Below are positions 1-64,000 of a stretch of 64,000 nt of DNA, one piece after another (position 1 is the stretch's first letter; each line of letters starts with the position of its first letter). The stretch covers positions 186,001-250,000 of the forward strand of contig DASXEW010000001.1 in NCBI GenBank assembly GCA_036489885.1, written 5' to 3'. The notes under the pieces are model-generated. The model searched no databases. It saw nothing but the letters and a program-made list of their open reading frames with translations, and had not been told where the DNA came from. Origin of the DNA: Candidatus Baltobacteraceae bacterium (GTDB lineage Bacteria; Vulcanimicrobiota; Vulcanimicrobiia; Vulcanimicrobiales; Vulcanimicrobiaceae). The position numbers were made by a program, and so were the translations under genes.

Positions 1-2
1 TG

Positions 3-464
3 CGTGTCGCGAAGCCGATGGGATTGCGGATGCGTCAAGCTTACCGCGTCGCGCCGCCGGCGCCGTCGGCATTCCGGACCGTTCACTTGCAAGAGAACTC
101 GACGGCATTTTACATCAACGGCCAGGCGTACGATCCGGCCGCGTCGCCGATGTACACGGTCCACATCGGGACGACGGAGCAGTGGACGATCGAAAATGAT
201 ACGGATGAAGTTCATGCGTTCCACACGCATCAAGTCCATTTCGTCGTTCTTTCGAGTAACGGCATTCCGAATCCGACGGCGCGTTGGCTCGACACCGTCG
301 ACGTGCCGGCCCAGTCGCACGGAGGGTCGGGCGCGGCGGTTCCGACGACTGTTACCTTACTGGTCGACTTTCGCGATGCGGTCATCGCAGGCACGTTTCT
401 GTTCCATTGTCACATCACCGATCACGAAGACGGCGGCATGATGGCGAAGATTACCGCGCAGTAA
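3..464 (+). CDS. Multicopper oxidase, C-terminal part (cut by window start)
   Basis: Only the last cupredoxin domain is present, because the frame is open to the window edge. Two copper motifs are visible. HAFHTHQVHF matches the His-x-His cluster that helps bind the trinuclear centre and the type 1 copper. LFHCHITDHEDGGMM near the C-terminus has the HCH pair, the following His and the Met expected as the axial type 1 ligand. Multicopper oxidases (laccase, CueO/CotA, copper nitrite reductase types) oxidise metals, phenols or similar substrates with electrons passing to oxygen or nitrite. The substrate cannot be told from this piece. The end overlaps the convergent ABC exporter gene by 14 bp. 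Confidence 0.88.
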   Translation, partial: RVAKPMGLRMRQAYRVAPPAPSAFRTVHLQENSTAFYINGQAYDPAASPMYTVHIGTTEQWTIENDTDEVHAFHTHQVHFVVLSSNGIPNPTARWLDTVDVPAQSHGGSGAAVPTTVTLLVDFRDAVIAGTFLFHCHITDHEDGGMMAKITAQ

Positions 465-2274
465 CCTCGCGCGACTCGTCGCGGAATTGCTCGAGGTAAA
501 GGCGCGCATACGCGCCGCCCCTCGCGAGCAATACGGCATGCGTCCCGCTTTCGACGATTCGTCCGCCTTCGACGACGAAGATGATGTCCGCCGAGATGAT
601 CGTCGAGAGACGGTGCGCGATGACGAGGCTCGTACGGTTGAGCATCACGCGCTCGAGCGCCGATTGAATCATCGATTCGTTGTGCGAGTCGAGCGAGCTG
701 GTCGCTTCGTCGAGGATCAAGATGCGTGGATCTTTGAGCAAGACCCGCGCCAGGGCGAGCCGTTGACGCTCGCCGCCGGAAAGTTTGTGGCCGCGCTCGC
801 CGACGATCGTGTTGTATCCGTCCGGAAGGCTCGCGATGAAATCGTGAATATTCGCGTCTTTGGCAGCCGCGATGAGGTCTTCGTCGCTCGCGTCCATTCG
901 GCCGTAACGGAGATTAGTGGCAATCGTGTCGTGGAAGAGATATGTCTCCTGGGTGACGATTCCGATCGCGTTGCGTAGAGATGTGAGATCGAGGTCGCAG
1001 ATATCGTGTCCATCGATCGAGACGCGACCCGACTGCGGAATGTAGAAACGCGGCACGAGCTGCGTAATCGTCGTCTTGCCTGCACCGGACGGCCCGACGA
1101 GCGCCGCGGTTTGTCCCGGCTCGATGTGAAAACTGACGTCGCGCAGCGCCGTACGATCGCCGTAAGCGAACGAGACGTTCTCGAAGTCGATCGCTCCGCG
1201 AACATTCTCGAGCAGCTGCGTCCCGGCGCAGTTTGCCTCTTCGGTCGGCATGTCAAGATATTCGAAAATGCGTTCGAAGACTGCCGCCGCGCTCACGACT
1301 TGCACTTGCACCCCAGCCAGGGTTGACGCGGGGCCGTACAGCCGGCTGAGATACGCGACGAAGGCGACGATCGTGCCGACGGTTAGCGTACCTTGGATAG
1401 CAAACCAGGAGCCCCCCAACCACACCGTGGCCGGGCCGATGACGACCATTGCGCCGATCAACATGATGAACCAGCGTCCGATCATCGCGAGATCGATCTC
1501 GAGGGTCATGAGCTCATTTGCAACACGGAAGAAGCGGCTGCGCTCGAACTGTTCGCGGACGAACGACTTGATCAGCGTGATCCCCGAGATCGAAAGCGTT
1601 TCTTGCGTAATGCTTTCGATCGCGTCGCGCTTTTCGCGCGTGCGCTTGCGGACGATGTACATTCTCCGCCCGACCGGCGAGAGCGGAAAGATCATCAGGG
1701 GGATGACGGCGACCGAAATGAGCGCGAGACGCCAATCGAGGATAAAGATCGTCACGAGCGTCGTCGCCATCGTCGCGATGTTCGTAATAATCGAAACAAG
1801 CGTCCCGGTGACGATGTTGTCGATGTTGTCGACGTCGTTGGAAACGCGGTTCATGATCTCGCCGGTCTTCGTATTCGTGAAGAACGAGATCGGCATTCGG
1901 TGCAGGTGCGAGACGAGGCTGGTGCGGATGTCGCGCATGATCCCCTCGCCCACGTACGAGTTCAGGTAGCCTTGCACGACGCCGACGATCCCTGCGAGGA
2001 TCGCGCTGACGATCATGGCGCCGACATAGACGAGAACCAGCCGCAGCGAGTGTTGCGGAATCGCGTCGTCGATGAGCCACTTTGTGATGAGCGGCGGTAG
2101 AAGTCCGAGCAACGCGACGACGAAGATAGAGACTAAAATGAAGGCTTCTTCACGCCAATAGGGTGCGAAGAAGCGTGCGATGCGCCGCAGATCCACTTTG
2201 CGTTTGGGCTGCGGGCTGTCGGGGTTGAACATGCTCGACCACATCAAGTGGACGGGCGGACCACCGCCTAGCAT
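451..2274 (-). CDS. ABC exporter, fused permease and ATPase (MsbA/BmrA type)
   Basis: A half-transporter of 607 residues, the usual length for type IV exporters that work as dimers in the inner membrane. Residues 40-330 hold about six hydrophobic segments. The ATPase domain follows, with Walker A GPSGAGKTT near 394, signature LSGGERQR near 498, Walker B ILILDEATSS near 518 and the switch region IAHRLST near 552. Family members export lipids, drugs or peptides; no substrate is evident. Translation may start at the first ATG or at one of two internal Met codons (residues 11 and 15), since residues 1-18 are not hydrophobic and look dispensable. A strong inverted repeat lies just upstream of the start. 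Confidence 0.93.
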   Translation of the reverse strand: MLGGGPPVHLMWSSMFNPDSPQPKRKVDLRRIARFFAPYWREEAFILVSIFVVALLGLLPPLITKWLIDDAIPQHSLRLVLVYVGAMIVSAILAGIVGVVQGYLNSYVGEGIMRDIRTSLVSHLHRMPISFFTNTKTGEIMNRVSNDVDNIDNIVTGTLVSIITNIATMATTLVTIFILDWRLALISVAVIPLMIFPLSPVGRRMYIVRKRTREKRDAIESITQETLSISGITLIKSFVREQFERSRFFRVANELMTLEIDLAMIGRWFIMLIGAMVVIGPATVWLGGSWFAIQGTLTVGTIVAFVAYLSRLYGPASTLAGVQVQVVSAAAVFERIFEYLDMPTEEANCAGTQLLENVRGAIDFENVSFAYGDRTALRDVSFHIEPGQTAALVGPSGAGKTTITQLVPRFYIPQSGRVSIDGHDICDLDLTSLRNAIGIVTQETYLFHDTIATNLRYGRMDASDEDLIAAAKDANIHDFIASLPDGYNTIVGERGHKLSGGERQRLALARVLLKDPRILILDEATSSLDSHNESMIQSALERVMLNRTSLVIAHRLSTIISADIIFVVEGGRIVESGTHAVLLARGGAYARLYLEQFRDESREVTAR

Positions 2275-2279
2275 TCGGG

Positions 2280-2306
2280 CACCACGTGGCCTATAACCAC
2301 GTGGTG
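2280..2306. promoter_or_regulatory. Perfect 10-bp inverted repeat upstream of the ABC exporter gene
   Basis: CACCACGTGG (2280-2289) and CCACGTGGTG (2297-2306) are exact reverse complements around a 7-nt AT-rich centre. Each arm contains the self-complementary CACGTG. On the minus strand the centre reads TTATAGG, and TATAGG could serve as a -10 element for the exporter gene starting at 2274. That makes a repressor operator plausible. A terminator for the short minus-strand reading frame ending at 2322 is the alternative, but no T-run follows the stem. Confidence 0.5.
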
Positions 2307-2321
2307 CGCAAGCCGGTTACG

Positions 2322-2573
2322 TTAGAGGTTGTACGCTTTCTTGAGATCCTGGAAGACGACGAGCGTTACGCTGTGATACACGCCGTCGGCAGTCTTTCCG
2401 TACTTTGCATCGATGTCGTCCATGACTTGGTCGTGAATCGGATGCGATACGAGACGATCGAGCATGTATTCGACATTGAATCCGGATGCCGGATCCACGC
2501 CGGCTTTGTAGAGCGCCGTCGTTAGCGCTTTGCCGTCTTTGGGATCGGGCGAGGGCGAGGACGGGAACTTCAC
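2322..2573 (-). CDS. Short hypothetical protein, probably a C-terminal gene fragment
   Basis: I do not recognise this protein. From a GTG at 2573 it gives about 83 residues with protein-like composition (for example YMLDRLVSHPIHDQVMDDID and a C-terminal VVFQDLKKAYNL). No convincing ribosome binding site precedes that GTG. The frame stays open upstream to about 2963, but there it lies opposite the anti-sigma-factor-like frame and reads as low-complexity Arg-rich sequence, so it looks like an antisense shadow. The simplest reading is that the 3' part of a minus-strand gene was joined head-to-head to a truncated plus-strand gene. Confidence 0.4.
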   Translation of the reverse strand: MKFPSSPSPDPKDGKALTTALYKAGVDPASGFNVEYMLDRLVSHPIHDQVMDDIDAKYGKTADGVYHSVTLVVFQDLKKAYNL

Positions 2574-2624
2574 GCCGGCTTCGGTGGCGCGCTTGAGCGC
2601 ATCCGGCCGCTCGCGTTCGTAGCC

Positions 2625-3005
2625 GTGCTCGCACTTGCGGCGGCCGTCGTACTCGGATTGTTTTCCTGGAACGCCGAACGCCGCTTGAACGATCTGCAAA
2701 TTGCCGGAGCGCAGCAATATCACGTCCGCGACGGTGATGTTTTCAAGAACCGCGAGCGCGTTTATCTCGTAATGCGAACGCTGCCGGCACTTGCGGCCGG
2801 ACACGTCTATCAAGCCTGGACGCTTGCGCCCGGCGCCAAGAACGTTACCCCCAGCGTCACGTTCGTTCCCGACAACCGCGGATTCGTCGTTGTTTCGCTT
2901 CCGGAATCTTCCGCGAACATCAGCGCGGTCGCGATCAGCGTCGAGCCTTCCGGCGGCAGTCAAGCGCCGACCACGAAGCCGCTCTTCGTTCAGCCGCTGA
3001 CGTAA
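2625..3005 (+). CDS. Anti-sigma-K factor RskA-like domain protein, N-terminally truncated
   Basis: The predicted product has one membrane segment (about residues 1-15 and in-frame sequence just before the GTG at 2625). A domain typical of the extracytoplasmic half of RskA-type anti-sigma factors follows: LPALAAGHVYQAWTLAPG, then a strand-rich stretch ending ISVEPSGGSQAPTTKPLF. Complete family members start with a cytoplasmic zinc-finger-like sigma-binding domain of about 80-100 residues. None is present here, and no sigma factor gene is adjacent. In frame, an upstream stop occurs at 2523-2525. I read this as a gene remnant that keeps its membrane anchor and outer domain but could not bind a sigma factor. 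Confidence 0.6.
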   Translation: MLALAAAVVLGLFSWNAERRLNDLQIAGAQQYHVRDGDVFKNRERVYLVMRTLPALAAGHVYQAWTLAPGAKNVTPSVTFVPDNRGFVVVSLPESSANISAVAISVEPSGGSQAPTTKPLFVQPLT

Positions 3006-3006
3006 A

Positions 3007-3050
3007 GGCCCGGCGCCTATCCCTGTGGACTCTCGGGTGGACGCCGGGCC
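3007..3050 (+). terminator. Possible terminator after the RskA-like gene
   Basis: GGCCCGGCG (3007-3015) and CGCCGGGCC (3042-3050) form a perfect 9-bp GC-rich stem immediately after the stop codon. The loop is long (26 nt) and there is no T-run, so intrinsic termination is only a possibility. Confidence 0.35.
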
Positions 3051-3193
3051 GCGTCTGCCTCACGCGTCATGAGAGTAACCAAGCGTGGTGAATAAAGTCT
3101 GAAGATGCGCCCCAAAACTGTTTAGAGTTCGTTCACGCGGTTCTCGTAAGCTCGTGCGCAGTTACTGCTAACCGAAAGGAAGTTCTCAATCTC

Positions 3194-3679
3194 ATGCGCA
3201 CCGCTCTTGCCGCGTTCGTGTTCTTGGCCATTGCCGCACTTGCCGGATGTGGCGGAGCTGGTGGATACGGGATGGGTTCGACGTCCTCGAATAGCTCGTC
3301 GGCGAGTCCGCTTTCGACATCGTCGCTTGCGGGTTCAGCCGGATATGTTTCGCCCACGGGATTTACGGTCTACGTGTTGAGCGCGGATTCGTTCAATGAT
3401 TCGACGTGTACGTCGACGGGTGGCTGCACGGGCGTGTGGCCGGTGCTTGCACCGCCCGGAGGTGGTGCATCGATGCCGATCGGGTGGTCGACCTTCGTTC
3501 GCGGCGATGGTCAAACGCAGCTTTCATACAATGGCTGGCCACTTTACACGTACTCAGGCGACAGTGCGGCCGGACAAACCAACGGTAACGGCATCAACTC
3601 ATTCGGCGGCGTGTGGTCTATCGCGCGACCCGGTATGGCCGCCGCCGCCGGAACCCCAGCCAACGACTATCATCCTTAG
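3194..3679 (+). CDS. Secreted lipoprotein with 'secreted repeat' domains (COG4315-like)
   Basis: A 161-residue protein with a clear lipoprotein signal: hydrophobic start and lipobox LAGC, the Cys being about residue 19. A Gly/Ser-rich linker follows. The rest resembles the 'secreted repeat of unknown function' family: TGFTVYVLSAD, then CTSTGGCTGVWPVLAPP, then QLSYNGWPLYTYSGD and NGINSFGGVWSIA. Members are small exported proteins, often near redox or electron-transfer genes; their role is unknown. The ATG has a good ribosome binding site (GAAAGGAAG, about 8 nt upstream). The stop overlaps the convergent histidine kinase gene by 4 bp. Confidence 0.85.
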   Translation: MRTALAAFVFLAIAALAGCGGAGGYGMGSTSSNSSSASPLSTSSLAGSAGYVSPTGFTVYVLSADSFNDSTCTSTGGCTGVWPVLAPPGGGASMPIGWSTFVRGDGQTQLSYNGWPLYTYSGDSAAGQTNGNGINSFGGVWSIARPGMAAAAGTPANDYHP

Positions 3680-4545
3680 GAATCGAGTCCCTCATGTTGC
3701 AATCGCGGAATCCGAACGATGAAACGCGCGGAGCTTTCGAGGCTGATGTCACCGCCGTGAGCCTCTGCGACCCAGCGGCAAATGGCAAGGCCGAGTCCGC
3801 TTCCGGCGCCGTCGCCGGCACGAACCAATCGATCGAATACGCGGCTTCGTATTTCGCCCGGAACGCCGGGACCGTCGTCGTCGACGACGATGGCGGCGAA
3901 GTCGCCGTCCGGGTGCACGCCGACGCGGATGGTGGAACGTGCGTGCCGGATCGCGTTGTCGAGGAGATTGCGAACGACTTGCGCGACGCGGCGCTCGTCG
4001 GCTTCGGCGAAGACGGAGGCCGACTCGAGGTCGATCCGCGGCGATCCTTTTCGACCGGCATACTCACGGGTGACGCGCGTGACGGTATCGCTGACGTCGA
4101 TCGTCTCGCGTTCGAGCTTTTCCGGGCCGCCGGCGCGCGCCAGCAGTGCGAGATCGCCGACGAGTCTGGATCCGTCGAGTGCGGCAGCAGCAATCGTTTC
4201 GAATGCCGCACGTTCCGCATCGCGCGCGTCGACCGCAGCTTGCTGCGCTACGCTCGCTATCGTAGCGAGCGGCGTCCGCAATTCGTGCGCGATGTCGGCA
4301 GCGAAGTCGCGCTCTCGCTCGGCCGCGGCCTCGAGGGGAGCGATTGAATGGCGCGCGACGAGCGCGGCGGCCATCGCAACCAAGGCCAAGAGCGGAATCG
4401 CAATGGATGCGAGTATCCACACGACGCGCTCCATCGCGCGCCCGAGAGCGGCTTCGCCGAGAGCGCGAGTTTGCGGCGAACTCAAGAGGGGAGCGACGAG
4501 ATCACGGTTGACCCGTTCCTCGAATACGTACGCGCCGAGGGCCAA
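3676..4545 (-). CDS. Sensor histidine kinase of a two-component system
   Basis: Partner of the response regulator just upstream. From the TTG at 4545 (289 residues), a membrane segment lies near 41-64. The dimerisation/phosphoacceptor box AHELRTPL puts the phosphorylated His near residue 87. The ATPase shows N-box NLLDNAIRHA (~193), G1 DDDGPGVP (~222) and G2 GSGLGLAIC (~248). The start is a problem. The frame stays open upstream to about 4648 and encodes a good first membrane helix (SYWAVFAFVVVALALGAYVF), but no ATG, GTG or TTG precedes 4545. A TTG start would cut off that helix, so a rare start codon or a sequence error is possible. The signal sensed is unknown. Confidence 0.9.
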   Translation of the reverse strand: MALGAYVFEERVNRDLVAPLLSSPQTRALGEAALGRAMERVVWILASIAIPLLALVAMAAALVARHSIAPLEAAAERERDFAADIAHELRTPLATIASVAQQAAVDARDAERAAFETIAAAALDGSRLVGDLALLARAGGPEKLERETIDVSDTVTRVTREYAGRKGSPRIDLESASVFAEADERRVAQVVRNLLDNAIRHARSTIRVGVHPDGDFAAIVVDDDGPGVPGEIRSRVFDRLVRAGDGAGSGLGLAICRWVAEAHGGDISLESSARFIVRIPRLQHEGLDS

Positions 4546-4606
4546 AGCGACGACGACAAATGCGAAGACCGCCCAATAGGAGAGTGTCAGGCGGACGATC
4601 GCGCGT

Positions 4607-5275
4607 TTAGGTGACCAGTCTATACCCGACTCCCCACACAGTCGCGATCATATCCGAGGCTCCGGCGCTACGCAACTTGCGGCGAAGCTGGCCGACGTAG
4701 ACGTCGACAATGTTGCTCGAACCGGCAAATTCATCGCCCCACACGCGGTCCAAAATCTGCTGACGCGAAAGCGTCAGACCGGCATTCCGCGCGAGATATT
4801 CCAGCAAACGAAACTCCGTCGTCCCGAGCACAATCTCCGATTCGCTCACGAACGCCCGGCGCGCCGTAAGATCGACGTGCAGATCGCCGGCGGCGATCAC
4901 GCTCTGCGGCGGACGTTCGGCGCGCCGCAGCAGCGCGCGAATGCGTGCGAGCAGCTCTTGTGCGACGAACGGCTTAACCAAATAGTCGTCTGCGCCGCAA
5001 TCGAGACCGCGCACGCGGTCTTCGACGGCGTCACGGGCCGTCAGCATCAGAACCGGCGTCGAAACGCCGGCTTCGCGTGCTTTGGAGCAGACGGAAAAAC
5101 CATCGCCTTTGGGGATCACCAGATCCAAGACGGCCAGATCGAATTCGCCGTCGATCAGTTGCGCGAGCGCGGATTCGCCGTCGGCAACGTGCGAGATCGC
5201 GTACCGCTCGCGCTCCAGCATGCGCTTGACCGCATCGGCAATCTCTTCGTTGTCTTCGACGAGCAGAATGCGCAT
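4607..5275 (-). CDS. OmpR/PhoB-family response regulator
   Basis: A 222-residue two-domain regulator. The receiver domain has acidic residues E7/D8, phosphoacceptor D51 (in AVLDLVIPKG), T79 and K101 (YLVKPF). The C-terminal winged helix ends with VDVYVGQLRRKL and TVWGVGYRLV, characteristic of the OmpR class that binds direct repeats as dimers. It lies in a minus-strand run: small secreted protein, TPR protein, this regulator, kinase. It ends in TAA inside the open frame of the kinase, which suggests coupled translation. Its targets cannot be seen here, though the TPR and secreted proteins in the same run are obvious candidates. Confidence 0.95.
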   Translation of the reverse strand: MRILLVEDNEEIADAVKRMLERERYAISHVADGESALAQLIDGEFDLAVLDLVIPKGDGFSVCSKAREAGVSTPVLMLTARDAVEDRVRGLDCGADDYLVKPFVAQELLARIRALLRRAERPPQSVIAAGDLHVDLTARRAFVSESEIVLGTTEFRLLEYLARNAGLTLSRQQILDRVWGDEFAGSSNIVDVYVGQLRRKLRSAGASDMIATVWGVGYRLVT

Positions 5276-5277
5276 CG

Positions 5278-6084
5278 TTATTGCGCAATCGTGTCGTGGA
5301 TCGAGAGCGCCATGTTTCGCAAGCTCGGGTCCGATGCATTACGCATGACCGCTTCGAAGGCCATTCGCGCCTCCGCGCGCCGTCCTTCGCGCAGGAGCAC
5401 GATTCCAAGCGCAAAGCGCGCGCGCGGATACTCGGGAGTCGATGTCAGTGCAGCCTGCAGCTCGCGTTCCGCAACGTCCAGGTGCCCGGATTGCAGTGCG
5501 ACGAGCGCGAGATCGTAATGGGCCGGAGCGTAAGCCGGGTTCCGTTCAATCAGCTTATTGAAGTCCGCACGTGCGGTTGCCGTGTCGCCTGCCCGCAACG
5601 CGACGAGCCCTTGCGAATAGAGGGCGCGCGCGGAGGTCGGTGCGAGCGCAACGAAGCGGTCCGCGGCCGCGCGAGCACCCGTTGTATCGTTCCGGTCGAG
5701 ATCGACCGTGATCAAGTTGGCATATGCGGCCAGAAATCCGGGGTCGCGCGCAATCGCCGCTTGCAGCTCGCTCGCGGCGCGATCGTAGTCGCGTTCGCCC
5801 GCAAGTGCGAGCGCCAGGTTATAGTGTGCGGTTGAGTTTTGCGGCTCGGCGGGATTACGCTTCAGCGCGGCTTCGAATTCGGTTGTGGCCGTCGCGTAGT
5901 CGGACCGGTCGAGAGCCGCCATTCCGCGTGCGAAGCGCTCGCGGATCTCTCGCGCAATCGCGAGATTGCGCAGTGTCGCGCGATCGGTCGAGGTTGGTGT
6001 CGGCGCTCCATAACTCTGTGCGGTCGCGGCCTGCGGAAAGCCGGCGACAATGCAGAGCGCGAGCGCCAAGGCGCGCACGCTCAT
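5278..6084 (-). CDS. Exported TPR-repeat protein
   Basis: A 268-residue protein with an N-terminal signal peptide (ALALALCIVAGFPQAATAQ). A stack of about five to six tetratricopeptide units follows, recognisable from repeated patterns such as AHYNLALALAG, ALYSQGLVALRAGD, AHYDLALVALQSGH and ARFALGIVLLREGR. TPR domains act as scaffolds for protein contacts; the partner here is unknown. The start overlaps the end of the upstream small secreted gene by 4 bp (ATGA), and only two bases separate its stop from the response regulator start. The four genes are therefore probably co-transcribed. Confidence 0.85.
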   Translation of the reverse strand: MSVRALALALCIVAGFPQAATAQSYGAPTPTSTDRATLRNLAIAREIRERFARGMAALDRSDYATATTEFEAALKRNPAEPQNSTAHYNLALALAGERDYDRAASELQAAIARDPGFLAAYANLITVDLDRNDTTGARAAADRFVALAPTSARALYSQGLVALRAGDTATARADFNKLIERNPAYAPAHYDLALVALQSGHLDVAERELQAALTSTPEYPRARFALGIVLLREGRRAEARMAFEAVMRNASDPSLRNMALSIHDTIAQ

Positions 6085-6326
6085 TGTCCCGGCGGCTGCG
6101 GTAAGTGAGCGTCGTGAATCGAGACCGTCGTCGCAGCCTTTTCAGGCTCGCAAACCCAACCGATACGGCCTTCGACGGCGATCGGTCCGAGCAGTGACGG
6201 CGCTTGCGACGGTTCGAGAACCTGCGCCATCGTGCTGGGGTTGAGCTCAACGCCGGCCACGGCTATTGCCGAGCCCAGCGCCAGGAGCAAAACGCCCATC
6301 GCGAAAGCGAGCTTAAAGTTCATCAT
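6081..6326 (-). CDS. Small secreted or membrane-anchored hypothetical protein
   Basis: An 81-residue protein with a hydrophobic N-terminus (LAFAMGVLLLALGSAIAVAG) and a short polar remainder containing one Cys. I recognise no family. It starts with tandem ATG codons and has AAAGAG as a weak ribosome binding site. It is first in the run that leads through the TPR protein to the two-component genes and overlaps the TPR gene by 4 bp, so it may belong to the same envelope-sensing unit. Only 27 bp separate it from the divergent beta-barrel gene at 6354. Confidence 0.7.
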   Translation of the reverse strand: MMNFKLAFAMGVLLLALGSAIAVAGVELNPSTMAQVLEPSQAPSLLGPIAVEGRIGWVCEPEKAATTVSIHDAHLPQPPGQ

Positions 6327-6353
6327 CTCTCTTTACCATTCGGGCATGAAAAA

Positions 6354-8102
6354 TTGCTGAAAGCGGGCTCCGTTGCGGTAGCGCTCTGGCTTGTGCTGGC
6401 TACGCCGCCGGCCCTGGCGAGTTCCCTTTTGGCCGGGATCGTCCGGGATGCGCATGGGGCGCCGATCACGGGCGCGCTGGTCAGCGGCTTGGACGCCGGC
6501 GGCGCCCTCGTTGGGAATGCTTCCACGGATAAGGATGGTACGTTCGCTCTTGACACACCGCAAGCGCCGGAGCGCGTGCGCATCACATGCCGCTTTTGCC
6601 GGAGCCTAACCTTAACCGTGCGACCCGGCGAACCGGTTGTCGCGATCCTGCAGCGCTACGACGCGCTCGTTGCCGACGGACCCTCCCCGTCCGATTTGAT
6701 GGCGCTGCCCTATACGCAAATCGAAAATGCTCTTGCGCTACGGCCCTTCGAGGTGCTGCGGCTGGGCAACGGTCTTCCCAACGATCGTTCACTTTCCGAT
6801 CGCGGCCTCGGAAACAACGCGCTTGTACTTGACGGTGACGCGCCGACGTACAATATTGCATCCTATTTGCCGACCGCGCTTGCGACGACGCCGACCCATT
6901 CCGGAAATGTTGTGACGTTCGAACCTTCGAGCTCGGCGTATCAATACGGCGCATACGCAACGGGTGGACTGATTGCGCTTTCGCGCGACCCCGCAATCGT
7001 CGAACAGGCTGCGTTCGGAAACGCCTCGGCATTCCGCTTTTCCGCCGGCGCGCCGGATTTGGGCGTTTCGCTCGGCTCAGACTCCGATGACTACACGGAA
7101 CGTGAACGTGTCGTTGCAAGCGGCAACGCGGCGTTCGCGGGCGGCACGCTCGATGCGCAGCTTTCGTCGTCGCGAGCCGAAACGGTGCTGCCATTTTCGA
7201 CGTTCGATCTTTCGGAGTCGAGCGCGACGGTCGGATTTACGAAGCAATTCGATCGCGTTCGCTTTCGGTTTTCGGCCTCCGACGCGTTCGGCACCCAGAG
7301 CCTTTTTACGAACGACACGATTTGGAACGACTCGGCGCTGAACGCTTCCGCGGGCACGCGCTTAGGCGTCGTCCAGCTCGATGCAGGCGCGCAGTATTCG
7401 AACAACTCGAACAATATCGCATGGGCCGGAACCGCTATCAATTTCGGACAGAGCACGGTCTACGTGCACGCGCACATCCCAGGTCGCACGAGCGTTGACT
7501 TTGGCGTCGCTCATACGACCTACGATGCGGAGGGCGGACCGCACAACCTGGTGCTACCGTCTTTGATGGTCGTGCAAAGTCTCGGCAGCTTTTCGGTTAC
7601 GGGCGGCGTATCCACATCGCTGGTTCGAATATCGGAATACGGAGCGCCGTATCTCGCCGCGCTGGCAGAGGCGCATTTCGACTATAGTGATGGCCGCCGG
7701 CTCCGAGCCGAACTGCAAACGTATGGGCAAAATACGAACCTTGCCAACGCACACGGTATGACCGGGAACGGCGCGTCGCTCGAGTATCAGATTACGCCGA
7801 CGACCAGCATTCGCGCCTGGAGCCTGCGGCTCTTCAACGATGACAACGCATACAGCGGCGTACAGGATACGCCCTATATCTCGGGCGATTCGCTTTGGGT
7901 CACGAACCAGAACGGTGGATTTCGTCTGGATGCGATCTATCGCCGTACCGCGACGCAGGCCAACTTTTTCTACCAGCAGACTCGGCGCGGGGTTGATGGG
8001 GACATGTATTTTCCGCTCTCGCTTCGGACCTCGATCGGCGTGCGCAGCGAGCTTCGCCAGCAGGGGCGCCGCAGCTCGGTCGTCCTCAATTTCGCCGGCT
8101 GA
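6354..8102 (+). CDS. Outer-membrane beta-barrel protein with carboxypeptidase-regulatory and TonB-plug-like domains
   Basis: About 582 residues. After a signal peptide (VALWLVLATPPALAS), residues ~25-90 form a carboxypeptidase-regulatory-like Ig fold (AGIVRDAHGAPITGALVSGL). A plug-like region follows (LSDRGLGNNALVLDGDAP), then many alternating strands typical of an outer-membrane barrel. It resembles TonB-dependent receptor-like proteins and argues for a diderm cell; the ligand is unknown. I start at TTG 6354. An ATG at 6346 is out of frame and would read MKNC-stop. One more A in the A5 run would give a textbook MKKLLKAG leader, so an indel is possible. Confidence 0.75.
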   Translation: MLKAGSVAVALWLVLATPPALASSLLAGIVRDAHGAPITGALVSGLDAGGALVGNASTDKDGTFALDTPQAPERVRITCRFCRSLTLTVRPGEPVVAILQRYDALVADGPSPSDLMALPYTQIENALALRPFEVLRLGNGLPNDRSLSDRGLGNNALVLDGDAPTYNIASYLPTALATTPTHSGNVVTFEPSSSAYQYGAYATGGLIALSRDPAIVEQAAFGNASAFRFSAGAPDLGVSLGSDSDDYTERERVVASGNAAFAGGTLDAQLSSSRAETVLPFSTFDLSESSATVGFTKQFDRVRFRFSASDAFGTQSLFTNDTIWNDSALNASAGTRLGVVQLDAGAQYSNNSNNIAWAGTAINFGQSTVYVHAHIPGRTSVDFGVAHTTYDAEGGPHNLVLPSLMVVQSLGSFSVTGGVSTSLVRISEYGAPYLAALAEAHFDYSDGRRLRAELQTYGQNTNLANAHGMTGNGASLEYQITPTTSIRAWSLRLFNDDNAYSGVQDTPYISGDSLWVTNQNGGFRLDAIYRRTATQANFFYQQTRRGVDGDMYFPLSLRTSIGVRSELRQQGRRSSVVLNFAG

Positions 8103-8238
8103 GGCCCTTCAGAGTTCTCTCACACCTTGGCGATAGTCTGCGCTCGCAGACGCGCATCGCTGGTCGATTCGGCGTCGCTCGATCCGAGCTCGAGCTTTCC
8201 CTCCTAACCGGCGTTGCGGTGCGCGGACTGCGCCTGCG

Positions 8239-9264
8239 CTACGCTTTGCCGTTGCGGAGCGTTGCGAGCTCGCGGTAGAGCTTTAGCTCTTTATCGGAGA
8301 GATTTTGCGGGACGGTACCGATCAAACGCACGTACTGATCGCCGTTTCCGCTGCTCTTAGAGTGTGGCATTCCCTTCCCCGTTAGACGCAAGAGCTTGTT
8401 GCTCTGTGTACCTGCAGGTACGGTCATCGTAACGTCGCCGCTCATCGTCGGCACACGAACTTCGCCACCCAGCACGAGATCGTAAATCGAGACAGGCATG
8501 TCGATATACAGGTCGTCGTCCTTGCGCACGTACGTCTGATCGTCTTTGACGTGGACGACCAGATAGAGATCGCCCTTCGGTCCGCCCCCGAGCCCCGTTC
8601 CACCTTGACCCGCAAGCCGAATACGTTGGCCTTCACCCACGCCTTTGGGAATCGTTACATCGAAACGCTTTGTTTCGAGTACGCGGCCGGTTCCGTGACA
8701 CTTCGGACAAATGCCTTTGCCGATGGTGCCGGTGCCCTTGCACTGGGGACAGAGATCTTCGATTTGAAGCGAGACGGATTTCTTTCCGCCTTCGTATGAT
8801 TCGCGCAGCGACAGATCGAGCGTCGTTTCGAGATCTTGTCCGCGTTGTTGAAATGGTTGTCGGGTCGTACGGCGGCCGCCGGCATTCCCAACGCCGGAGA
8901 AGAACGCATCGAAGAAATCGGAGAACCCGCTCGGGCCGCCGGCTCCGAAACCACCGAAGTTCGAGGCGTTGAAATCTTCTTGCTGCTGCTGGTTGCGATA
9001 GCGCCGTTGCTGTTCGGCTTGCTGCGCAGCGCGCTGCCAATCAGATCCGAGGACGTCGTACTTCTTGCGCTTGTCGGCGTCGCCCAACACCTCATAAGCC
9101 TCGGAGATGTCTTTGAATTTCTCCTCGGCTTGCTTTGGGTTCGTGGGGTTGGCGTCCGGATGCCATTTACGCGCCAGCCGCCGATACGCAGACTTGATGT
9201 CTTTCTCGGCGGCATTCTTCGGGACGCCTAGGACTTGATAATAGTCCTTGTAGTTAATAGGCAC
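8239..9264 (-). CDS. dnaJ: Chaperone DnaJ with a reduced zinc finger
   Basis: A 341-residue Hsp40 that delivers clients to DnaK and stimulates its ATPase. The J domain (1-70) has the HPD motif at residues 35-37. A Gln-rich then Gly/Phe-rich linker follows (~78-135, [20 protein letters not shown]), then the substrate-binding beta domains. Only two CxxCxGxG motifs are present (CPQCKGTG ~172 and CPKCHGTG ~186), where classical DnaJ has four. So only one zinc site can form, and the second zinc centre seems deleted. Third gene of dnaK-grpE-dnaJ, with a 12-bp gap after grpE. CbpA-type Hsp40s lack the finger altogether, so this is an intermediate form. Confidence 0.94.
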
Positions 9265-9276
9265 GGCGTTCTTGCG

Positions 9277-9780
9277 TCAGCTAAATTTAGCGACGATGAC
9301 CTTCGCGGGCCGAATGACTTCGTCGCCATATTTGTACCCGCGCTGTGCTTCTTCGACGACGATGTCGTCTTCGACGCCGGGAGCAGGCTGCGTTCCAATT
9401 GCTTCTGCAAGCGTTGGATCGAAGCGTTGTCCCTTGACCGAGTACGCGCGAACATTTTCAGCCGCAAGGACTTGTTCGAAGCCCCGCAGCGTTTGCTCGA
9501 CGCCTTTGCGCATCACATCGGTATCCGCTTGAGTCGCGAGCGCCCGCTCGAGATTGTCGATCACCGGCAGGATGCGTTCGAGAAGCGAACGCTTTCCGGA
9601 GGTGGCAATCTCGGCGAACTGCCGCTCGATGCGCTTCTTGTAATTTTCGAAGTCGGCCATCGCGTAGAGGTACTTGTTGTAGTTCTCTTCGGCTTTGGCT
9701 TTGGCGGCTGCAAGTTCAGCGGCGGCGTCGCTTTGCGGCGCAGAACCCTGCGCCGCAGTCGTTTCCGTATTCGTGTCCAT
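9277..9780 (-). CDS. grpE: Nucleotide exchange factor GrpE
   Basis: A 167-residue protein that releases ADP from DnaK. Residues ~20-75 form the long coiled-coil helix (AAAKAKAEENYNKYLYAMAD, then NYKKRIERQ), leading into LLERILPVIDNLERAL. The C-terminal beta domain includes GFEQVLAAENV and the family end pattern GYKYGDEVIRPAKVIVA. Length and order are normal. It sits between dnaK (6-bp gap) and dnaJ, as expected for a heat-shock operon. Confidence 0.96.
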   Translation of the reverse strand: MDTNTETTAAQGSAPQSDAAAELAAAKAKAEENYNKYLYAMADFENYKKRIERQFAEIATSGKRSLLERILPVIDNLERALATQADTDVMRKGVEQTLRGFEQVLAAENVRAYSVKGQRFDPTLAEAIGTQPAPGVEDDIVVEEAQRGYKYGDEVIRPAKVIVAKFS

Positions 9781-9786
9781 CGAAGC

Positions 9787-11664
9787 TTACTTGGCTTCTT
9801 TGAACTCGGCGTCGATCACGTCATCGGATGATTGCGATGACGCAGTCGACTCGCTGTGCTGCTGCTGTCCATCGGTCGCGCCGTCGTGCGTCGCCCCGTT
9901 TTCGGACTGCCCGTTACTCGACGCCGTCGCATCGCTCTTCTGATAGAGCGCTTCGGCCATCTTGTAGCTGGCTTGCTGCAGCTTCTCGGTCGCAGCTTTG
10001 ACCTCGGCGACTGTCCCGTTTTCGGAGATCCGCTTCAGCTCGCCGAGCGCGCTCTCGACATCCGCCTTGGCCGATGCATCAAGTTTTTCGCCGACTTCCT
10101 TGAGCGATTTCTCCGTCGAGTAGGTCAATGAGCTTGCCGCGTTGCGGACTTCAGCCTCTTCGCGTTTGCGGTGATCTTCCGCCGCGAATGCCTCGGCGTC
10201 TTTTACCATGCGATCGACTTCGTCTTTGTTAAGATTCGTCGATGCCGTGATCGTGATCTTCTGCTCGCGGCCCGTGCCGAGATCTTTCGCGTTGACGCTC
10301 ACGATGCCGTTGGCATCGATGTCAAACGTGACTTCGATCTGCGGTATGCCGCGCGGAGCCGCCGGGATCCCTTCGAGGCGGAAGCGTCCGAGCGTCTTGC
10401 TGTCGCCCGCCATGTCGCGTTCGCCTTGGAGAACGTGAATGTCGACCGAGGTCTGGCCGTCTTCGGCAGTCGTGAAGATCTGCGCCTTACGCGTTGGGAT
10501 CGTCGTGTTGCGTTCGATCAGCTTCGTGTTGACGCCGCCGAGCGTTTCGATTCCAAGCGAGAGCGGTGTAACGTCGAGTAGTACGACGTCGTGCACTTCG
10601 CCGGAGAGAACGCCGGCCTGAATCGCTGCACCAACCGCGACGACTTCGTCGGGATTGACCGTCTGATTCGGCTCTTTGCCCGTCAGCTTTTGCACGAGCT
10701 CCTGAATGACCGGCATGCGCGTTGCGCCGCCGACCATCACTACCTGATCGATCTTCGAAATGTCGAGTCCCGCATCGCTGAGTGCGCTCTTGAAAGGCTG
10801 CACGGTGCGATCGGTGAGATCGCTCGTCATCCGTTCAAAGTCTGCACGCGTGAGCGTGTAGTCCAAGTGCTTCGGACCGTTCTGATCCGCCGTGATGAAC
10901 GGCAGATTGATCGAGGTCGAAACCATCGAGCTCAGCTCGATCTTAGCCTTCTCGGCTGCCTCGGTCAGACGCTGCATTGCCTGCTTGTCGCCGGACAGAT
11001 CGATGCCTTGATCCTTGCGGAATTCGCCGACGAGCCAATCGACGACGCGCTTGTCGTAGTCGTCGCCGCCCAAGTGCGTGTCGCCGTTGGTGGCTTTGAC
11101 TTCGAAAACGCCGTCACCGACCTCGAGGATCGAAACGTCGAACGTGCCGCCGCCGAGATCCCAAACGAGGATCGTCTCGTTGCCCTTCTTTTCGAGACCG
11201 TACGCGAGTGATGCCGCGGTCGGTTCGTTGATGATGCGCAGAACGTCAAGGCCTGCGATGCGGCCTGCGTCCTTCGTTGCTTGCCGTTGGGCATCGTTGA
11301 AATATGCCGGAACGGTGATGACGGCTTTCGTCACGCGCTCGCCGAGATATGTCGATGCGTCGTTGACAAGCTTCTGAAGGATCATCGCCGAGATTTCTTG
11401 CGGCGAATAATCCTTGCCGTCGATTTTGACTTTAAAATCCGTGCCCATGTGCCGCTTGATCGACGCGATGGTACGTTCGGGGTTGGTTATTGCTTGGCGC
11501 TTCGCGAGCTGACCCACCAAACGTTCGCCGGTTTTTGTAAACGCGACGACGGATGGGGTCGTACGGTTGCCTTCCGCATTGGGAATGACGACTGGCTGCG
11601 AGCCTTCCATTACGGCGACGACTGAATTGGTCGTGCCGAGGTCGATGCCGACCACTTTTGCCAT
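9787..11664 (-). CDS. dnaK: Hsp70 chaperone DnaK
   Basis: A full-length 625-residue Hsp70. The N-terminal ATPase opens with [18 protein letters not shown]. It has the phosphate-binding motif [19 protein letters not shown] (~170), the adenosine motif [13 protein letters not shown] (~310) and the interdomain linker [13 protein letters not shown] (~363). The substrate-binding domain and helical lid follow. The Ser/Gln-rich tail ends with [11 protein letters not shown], close to the bacterial consensus. First gene of the dnaK-grpE-dnaJ unit. I found no CIRCE element (TTAGCACTC-N9-GAGTGCTAA) and no clear heat-shock promoter in the 225 bp upstream, and hrcA is not in the window, so its regulation is open. 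Confidence 0.98.
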
Positions 11665-11836
11665 GTGTTTTTCGTGCCTTCTTCCCGAGCCAGTGGACCA
11701 TCCGCGAGCGCTAGCTCTTGGCCTTGCCGCTTATCTCACTCAGGAGTCTTGAAAGGTAAGGTACGGATCATCTTACCGCAATCGGCGGTAGATTGTTCCG
11801 CTCGCCTTATATGACAATTTCCGTGGCACAGTAGTT

Positions 11837-11887
11837 GCGAAGTCGAGGGCCGATTTCCGCGCTCCCTCGACTTCGCTCGGGATGACA
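11837..11887. repeat. Dispersed intergenic repeat, copy A, with a 13-bp hairpin
   Basis: GCGAAGTCGAGGG (11837-11849) and CCCTCGACTTCGC (11864-11876) pair perfectly across a 14-nt loop. The right half continues TCGGGATGACA, the conserved end of the repeat also found at 23505-23762 and 48495-48540. It lies between the divergent dnaK promoter region and the 3' end of the htrA-like gene, so it could terminate transcription of the latter. The rest of the 225-bp gap shows no other clear signal. Confidence 0.7.
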
Positions 11888-11889
11888 AG

Positions 11890-13149
11890 TTAGGGTTGCT
11901 GCTGGGGTTGCGCAGGCGTATCGAGGTTGGCCGGACGCTCGCTCGTCTTGACGGCGACCAGCTTCTTATTACCGGCGCTCCAGACTTGGAGGTTGACCGT
12001 CCCGCCGACCGGGATGCCCTTGATGACGTTGGTCAGGTCCCCAGGGGTCGCCACGTTTTTGCCATTGGCGCCCGTGATGACGTCACCGGGCTCGAGGCCG
12101 GCTCGGTCGGCCGGTCCACCGCCGACGACCTGGGCAACGACGACGCCGTCAGGCCCGTTGTAGCCGAGCTGCGAACGGGCTCCCGGACTCATGGCTGCAA
12201 GCGCGACGCCTATGTAGCCCTCGTGCGTCCCCTGCGTGATGCCTTTGGTCTTCGTGAGCTGGAGAGCGACCTGTTCTACAGAGTTCGCGGGGATTGCGAA
12301 GCCGATGCCTTGGGCGGCCTGCGGGTTCGCCGTCAACTGGTTGATGCCGATGACGTCGCCGTTGAGGTCGACGAGCGGTCCACCCGAGTTGCCGGGGTTG
12401 ATCGGGGCCGAGGTTTGGAGCAGGCCTTTGAACTGTTGGGGTGCGCCGCCGGCGTCCGTCCCGGCGATTTCATCGCGGTGGAAGCCGGAAACGACGCCGA
12501 CCGTCACGGTTTGCTTGAGCTCGAGCGGCTCGCCGATCGCGATCGCCCACTGCCCGGCTTCGAGGCGGTCCGAGTCGGCGAAGCGCAAAGGCGGCGGCAG
12601 CTTGGCGTAGTTGTCGACTTTCACAAGCGCGAGGTCGACGCCGACGTTCGCGGAGACGAGATGCGCCGGCACGTGATCGCCGTTCGCGAAGACGACATCG
12701 ATCTTCGAAGGTTGACCGGCGAAGCCACCGGTTACGACGTGCGCATTCGTGAGAATTCCGCCATCGCGTGAGTAGACAAATCCTGAACCGGAGACGCGGC
12801 TACGGAACGCCTGCGGACGTACGATGTTCGGACCTCCGAACAACTGCGCGAACGGATCGACGGGGACATACTGTTGTCCGTTGACGGTTACGTTGAGTGC
12901 AACAACAGATGGCTCCACGCGTTTGACCGCGCTAATTATGCGGTCTTGATCGCTTGCTCCGGAGGTTAGCGGCGCCGCGTTTACCTGCGGCGGCGTGTTC
13001 CCGGGGCCCGCAACGTTAGCGAAATGTGTGCTCGCGAAGAGCATCATCGAGAAGCTGCCGATAATCGCGCCGATAAGTCCGACGATGGCAGTTTGCATAA
13101 CTCGAGAACGAATCATCAGTACTTGGTCCTTTTTCGTGCCGGTTGGCAT
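11890..13149 (-). CDS. HtrA/DegP-type membrane-anchored serine protease with PDZ domain
   Basis: A 419-residue envelope quality-control protease. An uncleaved signal anchor (~19-45, IVGLIGAIIGSFSMMLFAS) is followed by a trypsin-like domain. The catalytic triad is visible: His137 (GILTNAHVVTGG), Asp172 (VDLALVKVD) and Ser255 (INPGNSGGPLVDL). One PDZ domain (~310-400: GYIGVALAAM, AGLEPGDVITGANG) precedes a Gln/Pro-rich tail. With one PDZ it is closer to DegS or Gram-positive HtrA than to DegP. Met12 or Met18 are possible alternative starts. It follows the chaperone genes on the same strand but is probably transcribed separately. Confidence 0.93.
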   Translation of the reverse strand: MPTGTKKDQVLMIRSRVMQTAIVGLIGAIIGSFSMMLFASTHFANVAGPGNTPPQVNAAPLTSGASDQDRIISAVKRVEPSVVALNVTVNGQQYVPVDPFAQLFGGPNIVRPQAFRSRVSGSGFVYSRDGGILTNAHVVTGGFAGQPSKIDVVFANGDHVPAHLVSANVGVDLALVKVDNYAKLPPPLRFADSDRLEAGQWAIAIGEPLELKQTVTVGVVSGFHRDEIAGTDAGGAPQQFKGLLQTSAPINPGNSGGPLVDLNGDVIGINQLTANPQAAQGIGFAIPANSVEQVALQLTKTKGITQGTHEGYIGVALAAMSPGARSQLGYNGPDGVVVAQVVGGGPADRAGLEPGDVITGANGKNVATPGDLTNVIKGIPVGGTVNLQVWSAGNKKLVAVKTSERPANLDTPAQPQQQP

Positions 13150-13245
13150 TTAGTTCATAGAAGCACTACCTGGAACGAGTTTGGAAAGTTGCTCGGTTCC
13201 GTCCGGCCCTCAGAACTTCGTCGCCGCGTTTGAACGGCCATGCGC

Positions 13246-13518
13246 TTACTTCGCTTCCCGCAACAAGTCGTCAATCGAGATCTGGCGGCGAATCGCGGCG
13301 CGAATCCGGTCGAGCTGAGCCAGGCGCAAGTCTTCCCAGCGCAAGCGTAGGATCACCGCCGCACGACGCCGTGCCCGGCGGCTGAAGAGGTCGCCCGCGT
13401 ATGCGGACATCGCGGCCCGAGGAGGCGGCTTCCCAGGGTGCGGCGCAACGGGGTGTTGGATATGCGGACGATCGACGGGGACAACGAGAAAAAGAAGGGC
13501 GACCACTAACCCGAGCAT
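13246..13518 (-). CDS. Small hypothetical protein with one membrane segment
   Basis: A 90-residue protein: hydrophobic start (LGLVVALLFLVVPV), a Pro/His-rich stretch, then a charged helical C-terminus (WEDLRLAQLDRIRAAIRR, then QISIDDLLREAK). I recognise no family. The ATG is preceded at ideal spacing by a strong ribosome binding site (GGAGG, about 8 nt upstream), which is better evidence than length that it is translated. It is divergent from the RNase J gene, with about 57 bp between starts. Confidence 0.65.
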   Translation of the reverse strand: MLGLVVALLFLVVPVDRPHIQHPVAPHPGKPPPRAAMSAYAGDLFSRRARRRAAVILRLRWEDLRLAQLDRIRAAIRRQISIDDLLREAK

Positions 13519-13575
13519 GCTGCAAACCTCCGTACGCCGCGTTCACGCCCCGCACACAAACGACAAGGGGGCTCG

Positions 13576-15285
13576 TTGACGGAGTATCACGTCCCGGCCG
13601 CGCCGGTCGAACCGTTCGTACGTATCGTTCCGCTCGGCGGCTGCGGTGAGATCGGCCGCAATATGACCGTTATCGAGACGAATGAGGACATGGTTGCCGT
13701 CGATTGCGGGCTGATGTTTCCGGACGACGACATGCTCGGCGTCGACATCGTCATCAACGACTTCACGTATATTCGTGAACGCGCCGACAAGCTGCGCGCG
13801 ATTCTCGTCACGCACGGCCATGAAGATCACATCGGCGGGATTCCGTATTTATTGCGCGAGCTGAACGTTCCGGTCGTCGGAACGTCGCTCACGCTCGCGC
13901 TCATTAGGGCGAAGATGCGCGAGCAAACATCGCGCGAGCCGGTGTTCATCACCGTCAAACCGGGCGAACGCGTGAAGTACGGCAGCATCGAAACCGAGTT
14001 CATTCACACGAACCACTCCGTGGCGGGCGCATGCGCGCTCGCGCTGCGCACGCCGGTTGGTACGATCTTTCACACCGGCGATTTCAAATTCGATCAAACG
14101 CCGGTCGACGGCGAGCCTGCCGACTTCGCTTCGATGGCGCGCATCGGTGAAGAAGGCGTGCTCTGCATGCTTTCGGACAGTACCAACGCCGAACGCGCCG
14201 GACACACGCTCTCGGAGCGGCTCGTCGGCGAAGCGTTTTCAAACATTTTCGCGCGTGCGGCCGGACGAATCATCGTGGCATCGTTTGCGTCGAACGTGCC
14301 GCGCATTCAGCAGGTGATCGACCAGACCGAACGCTTCGAACGCAAGATCGCGTTTCTCGGGCGCTCGCTGGTCAACGTCGTGCACTTTGCGAGCGAGTTG
14401 AAGTACCTTCGCATTCCGCCGGGACTCCAAATTCGCGTCGAAAACATCGACGATTATCCGCGCGAACAAGTCGTCGTGATGACGACCGGTTCGCAGGGCG
14501 AACCGATGTCGGCGCTCTCGCGTCTCTCGGTCCGCGATCATCCGAAGATGCAAATCGTCGCCGGCGACACGATCGTCATCAGCGCGACGCCGATTCCGGG
14601 TAACGAAAAAGCGGTCAGCCGCACGATCAACAATCTCTATCGTCTCGGCGCGATCGTCTATCATGGTGCATCCGGGCCCGGCGCTGCGGCGTCGCATCCC
14701 GCGCACGTCTCGGGACACGCGTCGCAAGAAGAGCTGTTGCTCATGCTCAACCTGATCCGTCCCGAGCACTTCATTCCGGTGCACGGCGAGTACCGGATGC
14801 TTGTGACGCATGGAAAGCTTGCAGAGCGCACCGGCGTCGAGCCGTCGAACATCTTCGTCTGCGAAAACGGCGACGTCATCCAGTTTACGGAAGACATGTC
14901 CGGCAAAGTCGGCCGCACGTACGGTGGCAACGTTTTCGTTGACGGCTCGGGGGTCGGCGACATCGGCGATGCGGTGCTGCGCGATCGCCGTCATCTCAGC
15001 AGCGACGGCATCATGATGGTCGTGGTCACGATCGACGCCGAAGAAGCGCGCGTCATCGCCGGGCCCGATCTCATTACACGCGGCGTTTTCTACATTCCGG
15101 AATCCGACGGCAAAGTTCTCGACGATCTCAAGACGGAGCTTCGTGGGATCCTCGATCGTGTTTCCGCCGAGGGACTTCGCGACGTGCACAACGTCAAGGA
15201 AACGATTCGTGAAGGCTTAGCACAAGCGATCTACACGCGATCGAAGCGGCGGCCGATCGTCGTTCCCGTCGTGATGGAGGTTTGA
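13576..15285 (+). CDS. rnj: Ribonuclease J
   Basis: A 569-residue metallo-beta-lactamase/beta-CASP nuclease acting in mRNA decay and rRNA maturation, with endonuclease and 5'-3' exonuclease activity in characterised members. Visible motifs are GGCGEIGRNM near 21, the metal-binding HGHEDH at 80-85, NHSVAGACALA near 138, FHTGDFKFD near 162, and beta-CASP motifs MTTGSQGEPMSALSR and the C-terminal VHGEYRMLVTH. The start is TTG with an AAGGGGG ribosome binding site. The stop overlaps the start of the downstream permease by 4 bp, so the two are translationally coupled. Confidence 0.96.
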   Translation: MTEYHVPAAPVEPFVRIVPLGGCGEIGRNMTVIETNEDMVAVDCGLMFPDDDMLGVDIVINDFTYIRERADKLRAILVTHGHEDHIGGIPYLLRELNVPVVGTSLTLALIRAKMREQTSREPVFITVKPGERVKYGSIETEFIHTNHSVAGACALALRTPVGTIFHTGDFKFDQTPVDGEPADFASMARIGEEGVLCMLSDSTNAERAGHTLSERLVGEAFSNIFARAAGRIIVASFASNVPRIQQVIDQTERFERKIAFLGRSLVNVVHFASELKYLRIPPGLQIRVENIDDYPREQVVVMTTGSQGEPMSALSRLSVRDHPKMQIVAGDTIVISATPIPGNEKAVSRTINNLYRLGAIVYHGASGPGAAASHPAHVSGHASQEELLLMLNLIRPEHFIPVHGEYRMLVTHGKLAERTGVEPSNIFVCENGDVIQFTEDMSGKVGRTYGGNVFVDGSGVGDIGDAVLRDRRHLSSDGIMMVVVTIDAEEARVIAGPDLITRGVFYIPESDGKVLDDLKTELRGILDRVSAEGLRDVHNVKETIREGLAQAIYTRSKRRPIVVPVVMEV

Positions 15286-16154
15286 GTCTAGCCGCGGCTG
15301 AGCCGCTGACTCAATCCCGCAGCTACGGGCTCGACATCTGGATTCGCCTGCGGCGCACACCGGGAGCCCTCGCAGGTCTGACCATCGTCGTTCTTTTGAT
15401 ACTCGCGGCCGTCTTCGCGCCGCTTCTCTCGCACTACGATCCCCTGGCGCAGAACATCGGCGCCGGCGCGCAGGCTCCGAGCTTTGCGCATCCGCTGGGG
15501 ACCGACAAGCTCGGACGCGACATGCTGGCGCGCATTCTCTTCGGCGCACGCATCTCGATTCGGATCGGTTTCGTTGCGGTCGGACTTGCAATCAGCGTCG
15601 GAACGCTGATCGGACTTTGCGCCGGATATTTCGGCGGGTACGTCGAGTCGCTCTTGATGGGCGCGATGGATTTGATGCTCGCGTTTCCATCGATCATTCT
15701 TGCGATCGCGATCGCCACGATCTTGGGTCCGAGCATCAACAACCTGATGATCGCCGTCGGGATCGTCTACATTCCGCAGTACGCGCGGTTGTGCCGTTCC
15801 GCCGTCCTCTCCGTGAAAGAGACTGAATATATTGAAGCGGCGCGTGCCCTCGGCGCGCTCGTGCCGCGCATTTTAATCCGGCACGTGCTGCCGAACATTT
15901 TGGCGCCGCTCCTGGTTCAAGCCACACTCGGGATCGCGACGGCCGAGCTCGAGGCCGCGGGTCTTTCCTACTTGGGCCTAGGTGCGCGTCCGCCCACGCC
16001 TGAGTGGGGCGCGATGCTCAACGATGCGCGCGACTATTGGCTTTCGGCTCCATGGGCCTTGATCTTCCCCGGCGTCTCGATCACGCTCGTCGTGCTTGGG
16101 TTCAATTTGCTCGGCGACGGTTTACGCGACGCTCTCGACGTACGGTTGCGCTAA
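15282..16154 (+). CDS. ABC transporter permease, DppC/OppC family (no partner subunits nearby)
   Basis: A 290-residue inner-membrane permease with about six hydrophobic segments. It carries an N-terminal OppC-type cytoplasmic start, the region HPLGTDKLGRDMLARILFGA and the EAA loop that docks the ATPase (EAARALGALVPRILIRHVLP). DppC-like proteins pair with DppB and two ATPases to import dipeptides, oligopeptides or nickel. No dppB, ATPase or binding-protein gene lies here, so it must work with subunits encoded elsewhere or be an orphan. It starts TTG, overlapping the RNase J stop by 4 bp with GGAGG just upstream, and ends in a 33-bp convergent overlap with the SDR gene. Confidence 0.9.
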   Translation: MSLAAAEPLTQSRSYGLDIWIRLRRTPGALAGLTIVVLLILAAVFAPLLSHYDPLAQNIGAGAQAPSFAHPLGTDKLGRDMLARILFGARISIRIGFVAVGLAISVGTLIGLCAGYFGGYVESLLMGAMDLMLAFPSIILAIAIATILGPSINNLMIAVGIVYIPQYARLCRSAVLSVKETEYIEAARALGALVPRILIRHVLPNILAPLLVQATLGIATAELEAAGLSYLGLGARPPTPEWGAMLNDARDYWLSAPWALIFPGVSITLVVLGFNLLGDGLRDALDVRLR

Positions 16155-16991
16155 GGGTTCGAGGTTGAAGTCTGCAAGCGTCCCACGCTGGACCTCTGCT
16201 GCGAGCGCGTTTAACGATGCGACTGAGGCTTCGTCGGGAACGAGCGTCCGGAGCGGGCGCGTGCCGCGCGGCATTGCCGCCAGCCCGAAGATCGCTTCTG
16301 CAACTTCACGTGAATCGCGCCCAGCAGCGGCTTGCTGCAAGCCTGTAGAGATGTTTTGTGCCAGCGGTAACACGTCTGCGTAACCCGCAAGCCGAGGCGT
16401 GTCGTCAGGACCGACACGCGACTCGGAGATGTTCGTACTGAACGCGCCGGGCTGGACGATCGCGACGTCGATTCCGAATGGCCGCAGTTCGTACGAAGTT
16501 GCCTCGGCGAGCGCTTCGATTGCCCACTTGGAGGCAGCGTATACGCCTCCGAACGGAAGAACGAGCCGTCCGACTATGGAGGAAACGTAGACGATGAGTC
16601 CCGTTCGGCGCTCGCGCATGCTCGGCAAGAAGGCGCGATTAACGCGCAGTGGCGCGAAAACGTTGACCTCGAATTGTTTGCGAGCTAACTCCGGCGTAAA
16701 GCCTTCAACCGGACCGAAGAACGCGGCGCCTGCATTGTTGACGAGCACGTCAACTGGTCCGCGTGCGAGAATATCGGCTGCAGCGGCATCGACCGATGCT
16801 TGTTCCGTGACCTCAAGCTCGACGACCTGAACGCCGCGCGCCCGGAGCTCCCGAGCGGCCGGCGCATTCCGGCCCTGTGAATCACGAACGGTGGCGAAGA
16901 CGCGCCACCCGGCGTCTGCGAAACGGTTGACGGTGTCGCGTCCAAAACCGGAGCTGGCTCCGGTAACGACGATGGTTTGTTGCTCTGGCAT
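16122..16991 (-). CDS. Short-chain dehydrogenase/reductase
   Basis: A 289-residue NAD(P)-dependent oxidoreductase with a Rossmann fold. The cofactor motif is VTGASSGFGRDT (~9-20), followed by NNAGAAFFG (~86), the Ser near IVYVSSIVGR and the catalytic YAASKWA (~150). The substrate is unknown. It is divergent from an HxlR-type regulator 57 bp away, a classic arrangement in which the regulator controls the oxidoreductase, often in response to quinones, aldehydes or disulfide stress. The predicted -10 (TACAAT) lies only 7 nt before the ATG, so the mRNA may be leaderless. Confidence 0.92.
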   Translation of the reverse strand: MPEQQTIVVTGASSGFGRDTVNRFADAGWRVFATVRDSQGRNAPAARELRARGVQVVELEVTEQASVDAAAADILARGPVDVLVNNAGAAFFGPVEGFTPELARKQFEVNVFAPLRVNRAFLPSMRERRTGLIVYVSSIVGRLVLPFGGVYAASKWAIEALAEATSYELRPFGIDVAIVQPGAFSTNISESRVGPDDTPRLAGYADVLPLAQNISTGLQQAAAGRDSREVAEAIFGLAAMPRGTRPLRTLVPDEASVASLNALAAEVQRGTLADFNLEPLAQPYVESVA

Positions 16992-17048
16992 GTTCCGTAT
17001 TGTAGGAGGTATACTAACTAAAGGGAAGTACTTACTGAAAGGTTAGTT
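16992..17048. promoter_or_regulatory. Divergent SDR/HxlR promoter-operator region
   Basis: Minus strand: TTCCCT (17022-17027) and TACAAT (16999-17004), 17 bp apart, point at the SDR gene; TACAAT ends 7 nt before its ATG. Plus strand: TATACT (17010-17015) is a candidate -10 for the HxlR gene, with ribosome binding site GAAAGG (17038-17042 plus one base). Between them lie AACTAA/TTAGTT half sites and AGTACTTACT, resembling the short palindromic sites bound by HxlR dimers. Binding there would block both promoters. Confidence 0.5.
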
Positions 17049-17432
17049 ATGGGGAGAGTTCGGGGGCGCGCCGTCGGGGATTGCTTCAAAGCTGACTGTC
17101 CGGCGCGCGAAATCGTCAATCACGTCAGCAGCCGCTGGGGCGGACTGATTCTCGCAGCACTTCTCGAGCACGATTTGCGCTACTCGGAGATTCGCGCGCG
17201 AATCGGCGGGATCTCCGAAAAAATGCTCGCACAAATGCTGGACGTGCTTGAACGCGACGGATTGCTCAGGCGAACGAGCCTGCCCGTCATCCCGCCGCAC
17301 GTGGAATACGCTCTTACGGCGAGCGGACGAGACTTGGCGCAGCGCTTCATGGATTTGTTCCGCTGGATCGGTGAGAACGTCAACACGTTCGTCACGGCCC
17401 AGAAAGCGTTCGACGCGCGTGGCAAGCCGTAG
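17049..17432 (+). CDS. HxlR-family winged-helix transcriptional regulator
   Basis: A 127-residue MarR-like dimeric repressor or activator. The core reads VSSRWGGLILAALLEHD (~27-43), the recognition region RYSEIRARIGGISEKMLAQM and the wing ERDGLLRR...VEYALTASG. A Cys at about residue 18 (DCPAREIV) is at the place of the redox-active Cys in HypR- and QorR-type members, so thiol sensing is possible. It probably regulates the divergent SDR gene and itself. The ATG follows GAAAGG at 6-nt spacing. Confidence 0.93.
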   Translation: MGRVRGRAVGDCFKADCPAREIVNHVSSRWGGLILAALLEHDLRYSEIRARIGGISEKMLAQMLDVLERDGLLRRTSLPVIPPHVEYALTASGRDLAQRFMDLFRWIGENVNTFVTAQKAFDARGKP

Positions 17433-17465
17433 GGGGCACGTGCTCCCCGCCGAACTCAGGGGATA

Positions 17466-19811
17466 ATGTCGTCTCGCGTTCGCCGGAAACCGGCGGCAAA
17501 GACGCGGCTCCGCCTTCAAGGCGAGCTTGTCGGAATCGCGGCCCTTGGGCTCGCGGTCTTTTTCGGGATCGCGCTGGCTTTGCCGTCGGCGCGCGCGGGC
17601 TTCGTCGGTTCGCTAACCGCCTGGACGTTGCACGCGCTCTTCGGTGCGGCCGCAATCTATCTGCCGGTACTCGTGGCCTTGATCGGAGCGATCGTCTTCC
17701 TCGAAATCAACGTTCCGCAGATGATCGCGGTTCTCGGCGGTGCGGCGCTCGGCTACTTCCTCATCGTGTGTGCCGTGTACGGTCCGATGGGCGGCTTCTT
17801 CGGTTCGCATTTATGGGACGCGCTGCGCTGGCTATTCGGCACAGCGGGCGCAACGATCGTCATCATTCTCTCTGCGCTTGGGCTCACGGTGTGGGTGACA
17901 AATGTTTCGCTCAAGCGCACGATCGGATTCACGATCAAGCACGTCATGGCGTTCGTGCGCATGTTGCGCGCGGCACGACCTGCGAGCACGGGTGAGAAGC
18001 CGCAGCTTCCCGCCGTGCAAAGTCCAAAGACGCTTCGCGAAGCGTTCAACTTACCCGAAGTCGAGCGCGCGGAAGAGCCGGCACACGCACCGATCGTTCC
18101 CGTCCCTTCCTATACTATCGTCGAGACCGTGGTGCCGCCGCCGACGCCCACGACGATCGAACCGAAAGTGTTGCACGATTCGGGTGAGCCCGAAGCGATG
18201 GAATTCGACGACGAGGATCTCGAAGACGACGAAGATCTCGACGACGAGGAAGACCTCGACGATGAAGACGAGGACGACGAAGACGAAGACGACGACGAGG
18301 CCGAGGATGCTGCACCGGCCGCTGTAAGCGGCGAGTATCAGCCAGCGCCGATCGCCGTCGTCGCGTCGGCCGATTATCGCCTGCCGGATCTGGGGATGTT
18401 CGATCCGCCGCAAGTGCAGAAAAACGATGACGCGAGCCGCGCAGTCTTGCTCGAAGATACGCTCTCGAGCTTCGGCGTCGGGGGAAAGGTCGTCCACATC
18501 GAGCGCGGTCCTGCGATTACACGTTACGAGCTCAAGCCGGAGCGCGGCGTCAAGATTGCGCGCATCTCGTCGCTCGCCGACGACATAGCGCTCGCGCTGG
18601 CGGCCACGTCGATTCGGATCGAGGCGCCGATTCCGGGCAAGTCTGCTGTCGGCATTGAGGTGCCAAACTCGATCGTCTCGGTCGTCGCGATTCGCGAAAT
18701 TCTCGAAGCGCTTCCGAATCGCGGTACGATTCCACCGCTGCCCATGGCGCTGGGAAAAGATATTACCGGCCGGCCCGTCATCGGCGATCTTGGCAAGATG
18801 CCGCATTTGCTCGTGGCCGGCGCAACCGGTTCCGGCAAGAGCGTCTGTCTGAATACGATCATCGCGTCGTTGCTGGTCTCGGCGACGCCCAAACAAGTGC
18901 AGCTCTTGATGATCGATCCGAAGCGCGTTGAGCTGATCGTCTACAACGGCATCCCACACTTGGTGACCGACGTCGTCACCGATCCGCGCATGGCCGCCGG
19001 CGCACTGTTCGACATGACGAAGAAGATGGACGAACGCTACGAACGTTTCGCGCGCGCCGGCGTTCGCAAGATCGAAGAGTACAACGCAAAGTTTCCCGAG
19101 GAGCCGCTGCCGCACGTCGTGATCGTGATCGACGAGCTGGCCGATTTGATGTTGGTTGCGCCGGCCAAAGTCGAGACGACGATCTGCCGTCTCGCGCAGC
19201 TGGCGCGCGCGACCGGAATCCACTTGGTCGTCGCGACGCAGCGTCCGTCGGTCGACGTCATCACCGGCATCATAAAGGCCAACATTCCTTCGCGCATCTC
19301 GTTCGCGGTCTCGTCACAAATCGACTCACGCACGATCCTCGACATGCCCGGTGCGGAACGACTGCTCGGGCGCGGGGACATGTTGTATCTTCCGATCGAT
19401 GCGCCCAAACCGGTGCGCGTGCAGGGCGCGTTCGTGACGGTCGGCGAGATCAATCGGCTCGTCGCGCATTGGGCCGCACAGGCAAATCCGGAAAACCGCG
19501 TCGATCTCGAGATCGTCCCGATCGCGGACGACGAGGAAAAGCGCAACATCGATCCACTCGCGTACGAAGCTGCGAAGTTCATCATCGAGACGAGCTTCGC
19601 GTCGACGGCGCAGCTGCAAACGCGTTTCTCGATCGGACACCCGCGCGCGGTGCGCATCATGAAGCAGCTCGAGGATTTCAAAGTCGTCGGACCGCACGAA
19701 GGAACGAAGCCTCGGCGCATTTTGCTCGGCGTCGCCGAGCTCGAGACGATCGCGCCGCGGCTCGGCAAAGACGATAGCGGCCAAGGCAATCTCTTCGCGC
19801 AAGGGGCGTAG
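17466..19811 (+). CDS. ftsK: DNA translocase FtsK/SpoIIIE
   Basis: A 781-residue septal DNA pump that clears chromosome ends at division. Four hydrophobic segments lie in 20-150. Residues 246-281 form an extraordinary acidic linker (31 of 36 residues Asp or Glu). The motor domain shows Walker A GATGSGKS (~452), MIDPKRVELIVYNGIPHL (~480) and Walker B VIVIDELADLML (~555), plus VVATQRPSVDVITG. The C-terminal gamma winged helix (FSIGHPRAVRIMKQLEDF) reads KOPS-type DNA signals. The PAP2 frame overlaps its end. Confidence 0.96.
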   Translation: MSSRVRRKPAAKTRLRLQGELVGIAALGLAVFFGIALALPSARAGFVGSLTAWTLHALFGAAAIYLPVLVALIGAIVFLEINVPQMIAVLGGAALGYFLIVCAVYGPMGGFFGSHLWDALRWLFGTAGATIVIILSALGLTVWVTNVSLKRTIGFTIKHVMAFVRMLRAARPASTGEKPQLPAVQSPKTLREAFNLPEVERAEEPAHAPIVPVPSYTIVETVVPPPTPTTIEPKVLHDSGEPEAMEFDDEDLEDDEDLDDEEDLDDEDEDDEDEDDDEAEDAAPAAVSGEYQPAPIAVVASADYRLPDLGMFDPPQVQKNDDASRAVLLEDTLSSFGVGGKVVHIERGPAITRYELKPERGVKIARISSLADDIALALAATSIRIEAPIPGKSAVGIEVPNSIVSVVAIREILEALPNRGTIPPLPMALGKDITGRPVIGDLGKMPHLLVAGATGSGKSVCLNTIIASLLVSATPKQVQLLMIDPKRVELIVYNGIPHLVTDVVTDPRMAAGALFDMTKKMDERYERFARAGVRKIEEYNAKFPEEPLPHVVIVIDELADLMLVAPAKVETTICRLAQLARATGIHLVVATQRPSVDVITGIIKANIPSRISFAVSSQIDSRTILDMPGAERLLGRGDMLYLPIDAPKPVRVQGAFVTVGEINRLVAHWAAQANPENRVDLEIVPIADDEEKRNIDPLAYEAAKFIIETSFASTAQLQTRFSIGHPRAVRIMKQLEDFKVVGPHEGTKPRRILLGVAELETIAPRLGKDDSGQGNLFAQGA

Positions 19812-19932
19812 TCTTCGAATAGCGGCGATCGCCGCCGTCGCGCTCGGGCTGTACGTCGGGCTGGGCGCGGCCGTTTCGTGGCAACCGCCGAGCGCGTTCG
19901 ATGTCGCGGGGCAAGCGCTGCTCGGGCATGGG

Positions 19933-20424
19933 TTGGGGTTCGCGTTCTTCGCATACCACAGCGGTCTGTTTCAAACGTACGCCGTGCTTTGCGTGCTCAC
20001 GATCCTCGGCGCGATCTGGATGCCGCGCTGGCGCGGACGCGTTGCGTTTGCGATCGGAGCATTGCTGCTGACGTGGATCATCAGCGACCGCTTCAAGGAT
20101 TTTTTCCATCGCCCGCGCCCCGATCACTGGTTGCTCGTGCACGAGAGCTCGGCATCGTATTCGAGCGGGCATTCAGCGCTTGGCCTCGCGTTCTACGGGC
20201 TGTGGGCGCTGATGATTTGGCGATCCGGCCTTCCGCTGGGCGTGCGCCTCGCCGTAAGCGGCCTGCTCTTTGCGTGGTCGGTCGTCATCGACTGGTCGCG
20301 GCTCGCCATGGGCGCGCACTTTCCGACCGACATCGTCGGCGGCTGGCTCCTCGCGATTGCCGTCGTCGGCGCCCTGCGCGCTGCGACCCTAGTCGTGGAG
20401 GCAAAGGAACCACGCTTAGAATAG
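19933..20424 (+). CDS. PAP2-family membrane phosphatase (undecaprenyl-PP phosphatase or lipid phosphatase type)
   Basis: An integral membrane phosphatase with the three PAP2 signatures: KDFFHRPRP, YSSGHSAL and SRLAMGAHFPTDIVGG, the last two carrying the catalytic His residues. Such enzymes recycle undecaprenyl pyrophosphate (BcrC) or act on phosphatidic or phosphatidylglycerol phosphate. TTG 19933 is the first standard start codon. However, the frame is open upstream through 19801 and encodes a first helix (IAAIAAVALGLYVGLGAA) preceded by AAGGGG at the end of ftsK. The true start is therefore probably a non-standard codon around 19813-19849, giving about 200 residues. Confidence 0.85.
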   Translation: MGFAFFAYHSGLFQTYAVLCVLTILGAIWMPRWRGRVAFAIGALLLTWIISDRFKDFFHRPRPDHWLLVHESSASYSSGHSALGLAFYGLWALMIWRSGLPLGVRLAVSGLLFAWSVVIDWSRLAMGAHFPTDIVGGWLLAIAVVGALRAATLVVEAKEPRLE

Positions 20425-20438
20425 ACTCGAAAGCGAAG

Positions 20439-21566
20439 ATGGCTACGGCGATTTTGGATCCGGCACTCAAGCCGATCGAGCACAAGCTCGACGAGGGAAT
20501 TCCCCTCTCGCTCGAAGACGGGATGACCCTCTGGCGCACGAGCGATTTGCATACACTCGGTCGCCTGGCGAAGACGCAAAAAGAGCGCAAGAGCGGCAAG
20601 AACGTCTACTACGTGCTCAACCGCTACATCAACTCGACGAATGTTTGCTATGCCGCCTGCAAGTTCTGTTCGTTTGCGCGCGGCGAAAAAGAAGAAGGCG
20701 CCATCCGGATGTCGGCCGACCAGGTCTTCGATAAGGTTTTCGAGACCGGCGCGAACTTCAATCAAATTCACATCGTCGGCGGCCACGATCCACGTCAGCT
20801 TTCGCTGGACTACTGGCTACCGCTGATGCGCCGCATGCGCGAGCGTGCACCGCACGTGCAGCTCTCGCTGTTCACGGCGGCAGAGATCGACTACCTCTCG
20901 CGCCGGCATCGTTTGAGTCACCACGACACGCTCGTGAAGCTGCACGAAGCCGGGCTCGACAACATCAACGGCGGCGGCGCCGAGATCTTCGCCAAACGCT
21001 TCCGCGATCTCGTTTGCCCCAATAAAGTGACGACCGAAGATTGGCTGAAGGTTCACGAAGAGGCGCATCGCGTCGGGATCGCATCCAATGCGACAATGCT
21101 TTACGGAACGATTGAGACGCTCGAAGAACGGCTCGAACACCTGATCTTGTTGCGCGAATCGCAAACGCGCTCGCCGGGTTTCAACGCGTTCATCCCGCTT
21201 GCGTTCCATCCTGACGGCAATTCTCTGTCGGACTGCGGTTGGACGAGCGGCCTCGACGACATCCGGATGTTCGCAACAGCGCGCTTGATGTTGCACAACT
21301 TCGACCACATCAAGGCATACTGGATGATTCAGGGCTTGCAGGTTTGCCAGCTCGCGCTGAACTTCGGGGCCGATGATATGGACGGCACGCACGGCTCGAC
21401 CGATGAAGAACGCATCTACCACAGCGCAGGGACGCAGTCGGGACAGTACGTCGACGATCGCGAGTTCCGCCGTTTGATCGAGGAAGCCGGCTACGTGCCG
21501 GTTCGAAGAAACTCAACGTACGAGACATTCCCGTACGATTGGACTCCCGAGCTGGCAATTGCCTGA
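20439..21566 (+). CDS. mqnE: Aminodeoxyfutalosine synthase MqnE
   Basis: A radical SAM enzyme (375 residues from ATG 20439) that joins 3-[(1-carboxyvinyl)oxy]benzoate to the SAM adenosyl group in the futalosine route to menaquinone. The iron-sulfur Cys are C70, C74 and C77 (NVCYAACKFCSFA). Family blocks HIVGGHDPRQ, GGGAEIFA, MLYGTIETLEERL and LALNFGADDMDGT identify MqnE over its paralogue MqnC. The frame extends upstream to 19878, but that stretch is antiparallel in character to the PAP2 gene and reads as Arg-rich nonsense. GAAAGCGAAG precedes the chosen ATG. Confidence 0.93.
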   Translation: MATAILDPALKPIEHKLDEGIPLSLEDGMTLWRTSDLHTLGRLAKTQKERKSGKNVYYVLNRYINSTNVCYAACKFCSFARGEKEEGAIRMSADQVFDKVFETGANFNQIHIVGGHDPRQLSLDYWLPLMRRMRERAPHVQLSLFTAAEIDYLSRRHRLSHHDTLVKLHEAGLDNINGGGAEIFAKRFRDLVCPNKVTTEDWLKVHEEAHRVGIASNATMLYGTIETLEERLEHLILLRESQTRSPGFNAFIPLAFHPDGNSLSDCGWTSGLDDIRMFATARLMLHNFDHIKAYWMIQGLQVCQLALNFGADDMDGTHGSTDEERIYHSAGTQSGQYVDDREFRRLIEEAGYVPVRRNSTYETFPYDWTPELAIA

Positions 21567-22395
21567 CGCGATCCGCTGCGGGCGGATTGAATATCTCAAC
21601 GATCTTCCGCTTTACCTCGCATTCGATGAAGGCGCGGTAAACTTTCCGGGCGAGTTGATCAACGGCGTTCCTTCGCGCTTGAATGCCGAGACGATCCGCG
21701 GAAATCTGGATATGGGCCCGATCAGCGCGGCGCATTTCGCGCGTCACTCGGACGAGCTGACGCTCATCGACGGACCCTGCATCGGCGCACGTGACTATGC
21801 TTGGTCCGTGCTGTTGATCTCGCAGCAGCCGCCGCATCTTTTGGATGGCGCGGAGATTGCGGTTACGCGCGAGTCCGCGAGCGGACGTGGGCTCTTGCAG
21901 ATTCTGCTCGAACGCCGCTACGGCGTTCGTGCCGCATTCGTTTCGACGGAAGATCCGTTCTACGCGGCGCAAATGCACCAACCGGCGCTATTGATCGGTG
22001 ATAACGCGCTGCACGCGCGCGATACGTTCGACCCGGCCAGCGTCCACGATCTTTCGCATCTCTGGCACGAATGGACCGAAGCCGACATGGTCTTCGCAGT
22101 TTGGGTCGTGCGCAACGATGTCTACAAGCGCCAGCCCAAAGCGGTCGATGCCGCAATTGAGGCGCTTGCCGCAGCCCAGGCCTGGGGCGAGCAGAACATG
22201 CCGCAAGTCGTCGCTCGTGCTCAGTCGTTGAGCCCGCGCACGCTCGAGTTCTACGAGCAGTACTACTCGGTGCTGAACTTCAAGCTCGATCTCTCGGCCC
22301 GCAGCGGCTTGGCCCGCTTCATGGCCGAGCTCGACGCCGTAGGACTCATCCCCGGTGTCTTCCGAAATTCAGAAACCGCCCGTGTCGCTTCATAA
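21559..22395 (+). CDS. mqnA: Chorismate dehydratase MqnA
   Basis: A 278-residue enzyme catalysing the first step of the futalosine pathway: chorismate to 3-[(1-carboxyvinyl)oxy]benzoate. It has a periplasmic-binding-protein-like fold. Sequence matches include CGRIEYLNDLPLYLAF at the start, the loop VPSRLNAETIRGNLDMGPIS and AVTRESASGRGLLQILLERR. The start TTG overlaps the mqnE stop by 8 bp and the 3' end overlaps mqnC by up to 41 bp, so the three genes form one unit. mqnB and mqnD are not in the window. Confidence 0.92.
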   Translation: MPDAIRCGRIEYLNDLPLYLAFDEGAVNFPGELINGVPSRLNAETIRGNLDMGPISAAHFARHSDELTLIDGPCIGARDYAWSVLLISQQPPHLLDGAEIAVTRESASGRGLLQILLERRYGVRAAFVSTEDPFYAAQMHQPALLIGDNALHARDTFDPASVHDLSHLWHEWTEADMVFAVWVVRNDVYKRQPKAVDAAIEALAAAQAWGEQNMPQVVARAQSLSPRTLEFYEQYYSVLNFKLDLSARSGLARFMAELDAVGLIPGVFRNSETARVAS

Positions 22396-23464
22396 TCTGC
22401 TCGAACGCGCTGCCGACGGCAAGCGTCTGACCTTCGAGGAAGGGGTCAAGCTATATCGCGAGGCGCCGCTCCACGAGCTAGGTGCCGCAGCGAACGCGCG
22501 CCGTATGGCGCTGCACGATCCGAAGGTCGTCACCTACGTCATCGACACGACCATCAACTACACGAATGTTTGCAACGTGCACTGTACCTTCTGTGCGTTC
22601 TTCCGGCCGGAGAAGCACGGCGAAGGTTACACGATGTCGCACGACGACGTGCTCGGGCGCGTGAAGTATGCCGCGGATCAAGGCGCAACCCAGATCATGA
22701 TTCAGGGCGGCGTCAATCCGGAGATACGCTTGGATTGGTTCGAGAGACTGTTCAATCGCGTTCGCGCGCAATATCCGAACGTCGACATCCATTCGCTGTC
22801 GGTTTCCGAGATCACGGGTCTGGCGAAGATCGAGGGAATGACGCCGCGACAGATACTCGAGCGGCTGCGCGCTGCCGGAATGAAATCGCTACCCGGCGCG
22901 GGTGCGGAAATATTGGTCGAGCGTGTGCGCAAGCGCATCTCGGCCCGCAAGGTGCGTCCCGAAGAATGGATCGACGTGATGCGTGATGCGCAGAAGCTCG
23001 GCATGCCGACGACGGCGACCATGATGTTCGGCTCGATCGAAACCGATGAAGAGCGGATCATGCACCTCGACGTTCTGCGCGAGCTGCAAGACGAGACCGG
23101 CGGCTTCACGGCGTTCATCCCGTGGTACTACGTGCCGTGGAAGACGCCGCTGCGTGGACAAGAAGCAACAGGGATCGAGTACTTGCGCGTGCTTGCCGTC
23201 TCGCGGCTCTATCTCGATAATTTCGCGCACTTGCAAGCCTCGTGGCTGACGCCCGGTCTCAAGATGGGTCAGCTCGCGCTGTTCTACGGCTGCGATGACA
23301 TGGGCGGCACGATTCTCGAAGAGCGCGTCGTCAAAGACGCGGGCTCGACCAACGAAGCAACGCGCAAACAACTCGAAGAAGTCATCATCGGCGCGGGATT
23401 CCGTCCCGTCATCCGAGACACGTACTGGAACATTCGTTCGGACATCGCGCTCGCTACAGCCTGA
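22355..23464 (+). CDS. mqnC: Cyclic dehypoxanthine futalosine synthase MqnC
   Basis: A radical SAM enzyme (369 residues) that cyclises dehypoxanthine futalosine in menaquinone synthesis. The cluster Cys are C73, C77 and C80 (NVCNVHCTFCAFF). Family blocks are IMIQGGVNPEIRLDWFE, IHSLSVSEI, LPGAGAEILVERVR, TATMMFGSIET and FYGCDDMGGTILEE, the last typical of MqnC. GTG 22355 gives the longest product; GTG 22382 would reduce the overlap with mqnA from 41 to 14 bp and is equally reasonable. The 3' end faces mnmA across a repeat-filled gap. Confidence 0.93.
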   Translation: MSSEIQKPPVSLHNLLERAADGKRLTFEEGVKLYREAPLHELGAAANARRMALHDPKVVTYVIDTTINYTNVCNVHCTFCAFFRPEKHGEGYTMSHDDVLGRVKYAADQGATQIMIQGGVNPEIRLDWFERLFNRVRAQYPNVDIHSLSVSEITGLAKIEGMTPRQILERLRAAGMKSLPGAGAEILVERVRKRISARKVRPEEWIDVMRDAQKLGMPTTATMMFGSIETDEERIMHLDVLRELQDETGGFTAFIPWYYVPWKTPLRGQEATGIEYLRVLAVSRLYLDNFAHLQASWLTPGLKMGQLALFYGCDDMGGTILEERVVKDAGSTNEATRKQLEEVIIGAGFRPVIRDTYWNIRSDIALATA

Positions 23465-23504
23465 GAAACCTCAGCGTCACGACTAGCGGGCCGAGCCCCG
23501 CCCC

Positions 23505-23762
23505 ATGTCATCCTCAGCGTAGCGCGCGGCACCAGCATGTCATCCTGAGCGTAGCGCGCGGCACGCGCGCGAAGTCGAAGGACGAGACGCAATCGTGCAG
23601 GCAGCGCAACGATCTTTAAAGGCTGCGAGCGCGATCGTGCCCTCGACCTTGTCGCATCGTTTCGCCGCCTGCGTGATCGGAATGGTCCTTCGACTTCGCA
23701 ACGCTGCGCGTTGCTACGCTCAGGATGACACTGAGCTGCGCGTTGCTACGCTCAGCATGACA
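23505..23762. repeat. Cluster of four dispersed-repeat copies in inverted orientation
   Basis: This is most of the 304-bp gap between the convergent genes mqnC and mnmA. Copies at 23505-23530 (partial) and 23537-23582 (full, 46 bp) read TGTCATCCTGAGCGTAGC toward GAAGTCGAAGGAC. Copies at 23685-23730 (full) and 23735-23762 (partial) are the reverse complement. The two full copies could pair as long cruciform arms about 100 bp apart. Each has an internal hairpin (GCAACGC...GCGTTGC in the third). The position between two 3' ends suits a bidirectional terminator. No gene is seen in the gap. Confidence 0.8.
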
Positions 23763-23768
23763 AAGGGG

Positions 23769-24851
23769 CTAAATCGCTTCCCTAATGGTAGCGGCGGCGA
23801 GAACTTCGTCACCATCGAGCGCGAATAGCGCGACCAGCTGCCCAGGCGTAACCGCGCGCTGCGGCTCGAGGAATCGCAGGTGAAGTGCGCCGTCAGCCGC
23901 GTCGACGCGGGCGCGCGCTGGAACGGGCGTCGCGCGATAGCGAATCATCGCGAGCACATCGGCTTCCGCGGCGAATAGCTCCGGACGAATCACGTTAAGC
24001 TCGTCGGCGATCAGGCCCAAGGCGAATAGCTCTTCTTCGCGGCCGATCACGATCGTGTTCGTCGACGCGTCGACACGTGTCACGTAACGCGGCGCGTCGG
24101 CGCCGCCGAGACCGGCGCGCTGCCCGACCGTGTAATGTGCGATGCCGTCGTGCACGCCGACCGTGACGCCGGCAGTATCGCGAATCTCGCCGCGCGTTCC
24201 GGATCCATATCCGCGCTGCGTAAGCACGTCGCGATAATCGCCGCCTTCGACAAAACAGATGTCTTGCGATTCGGCTTTGTCGTGTACCGGAAGTCCCATC
24301 CGCGCCGCGTGCGCGCGCGTCTCTGCCTTCGTCAGCTCGCCGAGCGGCAGCAACAATCCCGCAAGTTGTGCGGGCGTGAGCTGCGCGAGCGCGTAGGCCT
24401 GATCCTTCGCGCTCGTTCCGCGAAATAAGTGCGCGCCGTCATCGGCGTGGGTGAGCCGCGCGTAGTGCCCGGTCGCTACGTAGCGTGCGTCGAGCCGATC
24501 GGCGTACGAGCGTAGCGTTCCAAGCTTTACGAAATTGTTGCAGGCGACGCACGGGTTGGGAGTCCGCCCGCTCAGATATTCCTGGGCGAAGCGCGTGATG
24601 ACGTTGCGTTCGAACGTTTCCTGAAAATCGAGAACGTAATGCGGGATCCCCAGTATCGCAGCGCTGCGGCGTGCATCGTCGAAATCGTCTGCACCGCAGC
24701 ACGACTTTGCATACGACGGCTTTGTCGGCGCGTACATCTTCATGGTGACGCCGACGACATCGTAACCCGCCTCCGCGAGCAAACCGGCAGCGACGGCGGA
24801 ATCGACTCCGCCGCTCATTGCGGCTACTACTCGGGTCTGCTGTCTCGTCAT
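23769..24851 (-). CDS. mnmA: tRNA-specific 2-thiouridylase MnmA
   Basis: A 360-residue enzyme that thiolates U34 of tRNA-Lys, -Glu and -Gln. The PP-loop ATP site is AAMSGGVDSAVAAGLL (~10-25). The two catalytic Cys are in PNPCVACNNFVK (C101 or C104) and SQDICFVEGGDY (C199). DFQETFERNVITRF and VGQRAGLGG are further family blocks, followed by the C-terminal beta-barrel. Its length is normal. It is divergent from rodZ with 42 bp between starts. Confidence 0.96.
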   Translation of the reverse strand: MTRQQTRVVAAMSGGVDSAVAAGLLAEAGYDVVGVTMKMYAPTKPSYAKSCCGADDFDDARRSAAILGIPHYVLDFQETFERNVITRFAQEYLSGRTPNPCVACNNFVKLGTLRSYADRLDARYVATGHYARLTHADDGAHLFRGTSAKDQAYALAQLTPAQLAGLLLPLGELTKAETRAHAARMGLPVHDKAESQDICFVEGGDYRDVLTQRGYGSGTRGEIRDTAGVTVGVHDGIAHYTVGQRAGLGGADAPRYVTRVDASTNTIVIGREEELFALGLIADELNVIRPELFAAEADVLAMIRYRATPVPARARVDAADGALHLRFLEPQRAVTPGQLVALFALDGDEVLAAATIREAI

Positions 24852-24893
24852 CGTCGGGGGGAAAGGCTCCAGGTGGCGCTAACTTTGGGTGTG

Positions 24894-25646
24894 ATGCCTT
24901 CGCTCGGAGATGAGTTTCGCGTTGCACGGGAAGCGCGCGGCTTGTCTCTCTCCGACGTTGCCGAAAGCCTTCACATTCGATCGATCTATCTCCAAGCGAT
25001 CGAAGAGGAAGACTGGCCGGTCATCGGGGCTCCGGTCTACATTCGAGGCTTTATCCGAACGTATGCTCGGTTCTTAGGTGTTGACCCCGAGCACGCAATC
25101 GAGGCCTTCAATGCGACCGTGCCTTCCGCTCCCCCGACCAAGCAGTGGAACGGCGGTGGCGCCGTCAGCGTCGATCCGACCAGCGGCCGAAAGCCCTCGC
25201 TTTGGCTGTGGGTCGCCGTCGTCGTGGCGCTTGGCCTCGTCGGGTACGTCGGCTACGGCTACTATCAGCTGCGCAGTGCCACTCCCGAAAAGACGGTCGC
25301 TGCGATCCCGATCGCGGACGGGAGCGCCACCCCTGCATCGAGCTTGCCGCCGGCCAGCGCGAGGCCGCTTGCTGCGACCCCGGGACCGGCACGTCCGGTC
25401 GGGCACGTCCTCGCCGTGAAGCTGACACAGCTTTCGTGGATGCGCGTGACCGTTGATGGGAATGTCGTTCTTGAAGGCGAGTTTCCACCGGGGACGATCC
25501 GCGATTTTCGCGGGAAGCACGTGCAGCTGCTCGTTGGAAATGGCGGCGGCGTTGAAGTTACGCCACCCGGACAACCGTCGCGCGTGTTAGGTTCGACCGG
25601 ACAGGTCGTGCAGCGCGATTATAAACTCACTGGGAAAACGGAGTAA
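24894..25646 (+). CDS. rodZ: RodZ-like helix-turn-helix membrane protein
   Basis: A 250-residue protein linking MreB cytoskeleton to the membrane in rod-shaped cells. Cytoplasmic HTH_25 domain at ~5-70 (FRVAREARGLSLSDVAESLH, then IRSIYLQAIEEEDWPVIGAP). One membrane helix at ~103-125 (LWLWVAVVVALGLVGYVGYG). A Pro/Ala linker precedes a DUF4115-type outer beta domain (SWMRVTVDGNVVLEGEFPPG). I start at ATG 24894; an in-frame GTG at 24891 and another at 24873, the latter 7 nt after GGGGGGAAAGG, are alternatives. No mreB gene is in the window. Confidence 0.88.
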   Translation: MPSLGDEFRVAREARGLSLSDVAESLHIRSIYLQAIEEEDWPVIGAPVYIRGFIRTYARFLGVDPEHAIEAFNATVPSAPPTKQWNGGGAVSVDPTSGRKPSLWLWVAVVVALGLVGYVGYGYYQLRSATPEKTVAAIPIADGSATPASSLPPASARPLAATPGPARPVGHVLAVKLTQLSWMRVTVDGNVVLEGEFPPGTIRDFRGKHVQLLVGNGGGVEVTPPGQPSRVLGSTGQVVQRDYKLTGKTE

Positions 25647-26138
25647 ATGCCAGCAGATTCTTCATTTGACGTCGTCAGCCGCATCGATGCGCAAGAGCTC
25701 GAGAACGCGCTCAATCAAGCGCGCGCGGAAATTGCAGGTCGCTTCGATTTCAAGAACTCGAAAACGACGATTGAGAACACCGAGAAAGATATTACGATCG
25801 TCGCCGACGACGAGCTGAAGCTGAAGAACGTCATCGACATCGTGCAATCGCGCGCGGTGAAGCGCGGAATTTCGCTCAAGTCGTTCGACTACGGAAAAGT
25901 CGAGCCGGCCACACAAAATACATTACGTCAGAAGATCACGCTAAAGGTCGGGATTCCCAAAGATAAGTCCAAGCCGATCTTCGATGCGATCAAGAGCGCG
26001 AAACTCAAGGTCACGGCGCAATTCCAAGGCGACCAGATTCGGGTCTCAGGAAAATCGAAAGACGATTTGCAGAAGGCAATAAATCTTCTCAAAGCCTTGG
26101 ATTTCGAGCTCCCGCTACAGTTTGTGAATTATCGCTGA
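25647..26138 (+). CDS. yajQ: YajQ-family nucleotide-binding protein
   Basis: A 163-residue protein with the whole-family pattern: SSFDVVSRIDAQELENALNQ, RFDFKNSKTTIE, VQSRAVKRGISLKSFDYGKV, KITLKVGIPKDKSKPI and ALDFELPLQFVNYR at the end. YajQ proteins have two RNA-recognition-like folds; a Xanthomonas member binds cyclic di-GMP and acts with a transcription factor. Whether this one binds that ligand is unknown. It begins directly after the rodZ stop, so the two are probably co-transcribed. Confidence 0.95.
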   Translation: MPADSSFDVVSRIDAQELENALNQARAEIAGRFDFKNSKTTIENTEKDITIVADDELKLKNVIDIVQSRAVKRGISLKSFDYGKVEPATQNTLRQKITLKVGIPKDKSKPIFDAIKSAKLKVTAQFQGDQIRVSGKSKDDLQKAINLLKALDFELPLQFVNYR

Positions 26139-26180
26139 GCAAGGCCGCCGGACCGATGGCATTCCGCGACAGACGCTCCA

Positions 26181-26247
26181 GCTTTTTCCGGAGCCATGGA
26201 GGGCGAGAGGAAAAAGCGGGCGAGCAGACTTTTCCAGGAAGGAAAAG
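26181..26247. terminator. Two hairpins downstream of yajQ
   Basis: GCTTTTTCC (26181-26189) pairs perfectly with GGAAAAAGC (26209-26217). Immediately after, CTTTTCC (26229-26235) pairs with GGAAAAG (26241-26247) across a 5-nt loop. The arms cross-match each other, so alternative pairings exist. They fill the 171-bp gap between yajQ and rimO and may end the rodZ-yajQ transcript, although no T-run follows. Confidence 0.4.
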
Positions 26248-26309
26248 ACGAGTGCTCGGGAGGGGAATGTCGTCGGGCCGGTGGCCGAAGTATGGTAATA
26301 TAGCGCGTC

Positions 26310-27692
26310 GTGCCTAGAGTAGCGCTTGTCTCGCTTGGCTGTGCCAAGAATCTTGTTGATTCTGAAGTGATGATCGGCAAGCTTGGCGAGTCGGGCTGGG
26401 AGCTCGTTCCCGATGCCGCTGAGGCGGACGCCGTCGTGGTCAACACGTGCGCGTTCATCGATCCGGCCAAGGCCGAGTCGACTGAAGTCATCCTCGAGCA
26501 CGCGGCCGCAAAGAAGCCGGGGCAGCAGCTCATCGTTGCAGGCTGCCTGTCACAACGCTTTGGCGCGCAGCTGCAGCAGCTGATCCCGGAAATCGACGGC
26601 ATCGTCGGAACCGGCGCCTACGCGGGAATCGCAGAGATTCTCGAAGAGGCGCGTGAGGGTTTGCGACCTGTACGCCTGCAGTTCGAAAGCGAGCCCGAAC
26701 ACGACTTTCTTCCGCGCTTGGTCACCACGCCGCGTGCAACCGCATATTTAAAGATCGCGGAGGGCTGCGATCACCCGTGCACCTTCTGCATCATCCCGCA
26801 GTTGCGCGGCAAGTTTCGTTCGCGCAGCGAAGAGTCGATTCTCGCGGAAGCGCGCGCGCTTGCCGCCGGCGGAACGAAAGAGCTGATCCTGATCGCGCAA
26901 GACACATCGATGTGGGGACGCGACCGCGGATATCGTCGTGGCGGCTTGGCGACGTTGCTCGAGCGTCTCGCGGACGTCGAGGGCATCGAATGGATCCGCC
27001 TGCTCTATCTCTATCCGGCGACGGTCGATTCGGAGCTGATCGACGCAATTGCCGGCATCGATCGCGTTTGCAAGTATATGGACATGCCGCTTCAGCATGC
27101 GCATCCCGACGTGTTGCGCCCGATGTTGCGGCCCTCGAACGGTGAACGTTATTTGGAATTGATCGAGGAATTTCGCAATCGCGTTCCGGGAATCACGATG
27201 CGCTCGACGTTCATCGTCGGCTTTCCCGGCGAGCGCGACGAGCATGTGGAGTATCTTGAAGAATGGCTGGGGCGCGCCCAGCTCGATCGCGTCGGATTTT
27301 TCACGTACAGTCAAGAAGAAGGCACGCCCGCGGCGGAACTCGGCGAACAAGTTCCGGAACGCGAGAAGCGCAAGCGTCTTCTGCGCCTACGCGAAGCGGC
27401 GCGTGTCGCCTCGGACCACGCTCGCGGGCGCCGCATCGGACAAACCGTTCGCGTCCTGATCGAAAGTCGCGCGAAGTTGCGTAAGAACGATGCGATTGCG
27501 GCATCGCTGGGTACGCGGGACGTACTCGTCTCGCGTTCGATGGGCGAAGCGCCGGGCGTCGACGGCAGCATCTTTCTGCCGGCCGAAAACGCGCGCGCGA
27601 ATGTCGGCGAGTTTGCTTCTGCAAATCTGATTGGCGCCGGCCCGTTCGATTTCTACGGCACGTTTGCACCGGAATTGGCGGCTGTTGGGTAA
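26310..27692 (+). CDS. rimO: Ribosomal protein uS12 methylthiotransferase RimO
   Basis: A 460-residue radical SAM enzyme that adds a methylthio group to the conserved Asp of ribosomal protein S12. The N-terminal domain has cluster Cys C11, C47 and C79 (VSLGCAKNLVDSEV, VVVNTCAFI, VAGCL). The radical SAM Cys are C153, C157 and C160 (GCDHPCTFC). The C-terminal TRAM domain (VRVLIESRAK onward) binds substrate. SLGCAKNLVDSE separates RimO from MiaB. The GTG start lies 8 nt after TAATAT (26296-26301), a possible -10, so the mRNA may be nearly leaderless, although no good -35 is visible. Confidence 0.95.
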   Translation: MPRVALVSLGCAKNLVDSEVMIGKLGESGWELVPDAAEADAVVVNTCAFIDPAKAESTEVILEHAAAKKPGQQLIVAGCLSQRFGAQLQQLIPEIDGIVGTGAYAGIAEILEEAREGLRPVRLQFESEPEHDFLPRLVTTPRATAYLKIAEGCDHPCTFCIIPQLRGKFRSRSEESILAEARALAAGGTKELILIAQDTSMWGRDRGYRRGGLATLLERLADVEGIEWIRLLYLYPATVDSELIDAIAGIDRVCKYMDMPLQHAHPDVLRPMLRPSNGERYLELIEEFRNRVPGITMRSTFIVGFPGERDEHVEYLEEWLGRAQLDRVGFFTYSQEEGTPAAELGEQVPEREKRKRLLRLREAARVASDHARGRRIGQTVRVLIESRAKLRKNDAIAASLGTRDVLVSRSMGEAPGVDGSIFLPAENARANVGEFASANLIGAGPFDFYGTFAPELAAVG

Positions 27693-29115
27693 GCATCTCG
27701 CACCGCCGCCGGTTTCTAGCGATCCCGATCCTTTCGAGCCCTCTCGTCCAAGCCGCCAGAAGGGCCACTTGCGCGTCGTTCCGATCGCCGCGCTCGGTGT
27801 GCTGTTCTTCTTGTGCATCGCCGTCGGCTTTTTGGCGTTGCGCGCGAAAGCACACCACCGCACGCTGCAGCAAGAGATCGTCAACATCTTCATCCCGCCG
27901 CCGGAGCAGATCTTCGCGAAAGACCGCATCTCGCTTCTAGTCTTGGGAATCGACTACAACTACACCGAGCGCGACATGCATTATTCGAACGGCGCGCGCA
28001 GCGACACGATCTTCGTAACGACGCTTGATTTTCCGACGCGCGGCGTTTCGATGCTCTCGATTCCGCGCGACATGGAAGCCACGCTGCCGAATGGTGAGGT
28101 GGACAAGATCAACGCGGCCTACGGGGAGGGCGGTGCGCGTGAAGCCGATCAAGTCATTGGTGGATTCCTTGGCATCCCGAGGACGTCGAGCGGGCACTAT
28201 TTCGACCGGTACATCGTCTTGCGCGTCGACGCGTCAAAGGATCTTATCAACGCGATTGGCGGTGTCGATGTCGACGTCATGAATTCAAACGCCATTACGC
28301 ACTCAGGGCCGAACGGTCCGCTCGACTACGACGACAATTGGGGTCACTTGCACATTCATCTGAAGCCGGGAATGCAGCACCTCAACGGCGATCAAGCCGT
28401 CGGCTACGTGCGCTTCCGGCACGACTGGTGCAGCGATCCGTGCCGCATCTTACGTCAACAGCAAGTCATGCGCACGATCGTCGACAAACTCAAACGCGAC
28501 AAGTTCAACGATGTCGCGCACGTTCGCGATCTGCTCGGGGTTGCCAAGCGCGACATCGAGACGAATCTCTCCTTCGATGAAGAGCTGAGCCTCGCGACCG
28601 CGTTCTCACAAGTCGAACAAGCTGGGATAAAAACGGGACAGCTCGCGTACACGGGCGACAAGGAAGTTGCGGCGGGAGACGTCTTGATCCCCGATCCCGC
28701 AAAGGATCAGAAGATGATTCAAGACCTGATCATGGGACCGCTGGGCGCTCCGCCCACGATTCCACCGACGGTTGTCAGCAACATCAAGCCATCCGATCTC
28801 GCGATCGACGTCCTCAATGGCAGCGGCATACCAGGCATGGCAAAGCAATTCGCAAGCTTGCTCCGCACGAAGGGCTACAATGTCGGCAAGGTCGGCAACG
28901 CCGAGACCTTCGGTCATGCACAGACGCAGATATTGGAACACTCACGGATCTTTGGAGCCGGTGCGCGTGTCCGCAGCGACGTGGCGATCATCCCGGGTCT
29001 GGTCGTGAGCGCCGATCCGGCGCCCGCCCCCTCGACGGGTTGGAAAAGTGACGTAACGGTCATTGTCGGGAAAGACTTCGCCGATGCCATCGCAGCCCGA
29101 CCCGCCGCTCGGTAG
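27685..29115 (+). CDS. LytR-CpsA-Psr family cell-wall ligase with LytR C-terminal domain
   Basis: About 476 residues from TTG 27685, which overlaps the rimO stop. A short cytoplasmic part is followed by one membrane helix (VVPIAALGVLFFLCIAVGFL). The LCP catalytic domain follows: LVLGIDYNYTERD, GARSDTIFVTTLD, SMLSIPRDMEATLP with the catalytic Arg residues, KINAAYGEGG and VGYVRFRHDW. The C-terminal LytR_C domain is recognisable at AIDVLNGSGIPGMAKQFASL. LCP enzymes move glycopolymers from lipid carriers to peptidoglycan or similar acceptors. They are less usual in diderms, so the acceptor here is uncertain. Confidence 0.92.
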   Translation: MGKHLAPPPVSSDPDPFEPSRPSRQKGHLRVVPIAALGVLFFLCIAVGFLALRAKAHHRTLQQEIVNIFIPPPEQIFAKDRISLLVLGIDYNYTERDMHYSNGARSDTIFVTTLDFPTRGVSMLSIPRDMEATLPNGEVDKINAAYGEGGAREADQVIGGFLGIPRTSSGHYFDRYIVLRVDASKDLINAIGGVDVDVMNSNAITHSGPNGPLDYDDNWGHLHIHLKPGMQHLNGDQAVGYVRFRHDWCSDPCRILRQQQVMRTIVDKLKRDKFNDVAHVRDLLGVAKRDIETNLSFDEELSLATAFSQVEQAGIKTGQLAYTGDKEVAAGDVLIPDPAKDQKMIQDLIMGPLGAPPTIPPTVVSNIKPSDLAIDVLNGSGIPGMAKQFASLLRTKGYNVGKVGNAETFGHAQTQILEHSRIFGAGARVRSDVAIIPGLVVSADPAPAPSTGWKSDVTVIVGKDFADAIAARPAAR

Positions 29116-29156
29116 CGGAAACTGATCGACACCGAGAACGTTAAGACGTAGAGATT

Positions 29157-31802
29157 ATGGCCTTTCTGAAGACGATTTTTGACGCCAACGAGCGTGAGAT
29201 TTCGCGTTTGCGACGCACCGCGGACCGCGTAAACGCATTCGAGCCGGCGATTTCGGCACTTTCCGACGAGTCGCTCGCGGCCAAGACGCCCGAATTTCGG
29301 GAACGCTTTGCCGGCGGTGCGACGCTCGATGATCTCCTGCCCGAAGCCTTTGCAGTCGTGCGCGAAGCCGCAAAACGCACACTCGGCATGCGGCACTTCG
29401 ACGTGCAGCTGATGGGCGGCCAAGTCTTGCACGAAGGTAAGGTCGCGGAGATGAAAACCGGCGAGGGTAAGACGCTCGTCGCGACGCTCCCGGTGTACTT
29501 GAACGCGCTCGCCGGGAAAGGCGTCCATCTCGTCACCGTCAACGACTATTTGGCGAAACGCGACGCAGCGTGGATGGCGCCGATCTATGAATTCTTGGGC
29601 TTGACCGTCGGCGTGATCCAACACGATCTGCAACCTCCCGAGCGGCGCGCAGCCTACAATTCCGACGTCACCTACGTCACGAACAATGAAGTCGGCTTCG
29701 ACTATCTGCGCGACAATATGGCGTGGCAGCTTGAAGACATGGTGCAGCGCGAGCTTAGCTTTGCGATCGTCGACGAAGTCGACTCAATTCTCATCGATGA
29801 AGCCCGCACGCCGCTCATCATCAGCGGTCAAGGACACGACGCGACCGAGTTATATGCGAAATTTGCGCAGATCGTCCCGCGTCTGAAGAAAGAAGAAGAC
29901 TTCACGGTTGATGAGAAGGCGCACGCCGCTCCAATCACAGAAGCCGGCGTCGCCAAAGTCGAGAAGATGCTGGGGATCGGGAATCTCTACGATCAGCGCA
30001 ACATCGAGCTCGCGCACCAGCTGAATGCCGCGCTCAAGGCGTGGAATCTCTTCCACAAAGAGCAGCAGTACATCGTCAAGGACGGTGAGGTAATCATCGT
30101 CGACGAGTTCACGGGGCGTCTGATGACGGGCCGCCGTTACTCGGACGGTATCCACCAAGCGATCGAAGCCAAAGAAGGCTTGAAAGTTCGCAGCGAAGAC
30201 CAGACACTGGCGACGATCACGTTCCAGAACTACTTCAGACTTTACGACAAGCTCGCCGGCATGACCGGTACGGCCAAGACCGAGGAGCGCGAGTTCGGTG
30301 AGATCTACGGTCTCTCGGTCGTTGCGATTCCAACCAATCGTGACGTGCAACGCGACGATCTCGGCGACATCATCTACAAGAGCGAGGACGCAAAGTTCGC
30401 GGCGGTCGTCGAAGAAATCGTCGCGGAGCACACCAAGGGGCGTCCAGTTCTCGTCGGGACGCGTTCGATCGAAAAATCAGAGCGCTTGGCCGCGATGCTT
30501 CGCCGCAAAGGCACCGAGTGCAACGTTCTCAACGCGAAGTACCACGAGCAGGAAGCGCAGATCATCAAAGATGCGGGTATTCGCGGCGCGGTCACGATTG
30601 CGACCAATATGGCCGGTCGCGGCGTCGACATCAAGCTGGGTGAAGGCATCGCAGACATCGGCGGTCTGCACATCATCGGGACCGAGCGGCACGAGTCGCG
30701 CCGGATCGACAACCAACTGCGCGGACGCGCGGGCCGTCAAGGCGACCCCGGCTCGACGCGCTTCTACGTCGCGCTCGAAGACGAGATCATGCGGCTGTTC
30801 GGTGCCGAGCGCATTCAGAGCGTGATGAAGATGGTTGGCTTTAGCGATGAGACGCCGATTGAAGCGAAGATGATTTCGCGTTCTATCGAGCGTGCGCAGA
30901 GCAAAGTTGAGAACCACAATTACGAGATCCGCAAATCGGTTCTCGAATACGACGACGTCATGAACAAACAGCGCGAGATCATCTACGGCGAGCGCCGTAA
31001 GATCTTGCAAGGCGAGTCGATGCGCCCGTTCATGCTGCAGACGCTGCACGACAAGATCGCTTCCGGGATCGACGAGCACGCGTCGGCGGAACGGCACCCG
31101 AGCGAATGGCAGCTGGGCGCGATTCTGGATGAGATCGAGCCGATTTTCCCGGTCAAGGGCCACATATCGCTCGAAGACATCGAGAAGCTCGATCGGGATG
31201 AGATGAAGAGGCGCCTTATCGCGATCGGCGAGGAGCTGTACGAAGCTAAAGAAGCCGAAGTAACACCCGACATCATGCGCTTCGTTGAGTCGCGCTACAT
31301 CATGCTGCCGATTATCGACCGCATGTGGGTCGATCATCTCTACGTGATGGACACGCTCAAGAGCGGTATCGGTTTGCGCGGTTACGGTCAAAAAGATCCG
31401 CGCGTCGAATACGAAAAAGAAGCCTACGAGATATTCGAAGATCTCAAGAACAACATCGCCGACGAAGCGATCAAGACCGTCTTCCACATTCAGATCGAGC
31501 GCCAAGAAGCGCCGGCGCCCGAGCCGCAGCTCGTTGCGCCGGGGCCGGCATTCGAAGCCGTTCCGTCGGGACAGTTGCTTCCGCAAGCCGCGCTGCCCGC
31601 AGCGCCGCTCGACGATCGGGCGCTCGAACAGATGTTGGGGCCGGTTCCGGGCAAGCCCGCGAAAGCACAGCTTCACACGAATCGCGACGGTGAAGAACCG
31701 GCCAAACCGACGCAGCGCGCGAACGACAAGGTTGGACGCAACGAGCTCTGCCCGTGCGGCTCAGGCAAAAAATTTAAGAGGTGCCACGGCGCCGCCGCCT
31801 AG
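29157..31802 (+). CDS. secA: Protein translocase ATPase SecA
   Basis: The 881-residue motor that drives unfolded proteins through SecYEG. Walker A is MKTGEGKT (~99-106), DEAD-like Walker B is [16 protein letters not shown] (~209), motif [13 protein letters not shown] is near 370 and helicase motif [14 protein letters not shown] is near 525. The C-terminal SEC-C zinc motif is complete ([15 protein letters not shown]). Its length is normal for SecA1. The stop overlaps the convergent lipoprotein gene by 4 bp. The LCP gene ends 41 bp upstream. Confidence 0.98.
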
Positions 31803-32920
31803 TGCGGGAACGTCATCTCCCAAACGACTGGAATCGAAGCATCTGAGGCCCAAACGTTCCCCGACGGATCGATCGTTATACCGAAAGGGTTGAAGCTGGA
31901 GCAGCCCGCCGGCGTATAGTTAGCGATAACGCCCGTCTTCATATTGAGTTGTCCGATCGCTCCATTGGCATTGCCCGTGTTCGCTTGTGGGAAATACACG
32001 TAACTATCGGTGGCGGCGATTCCCCACCCCGTTCCAAGGAGCGCCCCTTTCACGGGATAGTCGGTTTCCGCACCGCTCGTCGAGAAACGCGCGATCGCGT
32101 AGCCGCTCGGTATCTTCCCGTCGACCCAAAGGTAGCCGCCGCCGGAAACGATGTTGAAGAACCCCTCGTTCGAAACGTCCGCGATTTGCGTGACGTTGCC
32201 GCCGGTGTCGATACGATCGAGGTGTCCCGATGTAACGACTCCCAAATAGAAGTCGATGAACCACAGGGCGCCATCGGGGCCCGCAGTGATCGGACCCGGC
32301 GTGAACGGGACCGGATAGACAGCCGCGGGAGCGCCGATAATTCCGGGGACGAATTTGAGAATCACGCCATTGCCGTTGTTAGATTCGTCGTTGCCGGTGA
32401 CCCAGACGTTGCCGTCCGAACCAATCGCGACGAAGTGGAGGTAGTAGCAGTGAGTGCCTGCCGCCAAATAAGTTACCGGCAAGCCGCCGCTCTCGGAAAG
32501 ACTGTTCAGAAATCCTGAATAGCTATTGCAGTCTGCTGCCAGCGTGTACCAGAGCGACCCGTCTTTCCCGACCGTAAAGGAGTACACCCAGGAGTTCGAC
32601 GGCTGCGTTGGAGCGATCGCATTGTATTGTGAGACACCGACCGCTGGATTCAGCAACGCCGCAGTCCCACCGCCGGCGGTTCCCCATATCTTCCCATCCG
32701 GCGCCGCGCCGAGTTGGGCAAACGTAAATGGAAAGCTATATTCCTTTTGCGTGAGCGGGGTGAGGTTCGCGGTGCTCGCAGTCGATCCACTGCCGTTACC
32801 ACCGACCGGCGCGGCATTGCCCGCGTCCGGTACCGCCAGTGTGGTGTGGCCTCCGGAAGAGCAAGCCGCGAGCGCCAAAAGCAAGACGACAAGAGGGAGC
32901 CGGGTTGCGACCTTCTGCAT
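31799..32920 (-). CDS. Lipoprotein with virginiamycin-B-lyase-like beta-propeller repeats
   Basis: A 373-residue exported lipoprotein with lipobox LAAC (Cys about residue 20). At least six repeats follow of the kind G-x-D-G-x-[LIV]-W, for example [40 protein letters not shown] and [11 protein letters not shown]. This is the signature of Vgb/NHL-like six- or seven-bladed propellers. True virginiamycin B lyase inactivates streptogramins; these environmental paralogues are usually of unknown function, and nothing here shows lyase activity. It is a single gene divergent from prfB. Confidence 0.82.
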
Positions 32921-32997
32921 AGGGTAGGCTCCGAAAGAAAGGACTGATTAAGAGCTTAGGCGTCGTCTGCTCCGTCGCTCTAGGGCTGAACGGCTCC

Positions 32998-33003
32998 TAT
33001 AAT
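32998..33003 (+). promoter_or_regulatory. -10 element of the prfB promoter
   Basis: A perfect TATAAT sits 59 nt before the prfB ATG, in the 142-bp gap between divergent genes. The -35 region is weak (nothing close to TTGACA at 16-18 bp). Downstream, CCTGC...GCAGG (from 33011) could form a small hairpin in the leader. Confidence 0.4.
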
Positions 33004-33062
33004 TTGCCCAGCCTGCCAATACGCAGGCCCGCCGGCGCAGCTAGCTCGAAACCCGTACAACC

Positions 33063-34173
33063 ATGAGTGACGCGCAACTGGCAGCGATTGGACGCCTTCG
33101 CGAGCGTTTGGAGACGCTCCGGGAGCGTCTTTGACGACGCCGGAAAACGGCGGAAGCTAAGCGAGCTCGAGAACCGCTCGCGCGCGGAAGACTTCTGGAC
33201 TGACTCGCAGACGGCGCAGGGTGTCATGAAAGAGCTGGCCGAGTTGCGCGAAGAGACCGATACGTTCACGCGTGTCGAGACGCTGCTGGATGAGGCAGAA
33301 GAGACGCTCGAGATCCTCGGCGACGAAAAAGGTGCATCCGACGAGGCGGAGAGCGGAATCGCGCAAGCCGAGGTTAGGCTCGACGAACTCGAAATGGCGG
33401 CGAATTTCGACCGCGAGTTCGACGCGCACAACGCGATCGTCTCGATCAATTCGGGCGCCGGTGGTGTGGACGCGGCGGATTGGGCCGAGATGCTGGCGCG
33501 GATGTACATGCGGTGGGCCGAGCGCAAAGAGTTTTCGGTGAACGTTACCGACGCATCCGCGGCGGAAGAAGCCGGGCTTAAGTCGATTACGTTCTTCGTG
33601 CGCGGAAGGAACGCGTACGGAATGCTCGAGAGCGAGCGCGGCGTGCATCGGCTCGTGCGCATCTCTCCCTTCGACCAGCAACACCGCCGTCATACGTCGT
33701 TTGCCTCCGTGGACGTCATCCCGGAGATCGCGAGCGGAGAAGACGCAGGAATCGAGATCAAGCCGGACGACCTGCGCATCGAGACCTTCAAATCCGGTGG
33801 CGCCGGCGGCCAGTACGTCAACAAGACCGAATCGGCAATTCGCATCATCCACATTCCTACCGGCCTTATCGTCGCGTCACAGCAAGAGCGCTCGCAAATG
33901 CAGAACCGCGACGTCGCCATGAACATCCTGCGCGCCAAGCTGGTGCAGCGCGACTATGAGGAACGGCAAGCGTTACTCGATGGGATGCGTGGTGAGCGCC
34001 GCGCGAATGAATGGGGCTCGCAAATCCGGTCGTACGTTCTGCAGCCGTATTCGCTGGTAAAGGATCATCGCACAAACGTCGAGACCGGCAACACGCAAGC
34101 CGTTCTCGACGGCGAGATCGATGTTTTCATCTGGCCCTATTTGCAGCAGCGTCCCCGTCTCGCGCGCGCATGA
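33063..34173 (+). CDS. prfB: Peptide chain release factor 2, made by programmed +1 frameshift
   Basis: RF2 releases peptides at UGA and UAA. The gene has two frames: 33063-33131 (23 codons from ATG), then after skipping T33132, 33133-34173, giving about 369 residues. At the switch the sequence is GGGAG-CGT-CTT-TGA-C, the same layout as in E. coli. Motifs are the SPF anticodon tripeptide (VRISPFDQQHRRH) that marks RF2, and GGQ (SGGAGGQYVNKTESAIRI) that enters the peptidyl-transferase centre. The stop overlaps the next gene (ATGA), starting a long chain of coupled genes. An automated call would start at 33067 in the wrong frame. Confidence 0.96.
33120..33135 (+). other. RF2 programmed frameshift site
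   Basis: CGGGAG CGT CTT TGA C: a Shine-Dalgarno-like GGGAG lies three bases before the CTT slip codon. The slip codon is followed by the in-frame stop TGA and then C, the poor termination context used for RF2 autoregulation. When RF2 is scarce the ribosome slips +1 on CTT and continues. Confidence 0.95.
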
Positions 34174-35057
34174 GCAGAATCGACGTTATCGTCGTCTGCT
34201 GGAACGATCGCGACAACATCACAAAGGCGCTGGACTCGGTCTTCGAGCTCGATGAAGTAAAGAGCGATCTTTCGTTCGCGCATGTCGTCGTCTCTGACAA
34301 CGGCTCGACCGACGGCTCGCGCGAGTTCATTCGGGAACGCTACGGCGACCGCGTCCAGATCATCGAGAACGGCGGGAACCTTGGCTTCGCTGCGGCCTGC
34401 AATCGCGCGTTCGAGCGGACGTCGTCGCCGTATGCATATTTACTGAACCCGGATGCCGAGCTAAAAACCGGTGCGCTGCGCGAGATCGTTGCGTTCATGG
34501 ACGTGCATCCGCGCTGCGGCATCGCGGGCTCGCGGATCTATAATCTCGACGGCACGATTCAGCGCGACGCGGTCGGTGAATTCGATACTTGGGCCGGGGC
34601 ATTTCTGCGCTCGAGCGCTTGGGGCGAGTGGCCGATGTTCCGCCGGTACGCCAACGGTGCATCGCTGCGCGACTGGGATTTCGCGCAAGAGCGGCGCGTC
34701 GATATCGCGATTGGCGCGGCGCTGGCGATTCGGCGTACACTTTTGGATGCAATCGGACTCTTCGACGAGCGTTTCTTTCTTTATCACGAGGAAGTTGATT
34801 TTGCGAAACGCGCTGCCCTGGCCGGTTGGGAGACGTGGTACGTTCCGCAAAGCGAGGCTGTGCACGAAGGCCGGGCGAGCGCACGTGGCGCGTACAGCGT
34901 CGATGCACGTAAGCAGCGTTCGCGCCGCGCATATTGGCTCAAGCACCACGGTCCCGTCTGGTACGGGACGCTCGTCGCGGCGCTCGTCGGTCGCTACGCT
35001 CTTTACATCGGGGCGGCCGGTGCCGTGGCGCTGGTGGCGAAACGAGTCTTGCGATGA
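34170..35057 (+). CDS. Family 2 glycosyltransferase (rhamnosyltransferase-like)
   Basis: A 295-residue GT-A fold enzyme. It shows VIVVCWNDRDNITKALDSV at the start, the nucleotide-binding SDNGSTDGS, NLGFAAACNRAF, a DXD-like NPDAEL, and a catalytic-base region FDERFFLYHEEVDFAKRA. The layout matches WbbL/rhamnosyl and related transferases that build surface polysaccharides. A possible C-terminal membrane segment (YALYIGAAGAVALVAKRV) may tether it. ATG 34170 overlaps the prfB stop, and the stop overlaps the next start, both as ATGA. Confidence 0.9.
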   Translation: MSRIDVIVVCWNDRDNITKALDSVFELDEVKSDLSFAHVVVSDNGSTDGSREFIRERYGDRVQIIENGGNLGFAAACNRAFERTSSPYAYLLNPDAELKTGALREIVAFMDVHPRCGIAGSRIYNLDGTIQRDAVGEFDTWAGAFLRSSAWGEWPMFRRYANGASLRDWDFAQERRVDIAIGAALAIRRTLLDAIGLFDERFFLYHEEVDFAKRAALAGWETWYVPQSEAVHEGRASARGAYSVDARKQRSRRAYWLKHHGPVWYGTLVAALVGRYALYIGAAGAVALVAKRVLR

Positions 35058-35413
35058 TCGCCCCCGAGAACGTCGTGACCTTTGAGCGAATTGACGGCTT
35101 CAAAGTCCTCAAGTCGCTTGGTTACGCGTACGGACAGGCGAGTCGTCCGAAGAATCTGTTGCGCGCGACCTTTCGCAGCATCGGCGCATTTATCGGTCTC
35201 GCGCCGATCGAGTATCTCACGGATGCGGAGCGTGCGCGCGCCGAATCACTGAACGCGCTGATTGCGCGTGCGAACACGCTGGGTGCGAACGGCATCTTGG
35301 GACTGCAGTTTCAGGTCGCGGAGCAATCGGACGGCTCGACGCGCGTCGTGGCATTCGGTGAAGCGGTCATTCTCGATCCGGAGCCGGGCAAGATGGGATC
35401 CGCCGTCGCATGA
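35054..35413 (+). CDS. YbjQ/UPF0145-family small protein
   Basis: A 119-residue protein. The C-terminal half matches the YbjQ pattern of a helix followed by LGANGILGLQFQVAEQSDGS and a final strand GEAVIL. The N-terminal VVTFERIDGFKVLKSLGYAYG corresponds to the first strands. YbjQ proteins form pentamers and are sometimes called heavy-metal-binding, but the role is not established. It overlaps both neighbours by 4 bp in the prfB-led chain. Confidence 0.78.
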   Translation: MIAPENVVTFERIDGFKVLKSLGYAYGQASRPKNLLRATFRSIGAFIGLAPIEYLTDAERARAESLNALIARANTLGANGILGLQFQVAEQSDGSTRVVAFGEAVILDPEPGKMGSAVA

Positions 35414-36072
35414 GCCTCGAAGAGCGCGCAAAACGCGAGAAGGCGCTTTCGCGCGCGGCGTCAGTCGTTGCGTCGTGCCGCAAGTGCGAGATCGGGTACA
35501 CGCGCACCAATATCGCATACGGTGAAGGCGATCCATGCGCACGCTTGATGTTAATCGGCGAGGGCCCGGGCGAAACGGAAGATAAGCTCGGCCGGCCGTT
35601 CGTTGGGCGCGCCGGCGAATTGCTTGACCGCATGCTCGCCGCGATCGGACTTGCGCGCGAGGAAGTGTTCATCTGCAACACGGTTAAGTGCCGCCCGACG
35701 CTCGATGACGGCAATCGCTTGCGCAACCGCGCACCGACGCCGGACGAGATGCGCAACTGCCGTCCCTATCTCGACCAACAGATCGAGATCATCAAGCCGG
35801 AAATGATCCTGTGCCTCGGAGCGCCGTCCGCGAAATCGTTTTTAGGAGAGCGCTTCTCGATAACCAAGCAGCGTGGCATCTGGTACGATGGGCCGAACGG
35901 CATCCCTCTGATCGCGACCTTCCACCCTGCGTACGTCTTACGCATGACGGGCGGGAAAGAGATGACCGAAGTCAAGCGCTTGGTATGGTCGGATTTGAAA
36001 CAAATTCGGGCTCGACTCGACGAACCGAAACCAAAGACCGAGCCTGAGGTGATACAAGAAGCGTTATTCTGA
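35410..36072 (+). CDS. Family 4 (iron-sulfur) uracil-DNA glycosylase
   Basis: A 220-residue DNA repair enzyme that removes uracil arising from cytosine deamination. Motif A is GEGPGETEDKLGRPFVGRAG, and the C-terminal motif is TFHPAYVLR. Four Cys suited to a [4Fe-4S] cluster are visible: C23 and C26 (CRKC), one in NTVKCRP and one in NCRPYL. This is the family 4 arrangement; family 5 enzymes have a different motif A. It is coupled to YbjQ and rlmN by overlapping starts and stops. Confidence 0.94.
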   Translation: MSLEERAKREKALSRAASVVASCRKCEIGYTRTNIAYGEGDPCARLMLIGEGPGETEDKLGRPFVGRAGELLDRMLAAIGLAREEVFICNTVKCRPTLDDGNRLRNRAPTPDEMRNCRPYLDQQIEIIKPEMILCLGAPSAKSFLGERFSITKQRGIWYDGPNGIPLIATFHPAYVLRMTGGKEMTEVKRLVWSDLKQIRARLDEPKPKTEPEVIQEALF

Positions 36073-37145
36073 TGAGTACCGCACAGGAAATCTGGTTTGA
36101 CGAAAAAGCACGCCGCGGCGGATTTGCCAGCGGCTCCGCTTTGCTTTCCGCGCTCGATTTGCGCAAATACCGGCTCGAGCAAATCTATCGTGCCGCGACA
36201 AAAGAGCTGGCGCGCGATCTCGATGCGGTAACGACGCTCCCCAAGGAGCTTCGCGCAAAACTCAGCGAGCGCGGCTTTGCTTTTGATTCGGTCGCGCCGA
36301 CGGTCGTCCAGCGCTCGAACGACAAGCAAACGACGAAGGGCCTGTTTCGTCTTGTCGATGGCTCGGAAGTCGAAGCCGTCCTGATGGAACACCACGGCGA
36401 GCGCAGCACGGTGTGCATCTCGAGCCAAGCCGGCTGCGCATATGCGTGCCGGTTTTGCGCGACCGGTCAAGGCGGATTTACGCGGAATCTCGAGGCGACC
36501 GAGATCTTCGACCAGGCGCGTTATTTCGCGCGCGAGCTGGCGCGTCGCGACAAGAAGATAACGAACGTCGTTTTCATGGGGATGGGCGAGCCGTTTGCCA
36601 ACTACGACGCCGTCATGGACGCGGTGCGCCTGCTGCACGATCCGAAAGGTTTTGGCCTCGGACACCGGCACATCACGATCTCGACGGTCGGCCTCGTTCC
36701 GCAAATCGACAAGTTTGCAAGCGAAGGGATTCAGGTCAATCTCGCAATCTCGCTGCACGCACCGAACGACGAGCTGCGCGGTCGGCTGATGCCGGTTAAT
36801 CGGCGTTACCCGATCGCCGAGCTGATGGCGGCCTGCGCTCGCTATATGAAGGCAACGCACCGCAAGATTTTCTTCGAGTACGTCATGCTGGATGGGCAAA
36901 ACGATACCGATGCATGCGCGAAAGAGCTAGCCCAGTTAATGCGCGGTCCCCTCTACCACGTCAATTTGATCCCGTACAACGCAACCAGCGCCGAGTTAAG
37001 CGGCAGCAGCGACGCGAAGGTGCGTGCGTTTCAGAGGAGGCTCGAAGATAACGGCGCCATCGCGACGGTGCGTGTTCCGATGGGGCGCGATATCGCAGCC
37101 GCCTGCGGGCAACTCAAAGCGGAGAAGAACGCACCTCAGGAATGA
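36072..37145 (+). CDS. rlmN: Dual-specificity 23S rRNA/tRNA adenine-C2 methyltransferase RlmN
   Basis: A 357-residue radical SAM enzyme that methylates A2503 of 23S rRNA and A37 of some tRNAs. The cluster Cys are C122, C126 and C129 (GCAYACRFCATGQGGFTRNL). VVFMGMGEPFANYDAV, STVGLVPQI and LAISLHAPND are family blocks. The methyl-accepting Cys is probably C345 (DIAAACGQ). The ATG overlaps the upstream stop, and its stop overlaps the YjbR-like start. Confidence 0.95.
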   Translation: MSTAQEIWFDEKARRGGFASGSALLSALDLRKYRLEQIYRAATKELARDLDAVTTLPKELRAKLSERGFAFDSVAPTVVQRSNDKQTTKGLFRLVDGSEVEAVLMEHHGERSTVCISSQAGCAYACRFCATGQGGFTRNLEATEIFDQARYFARELARRDKKITNVVFMGMGEPFANYDAVMDAVRLLHDPKGFGLGHRHITISTVGLVPQIDKFASEGIQVNLAISLHAPNDELRGRLMPVNRRYPIAELMAACARYMKATHRKIFFEYVMLDGQNDTDACAKELAQLMRGPLYHVNLIPYNATSAELSGSSDAKVRAFQRRLEDNGAIATVRVPMGRDIAAACGQLKAEKNAPQE

Positions 37146-37555
37146 TGGCCGCCGCGAGCGGGCGTCTGCGAGCGGAGGCACTGCCCGTGGCCCGCACCGC
37201 GGCGGACGGCTCTAGCTGTCGCCGAGAAAGAACGCTCGGACGAGCTGCGTGTTCGGTCCGGAAGTCCGACATTGCGGCGCTCGGCAAGCGTGCGCCCAAA
37301 GGTCCGGTGCTCGGCTTGAAAACGGTCGATCTCGAAATGAAAGACGTGTTGCTGACGAGCAATCCGAAAGTATTTTTCACGACGCCGCACTTCGATGGCT
37401 ATCCGGCAGTGCTCGTCGAGCTCGAACGGATTTCCGTTAAGGCTCTGAAGGAAGCGCTGGTCGAGGCATGGTTTGCCTGCGCCGGAAAGCGACTTGCGTC
37501 GGAGTACCTGACGCGCAGTAGGCGCCCGCCCTCACGCGGCCGAACTCGGGCCTGA
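37142..37555 (+). CDS. MmcQ/YjbR-like protein with an atypical N-terminal half
   Basis: A 137-residue reading frame. Residues ~65-115 match the YjbR fold well: LKTVDLEMKDVLLTSNPKVF, FTTPHFDGYPAVLVELERI and LVEAWFACAGKR. The first ~55 residues lack the expected LALSLPGVEE...GTPGFRVRGK block and read as low-complexity Arg/Ala sequence. Another frame gives TALAVAEKERSDELRVRS, so an old frameshift or a sequence error in 37150-37290 is possible. YjbR proteins have a CyaY-like fold and are assigned DNA binding without firm function. It overlaps rlmN (ATGA) and glycyl-tRNA synthetase (TGATG). Confidence 0.6.
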   Translation: MMAAASGRLRAEALPVARTAADGSSCRRERTLGRAACSVRKSDIAALGKRAPKGPVLGLKTVDLEMKDVLLTSNPKVFFTTPHFDGYPAVLVELERISVKALKEALVEAWFACAGKRLASEYLTRSRRPPSRGRTRA

Positions 37556-38901
37556 TGGTCGACGAAACGCAACTGACAAACCCCGCATCAATGGACGAAA
37601 TAGCGGCGCTGGCAAAGCGCCGTGGTTTTATCTTTCAGTCGAGTGAGATTTACGGCGGGATCGGCGGCTTTTTCGACTACGGTCCGCTCGGCGCGGTTCT
37701 GAAGCGAAATGTCAAAGATGCGTGGTGGCATGAGATTGTCGAGATGCGCGATGATGTCGTCGCCTTCGATTCGTCGATCATCATGCATCCCGATACGTGG
37801 GTAGCGTCCGGCCATGTCGCGGCGTTTCACGACAAGCTCGTCGACTGCAAGAACTGCAAGCACCGTTTTCGCGCAGATCATCTGAAGACGCTGGAGCAAT
37901 GCCCCGATTGCGGTATGCGCGGAACGCTGACCGAACCGCGCAACTTCAACCTTATGATGAAGACGCAAGTCGGCCCGATGGAAGATAGCGCTGCGGTTGC
38001 ATATTTGCGGCCGGAGACAGCTCAGGGCATGTTCGTCAATTTCAAGAACATCTATCAGAGCTCGCGCAAAAAGCCGCCGTTCGGCATCGCTCAGATCGGC
38101 AAATCATTCCGCAACGAGATCACGCCGGGAAACTTCACCTTCCGGGTGCGCGAGTTCGAACAAGCCGAGCTCGAGTTTTTCGTCCCGCATGATGGACGCG
38201 ACATGGAATGGTTCAAAGAATGGGTCGACGCGCGCAAGAAATGGTATTCTGACTACGGCATCAAGGCGGAGCGTCTGCGCTTCTACGAGCTTACGCCTCA
38301 GGAGCGTCCGCATTACGCCGTCGCGGGAATCGACGTCGAGTATCTGTTCCCGTGGGGTTGGGGCGAGCTCGAATCGATCGCGCATCGGGGAACGTACGAT
38401 CTTGACGCGCACATTAAACTCTCGGGCAAAGATCTGACCTACTTCGACGAGGCGACGAAGCAGAAGTACGTCCCGATTCTCATCGAGAGTTCGGCGGGAA
38501 TGGATCGTACGACGCTTACCATGCTGGTTGATGCGTACGACAAAGAGACGATCACGGACGAGAGCGGAAAGGAAAGCACGCGCACCGTGTTACGGTTCCA
38601 CCCGAAGATCGCGCCCGTGCAAGTTGGAGTGTTTCCGCTCGCGCGCAACAAGCCTGAGCTGGTCGACCGCGCGCAGACGATCGAACGCGCGCTACGTCCG
38701 CATTTTCGCAGTCAATATGATGAAGGCAACGTCGGCCAACTCTATCGCCGGCAAGACGAGATCGGCACGCCGTTCTGCATCATGATCGATTATCAGACGC
38801 TTGCCGACGACACGGTGACGATTCGTCACCGCGATTCGATGCGACAAGACCGCGTTGCAGTTGCGCAAATTGCTTCGTTTCTCGCCGAGCGAATTGGCTA
38901 A
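37555..38901 (+). CDS. glyQS: Glycyl-tRNA synthetase, single-chain dimeric type
   Basis: A 448-residue class II synthetase charging tRNA-Gly. This is the alpha2 form found in archaea, eukaryotes and many bacteria, not the alpha/beta form. Visible features are RRGFIFQSSEIYGGIGGFFD at the start, a zinc-like insertion (CKNCKHRF...QCPDCGMRGT), YLRPETAQGMFVNF, motif 2 GIAQIGKSFRNEITP, motif 3 GMDRTTLTMLVDAY and a C-terminal anticodon domain (PVQVGVFPLARN). It ends the chain that began at prfB. Confidence 0.96.
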   Translation: MVDETQLTNPASMDEIAALAKRRGFIFQSSEIYGGIGGFFDYGPLGAVLKRNVKDAWWHEIVEMRDDVVAFDSSIIMHPDTWVASGHVAAFHDKLVDCKNCKHRFRADHLKTLEQCPDCGMRGTLTEPRNFNLMMKTQVGPMEDSAAVAYLRPETAQGMFVNFKNIYQSSRKKPPFGIAQIGKSFRNEITPGNFTFRVREFEQAELEFFVPHDGRDMEWFKEWVDARKKWYSDYGIKAERLRFYELTPQERPHYAVAGIDVEYLFPWGWGELESIAHRGTYDLDAHIKLSGKDLTYFDEATKQKYVPILIESSAGMDRTTLTMLVDAYDKETITDESGKESTRTVLRFHPKIAPVQVGVFPLARNKPELVDRAQTIERALRPHFRSQYDEGNVGQLYRRQDEIGTPFCIMIDYQTLADDTVTIRHRDSMRQDRVAVAQIASFLAERIG

Positions 38902-38902
38902 A

Positions 38903-39631
38903 CTACTTGTGCGCTCCGTCGCCTTTTCCGGGTGCTTGGAGATAGGTCGGCAACAGCACCATCTCGGGAACATAGGCGCGTTCGGGTAGAGCCGCGAGAA
39001 ACAAACAGGCCGATGCGACATCGTCGGCCTGAAGCATGTTTACGCGCTTTTCTGCGCCCGGCGGATTCGCGCGGCGCGCAAGAAACGGAGTGTCGACGAC
39101 GCCCGGCAAGATGACCGAAATTCGAACGCCGTTTTGATGCTCTTCGTACGCCGCGGAGCGCGTTAGGCCGAAGAGCCCGGTCTTCGAAGCCTGGTATGCG
39201 GTCCCGGAGAGATTCGGCCACGCCGCCGAGTTGCTCGAGATGAATATTGCCGTTCCGTGTCGCTCGCGGAGTGACGGAAGCAAGGCTTTCAACGTTTGAA
39301 ATGCGGCGTTGAGATTCACTTGGATGACGGTATTCCAATCCTCGAGCGAGGTCTCCGCAAGTCGCCGGTTCGGGATGTTATGACCCGCGGCATACACGAG
39401 CACGTCGATCGGACCCGTTTTCAGGATGGCCGCCATTCCGCGTTCGACCGCCGCGGAGTCCGCGAGGTCGAATGTATGAGCGTGAAATCGATCGTTTTCC
39501 TGAAGTTCTGTTTTGCGGCGTGCGACTGCGTGCACCGTCGCTCCCGCGTCGTAGAATTGTCGAGCCGTTGCAAGCCCAATCCCACTGCTCGCGCCGACCA
39601 CAACGGCAACACGTCCGGATAAATCACTCAC
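38903..39631 (-). CDS. Short-chain dehydrogenase/reductase
   Basis: A 242-residue Rossmann-fold oxidoreductase with cofactor motif VVVGASSGIGLATA (~10-23), YAAGHNIPNR in place of NNAG, FISSNSAAW with the catalytic Ser and YQASKTG with the Tyr and Lys. The substrate is unknown; the IPNR variant separates it from fatty-acid FabG. The start is GTG. It lies downstream of the zinc alcohol dehydrogenase on the same strand after a 118-bp gap in which I see no clear signal, so it may or may not belong to that transcript. Confidence 0.9.
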   Translation of the reverse strand: MSDLSGRVAVVVGASSGIGLATARQFYDAGATVHAVARRKTELQENDRFHAHTFDLADSAAVERGMAAILKTGPIDVLVYAAGHNIPNRRLAETSLEDWNTVIQVNLNAAFQTLKALLPSLRERHGTAIFISSNSAAWPNLSGTAYQASKTGLFGLTRSAAYEEHQNGVRISVILPGVVDTPFLARRANPPGAEKRVNMLQADDVASACLFLAALPERAYVPEMVLLPTYLQAPGKGDGAHK

Positions 39632-39749
39632 GCAATGACCTCTCTCTCATTTCACTCGGGTATCGCCGGAATACGCCGCCTGAGTTCGAGACGCCAGCAC
39701 GTCGAAATTCTCGAAGATATGCGCGACATGTGTGCGTTCTGAATTGCGC

Positions 39750-40751
39750 TCATGCTGAGCAGATTACGGCTCGACCTACCCCGGCTCCCGCGCTGACGCG
39801 CGCCAGCGCCTCGTTGGCTTGTGAGAGTGTGAAGTGGTCGCCGATCGCGGCGCGTAGCTCGCCACGCGCGACGAGATCGATGACCATTCGCAGATCGCTA
39901 CGTGTCGAACCGCGAGACCCGGCAACGCGCCGTTGCGTACGCGCGAGCGTCTGAGTCTGCACTGGAAAAATCGCGCCTGGATCGTAGCCGGTCACGACGA
40001 GAATGCCGTCGGGTGCAAGGGCTTCGAATCCGGCCGTCGCGCTTTGGGCGACGCCGGCGAAATCGATTGCGGCATCGAGTCCGCGCGGCAAGCTCGCCGA
40101 GCGGAGATCGACGGTTTCTTCGGCACCGAGATCGCGCGCTGAATTGAGCCGTTCGGACTTGACGTCTGCAGCGATGACCCTCGCTCCGGCGCGCTTCGCG
40201 AGCTGTACCGCGAACGAACCCAGTCCGCCCACGCCAAGAATGGCGACCCTTTGCCCGGCCTTCAGATCGGCACGCGCGATGGCGCGTGCGGCAGTCGCCG
40301 CCGCATCGCACAGCACAGCAGCAGCATCGCTTTCGATCCCGTCCGGAATTGCGATGAGATTATCGGCGGCACACACGAGATAGTCCGCAAATCCACCGTC
40401 GCGCTCGAAGCCGATGCGTGGCCCCGGGTTGATGCACATGTTCTCCCGATCGCTTTGACAGTACGCGCAGACGCCGCAGCCTCGGTACAAATAGATGCAC
40501 GCGCGTTGACCGACGAGCTCACCCGATACTCCGCCGCCCACTGATACGACTTCACCGGCGACTTCGTGTCCGAGGACGCGCGGCGGCTTAATCGTAGCTA
40601 CGACGCCTTTATAACCTTTGAGATCCGTTCCACATACGCCGCAGGCCGCGACCCGCACGAGCGCTTCGCCTTGACCGGGAATAGGAATCTCGCGTCCTTC
40701 GGCGACCAGCGGCGCATCGAATTGACGCAACACCATCGCGTTCATACTCAC
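39750..40751 (-). CDS. Zinc-dependent alcohol dehydrogenase (MDR family)
   Basis: A 333-residue medium-chain dehydrogenase. The catalytic zinc ligands are C40 (GVCGTDLKGYKG) and H62-E63 (GHEVAGEV). The structural zinc Cys cluster is GCGVCAYCQSDRENMC. The Rossmann segment is VAILGVGGLGSFAVQLAKRA. The pattern resembles threonine/sorbitol dehydrogenase-like enzymes; the substrate is unassigned. Its start overlaps the end of the aldo-keto reductase, and with the amidohydrolase it forms the minus-strand arm of the GntR-controlled island. Confidence 0.92.
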   Translation of the reverse strand: MSMNAMVLRQFDAPLVAEGREIPIPGQGEALVRVAACGVCGTDLKGYKGVVATIKPPRVLGHEVAGEVVSVGGGVSGELVGQRACIYLYRGCGVCAYCQSDRENMCINPGPRIGFERDGGFADYLVCAADNLIAIPDGIESDAAAVLCDAAATAARAIARADLKAGQRVAILGVGGLGSFAVQLAKRAGARVIAADVKSERLNSARDLGAEETVDLRSASLPRGLDAAIDFAGVAQSATAGFEALAPDGILVVTGYDPGAIFPVQTQTLARTQRRVAGSRGSTRSDLRMVIDLVARGELRAAIGDHFTLSQANEALARVSAGAGVGRAVICSA

Positions 40752-41701
40752 CGGAACGGCGTGTGCTGCGCATCGGATGACAGCTCCTCGAGCTCCTGCA
40801 ACAGGTCATCGGTGAGATCAACCTCGAGTGCGCCAAGATTGTCGCCGAGCTGCTCCGTCCTGGTCGCTCCGCACAAGGCTCCGGTAACGCCGGGACGTTT
40901 GAGCACCCAAGCGAGTGCGAGTTGCGCCGGACTCCAATTGTTTTCTTGCGCCATCGCTGCAACGCGTTCCGCAAACGCTAGGCGTGGCGAGGTGACACTC
41001 TGCGCGAAGATTGGCTGCGTCGAAAGACGTGACGATGGCGGTGGTGGCGCGTTATTGCGGTATTTCGCGGTGAGAATACCGCCGCCGAGCGGCCAAAAAG
41101 CGTAGAAACCGACCTGTTCGGCAAGGCACAGCGGCAACATCTCAAGCTCTGCCGTCCGATCGATAAGTGAATAGCTGGCCTGCACGACGGAACAGCGCAC
41201 GAACCTGCTGCGCTCGCTCGCCCATAACGTGCGTCCGACTTGCCAGGCAGAATAGTTCGAAACGCCGACCGCACGAATCTTCCCGTCGCGCTTGAATTCC
41301 TCAAGCGTCCCGAATGTCTCGTCATCCGGCGTCACGCCATCGAAATAGTGCACGTAATACAGATCGATATAATCGGTCTGCAAGCGTCGTAGACTCGCTT
41401 CAAGCGCGCTGCGCAAATGTTGTCGCGAGCCGCCGCGCTCGGCGGGTTTATTCCCCGCGCCACCGCCCTTTGTCGTCAAGACGACGCGATCACGGTGCTT
41501 GGGTAACCACTCCCCGAGTATTTCCTCGGACTTGCCGCCGCCATACATGTCGGCTGTGTCGAAAAGCGTGATCCCCGCGTCGAGTGCTCGATCGAGTATT
41601 GCAAGTGATGCGTTGCGATCCGCCCGCGTTCCGAATGAATTGCATCCGAGCCCTACGACCGACACTTTGAGGTCGCTGTTCGGCAAGACAGCGAAGCGCA
41701 T
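40748..41701 (-). CDS. Aldo-keto reductase
   Basis: A 317-residue TIM-barrel NADPH-dependent reductase. The tetrad is visible: Asp in TLFDTADMYGGGKSEE with the Tyr just after, Lys in VVLTTKGG and His in IDLYYVHYFDG. NADP-binding GVSNYSAWQV and the C-terminal VTGALCGATRTEQL are typical. It resembles the Tas/YajO/GSP69 groups. The ATG abuts the amidohydrolase stop with no gap, and the end overlaps the alcohol dehydrogenase start by 4 bp, so the three are co-translated. Confidence 0.93.
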   Translation of the reverse strand: MRFAVLPNSDLKVSVVGLGCNSFGTRADRNASLAILDRALDAGITLFDTADMYGGGKSEEILGEWLPKHRDRVVLTTKGGGAGNKPAERGGSRQHLRSALEASLRRLQTDYIDLYYVHYFDGVTPDDETFGTLEEFKRDGKIRAVGVSNYSAWQVGRTLWASERSRFVRCSVVQASYSLIDRTAELEMLPLCLAEQVGFYAFWPLGGGILTAKYRNNAPPPPSSRLSTQPIFAQSVTSPRLAFAERVAAMAQENNWSPAQLALAWVLKRPGVTGALCGATRTEQLGDNLGALEVDLTDDLLQELEELSSDAQHTPFR

Positions 41702-43027
41702 CTAAATCGGAATCTTCCACCCCCACGAGGCATCGTGGATCAGGCGTTCCGTTTGCCCCGGGCGCCGATCGACGTAGACTCGGCCTTCTTTCATCACTAG
41801 TAAAATGTTCTTTTTCTCGGTGAGGACCTTGATGTCCGCATACGGATTACCGTTCACCGCGATGATATCGGCGATCTTTCCAGGTTCGAGCGTTCCCAAT
41901 TTGTCTTCGACGCCGATCGCTTCCGCCGCGTGTTTCGTTCCGGTCTTGATCGCCTCTTCGGGTGTCATCCCGAAGTCGACGTAGATGACCATCTCGCCGG
42001 CCTGACTGCCCATTTCCGGATCGAGCTGCGTATCGGTTCCGAGCGCCATCTTGATTCCGGCCCGATGCAGACGCTGGAACGTCTCCTTCGTGGACGGCTG
42101 AATTTTCTTCATCTTCTTGAGCGTGAACTCGGGTGTACCCATTTGACGACGAATCTCAATTGCATGATCGGTCCGATGCTGAAGCGTCGGCGTTAAAATG
42201 ATCTTACGCTCTTTCATCATCGCGATCGCTTCGTCGTCAGTGAAGACGGAATGCTCGAGCGTATCAGCGCCGGCGCGCATTGCCATCTTTTGCGCTTCGG
42301 GTGTAAAGCAGTGGACCGCAGTACGCTTTCCAAAAGCATGTGACTCATCGACGATCGCGTCGATCTCTTCTTGCGTCATGTTTCGGATGTCGGGCTCTTC
42401 CTTATCGGTTCCGCCGCCGCCCGAGCAGCACGTTTTAATGAGGTCGGCGCCAATGCGCAGCTGCGAGCGTGTCAGCTTACGCAGCTCCCACGGGCCGTCG
42501 GCCGTCGCCAGCGCAACGCGCGGAACGTTCCGCGGCAAGATGCAATCGAGATGTGCGTTCGTGATGATCGCCCACCCGGCGCAGAAAAGTCGCGGTCCGG
42601 CGATGATGCCGAACTCGATCGCGTCACGCAGGGCGCACATCTCTGCAGTCACGTGGCCGGCGTAACTGTAGCCGCCCAGGTCGCGCAAGGTCGTAAAGCC
42701 CATCTCCATGCAAATCTGTGCGTGGAGAAGGGCGTAGAGCATCTGCAGTTGCGGTGTAATCTCGAATGCTGCCGCGCGATAATTCTTGAACGTCAGCGTG
42801 TTGTACTGATTCAGATGGAGATGACAATCCATCAGACCGGGCATCAGTGTCGCGTCCCCCGCGTCAACCGTGGTGTAATCCTCGGGTAGACGCTGCGAAT
42901 CGATTTGTCCGATGCTCTCAATGCGGTCGCCGTCGAGCACGACGACGACCCCGCCTTCGCGGAATCCGCCGTTGCCGTCGATGAGCCGGCCGGCACGAAT
43001 AACAGTCTTGCGTTCTTCTGTCGCCAC
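41702..43027 (-). CDS. Metal-dependent amidohydrolase (imidazolonepropionase/prolidase-like)
   Basis: About 441 residues from GTG 43027; the frame extends to 43066 but would then overlap the divergent regulator. The TIM-barrel metal sites are visible: HxH in GLMDCHLHLN, a candidate carboxylated Lys in GADLIKTCCSGGG, His in TAVHCF and LEHSVF, and Asp in LGTDTQLDPE. AADIIAVNGNP-like GKIADIIAVNGNP closes the barrel. Relatives hydrolyse Xaa-Pro or other dipeptides and cyclic amides. The substrate is probably shared with the importer on the other strand. Confidence 0.9.
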   Translation of the reverse strand: MATEERKTVIRAGRLIDGNGGFREGGVVVVLDGDRIESIGQIDSQRLPEDYTTVDAGDATLMPGLMDCHLHLNQYNTLTFKNYRAAAFEITPQLQMLYALLHAQICMEMGFTTLRDLGGYSYAGHVTAEMCALRDAIEFGIIAGPRLFCAGWAIITNAHLDCILPRNVPRVALATADGPWELRKLTRSQLRIGADLIKTCCSGGGGTDKEEPDIRNMTQEEIDAIVDESHAFGKRTAVHCFTPEAQKMAMRAGADTLEHSVFTDDEAIAMMKERKIILTPTLQHRTDHAIEIRRQMGTPEFTLKKMKKIQPSTKETFQRLHRAGIKMALGTDTQLDPEMGSQAGEMVIYVDFGMTPEEAIKTGTKHAAEAIGVEDKLGTLEPGKIADIIAVNGNPYADIKVLTEKKNILLVMKEGRVYVDRRPGQTERLIHDASWGWKIPI

Positions 43028-43044
43028 GGTATACAATGCATACC
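43028..43044. promoter_or_regulatory. Candidate GntR operator between divergent starts
   Basis: GGTATACAATGCATACC is an inverted repeat with 7 of 8 matching pairs around a central base. It spans the whole 8-bp gap and the ATG of the regulator. On the minus strand, TTGCCC-18 bp-TATGCA would place a promoter over it, driving the amidohydrolase. Its position and symmetry fit an operator for the FCD-type GntR protein encoded at 43036. Confidence 0.55.
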
Positions 43045-43803
43045 ACTGAACGAACCCGGAGGGCAACTACCACGGCGATCCCCTTGTCGCAAGCCGACGA
43101 TCCCCTCGACATCCTGACGACCCTCGCGGGACGGTTGGGCGACATGGCGGTCTTGGAACAAACGATCGCCCCTGCAATTCGCGAGGCAATTATCATTGGA
43201 GCCCTGCCCGGCGGGATGCGGCTTTCGGAGCTTCAGGTCGCACGCCGCCTACAGGTAAGCCGCACCCCCGTTCGCCGGGCGCTCAACCAATTGGCGCACG
43301 AGGGGCTGATCGTAATCGCTCCGCACGTCGGCGCGTCCGTGCGCGCCATCCGGCCCGAAGACGTCGAGGAGATTTACGAGGTTCGCATTGCGCTCGAGGT
43401 GCTCGCCGTGAAGTTGCTGATCGAACGAGTGAGCGCGGTCGGACGCGCGGAGTTCATGGAAGCGATGGAGTCGCTCCGGGCCGCCGCCATCGACGCCGAT
43501 GCGTATGCTGAGGCGCTCGACGCATTCCACCTGTTGATCATGCGGCTGGCTCGGAATCGCACGCTCGTTCAGATGTATCAGAATCTCGTCGGACCGATCC
43601 GGCGATTTCGCCGCATCAATCTTGGCCCTTCCGATCGAGTGCAGCGATCGCTGCGCGCGAATCTGCGCGTTGCTCGCGCAATGCTTGCAGGCGATCCGAG
43701 CGCAGCAGCTTTGATGGAGGAGCATTTGAAACAAGCCAGCGCCGACGTAATTGCCTTGCTACGTGCCCAGTTCGTTTTGAAGAAGGGGACCGAACTAACA
43801 TGA
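43036..43803 (+). CDS. GntR-family regulator with FCD ligand-binding domain
   Basis: A 255-residue repressor. The winged helix is at ~55-105 (IREAIIIGALPGGMRLSELQ, then VARRLQVSRTPVRRALNQLA). The all-helical FCD domain follows, with metal/ligand residues in EIYEVRIALEVLAVKLLIER, FHLLIMRLARN and EEHLKQASADVIALL. FCD regulators usually sense organic acids or sugar acids. No ribosome binding site precedes ATG 43036; ATG 43144 is an alternative that would remove 36 residues before the DNA-binding domain. It heads the plus-strand arm of the island and probably controls both arms. Confidence 0.92.
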   Translation: MHTTERTRRATTTAIPLSQADDPLDILTTLAGRLGDMAVLEQTIAPAIREAIIIGALPGGMRLSELQVARRLQVSRTPVRRALNQLAHEGLIVIAPHVGASVRAIRPEDVEEIYEVRIALEVLAVKLLIERVSAVGRAEFMEAMESLRAAAIDADAYAEALDAFHLLIMRLARNRTLVQMYQNLVGPIRRFRRINLGPSDRVQRSLRANLRVARAMLAGDPSAAALMEEHLKQASADVIALLRAQFVLKKGTELT

Positions 43804-45140
43804 CCACGTCAGTGGAACGCGTCGTCTCGGCCGTCGACAAGGGCATCGTACGCGATGTTCTGACGCGCCTGGTAGATACGCCGAGTCCGACCGGCCACGA
43901 GATGGCAATCGCGCAACTGCTCGCGGAGATTTTCCGAGAATATAAGCTCGAAACGCGGTTGCAAAACATCTACGACGAGCGCTACAACGTCGTCGGCCGC
44001 ATGCCGGGTACGGGAGGTGGTCCCACGCTGTTGTTCAGCGGTCACCTCGACACGTCCGTACGCGGGGACGAGGACTACTTGAGCGGAATCGGTTGGAAAA
44101 ATAAGGCTGTTCTTGACGGCGATTGGCTTTACGGCAACGGCGCGTTCAACATGAAGAACGGTTTCGCAAGCTTTATCGCAGCCATCGCAGCGATGCGTTC
44201 TTGCGACATAAAATTGCCGGGCGACATTATCGTGGCCGGAACCGCTGGAGAAATCGAGATGGCGCCGGTGGATGAGTTCGAAGGCCGCGAGTACGACGGA
44301 TACGGGACCGGCATGTGGCACCTGGTTAGTCACGGAGTTGCCGCCGATGTGCACGTGCTTCCGGAACCGACCGGCCTAAACGTACACGTCGGCATGTTCG
44401 GAACGGTGTGGGCAAAGATTACGACGCACGGGGCGTTCGCGCACACGGCCTGGTCGGCATCGCAGCCGAGTGCGATCAAGCGTATGCGGCCGATGCTCGA
44501 TGCAATCGAGTCGTGGGCACCGGAATACAGAAAGCGCAACGCCTTTATGGGCGTCGAGCCGGCGGTCAACGTTGCGGCTATTCGCGGAGGGCTTCCCTGG
44601 CGCGCCGCGCGCACGCCGAATCTGTGTCGTCTCTACGTCGACGTGCGCATTCCGCCACCAGTTTTTCCTCTCGACGTGCAGCTCGAGCTGCGTGATCTTG
44701 TCGCAGCCGTCGCAGCGCGCGAGAAATTTGACATCGAGATCGAATTCTACATGTCTCGACCCGGCACGCTCGTATCGCCGTCGCATCCGGTTGTTCGGAG
44801 CGTTGCTGACGCGCATCAGAGCCTGACGGGAAGCGACCCGCACGTTTCGTTCGCGCCGCCGTTCTGTACGGATGCAATCGACAGCAATCGTTTTGGAATT
44901 CCAACTGTGGTCTACGGCGCCGGCGGGCGTTCGCGGGCGGCAACTTCGAAGAACGGCAGCGCGGATATGAGCACCGATGCGCGGGCGTTCGACGGAGAGT
45001 ACGTTTCCATCTCAGACGTCGCAACCGCGGGACAGGTCTTCGCCCAATCCGCGATTGAGATTTGCTCGAAAAACCGGGCCGAATTCGTTCGCGGGCGTGG
45101 ACTGATGCCCGCAGTCGACCTTCAGGAGGCACGCACGTGA
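43800..45140 (+). CDS. M20-family hydrolase with apparent loss of metal ligands
   Basis: A 446-residue protein with the ArgE/DapE/carboxypeptidase G2 fold. SGHLDTS keeps the first His and Asp, and LPEPTGLNVHVG keeps a Glu ligand. The usual bridging Asp (GRGAxDMKGG) is Asn here (NGAFNMKNG). The usual Glu-Glu pair appears as AGEIEM. The C-terminal His of the AH-x-x-x-EYV block seems to be Phe (ARAFDGEYVSIS). A dinuclear zinc site as in characterised peptidases therefore looks impaired; it may use one metal, do other chemistry or bind only. It overlaps the regulator gene (ATGA) and the binding-protein gene (GTGA). Confidence 0.85.
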   Translation: MTTSVERVVSAVDKGIVRDVLTRLVDTPSPTGHEMAIAQLLAEIFREYKLETRLQNIYDERYNVVGRMPGTGGGPTLLFSGHLDTSVRGDEDYLSGIGWKNKAVLDGDWLYGNGAFNMKNGFASFIAAIAAMRSCDIKLPGDIIVAGTAGEIEMAPVDEFEGREYDGYGTGMWHLVSHGVAADVHVLPEPTGLNVHVGMFGTVWAKITTHGAFAHTAWSASQPSAIKRMRPMLDAIESWAPEYRKRNAFMGVEPAVNVAAIRGGLPWRAARTPNLCRLYVDVRIPPPVFPLDVQLELRDLVAAVAAREKFDIEIEFYMSRPGTLVSPSHPVVRSVADAHQSLTGSDPHVSFAPPFCTDAIDSNRFGIPTVVYGAGGRSRAATSKNGSADMSTDARAFDGEYVSISDVATAGQVFAQSAIEICSKNRAEFVRGRGLMPAVDLQEART

Positions 45141-46108
45141 ATAACACATCCAAGCAAAACATCTCTCGTCGGGCGGTAATTGCAGCTGGCGCAGCTGCGG
45201 CTGCGACCTTTAGTTCCATTAACGTCGTTCGAGCGCAAGCGAAGTTGCGCAAGCTGAACATCGTGCTCGGTACGACGCCGCAGTTCGGTAACGTAATCGT
45301 CGGATTACAAAAGGGATTCTACGAGAAAGAAGGCTTGCCGGCGGAGATCACCTACTTCACGAGCGGCTCGGCCGCGACGCAAGCATTCCGAACCGGAAAC
45401 GGCGACGTTGCCGTGGCCGGCGATCTCCCTTCGCTCCGATTGTGGACGGGTGGCGACGGAGTTGGTCTGTGTCCGCAAGCGCACTATGATTTGAGCATCA
45501 TCGTCACGCGCGATTCGATCAAGAACGCGCAGGACATGAAGGGTAAGAAGATCGGGATTCTGCTCGGATCCACGTCCGAATATTTCATTCAAAAATACGT
45601 CACAAAAGCCGGCATGACGATGAACGATATCCAGGCGATCAACTTGACGCCGGCGGAGATGGTAACCGGACTGGATCGCGGCGATATCGACGGCTTCGTA
45701 CTGTGGCAGCCGTTCGGTTGGAAGGCCGTTGACACGATCAAAGGCGTGCACATCCTGACCGATGCCGGACCATATTTCCAAGAATGGGAAGCCTGCACCG
45801 TCAATAAAACCTATGCGGCGACGCACCAACCGGAGCTTGCCGCATTTGTGAGAGGCCTGCGAGCGGCCGGCAAGTGGATCCCTGGCAATCTCGATGACGC
45901 GGGGCAAGCGGTCGCGCAAGCGCTGCGTACGCAAGACGTTGCGACCATGAAGAAGCAGCTCGGTCTCATCAACTGGGATTTGAATTTCACGCCGAAGTTC
46001 AGAAGCGATATGGACCAGCTTGCGGGCTTTATCAAGACGAAGATCGACTGGAGCACGATGTTCGATCCTCGTTCCTTACGCCAAGTGGATTCGTCGCTCG
46101 TTTCTTGA
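45137..46108 (+). CDS. ABC transporter substrate-binding protein (NitT/TauT/SsuA-like), Tat signal
   Basis: A 323-residue exported binding protein. The leader ISRRAVIAAGAAAAATFSS has twin Arg followed by a hydrophobic stretch, suggesting export by Tat or Sec. The mature part follows the NMT1/SsuA plan: LRKLNIVLGTTPQFGNVIVG, QKGFYEKEGLPAEITYF, GNGDVAVAGDLPSL and GKKIGILLGSTSEYFIQKYV. Such proteins bind sulfonates, nitrate, pyrimidine precursors or similar small anions. GTG 45137 overlaps the M20 stop, with AGGAGG about 8 nt upstream. Confidence 0.93.
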   Translation: MNNTSKQNISRRAVIAAGAAAAATFSSINVVRAQAKLRKLNIVLGTTPQFGNVIVGLQKGFYEKEGLPAEITYFTSGSAATQAFRTGNGDVAVAGDLPSLRLWTGGDGVGLCPQAHYDLSIIVTRDSIKNAQDMKGKKIGILLGSTSEYFIQKYVTKAGMTMNDIQAINLTPAEMVTGLDRGDIDGFVLWQPFGWKAVDTIKGVHILTDAGPYFQEWEACTVNKTYAATHQPELAAFVRGLRAAGKWIPGNLDDAGQAVAQALRTQDVATMKKQLGLINWDLNFTPKFRSDMDQLAGFIKTKIDWSTMFDPRSLRQVDSSLVS

Positions 46109-46926
46109 CCAGCGTTTCGAGCCAGCCAAACTGGTCGACGGTAGCGTTTCGGGACGTCTCCAAACTCTATCGTGATTCACGGGGAGCCGAGTACGCGGCG
46201 GTCGAGGGTATCTCGCTCGACGTTACGCGCGGCTCTTTTCATTGCTTGCTCGGGCCGAGCGGTTGCGGCAAGACGACCTTGCTCAACATCGTGGCGGGCT
46301 TCGAAGCCCCGAGCTTGGGCAAGATCTCTTTCGTTTCTGCGGACGGAAGCGAGACGAAGATTGCGGGTCCCGGCGCCGACCGTTCGGTAATCTTTCAGGA
46401 CTCGACGGCAGCCTTGTTCCCGTGGCTCAACGTTCAGGAAAACGTAGCCTTCGGTCCAAAGCTGCGTCACGCGTCGATTGCGGATTTCGAACCGCGCTTG
46501 CGCGCGACGCTGGCACTCGTCGGCCTCGAACAGCACGCGCACAAATTCCCTTACGAGCTCTCCGGAGGGATGCGACAGCGCTTGCAGATCGCGCGCGCCT
46601 TGATCATGGATCCTGAGATGATGCTGATGGACGAGCCGCTTGCGGCGCTCGACGCCATCACGAAGCGCGCGATGCAGCGCGAGCTGGTCCGCATTTGGTC
46701 TGAAACCGGTCGTACCGTCGTTTATGTAACGCACGATATCGCCGAAGCGCTGCTGCTCGCGACACGTATCACCGTTATGAGCAACGGGCCAAAGGCGAAA
46801 ATAAAGGCCGATCTTCCGATCGACTTACCGCGTCCGCGCGATCCTGCAGATCCGGCTTTTGCACGCTACGTCAGAGAGCTGGAAAACCTCATCGATGAGA
46901 GCGCCCAGGTCGCGGCAAGCGCATGA
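46105..46926 (+). CDS. ABC transporter ATP-binding protein (SsuB/TauB-like)
   Basis: A 273-residue ATPase of the importer. Walker A is GPSGCGKTTLLNIVAGFEAP (~47). The Q-loop is VIFQDSTAALFPWL, the signature LSGGMRQRLQIARAL, Walker B MLMDEPLAALD and the switch VYVTHDIAEAL. FQD...LFPWL is typical of nitrate/sulfonate/taurine systems. TTG 46105 overlaps the binding-protein stop by 4 bp, and its end overlaps the permease start. Confidence 0.95.
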   Translation: MTSVSSQPNWSTVAFRDVSKLYRDSRGAEYAAVEGISLDVTRGSFHCLLGPSGCGKTTLLNIVAGFEAPSLGKISFVSADGSETKIAGPGADRSVIFQDSTAALFPWLNVQENVAFGPKLRHASIADFEPRLRATLALVGLEQHAHKFPYELSGGMRQRLQIARALIMDPEMMLMDEPLAALDAITKRAMQRELVRIWSETGRTVVYVTHDIAEALLLATRITVMSNGPKAKIKADLPIDLPRPRDPADPAFARYVRELENLIDESAQVAASA

Positions 46927-47693
46927 GCCCCGGGACGCGCAGAGCCTTGATGGCGGTGATCTCGCTAACGGCGTTCCTCGTCATTTGGCAGCTCGCGGAC
47001 ATGTATTGGTTCAATCCGCGTTTGGTACCCAGCCCCGCGACGACGTTTGTAAGCGCGTGGCAGATGCTCCGCACCGGCGATTTGGAAGCGAACGTCGGCA
47101 TCAGTCTATGGCGAATTCTCGTCGGCTACGTAGCAGGGTGCGTGCTCGGAATCATTTTAGGCGGCATCATCGGACGGGTTGCAATCATTCGTGATCTGGC
47201 CGATCCGATACTCGAGATGATCCGGCCGGTTTCGCCCGTCGCGATCGTTCCGCTCGCGATGCTGTGGTTTGGTATCGGCGAGACCTCGAAATATTTCGTC
47301 ATCGGTTACGCGTCGGTTATCGTCGTGCTGCTCAATACCGCCGCCGGCGTTTCGCGCACGCCGCGCTCGCGCGTTCGTGCGGCATTGTCGCTCGGCGCGA
47401 CGAACATGCAAGTCTTCTTGCGTGTCGTCCTTCCGTCAGCCGTTCCCTACGTGCTGACCGGGATGCGCGTCGCGCTCGGTTTCGCATTCATGGGCGTTGT
47501 CGCTGCCGAGCTCATCGGTGCGCATCGCGGCATCGGCTTCCTGATCATGAACTCGCAGATGCTGATGGAGACCGACCAGCTCTTCGTCGGCCTGCTTGCG
47601 CTTAGCGTCGTCGGCGCCGCAACCGATCGACTCTTCCGCTACATCCTCGATCGTAGCATGAAGCGCTACATGCAATTCCTCGAGGAGTCTTAG
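46923..47693 (+). CDS. ABC transporter permease (SsuC/TauC-like)
   Basis: A 256-residue inner-membrane subunit with about six hydrophobic helices. The cytoplasmic EAA loop is AALSLGATNMQVFLRVVLPS. RPVSPVAIVPLAMLWFGIGE and the end RHGIGFLI-like HRGIGFLIMNSQMLMETDQL are typical of the NitT/TauT family. Last gene of the plus-strand arm; its stop overlaps the convergent N-acetyltransferase by 4 bp. Confidence 0.95.
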   Translation: MSPGTRRALMAVISLTAFLVIWQLADMYWFNPRLVPSPATTFVSAWQMLRTGDLEANVGISLWRILVGYVAGCVLGIILGGIIGRVAIIRDLADPILEMIRPVSPVAIVPLAMLWFGIGETSKYFVIGYASVIVVLLNTAAGVSRTPRSRVRAALSLGATNMQVFLRVVLPSAVPYVLTGMRVALGFAFMGVVAAELIGAHRGIGFLIMNSQMLMETDQLFVGLLALSVVGAATDRLFRYILDRSMKRYMQFLEES

Positions 47694-48487
47694 TCCCACT
47701 CCGGGATTGCGGGAATACGTAACGTGTCGAACTCCGGTAGATCGAAGCCGTAGTGCTCGACCAGTAGATTGCGGAATGCGCGCCGGTCGGCAAGCTGCAT
47801 CGGCATCACATCGTCCCCGTCGTGGAATGTAATATCGCGATTCATGACCGAAACGCGACCGGTCGGCGTCACGATGCTCATCATGATGAGTTGCCTGAAC
47901 GGCGAGGTGGGATGGGTCGACGTCATATGGTTGCCCATCTCGAAGTCGATGGGGTTGTTGACCTCCTCGTAGTCCGACACCCAGCCGTCTACATCCGTTC
48001 CGTCGCGCTTGAATCGTAAGATGATGTTGCGGCCTTCGCGTGCGATCCAGTGCGTCGCGTTTTCAGCGCTGCCCTCGAGCGGCACAGGAAATCGTGCGCC
48101 GCTGCCTCCGAAGCCGGGATCGACGACGAATTTCCCCTCCGGAAGCGTCACGACGAGAAACATGTGCGTGCGCGGTGCTTCGGTCGGCTGCAAGAACAGG
48201 ACGACGCGTGCAGCGTGCCGTTCGACCGAAAAGCCAAGCTGCTCCAAGACCGCGCCCAACAGCGTCGAGTGCTCGAAGCAATAGCCGCCACGTTTTGCGG
48301 CCACGAGCTTCTTTTGGAGCGAATCGAGATCGAGTCGAACGCCGCGGCCAAGCAGCACGTCGAGATTCTCAAACGGGATGCGCGACATGTGCCCCATTTG
48401 AATTGCACCGAGCGTCGCAAGCGTCGGCTCGCGCGATCCGTCGTAACCGATGCGCGTGAAATATGCGTTGAGATCGATGTCCGGCAT
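47690..48487 (-). CDS. nat: Arylamine N-acetyltransferase
   Basis: A 265-residue NAT that transfers acetyl from acetyl-CoA to arylamines or hydrazines. The Cys-His-Asp triad is C70 (RGGYCFEHSTLL), H108 (RTHMFLVV) and D123 (FVVDPGFGG). The N-terminal helix bundle (YFTRIGYDG, IPFENLDVLLGRGV) is standard. It lies 16 bp downstream of eamA on the same strand, but a dispersed repeat occupies that gap and may terminate the upstream transcript. In environmental bacteria NATs are often linked to aromatic or xenobiotic metabolism. Confidence 0.94.
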   Translation of the reverse strand: MPDIDLNAYFTRIGYDGSREPTLATLGAIQMGHMSRIPFENLDVLLGRGVRLDLDSLQKKLVAAKRGGYCFEHSTLLGAVLEQLGFSVERHAARVVLFLQPTEAPRTHMFLVVTLPEGKFVVDPGFGGSGARFPVPLEGSAENATHWIAREGRNIILRFKRDGTDVDGWVSDYEEVNNPIDFEMGNHMTSTHPTSPFRQLIMMSIVTPTGRVSVMNRDITFHDGDDVMPMQLADRRAFRNLLVEHYGFDLPEFDTLRIPAIPEWD

Positions 48488-48494
48488 TATCTCT

Positions 48495-48540
48495 GTCCCT
48501 CGACTACGGAGCGCTCTGCGCTCCTACGCTCGGGATGACA
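48495..48540. repeat. Dispersed 46-bp repeat, copy C, overlapping the end of eamA
   Basis: A full copy (GTCCCTCGACTACGG ... CTCGGGATGACA) with a hairpin GGAGCGC-TCT-GCGCTCC at its centre. Compared with the copy at 23685-23730, the arms differ but remain complementary. Bases 48504-48540 also encode the last 11-12 residues and stop codon of eamA. Confidence 0.8.
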
Positions 48541-49406
48541 ACCTTAGAGCGTTGTTCTCCCGGCAGGTTCACGACGAGAAGCGCGAGCAGCATGCAGAAA
48601 ATCCCAGCCCATTGCAGCGGCTCGGGGCGCTCGCCGACCAGGAAATACGCGCTGACGATCGCGATGACCGGAATTGCGAGCGCGCTCATCCCGGCCGTGA
48701 CGGCGGGCAGCCGTTTCACCACCCAAAACCATAAGAGCCACGAGCAGACTGCCGTTACGATGACGTTGAAGACGAACACGAACGTTAGCAAGGCGTTCCA
48801 CTGCATCGGCCGCTCGTGCGCGAAGAGCGCAGCGAGACCGAGCGGGATGATCGCGACGAGGTTCTGCCACGTGATCATCACCATGGGGTCGACGGTGTAG
48901 CGCTCGATCGTCCATTTCCAGACGACGGTTCCGAGCGCCCAACAGATTCCGCCGGCCATCGCAAACACGGCGCCGACCTCGGAGACACGCGAGCCGTGAC
49001 CCGCAATGATGATAGCGAGGCCGATCGCACCGAGCCCAACGGAGATCCACTGCCGTAGCTTGAGCTCTTCGTGCAAGATCAAACGCGCGAAGAGCACCGT
49101 CCAGAACGGCATCGTGTAAGCGAAGATCGTGGCCTTCGTCGCGCCGCTGTCAGCGACGGCGATGACCGAGAAGCCGTTCATCCCCACGCCCTGAAGCAAT
49201 CCGATCAACGCGAGCGGCACGAAGGGCGCAGGGTTCAGCGAACGCCGCAACACGAGCATTAGCACGACGAGCATCGCGCCTGCCAGAATCGTGCGCAGAG
49301 CAATGAATTCGAGCGGCCCGGTATAGGGAAGAACGAGCCGCCACAACGACCAGTTCAGACCCCAGGCGAACCAGAGGGCGACGAGGCCTAGGAGCGCTCC
49401 CCTCAA
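48504..49406 (-). CDS. EamA/DMT-family transporter, C-terminus made by a repeat
   Basis: A 300-residue inner-membrane protein with ten hydrophobic helices in two EamA halves (LWFAWGLNWSLWRLVLPYTG at the start, AIPVIAIVSAYFLVGERPEP in the second half). DMT proteins mostly export amino acids, purines or metabolites. It is the last gene of the minus-strand array after the nitrile hydratase alpha gene, overlapping it by 4 bp. The last residues (VVIPSVGAQSAP) are encoded by a dispersed repeat, so the original end was probably replaced. Confidence 0.92.
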   Translation of the reverse strand: MRGALLGLVALWFAWGLNWSLWRLVLPYTGPLEFIALRTILAGAMLVVLMLVLRRSLNPAPFVPLALIGLLQGVGMNGFSVIAVADSGATKATIFAYTMPFWTVLFARLILHEELKLRQWISVGLGAIGLAIIIAGHGSRVSEVGAVFAMAGGICWALGTVVWKWTIERYTVDPMVMITWQNLVAIIPLGLAALFAHERPMQWNALLTFVFVFNVIVTAVCSWLLWFWVVKRLPAVTAGMSALAIPVIAIVSAYFLVGERPEPLQWAGIFCMLLALLVVNLPGEQRSKVVIPSVGAQSAP

Positions 49407-50026
49407 ATGGCGATCGGTTCGTTCGCTTGTGCCACGCCGATCATCGAATCGCGCGTTACGAGCTCGGCGAGTTTGTCTTCGCTCCAGCCTTCAGTTCCCG
49501 ACGGACGCATCGGGAGCACGAGATACCGCATGTCGGCGGTGCTGTCATGGACGCGCACCGCGACGCCGTCATTGACGTGAAGACCGAACTCGTGCAGCAC
49601 TTTGCGCGGCTCACGAGCGGTGCGTGAGCGATAGGCTTTGCTCTTGTACCACGCCGGCGGAATGCCAAGCAACATCTTCGGATAGCACGAGCAGAGCGTG
49701 CAGACGATGACGTTGTGCGCCTGCGGCGTGTTCTCGACGACGACCAGCTTGAGCGACCCGACGTCGATTCCGAGCTCTGCGCAAGCTTTAGTCCCATCGG
49801 CCGACAGGCGCTTCTTGAATTCCGGATCGACCCACGCACGCGCGACGACCTTCGCCCCAAGATTCGGCCCGCGGGAATCCATGATGTCGATCGCTGCCGT
49901 GACCTTTTCTGACGGGAGCACGTTTTTCTCGGCGAGTAGCTCGATGACGGCTGCCGTTAGCTTCTCGTGATACGAGCTCGGCAGATGATGCTCGGGGTGA
50001 TGTGGGTGGTCGTGATCGTCGCTCAT
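49403..50026 (-). CDS. Cobalt-type nitrile hydratase alpha subunit (or thiocyanate hydrolase gamma-like)
   Basis: A 207-residue protein beginning with a His-rich tail (DDHDHPHHPEHH), which may hold metal. The active-site claw is V-C109-T-L-C112-S-C114 in HNVIVCTLCSCYP. The Thr variant marks low-spin Co(III) enzymes, and C112 and C114 are oxidised to sulfinate/sulfenate in the family. GIPPAWYKSKAYRSRTAREP and GTEGWSEDKLAELVTRDSMI are further signatures. NHase converts nitriles to amides; the related SCNase turns thiocyanate into ammonia and carbonyl sulfide. The Tyr-Pro after the claw favours NHase, not decisively. Third of three coupled subunit genes. ATG 50026 starts at MSDDHDH. Confidence 0.93.
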   Translation of the reverse strand: MSDDHDHPHHPEHHLPSSYHEKLTAAVIELLAEKNVLPSEKVTAAIDIMDSRGPNLGAKVVARAWVDPEFKKRLSADGTKACAELGIDVGSLKLVVVENTPQAHNVIVCTLCSCYPKMLLGIPPAWYKSKAYRSRTAREPRKVLHEFGLHVNDGVAVRVHDSTADMRYLVLPMRPSGTEGWSEDKLAELVTRDSMIGVAQANEPIAI

Positions 50027-50304
50027 TTGTCTGGCTCCAACCAGTGTTCGTAGATTTCGATGTCGATCGTGTCGCTGGGGCGCTCGGCGCGTCCCCACAC
50101 TTCTGTTTGCGCGAAGCGCACGCGGTAGAGCACTTTTGGATCGTCGGCACGTCCGTACGCAAGCCGCTCGGGATTGTTAAACCTTCCGCATATGCGCTCG
50201 ATCTCGCCGCGTTTCCCGCGGACGTAGTAGGGCGTGCGGATGTGCCCCGGCGGAAACCACTCGCGGACGCGAACCCGATCGCCCGGCGCGAAGCGTGCGC
50301 TCAT
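50023..50304 (-). CDS. Nitrile hydratase beta subunit, C-terminal half as a separate protein
   Basis: A 93-residue protein equal to the SH3-like C-terminal domain of NHase beta: FAPGDRVRVREWFPPGHIRT, YYVRGKRGEIERICG, KVLYRVRFAQTEVWG and IDIEIYEHWLEPDK. In ordinary NHase this is fused to the helical N-terminal domain; in thiocyanate hydrolase the two halves are separate subunits. It overlaps the preceding N-half gene and the following alpha gene by 4 bp each, so all three are made in balanced amounts. Confidence 0.92.
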   Translation of the reverse strand: MSARFAPGDRVRVREWFPPGHIRTPYYVRGKRGEIERICGRFNNPERLAYGRADDPKVLYRVRFAQTEVWGRAERPSDTIDIEIYEHWLEPDK

Positions 50305-50621
50305 TCGGCTTCTCGTTTCTCGATCTCGGCGATCTTCCCGGAAAGTTCATTGACCGAGATCACGCCCTTTTCGAGCAGCACTTCGGTGATCGCAGCAATC
50401 CAGCGTTCGTAGTACGACATGGAATCATAGGCGTCCGCACCGATGCCTTCGATCGCGCGGCGTAATTCGTCCGTACGCACCAGCGGCGGATCGAGCGTTC
50501 CGAGAGCGCGCATTAGCGCATCGACGCGCTGCTCCCAAAAATCGTTTTGATGTTCGGCGCGATCGATTTCGCCTGCCGGTTCTCCACCAAGGTCGTGCAT
50601 CCCACGCGGGTGCGAATCCAT
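50301..50621 (-). CDS. Nitrile hydratase beta subunit, N-terminal half as a separate protein
   Basis: A 106-residue helical protein. MHDLGGEPAG near the start corresponds to the NHase beta opening. FWEQRVDALMRALG and DSMSYYERWIAAITEVLLEK match the helical domain that wraps the alpha subunit. Maturation proteins of cobalt NHases (NhlE/P14K type) share this fold, so a dual role is conceivable; no other activator gene is nearby. It starts 7 bp after the argD stop, so it lies in the arginine transcript. Confidence 0.88.
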   Translation of the reverse strand: MDSHPRGMHDLGGEPAGEIDRAEHQNDFWEQRVDALMRALGTLDPPLVRTDELRRAIEGIGADAYDSMSYYERWIAAITEVLLEKGVISVNELSGKIAEIEKREAE

Positions 50622-50628
50622 AGAAAAC

Positions 50629-51849
50629 TTAGTGCTTCCGCGTGGACGCGATCACGTGCCGTAGACGGCGCAGGCCCTCGCGCAGCTCCTCTTCGTTGAT
50701 GACGAGCGGCGGGACGAAACGTAGCGTATTCGAGCCGGCCGCGTTGATCAACAGGTGTTCGCTCAGCGCAGCTTCGACGATGTCTTTCGCGGAGAACGGC
50801 TCCATGACGGGAAGGCCGACCATGAGGCCGATGCCGCGTGGGTCGCCGAACCGTTCACGATCGGCATTTGCGATCTCACGCAATTCCAAGAGCAGAATAT
50901 GGCCCATGTTGGCAACATGAACGTTAAGGTTCATGCGGTCGCGCAGATTGAGGTGCGCAAGCCCGGCCGCGCACGGAACGGGTGAACCGCCGAACGTCGT
51001 GCCGTGATCGCCGGGAAGCAGCGCCGACGCAGCCGCATCGGTGCAAAGTAACGCTCCGATCGGCAAACCGTTTGCGAGAGCCTTTGCAAGCGTGATCACG
51101 TCGGGACGTACGTTGTAGTACTCGAATGCAAAAAGCGTCCCGGTGCGTCCCATCCCGGTTTGAATCTCATCGAAAATCAGCAGCGCGCCGTGCTTGGCAG
51201 TGATCTCCCGCGCCGCTTGGAGAAACTCGTTCGTTGCCGGAAAGACGCCGCTTTCGCCCTGGACTGGCTCGATGATCAGGGCAGCCGTCTTCGAATCGAT
51301 TGCGCCCTCGAGCGCAGCGATGTCATTGAACGGCGTGAACTTGAAACCGCCGGGAAGCGGGCCGAAGCCCTCATGATATTTTGGGTTGTCGGTCGCCGAA
51401 AGCGCACCCATGGTGCGGCCGTGGAACGAATTCGTGCACGCGACGATGACGTTGCGATCGGTTTGTCCGAGACGGAACGCGCGCTTGCGCGCCAGCTTGA
51501 TCGCGGCTTCGTTCGCTTCAGCTCCGGAATTGCAGAAGAAGACGCGATCGAAACCCGAGATCTCGGCGAGTTTGTTCGCCAGCTCGCCCGCAGGTTCGTG
51601 ATGGTAGAGATTGCTGCAGTGCACGAGCGTCGCGGCTTGTGCTGCAATCGCGCCGACGATGGCCGGATGCGAATGGCCGAGCGCGCAGACCGCGATTCCG
51701 GCAACGAGGTCGAGATAACGGTCGCCGCTCTGATCGATCAGCCAGACGCCTTCACCGCGCACGAAATTGACCGGCGCACGGTTGTAGTTCTTCATCAGAT
51801 GCGGGTGGTCGATCGCCGGGAGCGAGTGGCCGCCTGAGTGGGCGATCAC
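50629..51849 (-). CDS. argD: Acetylornithine aminotransferase ArgD
   Basis: A 406-residue PLP enzyme of the class III aminotransferases, converting N-acetylglutamate semialdehyde to N-acetylornithine (and often acting in lysine synthesis). [43 protein letters not shown] and the PLP-lysine segment [17 protein letters not shown] are clear. GTG 51849 overlaps the argJ stop (GTGA). The nitrile hydratase genes follow after 7 bp. Confidence 0.96.
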
Positions 51850-53075
51850 GTGCGGTAGTGCGCGTTGATGCGCACGTATTCGAGGGTCATATCACATCCG
51901 TATCCGGTTGCTTCGGCTTCGCCCATTCCGAGATCGAGTCCAACTTTGATTGACTTATGCTCGAGCAATGCATGAGCCTCGGCTTCGCTGAGGACTTCCA
52001 GCGCGCCGCGGTCGACCCATAGCGATCCGCCGAGCGTGATCGACCACGCATCCTCGCGCATTCCGGAGCCGACGCTTCCGGCCGCAGCGATGATGCGTCC
52101 CCAATTCGGATCTTCTCCGTAAAGCGCGGTCTTCACGAGGCTAGAGTTGATGATCGCGCGCGCGATTTGCCGCGCCTGAGCCGCATTCTTGGCACCGGTG
52201 ACGTGCATTGTGAGTGTCTTGCTTGCGCCCTCGCCGTCTTTGACCATGTCGAACGCCAGCTCGCGGCAGACGGTGTGCAGCGCGGCGCGCAAACCCGGGC
52301 TCGCTTCCTCGGTCCCCGGTTTTGCGAACGCGTATACGCAGTCATTGGTGGACATGTCGCCATCGACAGAAATCATGTTGAACGTGTCATCGACGGCTTC
52401 GGCGAGCGCCGCCTGCAATGACGTGCGCGTGCAGCTCGCATCGGTCGCGATGAACGCAAGCATCGTTGCCATGTTGGGGGCGATCATCCCCGCGCCTTTC
52501 GCAATACCACCGACGACGAAGCGCGTCTGGCACCCGTTGTCGTAGTATGCGCAGGCCTCCAGCTTCGGTACGTGATCGGTCGTCATGATCGCTTCTGCGG
52601 CTGATAGGGCAGCTTCGCTTCCGGTGCGCAGCGCGCGCACGGCCTTTTCGAGCCCGGGACCCATGACGTCCATTGGAAGCGGAACACCAATGACGCCGGT
52701 CGACGCGACGAGTACCTGCGAGGTGCGTATGCCCATGAGCGCGGCAGCGCGCGAAGCGGTCTCGCGGGCATCCGTGAGTCCGCGCTCGCCGGTGCACGCA
52801 TTCGCGCAGCCGGAATTCGCGACGATCGCGCGGATCGCATCACCATCGGTTGCAAGATGTTCGTTGGAGACTATCAACGGCGCAGCCTTGACGTCGTTAG
52901 TGGTGATCACGGCCGCGCAAACGCGCTCGCCGCTCAGATCGATCAGCGCGAGATCGGCTTTTCGGCGCTTGATGCCCGACATGACGCCACTGCAGCGCAC
53001 ATCGGGAACGGCACCGAGGCCGCCGCGCAAGTCGACGAGCCGGAACGATTCAGACGACTGGGATGCGAGCGCCAA
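51846..53075 (-). CDS. argJ: Glutamate N-acetyltransferase/ornithine acetyltransferase ArgJ
   Basis: A 409-residue enzyme that transfers acetyl from acetylornithine to glutamate, recycling the acetyl group; bifunctional members also use acetyl-CoA. Self-cleavage before the nucleophilic Thr occurs in KGAGMIAPNMATMLAFIATD. VASTGVIGVPLPMD and TDARETASRAAALMGI are family blocks, and GEDPNWGRIIAAAG is near the end. I start at TTG 53075, which has GGAGG about 8 nt upstream and gives the normal length. The frame extends further into argC but that extension is nonsense. It overlaps argC by 26 bp. Confidence 0.95.
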   Translation of the reverse strand: MALASQSSESFRLVDLRGGLGAVPDVRCSGVMSGIKRRKADLALIDLSGERVCAAVITTNDVKAAPLIVSNEHLATDGDAIRAIVANSGCANACTGERGLTDARETASRAAALMGIRTSQVLVASTGVIGVPLPMDVMGPGLEKAVRALRTGSEAALSAAEAIMTTDHVPKLEACAYYDNGCQTRFVVGGIAKGAGMIAPNMATMLAFIATDASCTRTSLQAALAEAVDDTFNMISVDGDMSTNDCVYAFAKPGTEEASPGLRAALHTVCRELAFDMVKDGEGASKTLTMHVTGAKNAAQARQIARAIINSSLVKTALYGEDPNWGRIIAAAGSVGSGMREDAWSITLGGSLWVDRGALEVLSEAEAHALLEHKSIKVGLDLGMGEAEATGYGCDMTLEYVRINAHYRT

Positions 53076-54030
53076 GTCCGGCCTCCTCAGGGTAACCGCA
53101 CATGATGTTGAGATTCTGCACCGCTTGACCGGCGGCGCCTTTACCGAGGTTGTCGTTGCCTGCGAGCACATGCACGACTCCGCCGCGAACGCTGATTGCG
53201 ATTTGCGTGTTGTTTGTCCCCGCGAGTGCGGGAAGATACGGAACGCGCGGCGCGTCGAGGATTTCGACGAACGGATTCGTTGCGTACGATTTTGCAAAGG
53301 ATCCGCGGATCTCGCTCTCCTCGATCGGCTCGCGCATCACGGCGTAGGCATCGACGAGCATCCCGCGCGTCATCGGTACGACGTGAGGTGTGAAGACGAA
53401 CGGAACGCCGATGCCGAGTGCACGCAGCTCCTGCTCGATTTCTTTGCCGTGGCGATGCGAAGGAATGCCGTACGCGCGCACGTCGCCGTCGACTTCCGCG
53501 TACATCGACGTGAGCTTCGGCGAGCGACCTGCGCCCGAGATGCCGCTCTTGGCGTCGATGACGAGATTCGAGATGCGATGCGCAAAGGGTGCAAGCGGGA
53601 TTGCCGCCAGGAGCGACGCCGTCGGATAGCAGCCGGGATTTGCAACCAGCTGTGCTCGTGCAATCTGATCGCGGTAGCGCTCGGGAAGACCGTAGACGGC
53701 TTGCGGATTTAACGACGCCATGCGGAACGCATCCGAGAGATCGATGACACGCGCGCCAAGCTCCAGGAACTTGGGCGCAAGCTCGCGCGCTTTCTCAGAC
53801 TCGCCTGCAAGGATGACGATGTCACCCGCGCGACACACCTCGAGTGCGGCACCGGCGCGATCGAACGTGCGGTCGACGTACGGCAGCGAACGGAACGTGT
53901 CGCGCACGGCCGTCCCCGCACTGCTCTGACTTTCGAGCGTGATGAGCTCAACGTTCGGATGCTGGTCGAGATAATGGATAGCGTCGCCCGCTCCATAACC
54001 GGCGGCGCCGATGATATGAACGCGTGTCAT
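53050..54030 (-). CDS. argC: N-acetyl-gamma-glutamyl-phosphate reductase ArgC
   Basis: A 326-residue NADPH enzyme making N-acetylglutamate semialdehyde. The Rossmann start is VHIIGAAGYGAGDAIHYL. The catalytic Cys is C134 (VANPGCYPTASLLA). GISGAGRSPK and the His in PSHRHGKEIEQEL match the family. ATG 54030 overlaps the argH stop (ATGA). The frame continues upstream to 54135, but the family start is at MTRVHIIG. Confidence 0.95.
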   Translation of the reverse strand: MTRVHIIGAAGYGAGDAIHYLDQHPNVELITLESQSSAGTAVRDTFRSLPYVDRTFDRAGAALEVCRAGDIVILAGESEKARELAPKFLELGARVIDLSDAFRMASLNPQAVYGLPERYRDQIARAQLVANPGCYPTASLLAAIPLAPFAHRISNLVIDAKSGISGAGRSPKLTSMYAEVDGDVRAYGIPSHRHGKEIEQELRALGIGVPFVFTPHVVPMTRGMLVDAYAVMREPIEESEIRGSFAKSYATNPFVEILDAPRVPYLPALAGTNNTQIAISVRGGVVHVLAGNDNLGKGAAGQAVQNLNIMCGYPEEAGLGARIPVV

Positions 54031-55451
54031 GCCTTTGTCGCTTCCAACTCGCTGAGCTCGTTTCGGGTTGATGCAATCGCTTCCGCGACCATGCTCGGAT
54101 GCGTGGAACCCGAGGTACGCTTGGCTGCGACGCACCCATCTGCGTCAAGCGGCGCGGCAAGTCCCGCTATTCCACTGGACGCGCGCAGTTGCTCAAGCTC
54201 AGCGTCCGACATCACGTCGCCCTTTGCGGCCGCGACGGCTTCGCCGACAAAACGGTGTGCGGCACGGGCCGTGGCTCCGTGTGCGATCAGTGCGTCGGCG
54301 ACATCGGTCGCAACCGTGAATCCGCGCGCTGCCTCGGCCGTCATTTTGGCGTGATTGAAGCTGAGATGCGTGAGCGTGATCGCGAAGGCCTCGAGTGCAG
54401 CGAGCCCGCGTTCCGTCCCGTCGAGAATCGCCGATTTAGTTTCCTGTAAATCGCGATGATAGGAAAGTGCGATCCCCTTGACGGTCGCGAGCGCACCGGC
54501 GAGCGTGCCGATGGCTCGTCCCGCCGCGGCACGCGTCAGCTCGAAGGGATCGGGATTGCGTTTCTGGGGCATCAGGCTCGAGCCGGTCGAAGCCGCGTCG
54601 TCGAGCTGCGCGTAGCCGAAAGCGGGCGTCGACCAGATTACAAGCTCTTCACTCGGACGCGACGCGGAAATCAGCGCGCGTGTCACCGCGTCGAGCAAAT
54701 CGAGTGCGACGTCACGATCGCCGACTGTGTCGAGCGCGTTGCGTGTCGGGGCGTCAAATCCGAGCTCCAGCGCTGCCGCAGCGCGATCGAGCGGTAGGGA
54801 GCTTCCAGAAAGTGCACCTGAGCCGAGCGGGGAGAATTCCGATGCGTCGTGCACCACGCGTTCGAACCGGCGTGCCGCGCGAGTGAAGCCCTCACTCGCG
54901 GCATGCAGCCAAAACGCGAGCAGCACCGGCTGTGCCGGTTGCCAATGGGTCGTTCCGGCCAAGAGCGTGCCGTCGTCGAGCGCCGTCTGCGCGAGATCCA
55001 GAAAACGTCGCGCGATCGCCGTGCAAAGGCGTAAGCCTTCCTCGGCGCGGTCGCGTGCGTAGAGAACGAGAGTCGTCGCAACCTGATCGTTGCGCGAGCG
55101 TCCTGCGTGCAGCGCTTCGCCGGCGGCGCTGGAAACGATTCCTCGAACGCGTGCGTCGATCGCGCCATGCACGTCTTCGAACGTACCGTTGCGCGCGAAC
55201 GCGACGAAGTCGCCCTTTGCGATCTCACTTGCGATTTGATCGAGCGCCGCATACAGCGCATCGGCCGCCTCGCGATCGATGACGCCGCCCTGCAGCTGCG
55301 CCGTTACGTGCGCATGCGAGCAACGCACGTCGAACGGCGCCAGCACCAGATCATCTTCGAGCGACGATCCAAACGCGAGCAGCCGAGGATCAGGCGGCAA
55401 CGCAAAGCGGCCGCCCCATTGTAAGTCGGCCGCGACTTTTACGTCGTGCAC
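54027..55451 (-). CDS. argH: Argininosuccinate lyase ArgH
   Basis: A 474-residue fumarase/aspartase superfamily enzyme that splits argininosuccinate to arginine and fumarate. The signature loop with the catalytic Ser is STGSSLMPQKRNPDPFELTR. LHAGRSRNDQVAT, GTTHWQPAQPVLL and FEDVHGAIDARV are conserved substrate blocks. It overlaps argG by 13 bp and argC by 4 bp. Confidence 0.96.
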   Translation of the reverse strand: MHDVKVAADLQWGGRFALPPDPRLLAFGSSLEDDLVLAPFDVRCSHAHVTAQLQGGVIDREAADALYAALDQIASEIAKGDFVAFARNGTFEDVHGAIDARVRGIVSSAAGEALHAGRSRNDQVATTLVLYARDRAEEGLRLCTAIARRFLDLAQTALDDGTLLAGTTHWQPAQPVLLAFWLHAASEGFTRAARRFERVVHDASEFSPLGSGALSGSSLPLDRAAAALELGFDAPTRNALDTVGDRDVALDLLDAVTRALISASRPSEELVIWSTPAFGYAQLDDAASTGSSLMPQKRNPDPFELTRAAAGRAIGTLAGALATVKGIALSYHRDLQETKSAILDGTERGLAALEAFAITLTHLSFNHAKMTAEAARGFTVATDVADALIAHGATARAAHRFVGEAVAAAKGDVMSDAELEQLRASSGIAGLAAPLDADGCVAAKRTSGSTHPSMVAEAIASTRNELSELEATKA

Positions 55452-56665
55452 GCGAGCGTCGCTTTCGCGACTGCTCCAGCACCAGCCGCAATGGGAAGAC
55501 CGACGATCTCGATGAAGCCCGTTGCGGCATCGTGGTTGAAGGTATCGCCGGCACCATATGTGGCGAGGCCTTCGTCGTAGAGCGCAAAGGGTGACTTCGA
55601 GCCGTTGACCACTGCTTGGCCGTGGAAGAGCGCGATACGCACGGACCCCGTCATACGCTGCGCGATTTGTGCGTTAAACGCGTTGAGCGCAGCGCGGAGC
55701 GGCGAGGACCACTGTCCGTCGTAGATCATCTCGGCGTATTTCTGGTCGACCGTCGCTTTGAAGCGTAGCTCGTCGCGCGTGAGCACGAGACGCTCGAGCG
55801 CTTTATTCGCGGCGATCAGCGTGAGACTGCCCGGGCACTCGTAGACTTCGCGAGATTTGAGGCCGACGACGCGATCTTCGATCACATCGAGCCGTCCGAC
55901 GCCGTGCAATCCGGCGACGGCGTTGAGCTGGGCCATCATCTTTGCGCCGCCGGTCCCGTTATAAGACGGAACGCCGTCCGTGAAATCAATGATGATTTCT
56001 TCGGGCTGGTTCGGCTGTTGCGCGGCCGGCCTCGTCCAAGCGAATGCATCTTCCGGCGGCGCATTCCAGGGATTTTCGAGCACGCCGGCTTCGATCGAAC
56101 GCCCCCACAGGTTTGCATCGACGGAAAACGGTCGCTCGAGCGTGTGCGGAATCGGCACGCCGTGCTTTTGCGCATATGCGATTGCATCCGGGCGCGACAT
56201 CGGCTCGTCGCGCAGCGGCGCGATGCATTTCAAGTGCGGTGCGCGTGCGCGGACGCCGACCTCGATGCGAACCTGATCGTTACCTTTTCCGGTACAGCCG
56301 TGCGCGACCGCGTCGGCGTGATATTCTTCGGCCGTTTCCACGAGCAGATCGGCGAGCAGCGGACGCGAGAGCGAAGCTGAAAGCGGATAGACTCCTTCGT
56401 AGAGGGCGTTCGCACGTAGCGCGTGCTGGCAGTAATCGTGGATGAAACGCTCGCGCACGTCGAGCAGAACGGCGTCCTTCGCACCGAGCGCAAGCGCTTT
56501 GCGGCGCACGCCTTCGAGCGCGGCTTCGGCGCCCTCGCCGGTGACGTGGTCGCTTTCGCCGAGATTCGCAGTCATCGCGATCACGTCGTGACCGGCATCG
56601 ATCAGTTTCTTGAGAAGGACGGAAGTGTCCAGTCCGCCTGAGTAGGCGAGGACGACGCGGCTCAT
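55439..56665 (-). CDS. argG: Argininosuccinate synthase ArgG
   Basis: A 408-residue ATP-dependent ligase joining citrulline and aspartate. The P-loop-like motif is VVLAYSGGLDTSVLLKKL at the N-terminus. VAHGCTGKGNDQVRIEVG and PYSVDANLW-like RPFSVDANLWGRSIEAGVLE are diagnostic, as is GVGRLDVIEDRVVGLKSREV. It overlaps argR by 4 bp upstream and argH downstream. Confidence 0.97.
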   Translation of the reverse strand: MSRVVLAYSGGLDTSVLLKKLIDAGHDVIAMTANLGESDHVTGEGAEAALEGVRRKALALGAKDAVLLDVRERFIHDYCQHALRANALYEGVYPLSASLSRPLLADLLVETAEEYHADAVAHGCTGKGNDQVRIEVGVRARAPHLKCIAPLRDEPMSRPDAIAYAQKHGVPIPHTLERPFSVDANLWGRSIEAGVLENPWNAPPEDAFAWTRPAAQQPNQPEEIIIDFTDGVPSYNGTGGAKMMAQLNAVAGLHGVGRLDVIEDRVVGLKSREVYECPGSLTLIAANKALERLVLTRDELRFKATVDQKYAEMIYDGQWSSPLRAALNAFNAQIAQRMTGSVRIALFHGQAVVNGSKSPFALYDEGLATYGAGDTFNHDAATGFIEIVGLPIAAGAGAVAKATLACTT

Positions 56666-57126
56666 GATTCAGGACCTTTCATATCGAGGAAGCGTTGGAC
56701 GAGCATGGAGAGCTGCTCGGGATTTGCGACGGCAACGAATACGGTGTCGTCTCCGGCGACCGTGCCGAGAATTTCCGGCCATTCGCTCGCGTCGATCGCG
56801 GATGCGAGCATCATTGCGCTGCCGGGTTGCGTGCGTAAGACGATGAGGTTGCCCGATCCGCGGACGCTGAGCGCGAGCTCGGCGACGACGCGGTGCAAAC
56901 GGCTCGAATACGACGGTCCGGCCGAAGGTTCGACGTACTTGAATTGTTGGCCGTTTCCGTTACGCAGCGGGACTTTCATGAGCCCAAGCTCCTTGATGTC
57001 GCGCGAAACGGTAGCCTGCGTCGCTTCGTAGCCTTGTTGTTCGAGCAAATGCGCAAGCTCTTCTTGCGACCGGATCGGCCTGGCCGCGATGAGCGAAAGA
57101 ATCGCGCGCTGGCGCTTGGTTTTCAT
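56662..57126 (-). CDS. argR: Arginine repressor ArgR
   Basis: A 154-residue hexameric repressor with arginine as corepressor. The N-terminal winged helix is RQRAILSLIAARPIRSQEEL, then QQGYEATQATVSRDIKELGL, where QATVSRDI is the recognition helix. The C-terminal oligomerisation domain has VLRTQPGSAMMLASAIDA and TVAGDDTVFVAV with the arginine-binding Asp pair. It is the second gene of the operon it presumably represses; two ARG-box-like palindromes lie in front of argF. Confidence 0.96.
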   Translation of the reverse strand: MKTKRQRAILSLIAARPIRSQEELAHLLEQQGYEATQATVSRDIKELGLMKVPLRNGNGQQFKYVEPSAGPSYSSRLHRVVAELALSVRGSGNLIVLRTQPGSAMMLASAIDASEWPEILGTVAGDDTVFVAVANPEQLSMLVQRFLDMKGPES

Positions 57127-58094
57127 AATTCAAAGCCCTTCAGGTCTGTAAGTAGCGCGAGCAGCAACGCCTTTTGAGCATGCATGCGGTTCTCGGCTTG
57201 GTCGAAGACGACGCTTTGAATCCCGTCCATCACCTCGTCGGTCACCTCTTCACCGCGATGCGCCGGGAGACAATGCATAAAGATCGAGTGCGAGGCGGCG
57301 GCTTTCATCAGCTTCGAATCGACTTGATATCCGAGGAGTGCAGCGGCGTTTCGTTCCGCGAATTGCTCGTCGCCCATCGACGTCCACACGTCGGTATAGA
57401 CCACGTCGACTTCTTTAACAGCGCGCACCGGGCTCGTGAACGCTCGCGCGGTGACATTGTATGCTTTCCCGAGCTCTGCGAGCTTCGAAAGAAAAGCGTC
57501 TGAGGGACGATGTGTTGGCGGGCAGCCGAACGTAATGGAGACCCCGGCCATCGCGGCTGCCTCCGCCAACGATTGCGCGACGTTGTTCCGTCCGTCGCCG
57601 ATATATGCGAGGCGCAAGCCTTCGAGCGTTCCGAACCGCTCGCGAATCGTGAACACATCCGCAAGAGCTTGGCACGGATGCGCAGCTTGCGACAGCGCAT
57701 TGACTACGGGGACAGTTGACGCGTTTGCCAGACGCTCCAGCATCGGGTGATCGTACATGCGGATCACGATCGCATTCGCATAACGCGAGAGCGAGCGCGC
57801 CGCGTCTTCGGGCGTCTCGCGCTTTCCGACGCCGAATTCGTTGCCTTGTGCGAAGATCGACGTGCCGCCCAGCTGGCTCATTCCTACTTCGAATGAGATC
57901 CGCGTACGCAGGCTCGGCTTCTCGAAAAGCATCACGAGCGTGCGTCCCGGCAAGAGCGAGTGTTGCTCGCGGTGAGGCATCCCCTTGATCTGCGACGCCA
58001 AATTCAAAAGCATCACCAGCTCGGCCTGATTGAGGTCGGTGATGCGGAGCAGACTGCGCCCGAGGAGGCGGTTGACGGGAACGGTGGAAATCAC
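57123..58094 (-). CDS. argF: Ornithine carbamoyltransferase ArgF
   Basis: A 323-residue enzyme making citrulline from ornithine and carbamoyl phosphate. The carbamoyl-phosphate motif reads FEKPSLRTRISFEVGM (SLRTR in place of the usual STRTR). HPCQALADVFTIRE, IGDGRNNVAQSL, VYTDVWTSMGDE and the ornithine motif FMHCLPAHRGEEV are clear. GTG 58094 has no ribosome binding site, in line with a near-leaderless mRNA. First gene of an 11-gene array ending with eamA. carAB are not in the window. Confidence 0.96.
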   Translation of the reverse strand: MISTVPVNRLLGRSLLRITDLNQAELVMLLNLASQIKGMPHREQHSLLPGRTLVMLFEKPSLRTRISFEVGMSQLGGTSIFAQGNEFGVGKRETPEDAARSLSRYANAIVIRMYDHPMLERLANASTVPVVNALSQAAHPCQALADVFTIRERFGTLEGLRLAYIGDGRNNVAQSLAEAAAMAGVSITFGCPPTHRPSDAFLSKLAELGKAYNVTARAFTSPVRAVKEVDVVYTDVWTSMGDEQFAERNAAALLGYQVDSKLMKAAASHSIFMHCLPAHRGEEVTDEVMDGIQSVVFDQAENRMHAQKALLLALLTDLKGFEL

Positions 58095-58096
58095 GA

Positions 58097-58133
58097 TTGC
58101 ATAATTATACGGAAGACTGCATAATCATGCAAG
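58097..58133 (-). promoter_or_regulatory. argF promoter overlapped by two ARG-box-like palindromes
   Basis: On the minus strand, TTGCAT (58127-58132) and a perfect TATAAT (58104-58109) are 17 bp apart, and TATAAT ends 9 nt before the GTG start. Two similar palindromic sites lie on them: TGCATAATCATGCA (58118-58131) over the -35 and TGCATAATTATAC (58098-58110) over the -10, 20 bp apart centre to centre. ArgR operators are typically such paired AT-rich palindromes about two helical turns apart. Confidence 0.8.
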
Positions 58134-58144
58134 AGGGCTTTGCC

Positions 58145-58840
58145 CTAGCGGCGGATTCCGGCCCGGTTTCCGCGTCCGGAGGCGTTCGGCATATAGGAAG
58201 GCCGGCGGGGGAGCAGCTTGAGGGAGATGTCGTCCGGGCTACTCGCGGACCATGCGGTAACTCCGATGCGGCCGACCGTCGGCGCCGCGGGGGGCGGTGG
58301 GGTTTTGAATGTCACCGTTGTGTCGGCGAATCCCGCCGCCCGCAGCATTTCGAACAGGCATGCCTCGTTCGCCGACCACCAATTCGACGGATTGTCGTCG
58401 AGCGAGTTATCCGGATGGAAGACCATCACCGGATCGTTCGTCGGCGCATGATACAGTGTCGTCTCGAGGTAGAGCGAGCCGCCGGAGCGGCACAGTTTGC
58501 GCAAGCGAAACAACAGCGAAAGCGGATTTTCGACGTGGTAAAGCACACCCGCGCAATGCACGACGTCAAATTCCGGCAGCTCCAAGAGCTTCTCGGAAAA
58601 CACGTCGAGCTGAATAAATCCAAATCCGAATGTTTTCTGATTGCGTTCGAGATCCGGCGACGTGCAGTAGTCGATTCCAAGTACGGATGCGGCGTTACGT
58701 TTCGTAGCTTCTGCGCAGATGTTGCCTTCCCAGCACCCGACGTCGATGAACGATTTTCCCGAAAGATCATCGGGAAGCCCATGAAGCTGCCATTGCGATG
58801 CCATGTCGCGCGCGCTTGGTCGCCGAAAGCGCAAAGACAT
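58145..58840 (-). CDS. SAM-dependent methyltransferase (CmoB/DUF1698-like)
   Basis: A 231-residue class I methyltransferase. Motif I is SFIDVGCWEGNICAEATKRN, then VLGIDYC, then FDVVHCAGVLYHVENPLSLL and LYLETTLYH. The spacing and the WxL start resemble CmoB-like and other DUF1698 enzymes that act on tRNA or small molecules, but it is shorter than CmoB and the substrate is unassigned. It is divergent from argB with overlapping start codons: its ATG (58840) and the argB ATG (58839) share CATG; the alternative pair at 58804/58803 does the same. The gene ends 50 bp from argF. Confidence 0.85.
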   Translation of the reverse strand: MSLRFRRPSARDMASQWQLHGLPDDLSGKSFIDVGCWEGNICAEATKRNAASVLGIDYCTSPDLERNQKTFGFGFIQLDVFSEKLLELPEFDVVHCAGVLYHVENPLSLLFRLRKLCRSGGSLYLETTLYHAPTNDPVMVFHPDNSLDDNPSNWWSANEACLFEMLRAAGFADTTVTFKTPPPPAAPTVGRIGVTAWSASSPDDISLKLLPRRPSYMPNASGRGNRAGIRR

Positions 58841-59621
58841 GCTGCTTCTCGTTAAATATGGCGGAAACGCGATGCAAGGCCTCGAGGCCGATCCGGTCCT
58901 CGCGGATCTGGCCTCGCTAGTCGGAGAAGGCCATCGCGTCGTGCTCGTTCACGGCGGTGGACCCGCGATCGACGCGGCTCTCAAGGAACGCGGGATTGTC
59001 GAGAAGCGAATCGCCGGGCTTCGTATGACGGGGCGGGCCTCGCTCGACGTCGTCGAGTACGTGCTGTGCGCGACGGTCAACAAGGCGCTCGTGCGCGCGT
59101 TGTGCGGACTGGGTCTCGCGGCGGTTGGAATCAGCGGCGAGGATGGTCCAACCTTGATTGCACGTCAGTCGCCGCCGCAGGGCGGCGAGTCTCTCGGATT
59201 CGTTGGTGAAGTTGAAGAAGTTCGGCCGGCCCTTATCGACGCGCTGCTCGAGCATCGTTTCGTTCCGGTTGTCGCGCCGCTCGGTGTCGCGCGCGACGGA
59301 AGCACCGCCTACAACATCAACGGCGACACGGCTGCCGGTGCGCTGGCGGGCGCGCTGCGAGCAGATGCTTTTGTCGCAGTTACGGATGTTCCGAAGATTC
59401 TTCGGCATATTGAGGATCCCAATTCGGCGATTGACGTGCTGACCGCCGGGGAAGCAAAAGAGTGGCGAACAGTGGGCTCACTCGCCGGCGGCATGATCCC
59501 CAAAGTCGATTCGGCGCTCGATGCTCTCCGGCACGGTGCCAAGCGCGCGATCGTCGCGGGTGCCGGCCCGGAGGCAATTCGGAGAGCGCTGGCTGGAGCG
59601 GGGACCGAGCTCAAGCTCTAG
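58839..59621 (+). CDS. argB: Acetylglutamate kinase ArgB
   Basis: A 260-residue amino acid kinase phosphorylating N-acetylglutamate, a step missing from the minus-strand arg array. LLLVKYGGNAMQG at the start and VLVHGGGPAIDAALKERGI bind phosphates; GLRMTGRASLDVVEYVL, YNINGDTAAGALAGALRAD and GSLAGGMIPKVDSALDAL are family blocks. The frame extends upstream to ATG 58803, but the family start is at 58839. It has no clear ARG box of its own and diverges from the methyltransferase gene. Confidence 0.94.
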   Translation: MLLLVKYGGNAMQGLEADPVLADLASLVGEGHRVVLVHGGGPAIDAALKERGIVEKRIAGLRMTGRASLDVVEYVLCATVNKALVRALCGLGLAAVGISGEDGPTLIARQSPPQGGESLGFVGEVEEVRPALIDALLEHRFVPVVAPLGVARDGSTAYNINGDTAAGALAGALRADAFVAVTDVPKILRHIEDPNSAIDVLTAGEAKEWRTVGSLAGGMIPKVDSALDALRHGAKRAIVAGAGPEAIRRALAGAGTELKL

Positions 59622-59641
59622 CCTAGTGATCGAGCCCCCTC

Positions 59642-59669
59642 TTGTCTCCGTAGTGACAAAAGCTATAGA
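59642..59669 (+). promoter_or_regulatory. Candidate promoter of the pyruvate phosphate dikinase gene
   Basis: TTGTCT (59642-59647) and TATAGA (59664-59669) are 16 bp apart in the 105-bp gap after argB. Transcription would start near 59676, leaving a leader of about 50 nt that contains a strong ribosome binding site, GGAGGA, before the ATG. Confidence 0.5.
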
Positions 59670-59726
59670 CGACAATGTGCCCTTAGATGGAAAATTATTT
59701 TCATATCGCTTGGGTAATGGAGGAGC

Positions 59727-62261
59727 ATGTCTACAGCGTTGGATCAGACCGCGGGTTCGCTCGCTTCTAAGTTCATCGTTTTCTTCGAGCAAGGCGACGG
59801 CTCGCAAAAGGATCTGCTCGGTGGGAAGGGTGCCGGCCTCGCGGAGATGACCCGTGCGGGACTGCCCGTCCCGCCCGGCTTCACGATTACGACTGAAGCG
59901 TGCCTGGAATACTACAAGCTCGGCGGCAAGATGCCGGCGGGGCTCATGGACGCTATCCACGACGCAATTCACGAGCTGGAACGACGCACCGGCAAGGGCT
60001 TTGGCGATGCCAAGAACCCCCTGCTCGTTTCCGTGCGAAGCGGGGCGCGCGTCTCGATGCCCGGCATGATGGACACGATCCTCAACCTCGGCCTGAACGA
60101 TACGTCTGTGCGCGGTTTGGCGCGCAACGCCGGCGACGTGCGCTTCGCTCAAGATTGCTACGCGCGCTTTAAGAAGATGTTCGAGCACATCGTCGGTCAG
60201 AAAGCGCCGCAAGACGTTTACGAGCAGCTGGAAATGGCGATCGGCGCGGTTTTCCGTTCGTGGAATTCAAAGCGCGCGATCGAGTACCGCCGGTTCCAGA
60301 AGATTTCCGAGGATTGGGGCACCGCGGTCAACATCGTAGGTATGGTCTTCGGAAACCTCGGCGACGATTCAGGTACCGGTGTCGCATTCACGCGTGATCC
60401 CTCCACCGGCGAAAAGAAACTGTACGGCGAGTATCTGCGCAACGCGCAAGGTGAGGATGTCGTCGCTGGCATTCGTACGCCTGAAAAAATCACCGATCTC
60501 GAAAAGAGTCAGCCGGAGATCTACAAGCAGTTTGTCGAGATCGCGAATAAACTCGAAGCACATTACCGCGACGTGCAAGACCTCGAATTCACGGTCGAGC
60601 GCGGCAAGCTCTACATGCTGCAGACGCGCAGTGCGAAGCGTTCGGCCGAAGCCGCCGTCAAAATCGCGCTTGATTTCCTGCACGAGGGCACGATCGACGA
60701 GCGCGAAGCGCTCAAACGTGTCGACGCCGCGTCGCTCGATCAGCTCTTTCACGCGCAAATCGATCCGCACGAGAAATATCAAGTCGCAGGCAAGGGTCTC
60801 AATGCATCGCCGGGCGCTGCGACGGGCGAGATCGTTCTCGATCCCGACACCGCCGTCGTCCGCGCCAAAGCCGGGAAGAAAGTCGTGCTCGTTCGCACGG
60901 AGACGAACCCAGACGACGTCCATGGCATCATAGCCGCCCAAGGCGTGCTGACCGCAAAAGGCGGCGCCACTTCGCATGCTGCGGTCGTCGCGCGCGGCAT
61001 GGGCAAACCGTGCGTTGCGGGACTCGACGCGCTCCGTATCGACCTCCGCACGAAGAAGGTTACGCTCAACGGCGCGAGCCTCAAAGAGGGCGACGAGATT
61101 ACGATCGACGGCACGACCGGCAACGTGATCTTCAAGAAGCTAACTCTCATCCCGCCGCCGAGCAAGTTGCCGGAATGGCTGAACGAATTTCTCGCGCTCG
61201 CCGACAAATACAAGAAACTCGGCGTTTGGGCGAACGCCGATACGCCCGAAGATGCGAAGCGCGCGCGAGAACTAGGCGCGACCGGGATTGGCCTGACGCG
61301 TACCGAGCACATGTTCATGCAGCGCGAGCGCCTGCCGTTCATGCAGGATATGATCTTGGCTAAAGATGTCAAAGCGCGGGGAAAATTCCTCAAAAAGCTG
61401 CTGACGTTCCAGCGTAGAGACTTCAAGGGCATTCTCGAAGCGATGGCGGGCTATACGGTGACGATCCGTTTGCTCGATCCTCCGTTGCACGAGTTCTTGC
61501 CGAGTCTCGAGACGCTGCTTGTCGAGACGACGGAGCTACGCATCAAACGCGGCGAACGCAGCAAGAAATACCAGGAGAAGGCAGCGATTCTCGCGCGCGT
61601 TCGCGAGCTGCACGAACAGAATCCGATGCTGGGTCTGCGCGTCTGCCGTCTGGGCATCGTTTATCCGGAAATCTACGCGATGCAAATTCGCGCGATCTTC
61701 GAAGCTGCAGTCGCGTTACGTGAGCGCGGAGTCGACGTTCGACCGGACGTGATGATTCCCGGTGTCGGAACGGAAGAAGAGATGCGCGTGACGGCGGATG
61801 CCGTCAAAAAGATCGCCGATGAGATCATCGCCGACGCCGGCGTCGACCTGACGTACCACGTCGGCACCATGGTCGAGCTTCCGCGCGCCTGCATCATTGC
61901 GGACAAGCTGGCAGAGATTGCCGAGTTCTTCTCGTTCGGGACGAACGATCTGACGCAAACGACCTACGGATACAGCCGCGATGACGCGGAAGGCAGCTTC
62001 ATTCCGTTCTATCTCCAGCACAAGATTCTCAAAGAAGATCCGTTCCAGGTACTCGATCGGGTCGGCGTCGGCGAGCTGATGCGTGAAGGCATCGGCAAGG
62101 GCCGCGGAACGCGTCCCGATTTGAAGATCGGGATCTGCGGTGAGCACGGCGGAGATCCGTCGAGCGTCGAGTTCTGTCACGAAGTCGGTCTCGACTACGT
62201 GTCGTGCTCGCCGTATCGGGTTCCGATCGCGCGACTCGCAGCTGCGCAAGCCGCACTCTAA
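59727..62261 (+). CDS. ppdK: Pyruvate phosphate dikinase
   Basis: An 844-residue enzyme interconverting pyruvate, ATP and phosphate with phosphoenolpyruvate, AMP and pyrophosphate. The N-terminal ATP-grasp domain opens DLLGGKGAGLAEMTRAGLPV. The swivelling phosphohistidine domain has KGGATSHAAVVARGMGKPC with the catalytic His at 417. The C-terminal PEP barrel shows GIGLTRTEHMF, LPSLETLLVE and ICGEHGGDPSSVEF with the catalytic Cys. It is slightly shorter than plant forms (about 870-880) and normal for bacteria. It supports gluconeogenic or low-energy glycolytic flux. Confidence 0.97.
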   Translation: MSTALDQTAGSLASKFIVFFEQGDGSQKDLLGGKGAGLAEMTRAGLPVPPGFTITTEACLEYYKLGGKMPAGLMDAIHDAIHELERRTGKGFGDAKNPLLVSVRSGARVSMPGMMDTILNLGLNDTSVRGLARNAGDVRFAQDCYARFKKMFEHIVGQKAPQDVYEQLEMAIGAVFRSWNSKRAIEYRRFQKISEDWGTAVNIVGMVFGNLGDDSGTGVAFTRDPSTGEKKLYGEYLRNAQGEDVVAGIRTPEKITDLEKSQPEIYKQFVEIANKLEAHYRDVQDLEFTVERGKLYMLQTRSAKRSAEAAVKIALDFLHEGTIDEREALKRVDAASLDQLFHAQIDPHEKYQVAGKGLNASPGAATGEIVLDPDTAVVRAKAGKKVVLVRTETNPDDVHGIIAAQGVLTAKGGATSHAAVVARGMGKPCVAGLDALRIDLRTKKVTLNGASLKEGDEITIDGTTGNVIFKKLTLIPPPSKLPEWLNEFLALADKYKKLGVWANADTPEDAKRARELGATGIGLTRTEHMFMQRERLPFMQDMILAKDVKARGKFLKKLLTFQRRDFKGILEAMAGYTVTIRLLDPPLHEFLPSLETLLVETTELRIKRGERSKKYQEKAAILARVRELHEQNPMLGLRVCRLGIVYPEIYAMQIRAIFEAAVALRERGVDVRPDVMIPGVGTEEEMRVTADAVKKIADEIIADAGVDLTYHVGTMVELPRACIIADKLAEIAEFFSFGTNDLTQTTYGYSRDDAEGSFIPFYLQHKILKEDPFQVLDRVGVGELMREGIGKGRGTRPDLKIGICGEHGGDPSSVEFCHEVGLDYVSCSPYRVPIARLAAAQAAL

Positions 62262-62296
62262 GCAACCTCCGCTTCGATTTCATCGTCTTCCACAGT

Positions 62297-62851
62297 GTGG
62301 AGGTAGATCGCCCGCGAGTTTCGCTCGCCGAAATTTTCTTGGTCTTTACGAAAATCAGTCTGACGAGTTTCGGCGGTGGTCTCTCAGGATGGATGTACCG
62401 GGAATTCGTTGAGGTCCGTAGCTGGTTCTCAGAATCGGAATTTCTGAGCAGTCTCGCGATCTGCCAAGCCATGCCGGGCGTCAACGTCGTGAACCTCGCG
62501 GTGTGGCTCGGCTTTCGGCTGCGCGGCACGCTCGGGGCAATCGTCGGCTTTTGCGCCATGATCGTGCCCGCGTTGATCGTGATCATTCCGATCTCGATCG
62601 CGTACGGTTATTGGGGCAAGTATCCCGCCGTCCACCATGCGCTAGCCGGCGTCGCTGCCGCGGCTCTGGCGCTGACGCTCAACATGGTTTCGCGCGTCAC
62701 GGTCTCGGCCGTGCGCGATGCGGTCACCTTGGCGATTGTTGCGATCGTGTTCGTCGGGATCGGTTTGCTGCGTTGGTCGATGTTTGAGCTTGTCATCGTC
62801 ATTGCACCACTCAGCATTGCGTGGGCGTTCTATCGGCAGCGTCCGGCATGA
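62297..62851 (+). CDS. Chromate transporter, first half (ChrA N-domain type)
   Basis: About 184 residues from GTG 62297, with five or six hydrophobic segments. The family motif FTKISLTSFGGGLSGWMYRE and LAICQAMPGVNVVNLAVWLG match the N-terminal half of ChrA, as encoded separately in the short-chain (two-gene) CHR systems. ChrA-type proteins export chromate or act on sulfate-like anions; two-gene systems are often of unknown substrate. It overlaps the second-half gene by 4 bp (ATGA). Confidence 0.85.
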   Translation: MEVDRPRVSLAEIFLVFTKISLTSFGGGLSGWMYREFVEVRSWFSESEFLSSLAICQAMPGVNVVNLAVWLGFRLRGTLGAIVGFCAMIVPALIVIIPISIAYGYWGKYPAVHHALAGVAAAALALTLNMVSRVTVSAVRDAVTLAIVAIVFVGIGLLRWSMFELVIVIAPLSIAWAFYRQRPA

Positions 62852-63390
62852 GCTGGTCGCTGATCTCCCTGCTGCTGCGCGTCATTACGCCGCTCTCGTT
62901 TGTTACGATCGGCGGCGGCGCGAGCATCATCGCGGACCTCGAGCGCCAGTCGGTTAGCGTCAATCACTGGATGACCGCGGGACAGTTTCTCGATCTTTTT
63001 GCAATTTCGCGCGCTGCGCCGGGACCGGGGTCGTTGCTTGTTTCGCTTATCGGCTTTCAAGTCGACGGCGTCATCGGAGCGATCGTCGCGTCCCTGGCGA
63101 TCTTCGTGCCAACGTCGGCGATCCTGTACGTGCTCGCACGCATCTGGCGGCATTATCGCGATGCGAAGTGGCAGCAAGCAGTCGAGCGTGGCCTCGCGCC
63201 GGTCGCTGCCGGCCTGATCCTCGCCGGTCTTTACAGCATCTTTCGCATTGCGGAAGGCGGCATCTTGGCGTGGATCGTGGCGGTCGCAGCATTCGTCGCG
63301 TTGCGTTGGCTGCGTTTCAATCCTCTTGCGCTCATGGCTTTGGGCGGTACGATATTTGCTATCGTCGGGATTTATTGGTGGCCTGCATGA
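62848..63390 (+). CDS. Chromate transporter, second half
   Basis: A 180-residue membrane protein paralogous to its neighbour: PLSFVTIGGGASIIADLERQ corresponds to the FGGG motif, and LFAISRAAPGPGSLLVSLIG to the Q/R-A-x-PGP block. Five to six helices follow. The pair should work as a heterodimer. ATG 62848 overlaps the first-half stop, and its own stop overlaps the next gene (ATGA), tying it to the thiamine-pyrophosphate enzyme. Confidence 0.87.
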   Translation: MSWSLISLLLRVITPLSFVTIGGGASIIADLERQSVSVNHWMTAGQFLDLFAISRAAPGPGSLLVSLIGFQVDGVIGAIVASLAIFVPTSAILYVLARIWRHYRDAKWQQAVERGLAPVAAGLILAGLYSIFRIAEGGILAWIVAVAAFVALRWLRFNPLALMALGGTIFAIVGIYWWPA

Positions 63391-64000
63391 GACCGGTTTT
63401 CTCCGTTTCCGGAAATCAGATTCTCTCGCTGTACGAGGGCCTTGCTTCGGCAGACGTGCGAATCGTGCACACGCGGCACGAATCGGCTGCCGCATATGCG
63501 GCCGCCGGCTGGAGCGAGGCCACGGGCGAGATTGGCGTTGCGCTCGTCGCAGGCGGTCCGGGTTTTCTTGCGTCGTTAACCGGAGTTGCCGTCACGGCAA
63601 CGATGGAGCTGCCCGTTCTGCTCTTGAGCGGTGGCCCGCCGTCGACCAGCGATCGTCCCGGCGCATTTCAATATCTCGATCAGGCGACGATCGCTTCGAA
63701 AGTGTGCAAAGGCACGCACAAACTTGCGCGCGTGGACACGATCGAAGAAGACCTCGTGCGCGCTGCAGTTGAAGCGCAAAGCGGCATCCCCGGTCCCGTC
63801 CACGTGATGATTCCGGCTGACATTGCTGCGAGAGGTGCGAATCGCATTGGCACGACACTCGCGAGCTTGCCCGGCGCCCCCAATGCCGCTTCTCTCGAGG
63901 ACGGCGACGTACAACTGTTGGCGAAGATCGCTGATAGACTCGCAAATGCGCGCAGGCCCGTCGTCATCGTTCGACCGTCTGCGGCGCGCGGACGAGCCGG
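63387..64000 (+). CDS. Thiamine-pyrophosphate-dependent enzyme, N-terminal part (cut by window end)
   Basis: The frame from ATG 63387 stays open to the window end (about 204 residues). It matches the N-terminal domain of acetolactate synthase-like enzymes: HTRHESAAAYAAAGWSEATG with the catalytic Glu that activates thiamine, VALVAGGPGFLASLTGVAVT, PVLLLSGGPP and GPVHVMIPADI. Candidates include acetolactate synthase, oxalyl-CoA or phenylpyruvate decarboxylase and benzaldehyde lyase types; the deciding C-terminal half is missing. It overlaps the chromate transporter gene by 4 bp. Confidence 0.85.
   Translation, partial: MRPVFSVSGNQILSLYEGLASADVRIVHTRHESAAAYAAAGWSEATGEIGVALVAGGPGFLASLTGVAVTATMELPVLLLSGGPPSTSDRPGAFQYLDQATIASKVCKGTHKLARVDTIEEDLVRAAVEAQSGIPGPVHVMIPADIAARGANRIGTTLASLPGAPNAASLEDGDVQLLAKIADRLANARRPVVIVRPSAARGRA

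Follow-up and report, generated by a model that had tools for sequence, protein, structure and literature searches.

Organization of the array

The window analyzed here is a stretch of 64,000 nucleotides from a Candidatus Baltobacteraceae bacterium. Twelve genes lie head to tail on its minus strand in the order argF, argR, argG, argH, argC, argJ, argD, the N- and C-terminal halves of a hydratase beta chain (beta-N and beta-C), the hydratase alpha chain, eamA and an arylamine N-acetyltransferase gene (Table 1). Pfam and NCBIfam profiles confirm the families of all array genes except argG, whose name follows the preliminary description. That description reported 11 genes, all on the minus strand, with overlaps of 4 to 26 bp and a single gap of 7 bp, and the junction coordinates bear this out. 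The overlaps are 4 bp for argF/argR, argR/argG and argH/argC, 13 bp for argG/argH, 26 bp for argC/argJ if argJ begins at TTG 53075, and 4 bp for argJ/argD, beta-N/beta-C, beta-C/alpha and alpha/eamA, the gap being that between argD and beta-N. These values take ATG 50026, and not GTG 50098, as the alpha start, and the checked ATG 54030 as the start of argC. The order is as claimed, but the array is extended to 12 genes by the acetyltransferase gene, which begins 16 bp past eamA.

Table 1. Features of the arginine-hydratase array, with coordinates in the window
Feature	Coordinates	Strand	Basis
Tandem ARG boxes before argF	58096-58113 and 58116-58133		13 and 12 of 14 consensus positions
argF, ornithine carbamoyltransferase	57123-58094	-	Pfam OTCace_N and OTCace
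argR, arginine repressor	56662-57126	-	Pfam Arg_repressor and Arg_repressor_C
argG, argininosuccinate synthase (presumed)	55439-56665	-	Congener gene 83% identical, same order
argH, argininosuccinate lyase	54027-55451	-	Pfam Lyase_1 and ASL_C2
argC, acetylglutamylphosphate reductase	53050-54030	-	Pfam Semialdhyde_dh
argJ	51846-53075	-	Pfam ArgJ; start uncertain, TTG with ribosome-site-like upstream sequence
argD, acetylornithine transaminase	50629-51849	-	NCBIfam TIGR00707, 489.5 bits (cut-off 410.05)
beta-N half of hydratase, AnhD-like	50301-50621	-	Pfam NHase_beta_N
beta-C half of hydratase, AnhE-like	50023-50304	-	Pfam NHase_beta_C
alpha chain, 207 aa, claw CTLCSC (gamma in thiocyanate hydrolase naming)	49403-50026	-	Pfam NHase_alpha
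CTLCSC claw, then YP and Lys117 (basic gate residue)	49676-49702	-	Sequence motif
EamA-family transporter gene	48504-49406	-	Pfam EamA, two stretches
Arylamine N-acetyltransferase gene	47690-48487	-	Pfam Acetyltransf_2

The same order is found through alpha in a second genome of the genus (locus L060 of genome G001, 80% complete in 540 contigs), with argB divergent. In this congener, the argD stop and the beta-N start overlap by 4 bp, as ATGA, and the beta halves are likewise separate genes with their own starts. On the other hand, a single genome shows the link of eamA to the hydratase: the congener contig stops inside alpha, its last 18 bases are found nowhere else in that genome, and the one EamA match there lies on another contig and is 46% identical over residues 120-283.

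A search of the 9.6 kb array against plasmids gave no match. Genes of catabolic appearance adjoin the array at 41702-47693. The palindromic unit found at the eamA stop was first taken for a possible dispersed terminator, but its 17-base core is present once in the genome, and the idea was dropped.

Probable co-transcription and predicted control by ArgR

ArgR-controlled arginine operons with this gene content, with argR inside and with tandem ARG boxes, are known in bacteria. The window shares all three features with them, its boxes preceding the first gene and its arg genes lying in one directon, but its 3' end also carries eamA and the three genes of the hydratase. Three distinct sites in the window match at least 12 of the 14 ARG-box positions, two of them being the pair before argF. 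The strict ARG 13-mer occurs three times in the 3.48 Mb genome, twice before argF; however, the backward pattern used as control occurs four times, so this count alone proves little. Across the argF upstream regions examined, the best site matches 12 to 14 of 14 positions in 21 of 21, and a partner site scoring at least 10 lies at a distance of 19-20 bp in 20 of 21. One strong promoter with ARG boxes had been proposed before argF. Both boxes are present, but a sigma-70 consensus scan of 47600-58900 gave one site, which lies within argJ on the plus strand, while the region before argF and the minus strand throughout the array gave none; a single promoter would be placed before argF by position and by the boxes.

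The preliminary description had the hydratase made together with the arginine enzymes, and this is well supported. Based on the 7-bp gap between argD and beta-N, the 4-bp overlap in the congener and the ARG boxes before argF, the hydratase genes are almost surely co-transcribed with the arg genes, and the enzyme is probably made whenever the cell makes arginine. Repression of the hydratase by arginine through ArgR would be expected from the repressor gene and the boxes. It is unlikely that these genes are neighbors rather than partners, with a promoter inside argD regulating the hydratase apart from arginine. A consensus scan can miss internal promoters, the same scan being blank before argF, and terminator-like patterns match the minus strand in argJ (52706) and in argD (51190), the latter in favor of such a separation, although the scan as a whole gave fewer matches than shuffled sequences (7 versus 11.2). 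However, the gap here and the ATGA overlap in the congener leave no intergenic room, and the tight junction has been retained over a dS of about 1.

Distribution and selection

The seven-gene operon argF-R-G-H-C-J-D is the rule in the family, being found in 19 of 19 uncut loci examined from 14 other genera, and the hydratase is absent from all 19. The arginine-hydratase order recurs in the congener and is not absent from all relatives, but its conservation is that of one genus: the hydratase lies at the arg operon in both genomes of the genus and in none of the 24 hydratase loci found in the rest of the family. Outside the family, no arg gene was found near the hydratase in 44 named loci, and in the part of the open PMC literature covered, a search for nitrile hydratase with an arginine biosynthesis operon matched only recombinant expression and ornithine transcarbamoylase.

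Between the window and the congener, dN/dS is 0.11 for beta-N, 0.16 for beta-C and 0.18 for alpha, compared with 0.09-0.20 for the seven arg genes (dS 0.8-1.6). Because the hydratase values match those of the arg genes and the junction is tight in the congener, the hydratase tail is real and under purifying selection.

In four genomes, from three genera sister to that of the window, related enzymes are encoded before glyA, which speaks against an arginine-only role. This placement, the restriction of the tail to one genus, the occurrence of the hydratase in three separate lineages (26 of 99 family genomes) and the catabolic-looking neighbors make it a real, if minority, possibility that the hydratase genes joined the 3' end of an operon that is well expressed, are retained there for expression alone and act on a nitrile from outside, unconnected with arginine. 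An amidase had been described as missing; this holds locally, but the genome has seven matches to PF01425, which also favor a catabolic use, the best of them probably being gatA. As the amidase family occurs in 97 of 99 family genomes, its co-occurrence is no test. Aldoxime dehydratase (PF13816) gave no match in 12 genomes, but with the control genomes equally blank this carries no information. Against an outside substrate, the two placements known to date from this part of the tree both lie in loci for amino acid synthesis, and an enzyme of nitrile catabolism would fit oddly with control by ArgR.

Relationship to nitrile hydratases and thiocyanate hydrolases

The fold is settled by sequence matches to solved relatives. 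With two-subunit Co-type nitrile hydratases (PDB codes: 1ire and 3qxe), the enzyme shares the fold family, the claw and the conserved columns of both halves (Arg and Tyr in beta-N, H-x-R ... Y-x-R-G in beta-C); however, beta is one chain in those enzymes, and a basic residue replaces Trp in the window alpha. With thiocyanate hydrolase (PDB code: 2dd4) it shares three chains with beta divided into an N and a C half, the CTLCSC claw, the basic residue after CTLCSCYP and a sister position in the alpha tree. In the PDB, beta-N matches best to thiocyanate hydrolase beta (2dd4_B, E 1e-8) and beta-C to Co-type nitrile hydratase beta (3qxe_B), and beta-N is nitrile-hydratase-like around the conserved Arg54.

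The alpha chain carries the CxLCSC claw of nitrile hydratase alpha chains, as CTLCSC, and passes NCBIfam nitrile_alph by 6 bits (256.0, cut-off 249.85), whereas it falls 78 bits below the cut-off for thiocyanate hydrolase gamma (TIGR03887, 213.1 versus 291.45). Among five other window-type rows, some of them fragments, one reaches the nitrile_alph cut-off (249.9) and four are 2-6 bits short. In contrast, the three sister-group rows tested, L025, L039 and L045, all pass TIGR03887 (397.1, 361.5 and 373.0 bits), and these rows have a GTPSDY insert and an NYRRR-VRWPR stretch that the window alpha lacks. The beta halves score 84.8 and 59.9 bits against TIGR03888 (cut-off 152.2), as expected for a split chain.

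The tree and the gate residue group alpha with thiocyanate hydrolases. In an unrooted tree of 70 alpha rows, with the gate-residue column included, window-type and thiocyanate-hydrolase-type rows form a 28-row clade (support 100/97). Within it, the window-type group comprises 14 rows, with a support of only 90/86; the seven family rows of this type could be one clade (p-AU 0.516), three Burkholderiales rows falling among them. Leaving out one row without the motif, Lys or Arg follows CTLCSCYP in 28 of 28 clade rows and in 0 of 41 others, with two changes on the tree, and Trp occupies this position in 20 of the 41. Among PDB chains, the position holds Arg in thiocyanate hydrolase 2dd4_C and Trp in 3vyg_C. 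Judged from these sequences, alpha is the sister of thiocyanate hydrolase, and the enzyme would be no classic nitrile hydratase but a relative of both classes. The label of nitrile hydratase given before agrees with the nitrile_alph score and is too narrow for this grouping.

An ordinary thiocyanate hydrolase, releasing ammonia from thiocyanate, would be compatible with co-transcription and is suggested by the clade, the common gate residue and the beta-N match, but the failed gamma model, passed by the sister-group rows, and the missing insert and stretch make it quite unlikely. A classic nitrile hydratase with beta split by a recent gain of a start and a stop is highly improbable and was already disfavored: it agrees with the 6-bit margin of alpha, whereas the separate halves of the congener, the tree and the gate residue oppose it.

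The cobalt nitrile hydratase AnhD-AnhE-AnhA from Streptomyces canus CGMCC 13662 has three subunits, and its beta-N half doubles as a metal and swapping chaperone (PMC7329996). It resembles the window enzyme in the order beta-N, beta-C, alpha, in halves of about 10-12 kDa and in having no adjoining activator gene; at the window locus, likewise, no activator gene lies beside the hydratase. This likeness is drawn from gene order and subunit size, and the description, in the part available, makes no mention of an arginine operon (PMC7329996). Among two-subunit nitrile hydratases, almost all clusters are reported to have activator genes (PMC7193024).

Proposed role of the hydratase

In the explanation that we prefer, and hold somewhat better than even as a whole, the split-beta trio would have been added, in one genus, to the 3' end of the family-wide operon. 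These genes would share a single message that starts at the argF promoter, co-transcription being strongly supported, and the enzyme would be on when arginine is short and turned off by ArgR and arginine. Its three chains would assemble with cobalt and mature without a local activator, as in S. canus. Given the sister position of alpha and the basic residue beside the claw, water would most likely be added to a cyano compound that is small and either polar or anionic, resembling thiocyanate, cyanate or an N-cyano compound, and not to bulky hydrophobic nitriles. The freed amide or ammonia nitrogen might be useful for nitrogen-rich arginine, this being the weakest step. Nitrogen scavenging and action on an arginine-derived nitrile, both put forward in the preliminary description, would be candidate roles. 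Against this explanation stand the occurrence in two genomes of one genus, the terminator-like matches inside argJ and argD, and the related enzymes before glyA. Moreover, alpha passes the nitrile model and fails the thiocyanate one, and the Arg54 stretch of beta-N is kept, so the enzyme may simply hydrate organic nitriles.

A very unlikely role is metabolite repair. Carbamoyl phosphate, the ArgF substrate, decays to cyanate (PMC6022934), and the enzyme would hydrate this, or a similar in-pathway pseudohalide, to carbamate or ammonia before proteins are carbamoylated, ArgR switching the guard on with the leaky step. The kinship with the SCN- enzyme, the gate residue, the operon placement and this decay suggest the idea. 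Cyanase (PF02560) gives it no support: no match was found in the genome of the window nor in 90 of 99 family genomes, and it occurs without pattern in 2 of 7 genomes with the window-type enzyme versus 7 of 92 others.

Finally, an enzyme of the nitrile hydratase/thiocyanate hydrolase kind, usually viewed as catabolic or industrial, is linked here to an operon of central biosynthesis that lies behind ARG boxes, in a coupling that is conserved, with purifying selection on the hydratase genes. The 14 window-type rows among the 70 alpha rows would represent a group intermediate between the two classes of enzyme, with a single-residue marker next to the metal claw. If the substrate does stem from arginine or carbamoyl phosphate chemistry, the hydratase would add a new step, or else a repair reaction, to a pathway regarded as complete.

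Layout of the array

Downward from argF on the minus strand, the genes argR, argG, argH, argC, argJ, argD, two hydratase beta genes (beta-N and beta-C), the hydratase alpha gene and an EamA transporter gene follow one another. The genome, of 3.48 Mb and with a completeness of 95.9%, is in four contigs, and the window covers positions 186001-250000 of the first. Families were assigned by Pfam and NCBIfam profiles for every gene except argG. Neighbors overlap by 4 bp at argF/argR, argR/argG, argH/argC, argJ/argD, beta-N/beta-C, beta-C/alpha and alpha/eamA, by 13 bp at argG/argH and by 26 bp at argC/argJ (for the probable argJ start), the sole gap being the 7 bp at argD/beta-N. This confirms the tight array of 11 genes, overlapping by 4-26 bp, that the preliminary description had proposed, and an arylamine N-acetyltransferase gene 16 bp after eamA makes it twelve genes in line. 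The G+C content ranges from 0.58 to 0.64 along the window, and no tRNA genes were found in its 64 kb.

Also, a palindromic unit overlaps the eamA end and encodes the last EamA residues. Segments of this unit are found again elsewhere (GTCATCCCGAGCG at window position 11874, and GTAGTCGAGGGAC twice in locus L078), though the genome contains just one copy of its 17-base core. A catabolic-looking set, comprising an amidohydrolase, a GntR regulator, an M20 hydrolase and an NMT1-type ABC transporter, reaches the array tail.

Coordinates of features in and around the array (window positions unless a locus is named)
Feature	Position	Strand	Basis or remark
argF, first gene of the array	from 58094 downward	-	
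ARG-box-like palindromes, two	58096-58133		immediately ahead of the argF start
Methyltransferase gene	58145-58840	-	between argB and argF
argC start	ATG 54030	-	start check
argJ start, probable	TTG 53075	-	start check
alpha start	ATG 50026	-	start check
Terminator-like site upstream of argF	58563	-	pattern scan
Terminator-like site in argJ	52706	-	pattern scan
Terminator-like site in argD	51190	-	pattern scan
Palindromic unit at the eamA end	48495-48540		
Catabolic-looking set	41702-47693		
Congener argB/argF region	L060:1-348		genes divergent

Gene order across relatives

Among 99 genomes of the family Vulcanimicrobiaceae (the window's included), the alpha gene is present in 26 and argJ in 75. 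Outside the window's genus, 20 of 73 argJ loci were fetched, long contigs being preferred. All 19 uncut loci, from 14 genera and with six from genus g8, keep argF-R-G-H-C-J-D in order, 17 of them with a divergent argB within the fetched stretch, and none carries a hydratase gene in that stretch; genes 3' of argD vary by genome in these other genera. The remaining locus, cut inside argH, is free of hydratase genes over the 3.5 kb that follow argD. Moreover, no arg genes occur at the 24 hydratase loci of the family's other genera (all fetched, several stretches short), nor within at most 10 kb at 44 named genome-collection loci (several contigs shorter).

The only other genome examined from the window's genus, the congener G001 (80% complete, 540 contigs), shows a divergent argB, then argF to argD, beta-N, beta-C and alpha, with proteins 72-89% identical to those of the window; the argD stop and beta-N start overlap as ATGA, and the contig terminates inside alpha. 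The gene order described for the window, as far as alpha, therefore recurs in the congener, the tail being present in 2/2 genomes of the genus and in 0/19 uncut loci outside it. Because those 19 loci have the seven-gene operon without a hydratase, the operon is the older part, to which the tail was added at the level of the genus, as seen in two genomes.

Comparison of the two species gives a dS of 0.8 to 1.6 for hydratase and arg genes. The dN/dS ratio is 0.11 for beta-N, 0.16 for beta-C and 0.18 for alpha (193/207 residues), and the seven arg genes range from 0.09 to 0.20; these ratios are rough since synonymous distances are near saturation for argF and beta-N. Purifying selection acts on the hydratase genes as it does on the arg genes.

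Two g8 loci (L111, L112) have an amidase-family gene on the other strand, no more than about 2 kb past argD, the hydratase, where present, lying elsewhere. In two g9 loci (L071, L106), a pyruvate phosphate dikinase gene, of the kind that adjoins argB in the window, faces a second-lineage hydratase in convergent orientation.

Identity and kin of the hydratase

The alpha subunit carries VCTLCSCYP, the claw (metal site) of cobalt-type members. It scores 6 bits over the NCBIfam cut-off for nitrile hydratase alpha and 78 bits under that for thiocyanate hydrolase. Of five further rows of its type, some of them fragments, one (L016) reaches the nitrile cut-off with 249.9 and four fall 2 to 6 bits short; against the thiocyanate cut-off, all five are far too low. 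L016 is a metagenome bin titled Bordetella parapertussis, a title that may be wrong. Beta-N and beta-C match separate Pfam domains, and their best solved relatives in a PDB comparison are thiocyanate hydrolase beta and a Co-type nitrile hydratase, respectively. Conserved columns include Arg54 (66/66), Tyr70 (65/65) and Tyr71 (64/65) in beta-N and Arg23 (67/68) in beta-C.

In an unrooted tree of 70 alpha rows, a branch at 100/97 sets apart 28, namely 14 window-type rows (90/86) and 14 others (100/99). All three tested among the latter pass the thiocyanate hydrolase model, one compared with the PDB has thiocyanate hydrolase as best match, and the rest were assigned by tree place. As the gate residue, which directly follows CTLCSCYP, all 28 rows of this clade have Lys or Arg (Lys117 in the window), against 0/41 others (20 Trp, 21 other), L043 being excluded for want of the motif; this residue changes twice on the tree. 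Among PDB chains, 2dd4_C has Arg and 3vyg_C has Trp, 3vyg presumably being a designed mutant of this residue. Gate residue and kinship together suggest a small polar or anionic cyano compound as the substrate.

In the tree, the 26 family rows occupy three places: seven are window-type (genera g1, g3, g4, g7 and g23), 18 belong to a second lineage and one to a third. Weak branches (88/71, 86/66) part the window pair from the other five window-type rows of the family, three Burkholderiales rows fall among them, and the AU test does not reject a single clade of the family rows of this type (p-AU 0.516). At four loci, each in a genome of its own and spread over three genera (g4 twice, g7, g23), related hydratase genes lie ahead of glyA and are read in its direction, a single gene intervening in g4; a divergent TIM-barrel-like gene flanks them on the other side. 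The g3 contig stops directly after alpha. The nearest rows outside the family have catabolic-looking surroundings (seven loci, read by eye).

No report of a hydratase in an arginine operon was found in the open PMC literature; trees of the nitrile hydratase and thiocyanate hydrolase classes are described in PMC10098168, of which the main text does not contain 'arginine'.

Regulatory sites

Three distinct sites match at least 12 of 14 ARG-box consensus positions in the 64 kb window: the pair upstream of argF and one within argF. A strict 13-mer occurs three times in the genome, twice upstream of argF, a count that by itself proves little since the backward-read control pattern occurs four times. 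Across 21 argF upstream regions (the window and 20 others), every best site matches 12 to 14 of the 14 positions, and a partner 19-20 bp off scores 10 to 13 in 20 and 9 in L125; the two-site arrangement before argF is conserved. In the window, the methyltransferase gene parts argB from the boxes, whereas in the congener argB and argF lie about 50 bp apart.

A sigma-70 scan of 47600-58900 gave one site, on the plus strand (2.3 in shuffles), and none before argF; as no promoter was found even there, the scan is unable to judge this organism. Terminator-like sites numbered seven in that region, three of them on the minus strand, against 11.2 in shuffles.

Proposed working of the operon

A role in repairing cyanate arising from carbamoyl phosphate, which decays to cyanate with a half-life of about 5 min at 37 C (according to PMC6022934), was considered and seems very improbable. 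The window's genome lacks a cyanase match, as do 90/99 family genomes; a cyanase is present in 2/7 genomes with a window-type enzyme and in 7/92 others, so that co-occurrence lends this role no support.

Co-transcription of argF to alpha is strongly supported, and the presence of ArgR and its boxes suggests repression by arginine. ArgR would bind the boxes before argF and, together with arginine, silence argF to alpha as one message. Seven amidase-family matches in the genome, some of which may be no more than gatA-like, mean that an amide product could be used. Finally, under arginine shortage the cell would make the beta-N/beta-C/alpha enzyme with cobalt, probably maturing without a separate activator by analogy with the three-subunit enzyme of S. 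canus, as described in PMC7329996, and this enzyme would act on a small cyano compound of the polar or anionic kind.

Follow-up and report, generated by a model that had tools for sequence, protein, structure and literature searches.

Three small, consecutive genes in the 64,000-nucleotide stretch of DNA analysed here (the window) encode a cobalt-type alpha subunit and a beta subunit divided between two proteins, a division known from thiocyanate hydrolase (SCNase). This layout raises the question of whether the locus encodes a nitrile hydratase (NHase), an SCNase or, as a sequence-only reading had suggested, an ancestral intermediate between the two activities, and of how cobalt would be loaded into such an enzyme. 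We consider it very likely, from its sequence features, that the locus encodes a functional three-subunit cobalt NHase of the split-beta type.

Layout of the locus and integrity of the split

The sequence-only reading had described a VCTLCSC cobalt claw in the alpha gene and a beta subunit split over two small genes, in the order N-half, C-half, alpha. Both descriptions were correct, with Pfam identifying each of the halves (Table 1). The nhN/nhC and nhC/nhA pairs overlap by 4 bases each (ATGA), and nhN and nhC occupy different reading frames with their own starts. For nhA, the ATG at 50026 fits better as the start than the GTG at 50098 of the long open reading frame. The best PDB sequence match of nhN is the SCNase beta chain (2dd4_B, 1e-8), and the PDB matches of nhC are the C-terminal halves of NHase beta chains and SCNase alpha. 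Moreover, a fold model of nhN built from a 24-row alignment (pLDDT 87.3, pTM 0.71) had NHase and SCNase beta chains as its only high-probability structure matches, with modest E-values (best 1.9e-3).

Table 1. The NHase cluster and the neighbouring genes discussed in the text, in window coordinates
Feature	Coordinates	Strand	Evidence or remark
argD, argJ, argC, argH, argG, directly upstream of nhN	50629..56665	minus	Pfam; gene order shared with the sister species (L177)
nhN, beta N-half (AnhD / SCNase-beta equivalent), 106 aa	50301..50621	minus	Pfam NHase_beta_N 1e-17
nhC, beta C-half (AnhE / SCNase-alpha equivalent), 93 aa	50023..50304	minus	Pfam NHase_beta_C 2.6e-26
nhA, Co-type NHase alpha, 207 aa, His-rich N-terminus	49403..50026	minus	Pfam NHase_alpha 6.5e-80
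Cobalt claw VCTLCSC, nhA residues 108-114	49685..49705	minus	Sequence
EamA-family transporter, overlapping the nhA stop	48504..49406	minus	Pfam EamA 1.4e-39
SsuA/NMT1-type ABC transporter (binding protein, ATPase, permease)	45062..47693	plus	Convergent, two genes away

In principle, the two halves could stem from the fused beta gene of an ordinary NHase, through a recent split or through an artefact of sequencing or assembly. Secondary splitting does occur, since a Gloeocapsopsis plasmid locus (L169) that falls within the fused-beta clade has a split beta and an activator, apparently as an independent secondary split. However, the three genes recur in a second species of the genus, with their order and the arg linkage conserved (75%, 72% and 76% identity for nhN, nhC and nhA, respectively), and this already refutes a recent split. 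The same split, moreover, extends across a whole clade, and the N and C reading frames overlap through ATGA. Between these two species, dN/dS is 0.111 for the N-half, 0.169 for the C-half and 0.177 for alpha, and 0.15-0.16 for argD and argJ from the same genome pair, showing that all three genes, both beta halves included, are under purifying selection. Because the sister species has the same genes, each with a dN/dS of 0.11-0.18, the split is neither an error nor decay; a sequencing error or frameshift separating halves of one frame is thereby ruled out. In addition, trees in which the window alpha was forced to group with the fused NHases were rejected (p=0.0145), so that the alpha does not fall well inside ordinary NHases, and we regard a recent or artefactual split as hardly conceivable.

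Nitrile hydratase or thiocyanate hydrolase

Against TIGR01323, the curated NHase alpha profile, nhA scored 256.5 bits and passed the cut-off (249.85) by a margin of only 6.6 bits, while against the SCNase profile TIGR03887 it scored 213.7 bits and missed the cut-off (291.45) by 78 bits; true SCNases reach 338-400 bits with the latter. The CTLCSC claw is present in 173 of the 173 alphas compared. All five catalytic equivalents of the Pseudomonas putida beta subunit are intact in the two halves: R54, E58 and Y70 of nhN correspond to Arg52, Glu56 and Tyr68, and H21 and R23 of nhC to His147 and Arg149. In SCNases the Glu56 column is Asn (100%) and the His147 column Tyr (85%); these enzymes also conserve a Lys-His before the claw and a Trp at the otherwise acidic column after RVR, and diverge from NHases at many further conserved columns. 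At these four diagnostic sites the window enzyme has Glu, His, His-Asn and Glu, respectively, and the SCNase-specific residues are absent from all three chains at these columns. The impression that the residues around the claw look more like those of an NHase was right.

We favour the NHase assignment because the NHase alpha cut-off is passed, the SCNase cut-off is failed and the five catalytic equivalents are present. In such an enzyme, nhN and nhC would jointly stand in for a single beta chain and cover the cobalt site of alpha, in which the CTLCSC claw, its cysteines oxidised, would bind Co(III), and an organic nitrile would be hydrated to the amide.

It is very unlikely, in our view, that the enzyme is instead an SCNase or an ancestral form with both activities. 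The division of beta is the same, the best PDB sequence match of nhN is an SCNase chain, SCNase belongs to the same large split clade, the residue equivalent to His71 is Arg as in SCNase, and there is an NMT1-type ABC transporter in the vicinity, as is the case for some SCNase loci. Yet Arg at this position is the rule across the split clade and is common in fused NHases, and the downstream activator present in 6 of the 7 SCNase loci is missing here; the TIGR03887 shortfall and the residues described above also count against an SCNase.

In the alpha tree (63 rows, unrooted), one branch sets apart 32 split sequences, SCNase included (100/94), and another all 18 fused-side rows (bootstrap 97, SH-aLRT 77), with 13 sequences from the window's phylum in a separate second split clade (100/98). 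The window alpha pairs with that of the sister species (100/98), then falls within ten uncharacterised split enzymes (95/88), and no enzyme on the branches nearest to it is known to have been characterised. The large split clade also includes an enzyme with this layout from a Streptomyces plasmid (L174). In the best tree the window enzyme is not with SCNase, and a forced clade of the window pair and SCNase, which costs 16.9 log-likelihood units, is disfavoured, although the AU test does not reject it (p=0.14). The best tree and almost every bootstrap tree nest SCNase itself within the split clade; because the AU test does not reject a placement just outside (p=0.228), we do not claim this nesting as shown. 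We thus find nothing in favour of the proposed ancestral intermediate, as the window enzyme lies in a ten-member split set inside the large clade of split enzymes and SCNase and carries NHase diagnostic residues.

The second split clade (L003, L006, L009-L024 and similar loci), which is common in the window's phylum, has LLGPSP after the claw and not LLGIPP.

Three-gene enzymes and the loading of cobalt

In 134 of 174 alpha-bearing loci the genes run N-half, C-half, alpha and no other beta-like gene is close by; the 174 loci contain some duplicates, were mostly chosen by similarity to the window and are not an unbiased census. No other arrangement was as common among the relatives retrieved. 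A permuted order (C-half, alpha, N-half) occurs in 9/174, and 6/174, all of them SCNase loci, have an extra downstream activator-type domain; in 19/174 the beta is fused, for the most part followed by an activator-type gene. Among 149 genomes from the window's phylum, 31 had an NHase alpha hit exceeding the Pfam cut-off, a few of these hits being short and weak, and nearly all readable full-length alphas belong to split-beta enzymes. RefSeq-derived annotation names the half-genes 'SH3-like domain-containing protein', and the arrangement is thereby hidden. The sequence-only reading had set the SCNase-like division against a normal NHase with one fused beta. The division is indeed SCNase-like, but the contrast was too narrow, as split-beta NHases are common among public genomes and one, ScNHase, has been purified (PMC7329996).

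ScNHase, a purified three-subunit NHase from Streptomyces canus CGMCC 13662, has the gene order AnhD-AnhE-AnhA and no activator gene, and hydrates acetamiprid (PMC7329996). It thus shares with the window enzyme the order N-half, C-half, alpha, three small subunits and the lack of an activator. AnhD-Glu56 and AnhE-His21, which contribute to binding and catalysis in ScNHase (PMC13243292), appear to correspond to nhN E58 and nhC H21, as matched through P. putida numbering and not by direct alignment. ScNHase, likened here by description, comes from a different phylum, and the accessible text mentions no arg linkage (PMC7329996). Similarly, TNHase (ToyJKL) from Streptomyces rimosus, also likened by description, combines an alpha of 21.2 kDa with two subunits of about 10-11 kDa that replace one beta (PMC8574189, PMC12648386); it differs in lying within an antibiotic gene cluster. 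SCNase from Thiobacillus thioparus (PDB 2dd4) shares the divided beta, the gene order, the claw and the large clade, whereas the SCNase-specific residues, the downstream activator and a TIGR03887 score far above that of the window enzyme are its own. Classical Co-type NHases (P. putida 3qxe, Rhodococcus) share the alpha claw and the catalytic residues, but have one fused beta gene, usually a downstream activator gene and a separate clade; the window cluster has neither the fused beta nor the linked activator of that subtype. Because the layout is widespread and a Streptomyces enzyme of the same layout has been purified, the window enzyme is of a kind already known and an ordinary find. Three-gene, activator-free cobalt NHases are a widespread natural form, with which SCNase groups, and not a curiosity between two enzymes; such a compact cassette could be handy for biocatalysis.

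The absence of a separate activator gene had raised the question of how cobalt is loaded. We found no activator-type gene (a second beta-N-like gene) in the window's own genome, which is 95.9% complete and contains a single NHase alpha and a single beta-N domain; the only other match of the beta-N search was the alpha N-terminus itself (E=0.24). For a close analogue the question has a published answer, and for the window enzyme it can be approached by analogy. In ScNHase, cobalt enters AnhA in vitro under DTT without an activator, with AnhD as metal and swapping chaperone, so that direct insertion is combined with subunit swapping; an answer for TNHase is cited there as well (PMC7329996). By extension, cobalt may enter the window alpha directly under reducing conditions, and the N-half may do the work of a dedicated activator by serving as swapping chaperone. 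However, AnhA was active only with both halves, while the alpha of TNHase is reported active by itself (Nelp 2014, cited in PMC7329996), and because these two differ the analogy does not fix the maturation route of the window enzyme.

The His-rich N-terminus of nhA (MSDDHDHPHHPEHH), which had been linked to the same question, is real but not distinctive, as 20 of 29 split-clade alphas have at least 5 His in the corresponding stretch. The N-terminal helices of alpha (49840-49970) resemble the last two helices of nhN (50301-50430; hhalign probability 96.5, E 8e-10, 41 columns), hinting at a helical hairpin shared by alpha, beta and perhaps the activator.

Neighbouring genes and possible roles

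Our conclusions on neighbouring genes rest mainly on Pfam and on tblastn searches with genes of the window. Both genomes of the genus carry the cluster directly behind argG-H-C-J-D. The gap between argD and nhN is only 7 bases, on the same strand, and the genes are therefore probably co-transcribed. No arg linkage of a split NHase was seen outside the genus. In three other genera of the same family (L178, L179, L181), glyA (serine hydroxymethyltransferase) adjoins the split cluster or is separated from it by one small gene, and in two of these the order is rpiB, NHase cluster, glyA. This is a second, different linkage of the split cluster to primary-metabolism genes. Together, the two linkages are a new but minor observation, and they offer a handle on the natural role of a family whose physiological substrates are mostly unknown. 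A role of the cluster in amino-acid metabolism is possible.

An alternative is a specialised enzyme for one internal metabolite, tied to the biosynthesis of arginine or another amino acid and not to environmental nitriles. The position in the arg operon in both genomes and beside glyA, twice between rpiB and glyA, would fit such an enzyme. However, the linkage varies by genus, which suits a cluster parked in expressed operons no less than a member of the pathway, the arg linkage is confined to the one genus among the loci compared, and no nitrile is known as an intermediate of arginine biosynthesis; we therefore hold this alternative to be very unlikely.

For the split-beta NHase that we favour, the amide could be cleaved to acid and ammonia by one of the amidases of the genome, which has seven amidase-family matches. 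CobW-type GTPase matches are also present. A search of the same genome for aldoxime dehydratase, run without a positive control, was empty, and no nitrile-producing gene was located.

On a broader scale, one could speculate that the split beta is old, that classical NHases arose from one fusion of the half-genes, that SCNase is a side branch and that the split NHases of this family serve primary amino-acid metabolism. A single fusion is thinkable because the fused-beta NHases form one side of a branch of the alpha tree; because that tree is unrooted, it does not tell the order of fusion and splitting, and we regard the whole scenario as rather doubtful.

The EamA-family transporter is possibly the last member of the operon; no such gene was found beside the NHase cluster in the other loci compared. 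Genes similar to the SsuA/NMT1-type ABC transporter adjoin four SCNase loci and one fused NHase, which is only suggestive of an importer linked to the NHase. A GntR/FCD regulator, an M20 peptidase and this transporter stand in a row on the plus strand (43036-47693), in convergent orientation to the NHase operon, and may form a separate catabolic unit. Downstream of both the NHase cluster and the EamA gene, and on their strand, is an arylamine N-acetyltransferase gene (47690-48487).
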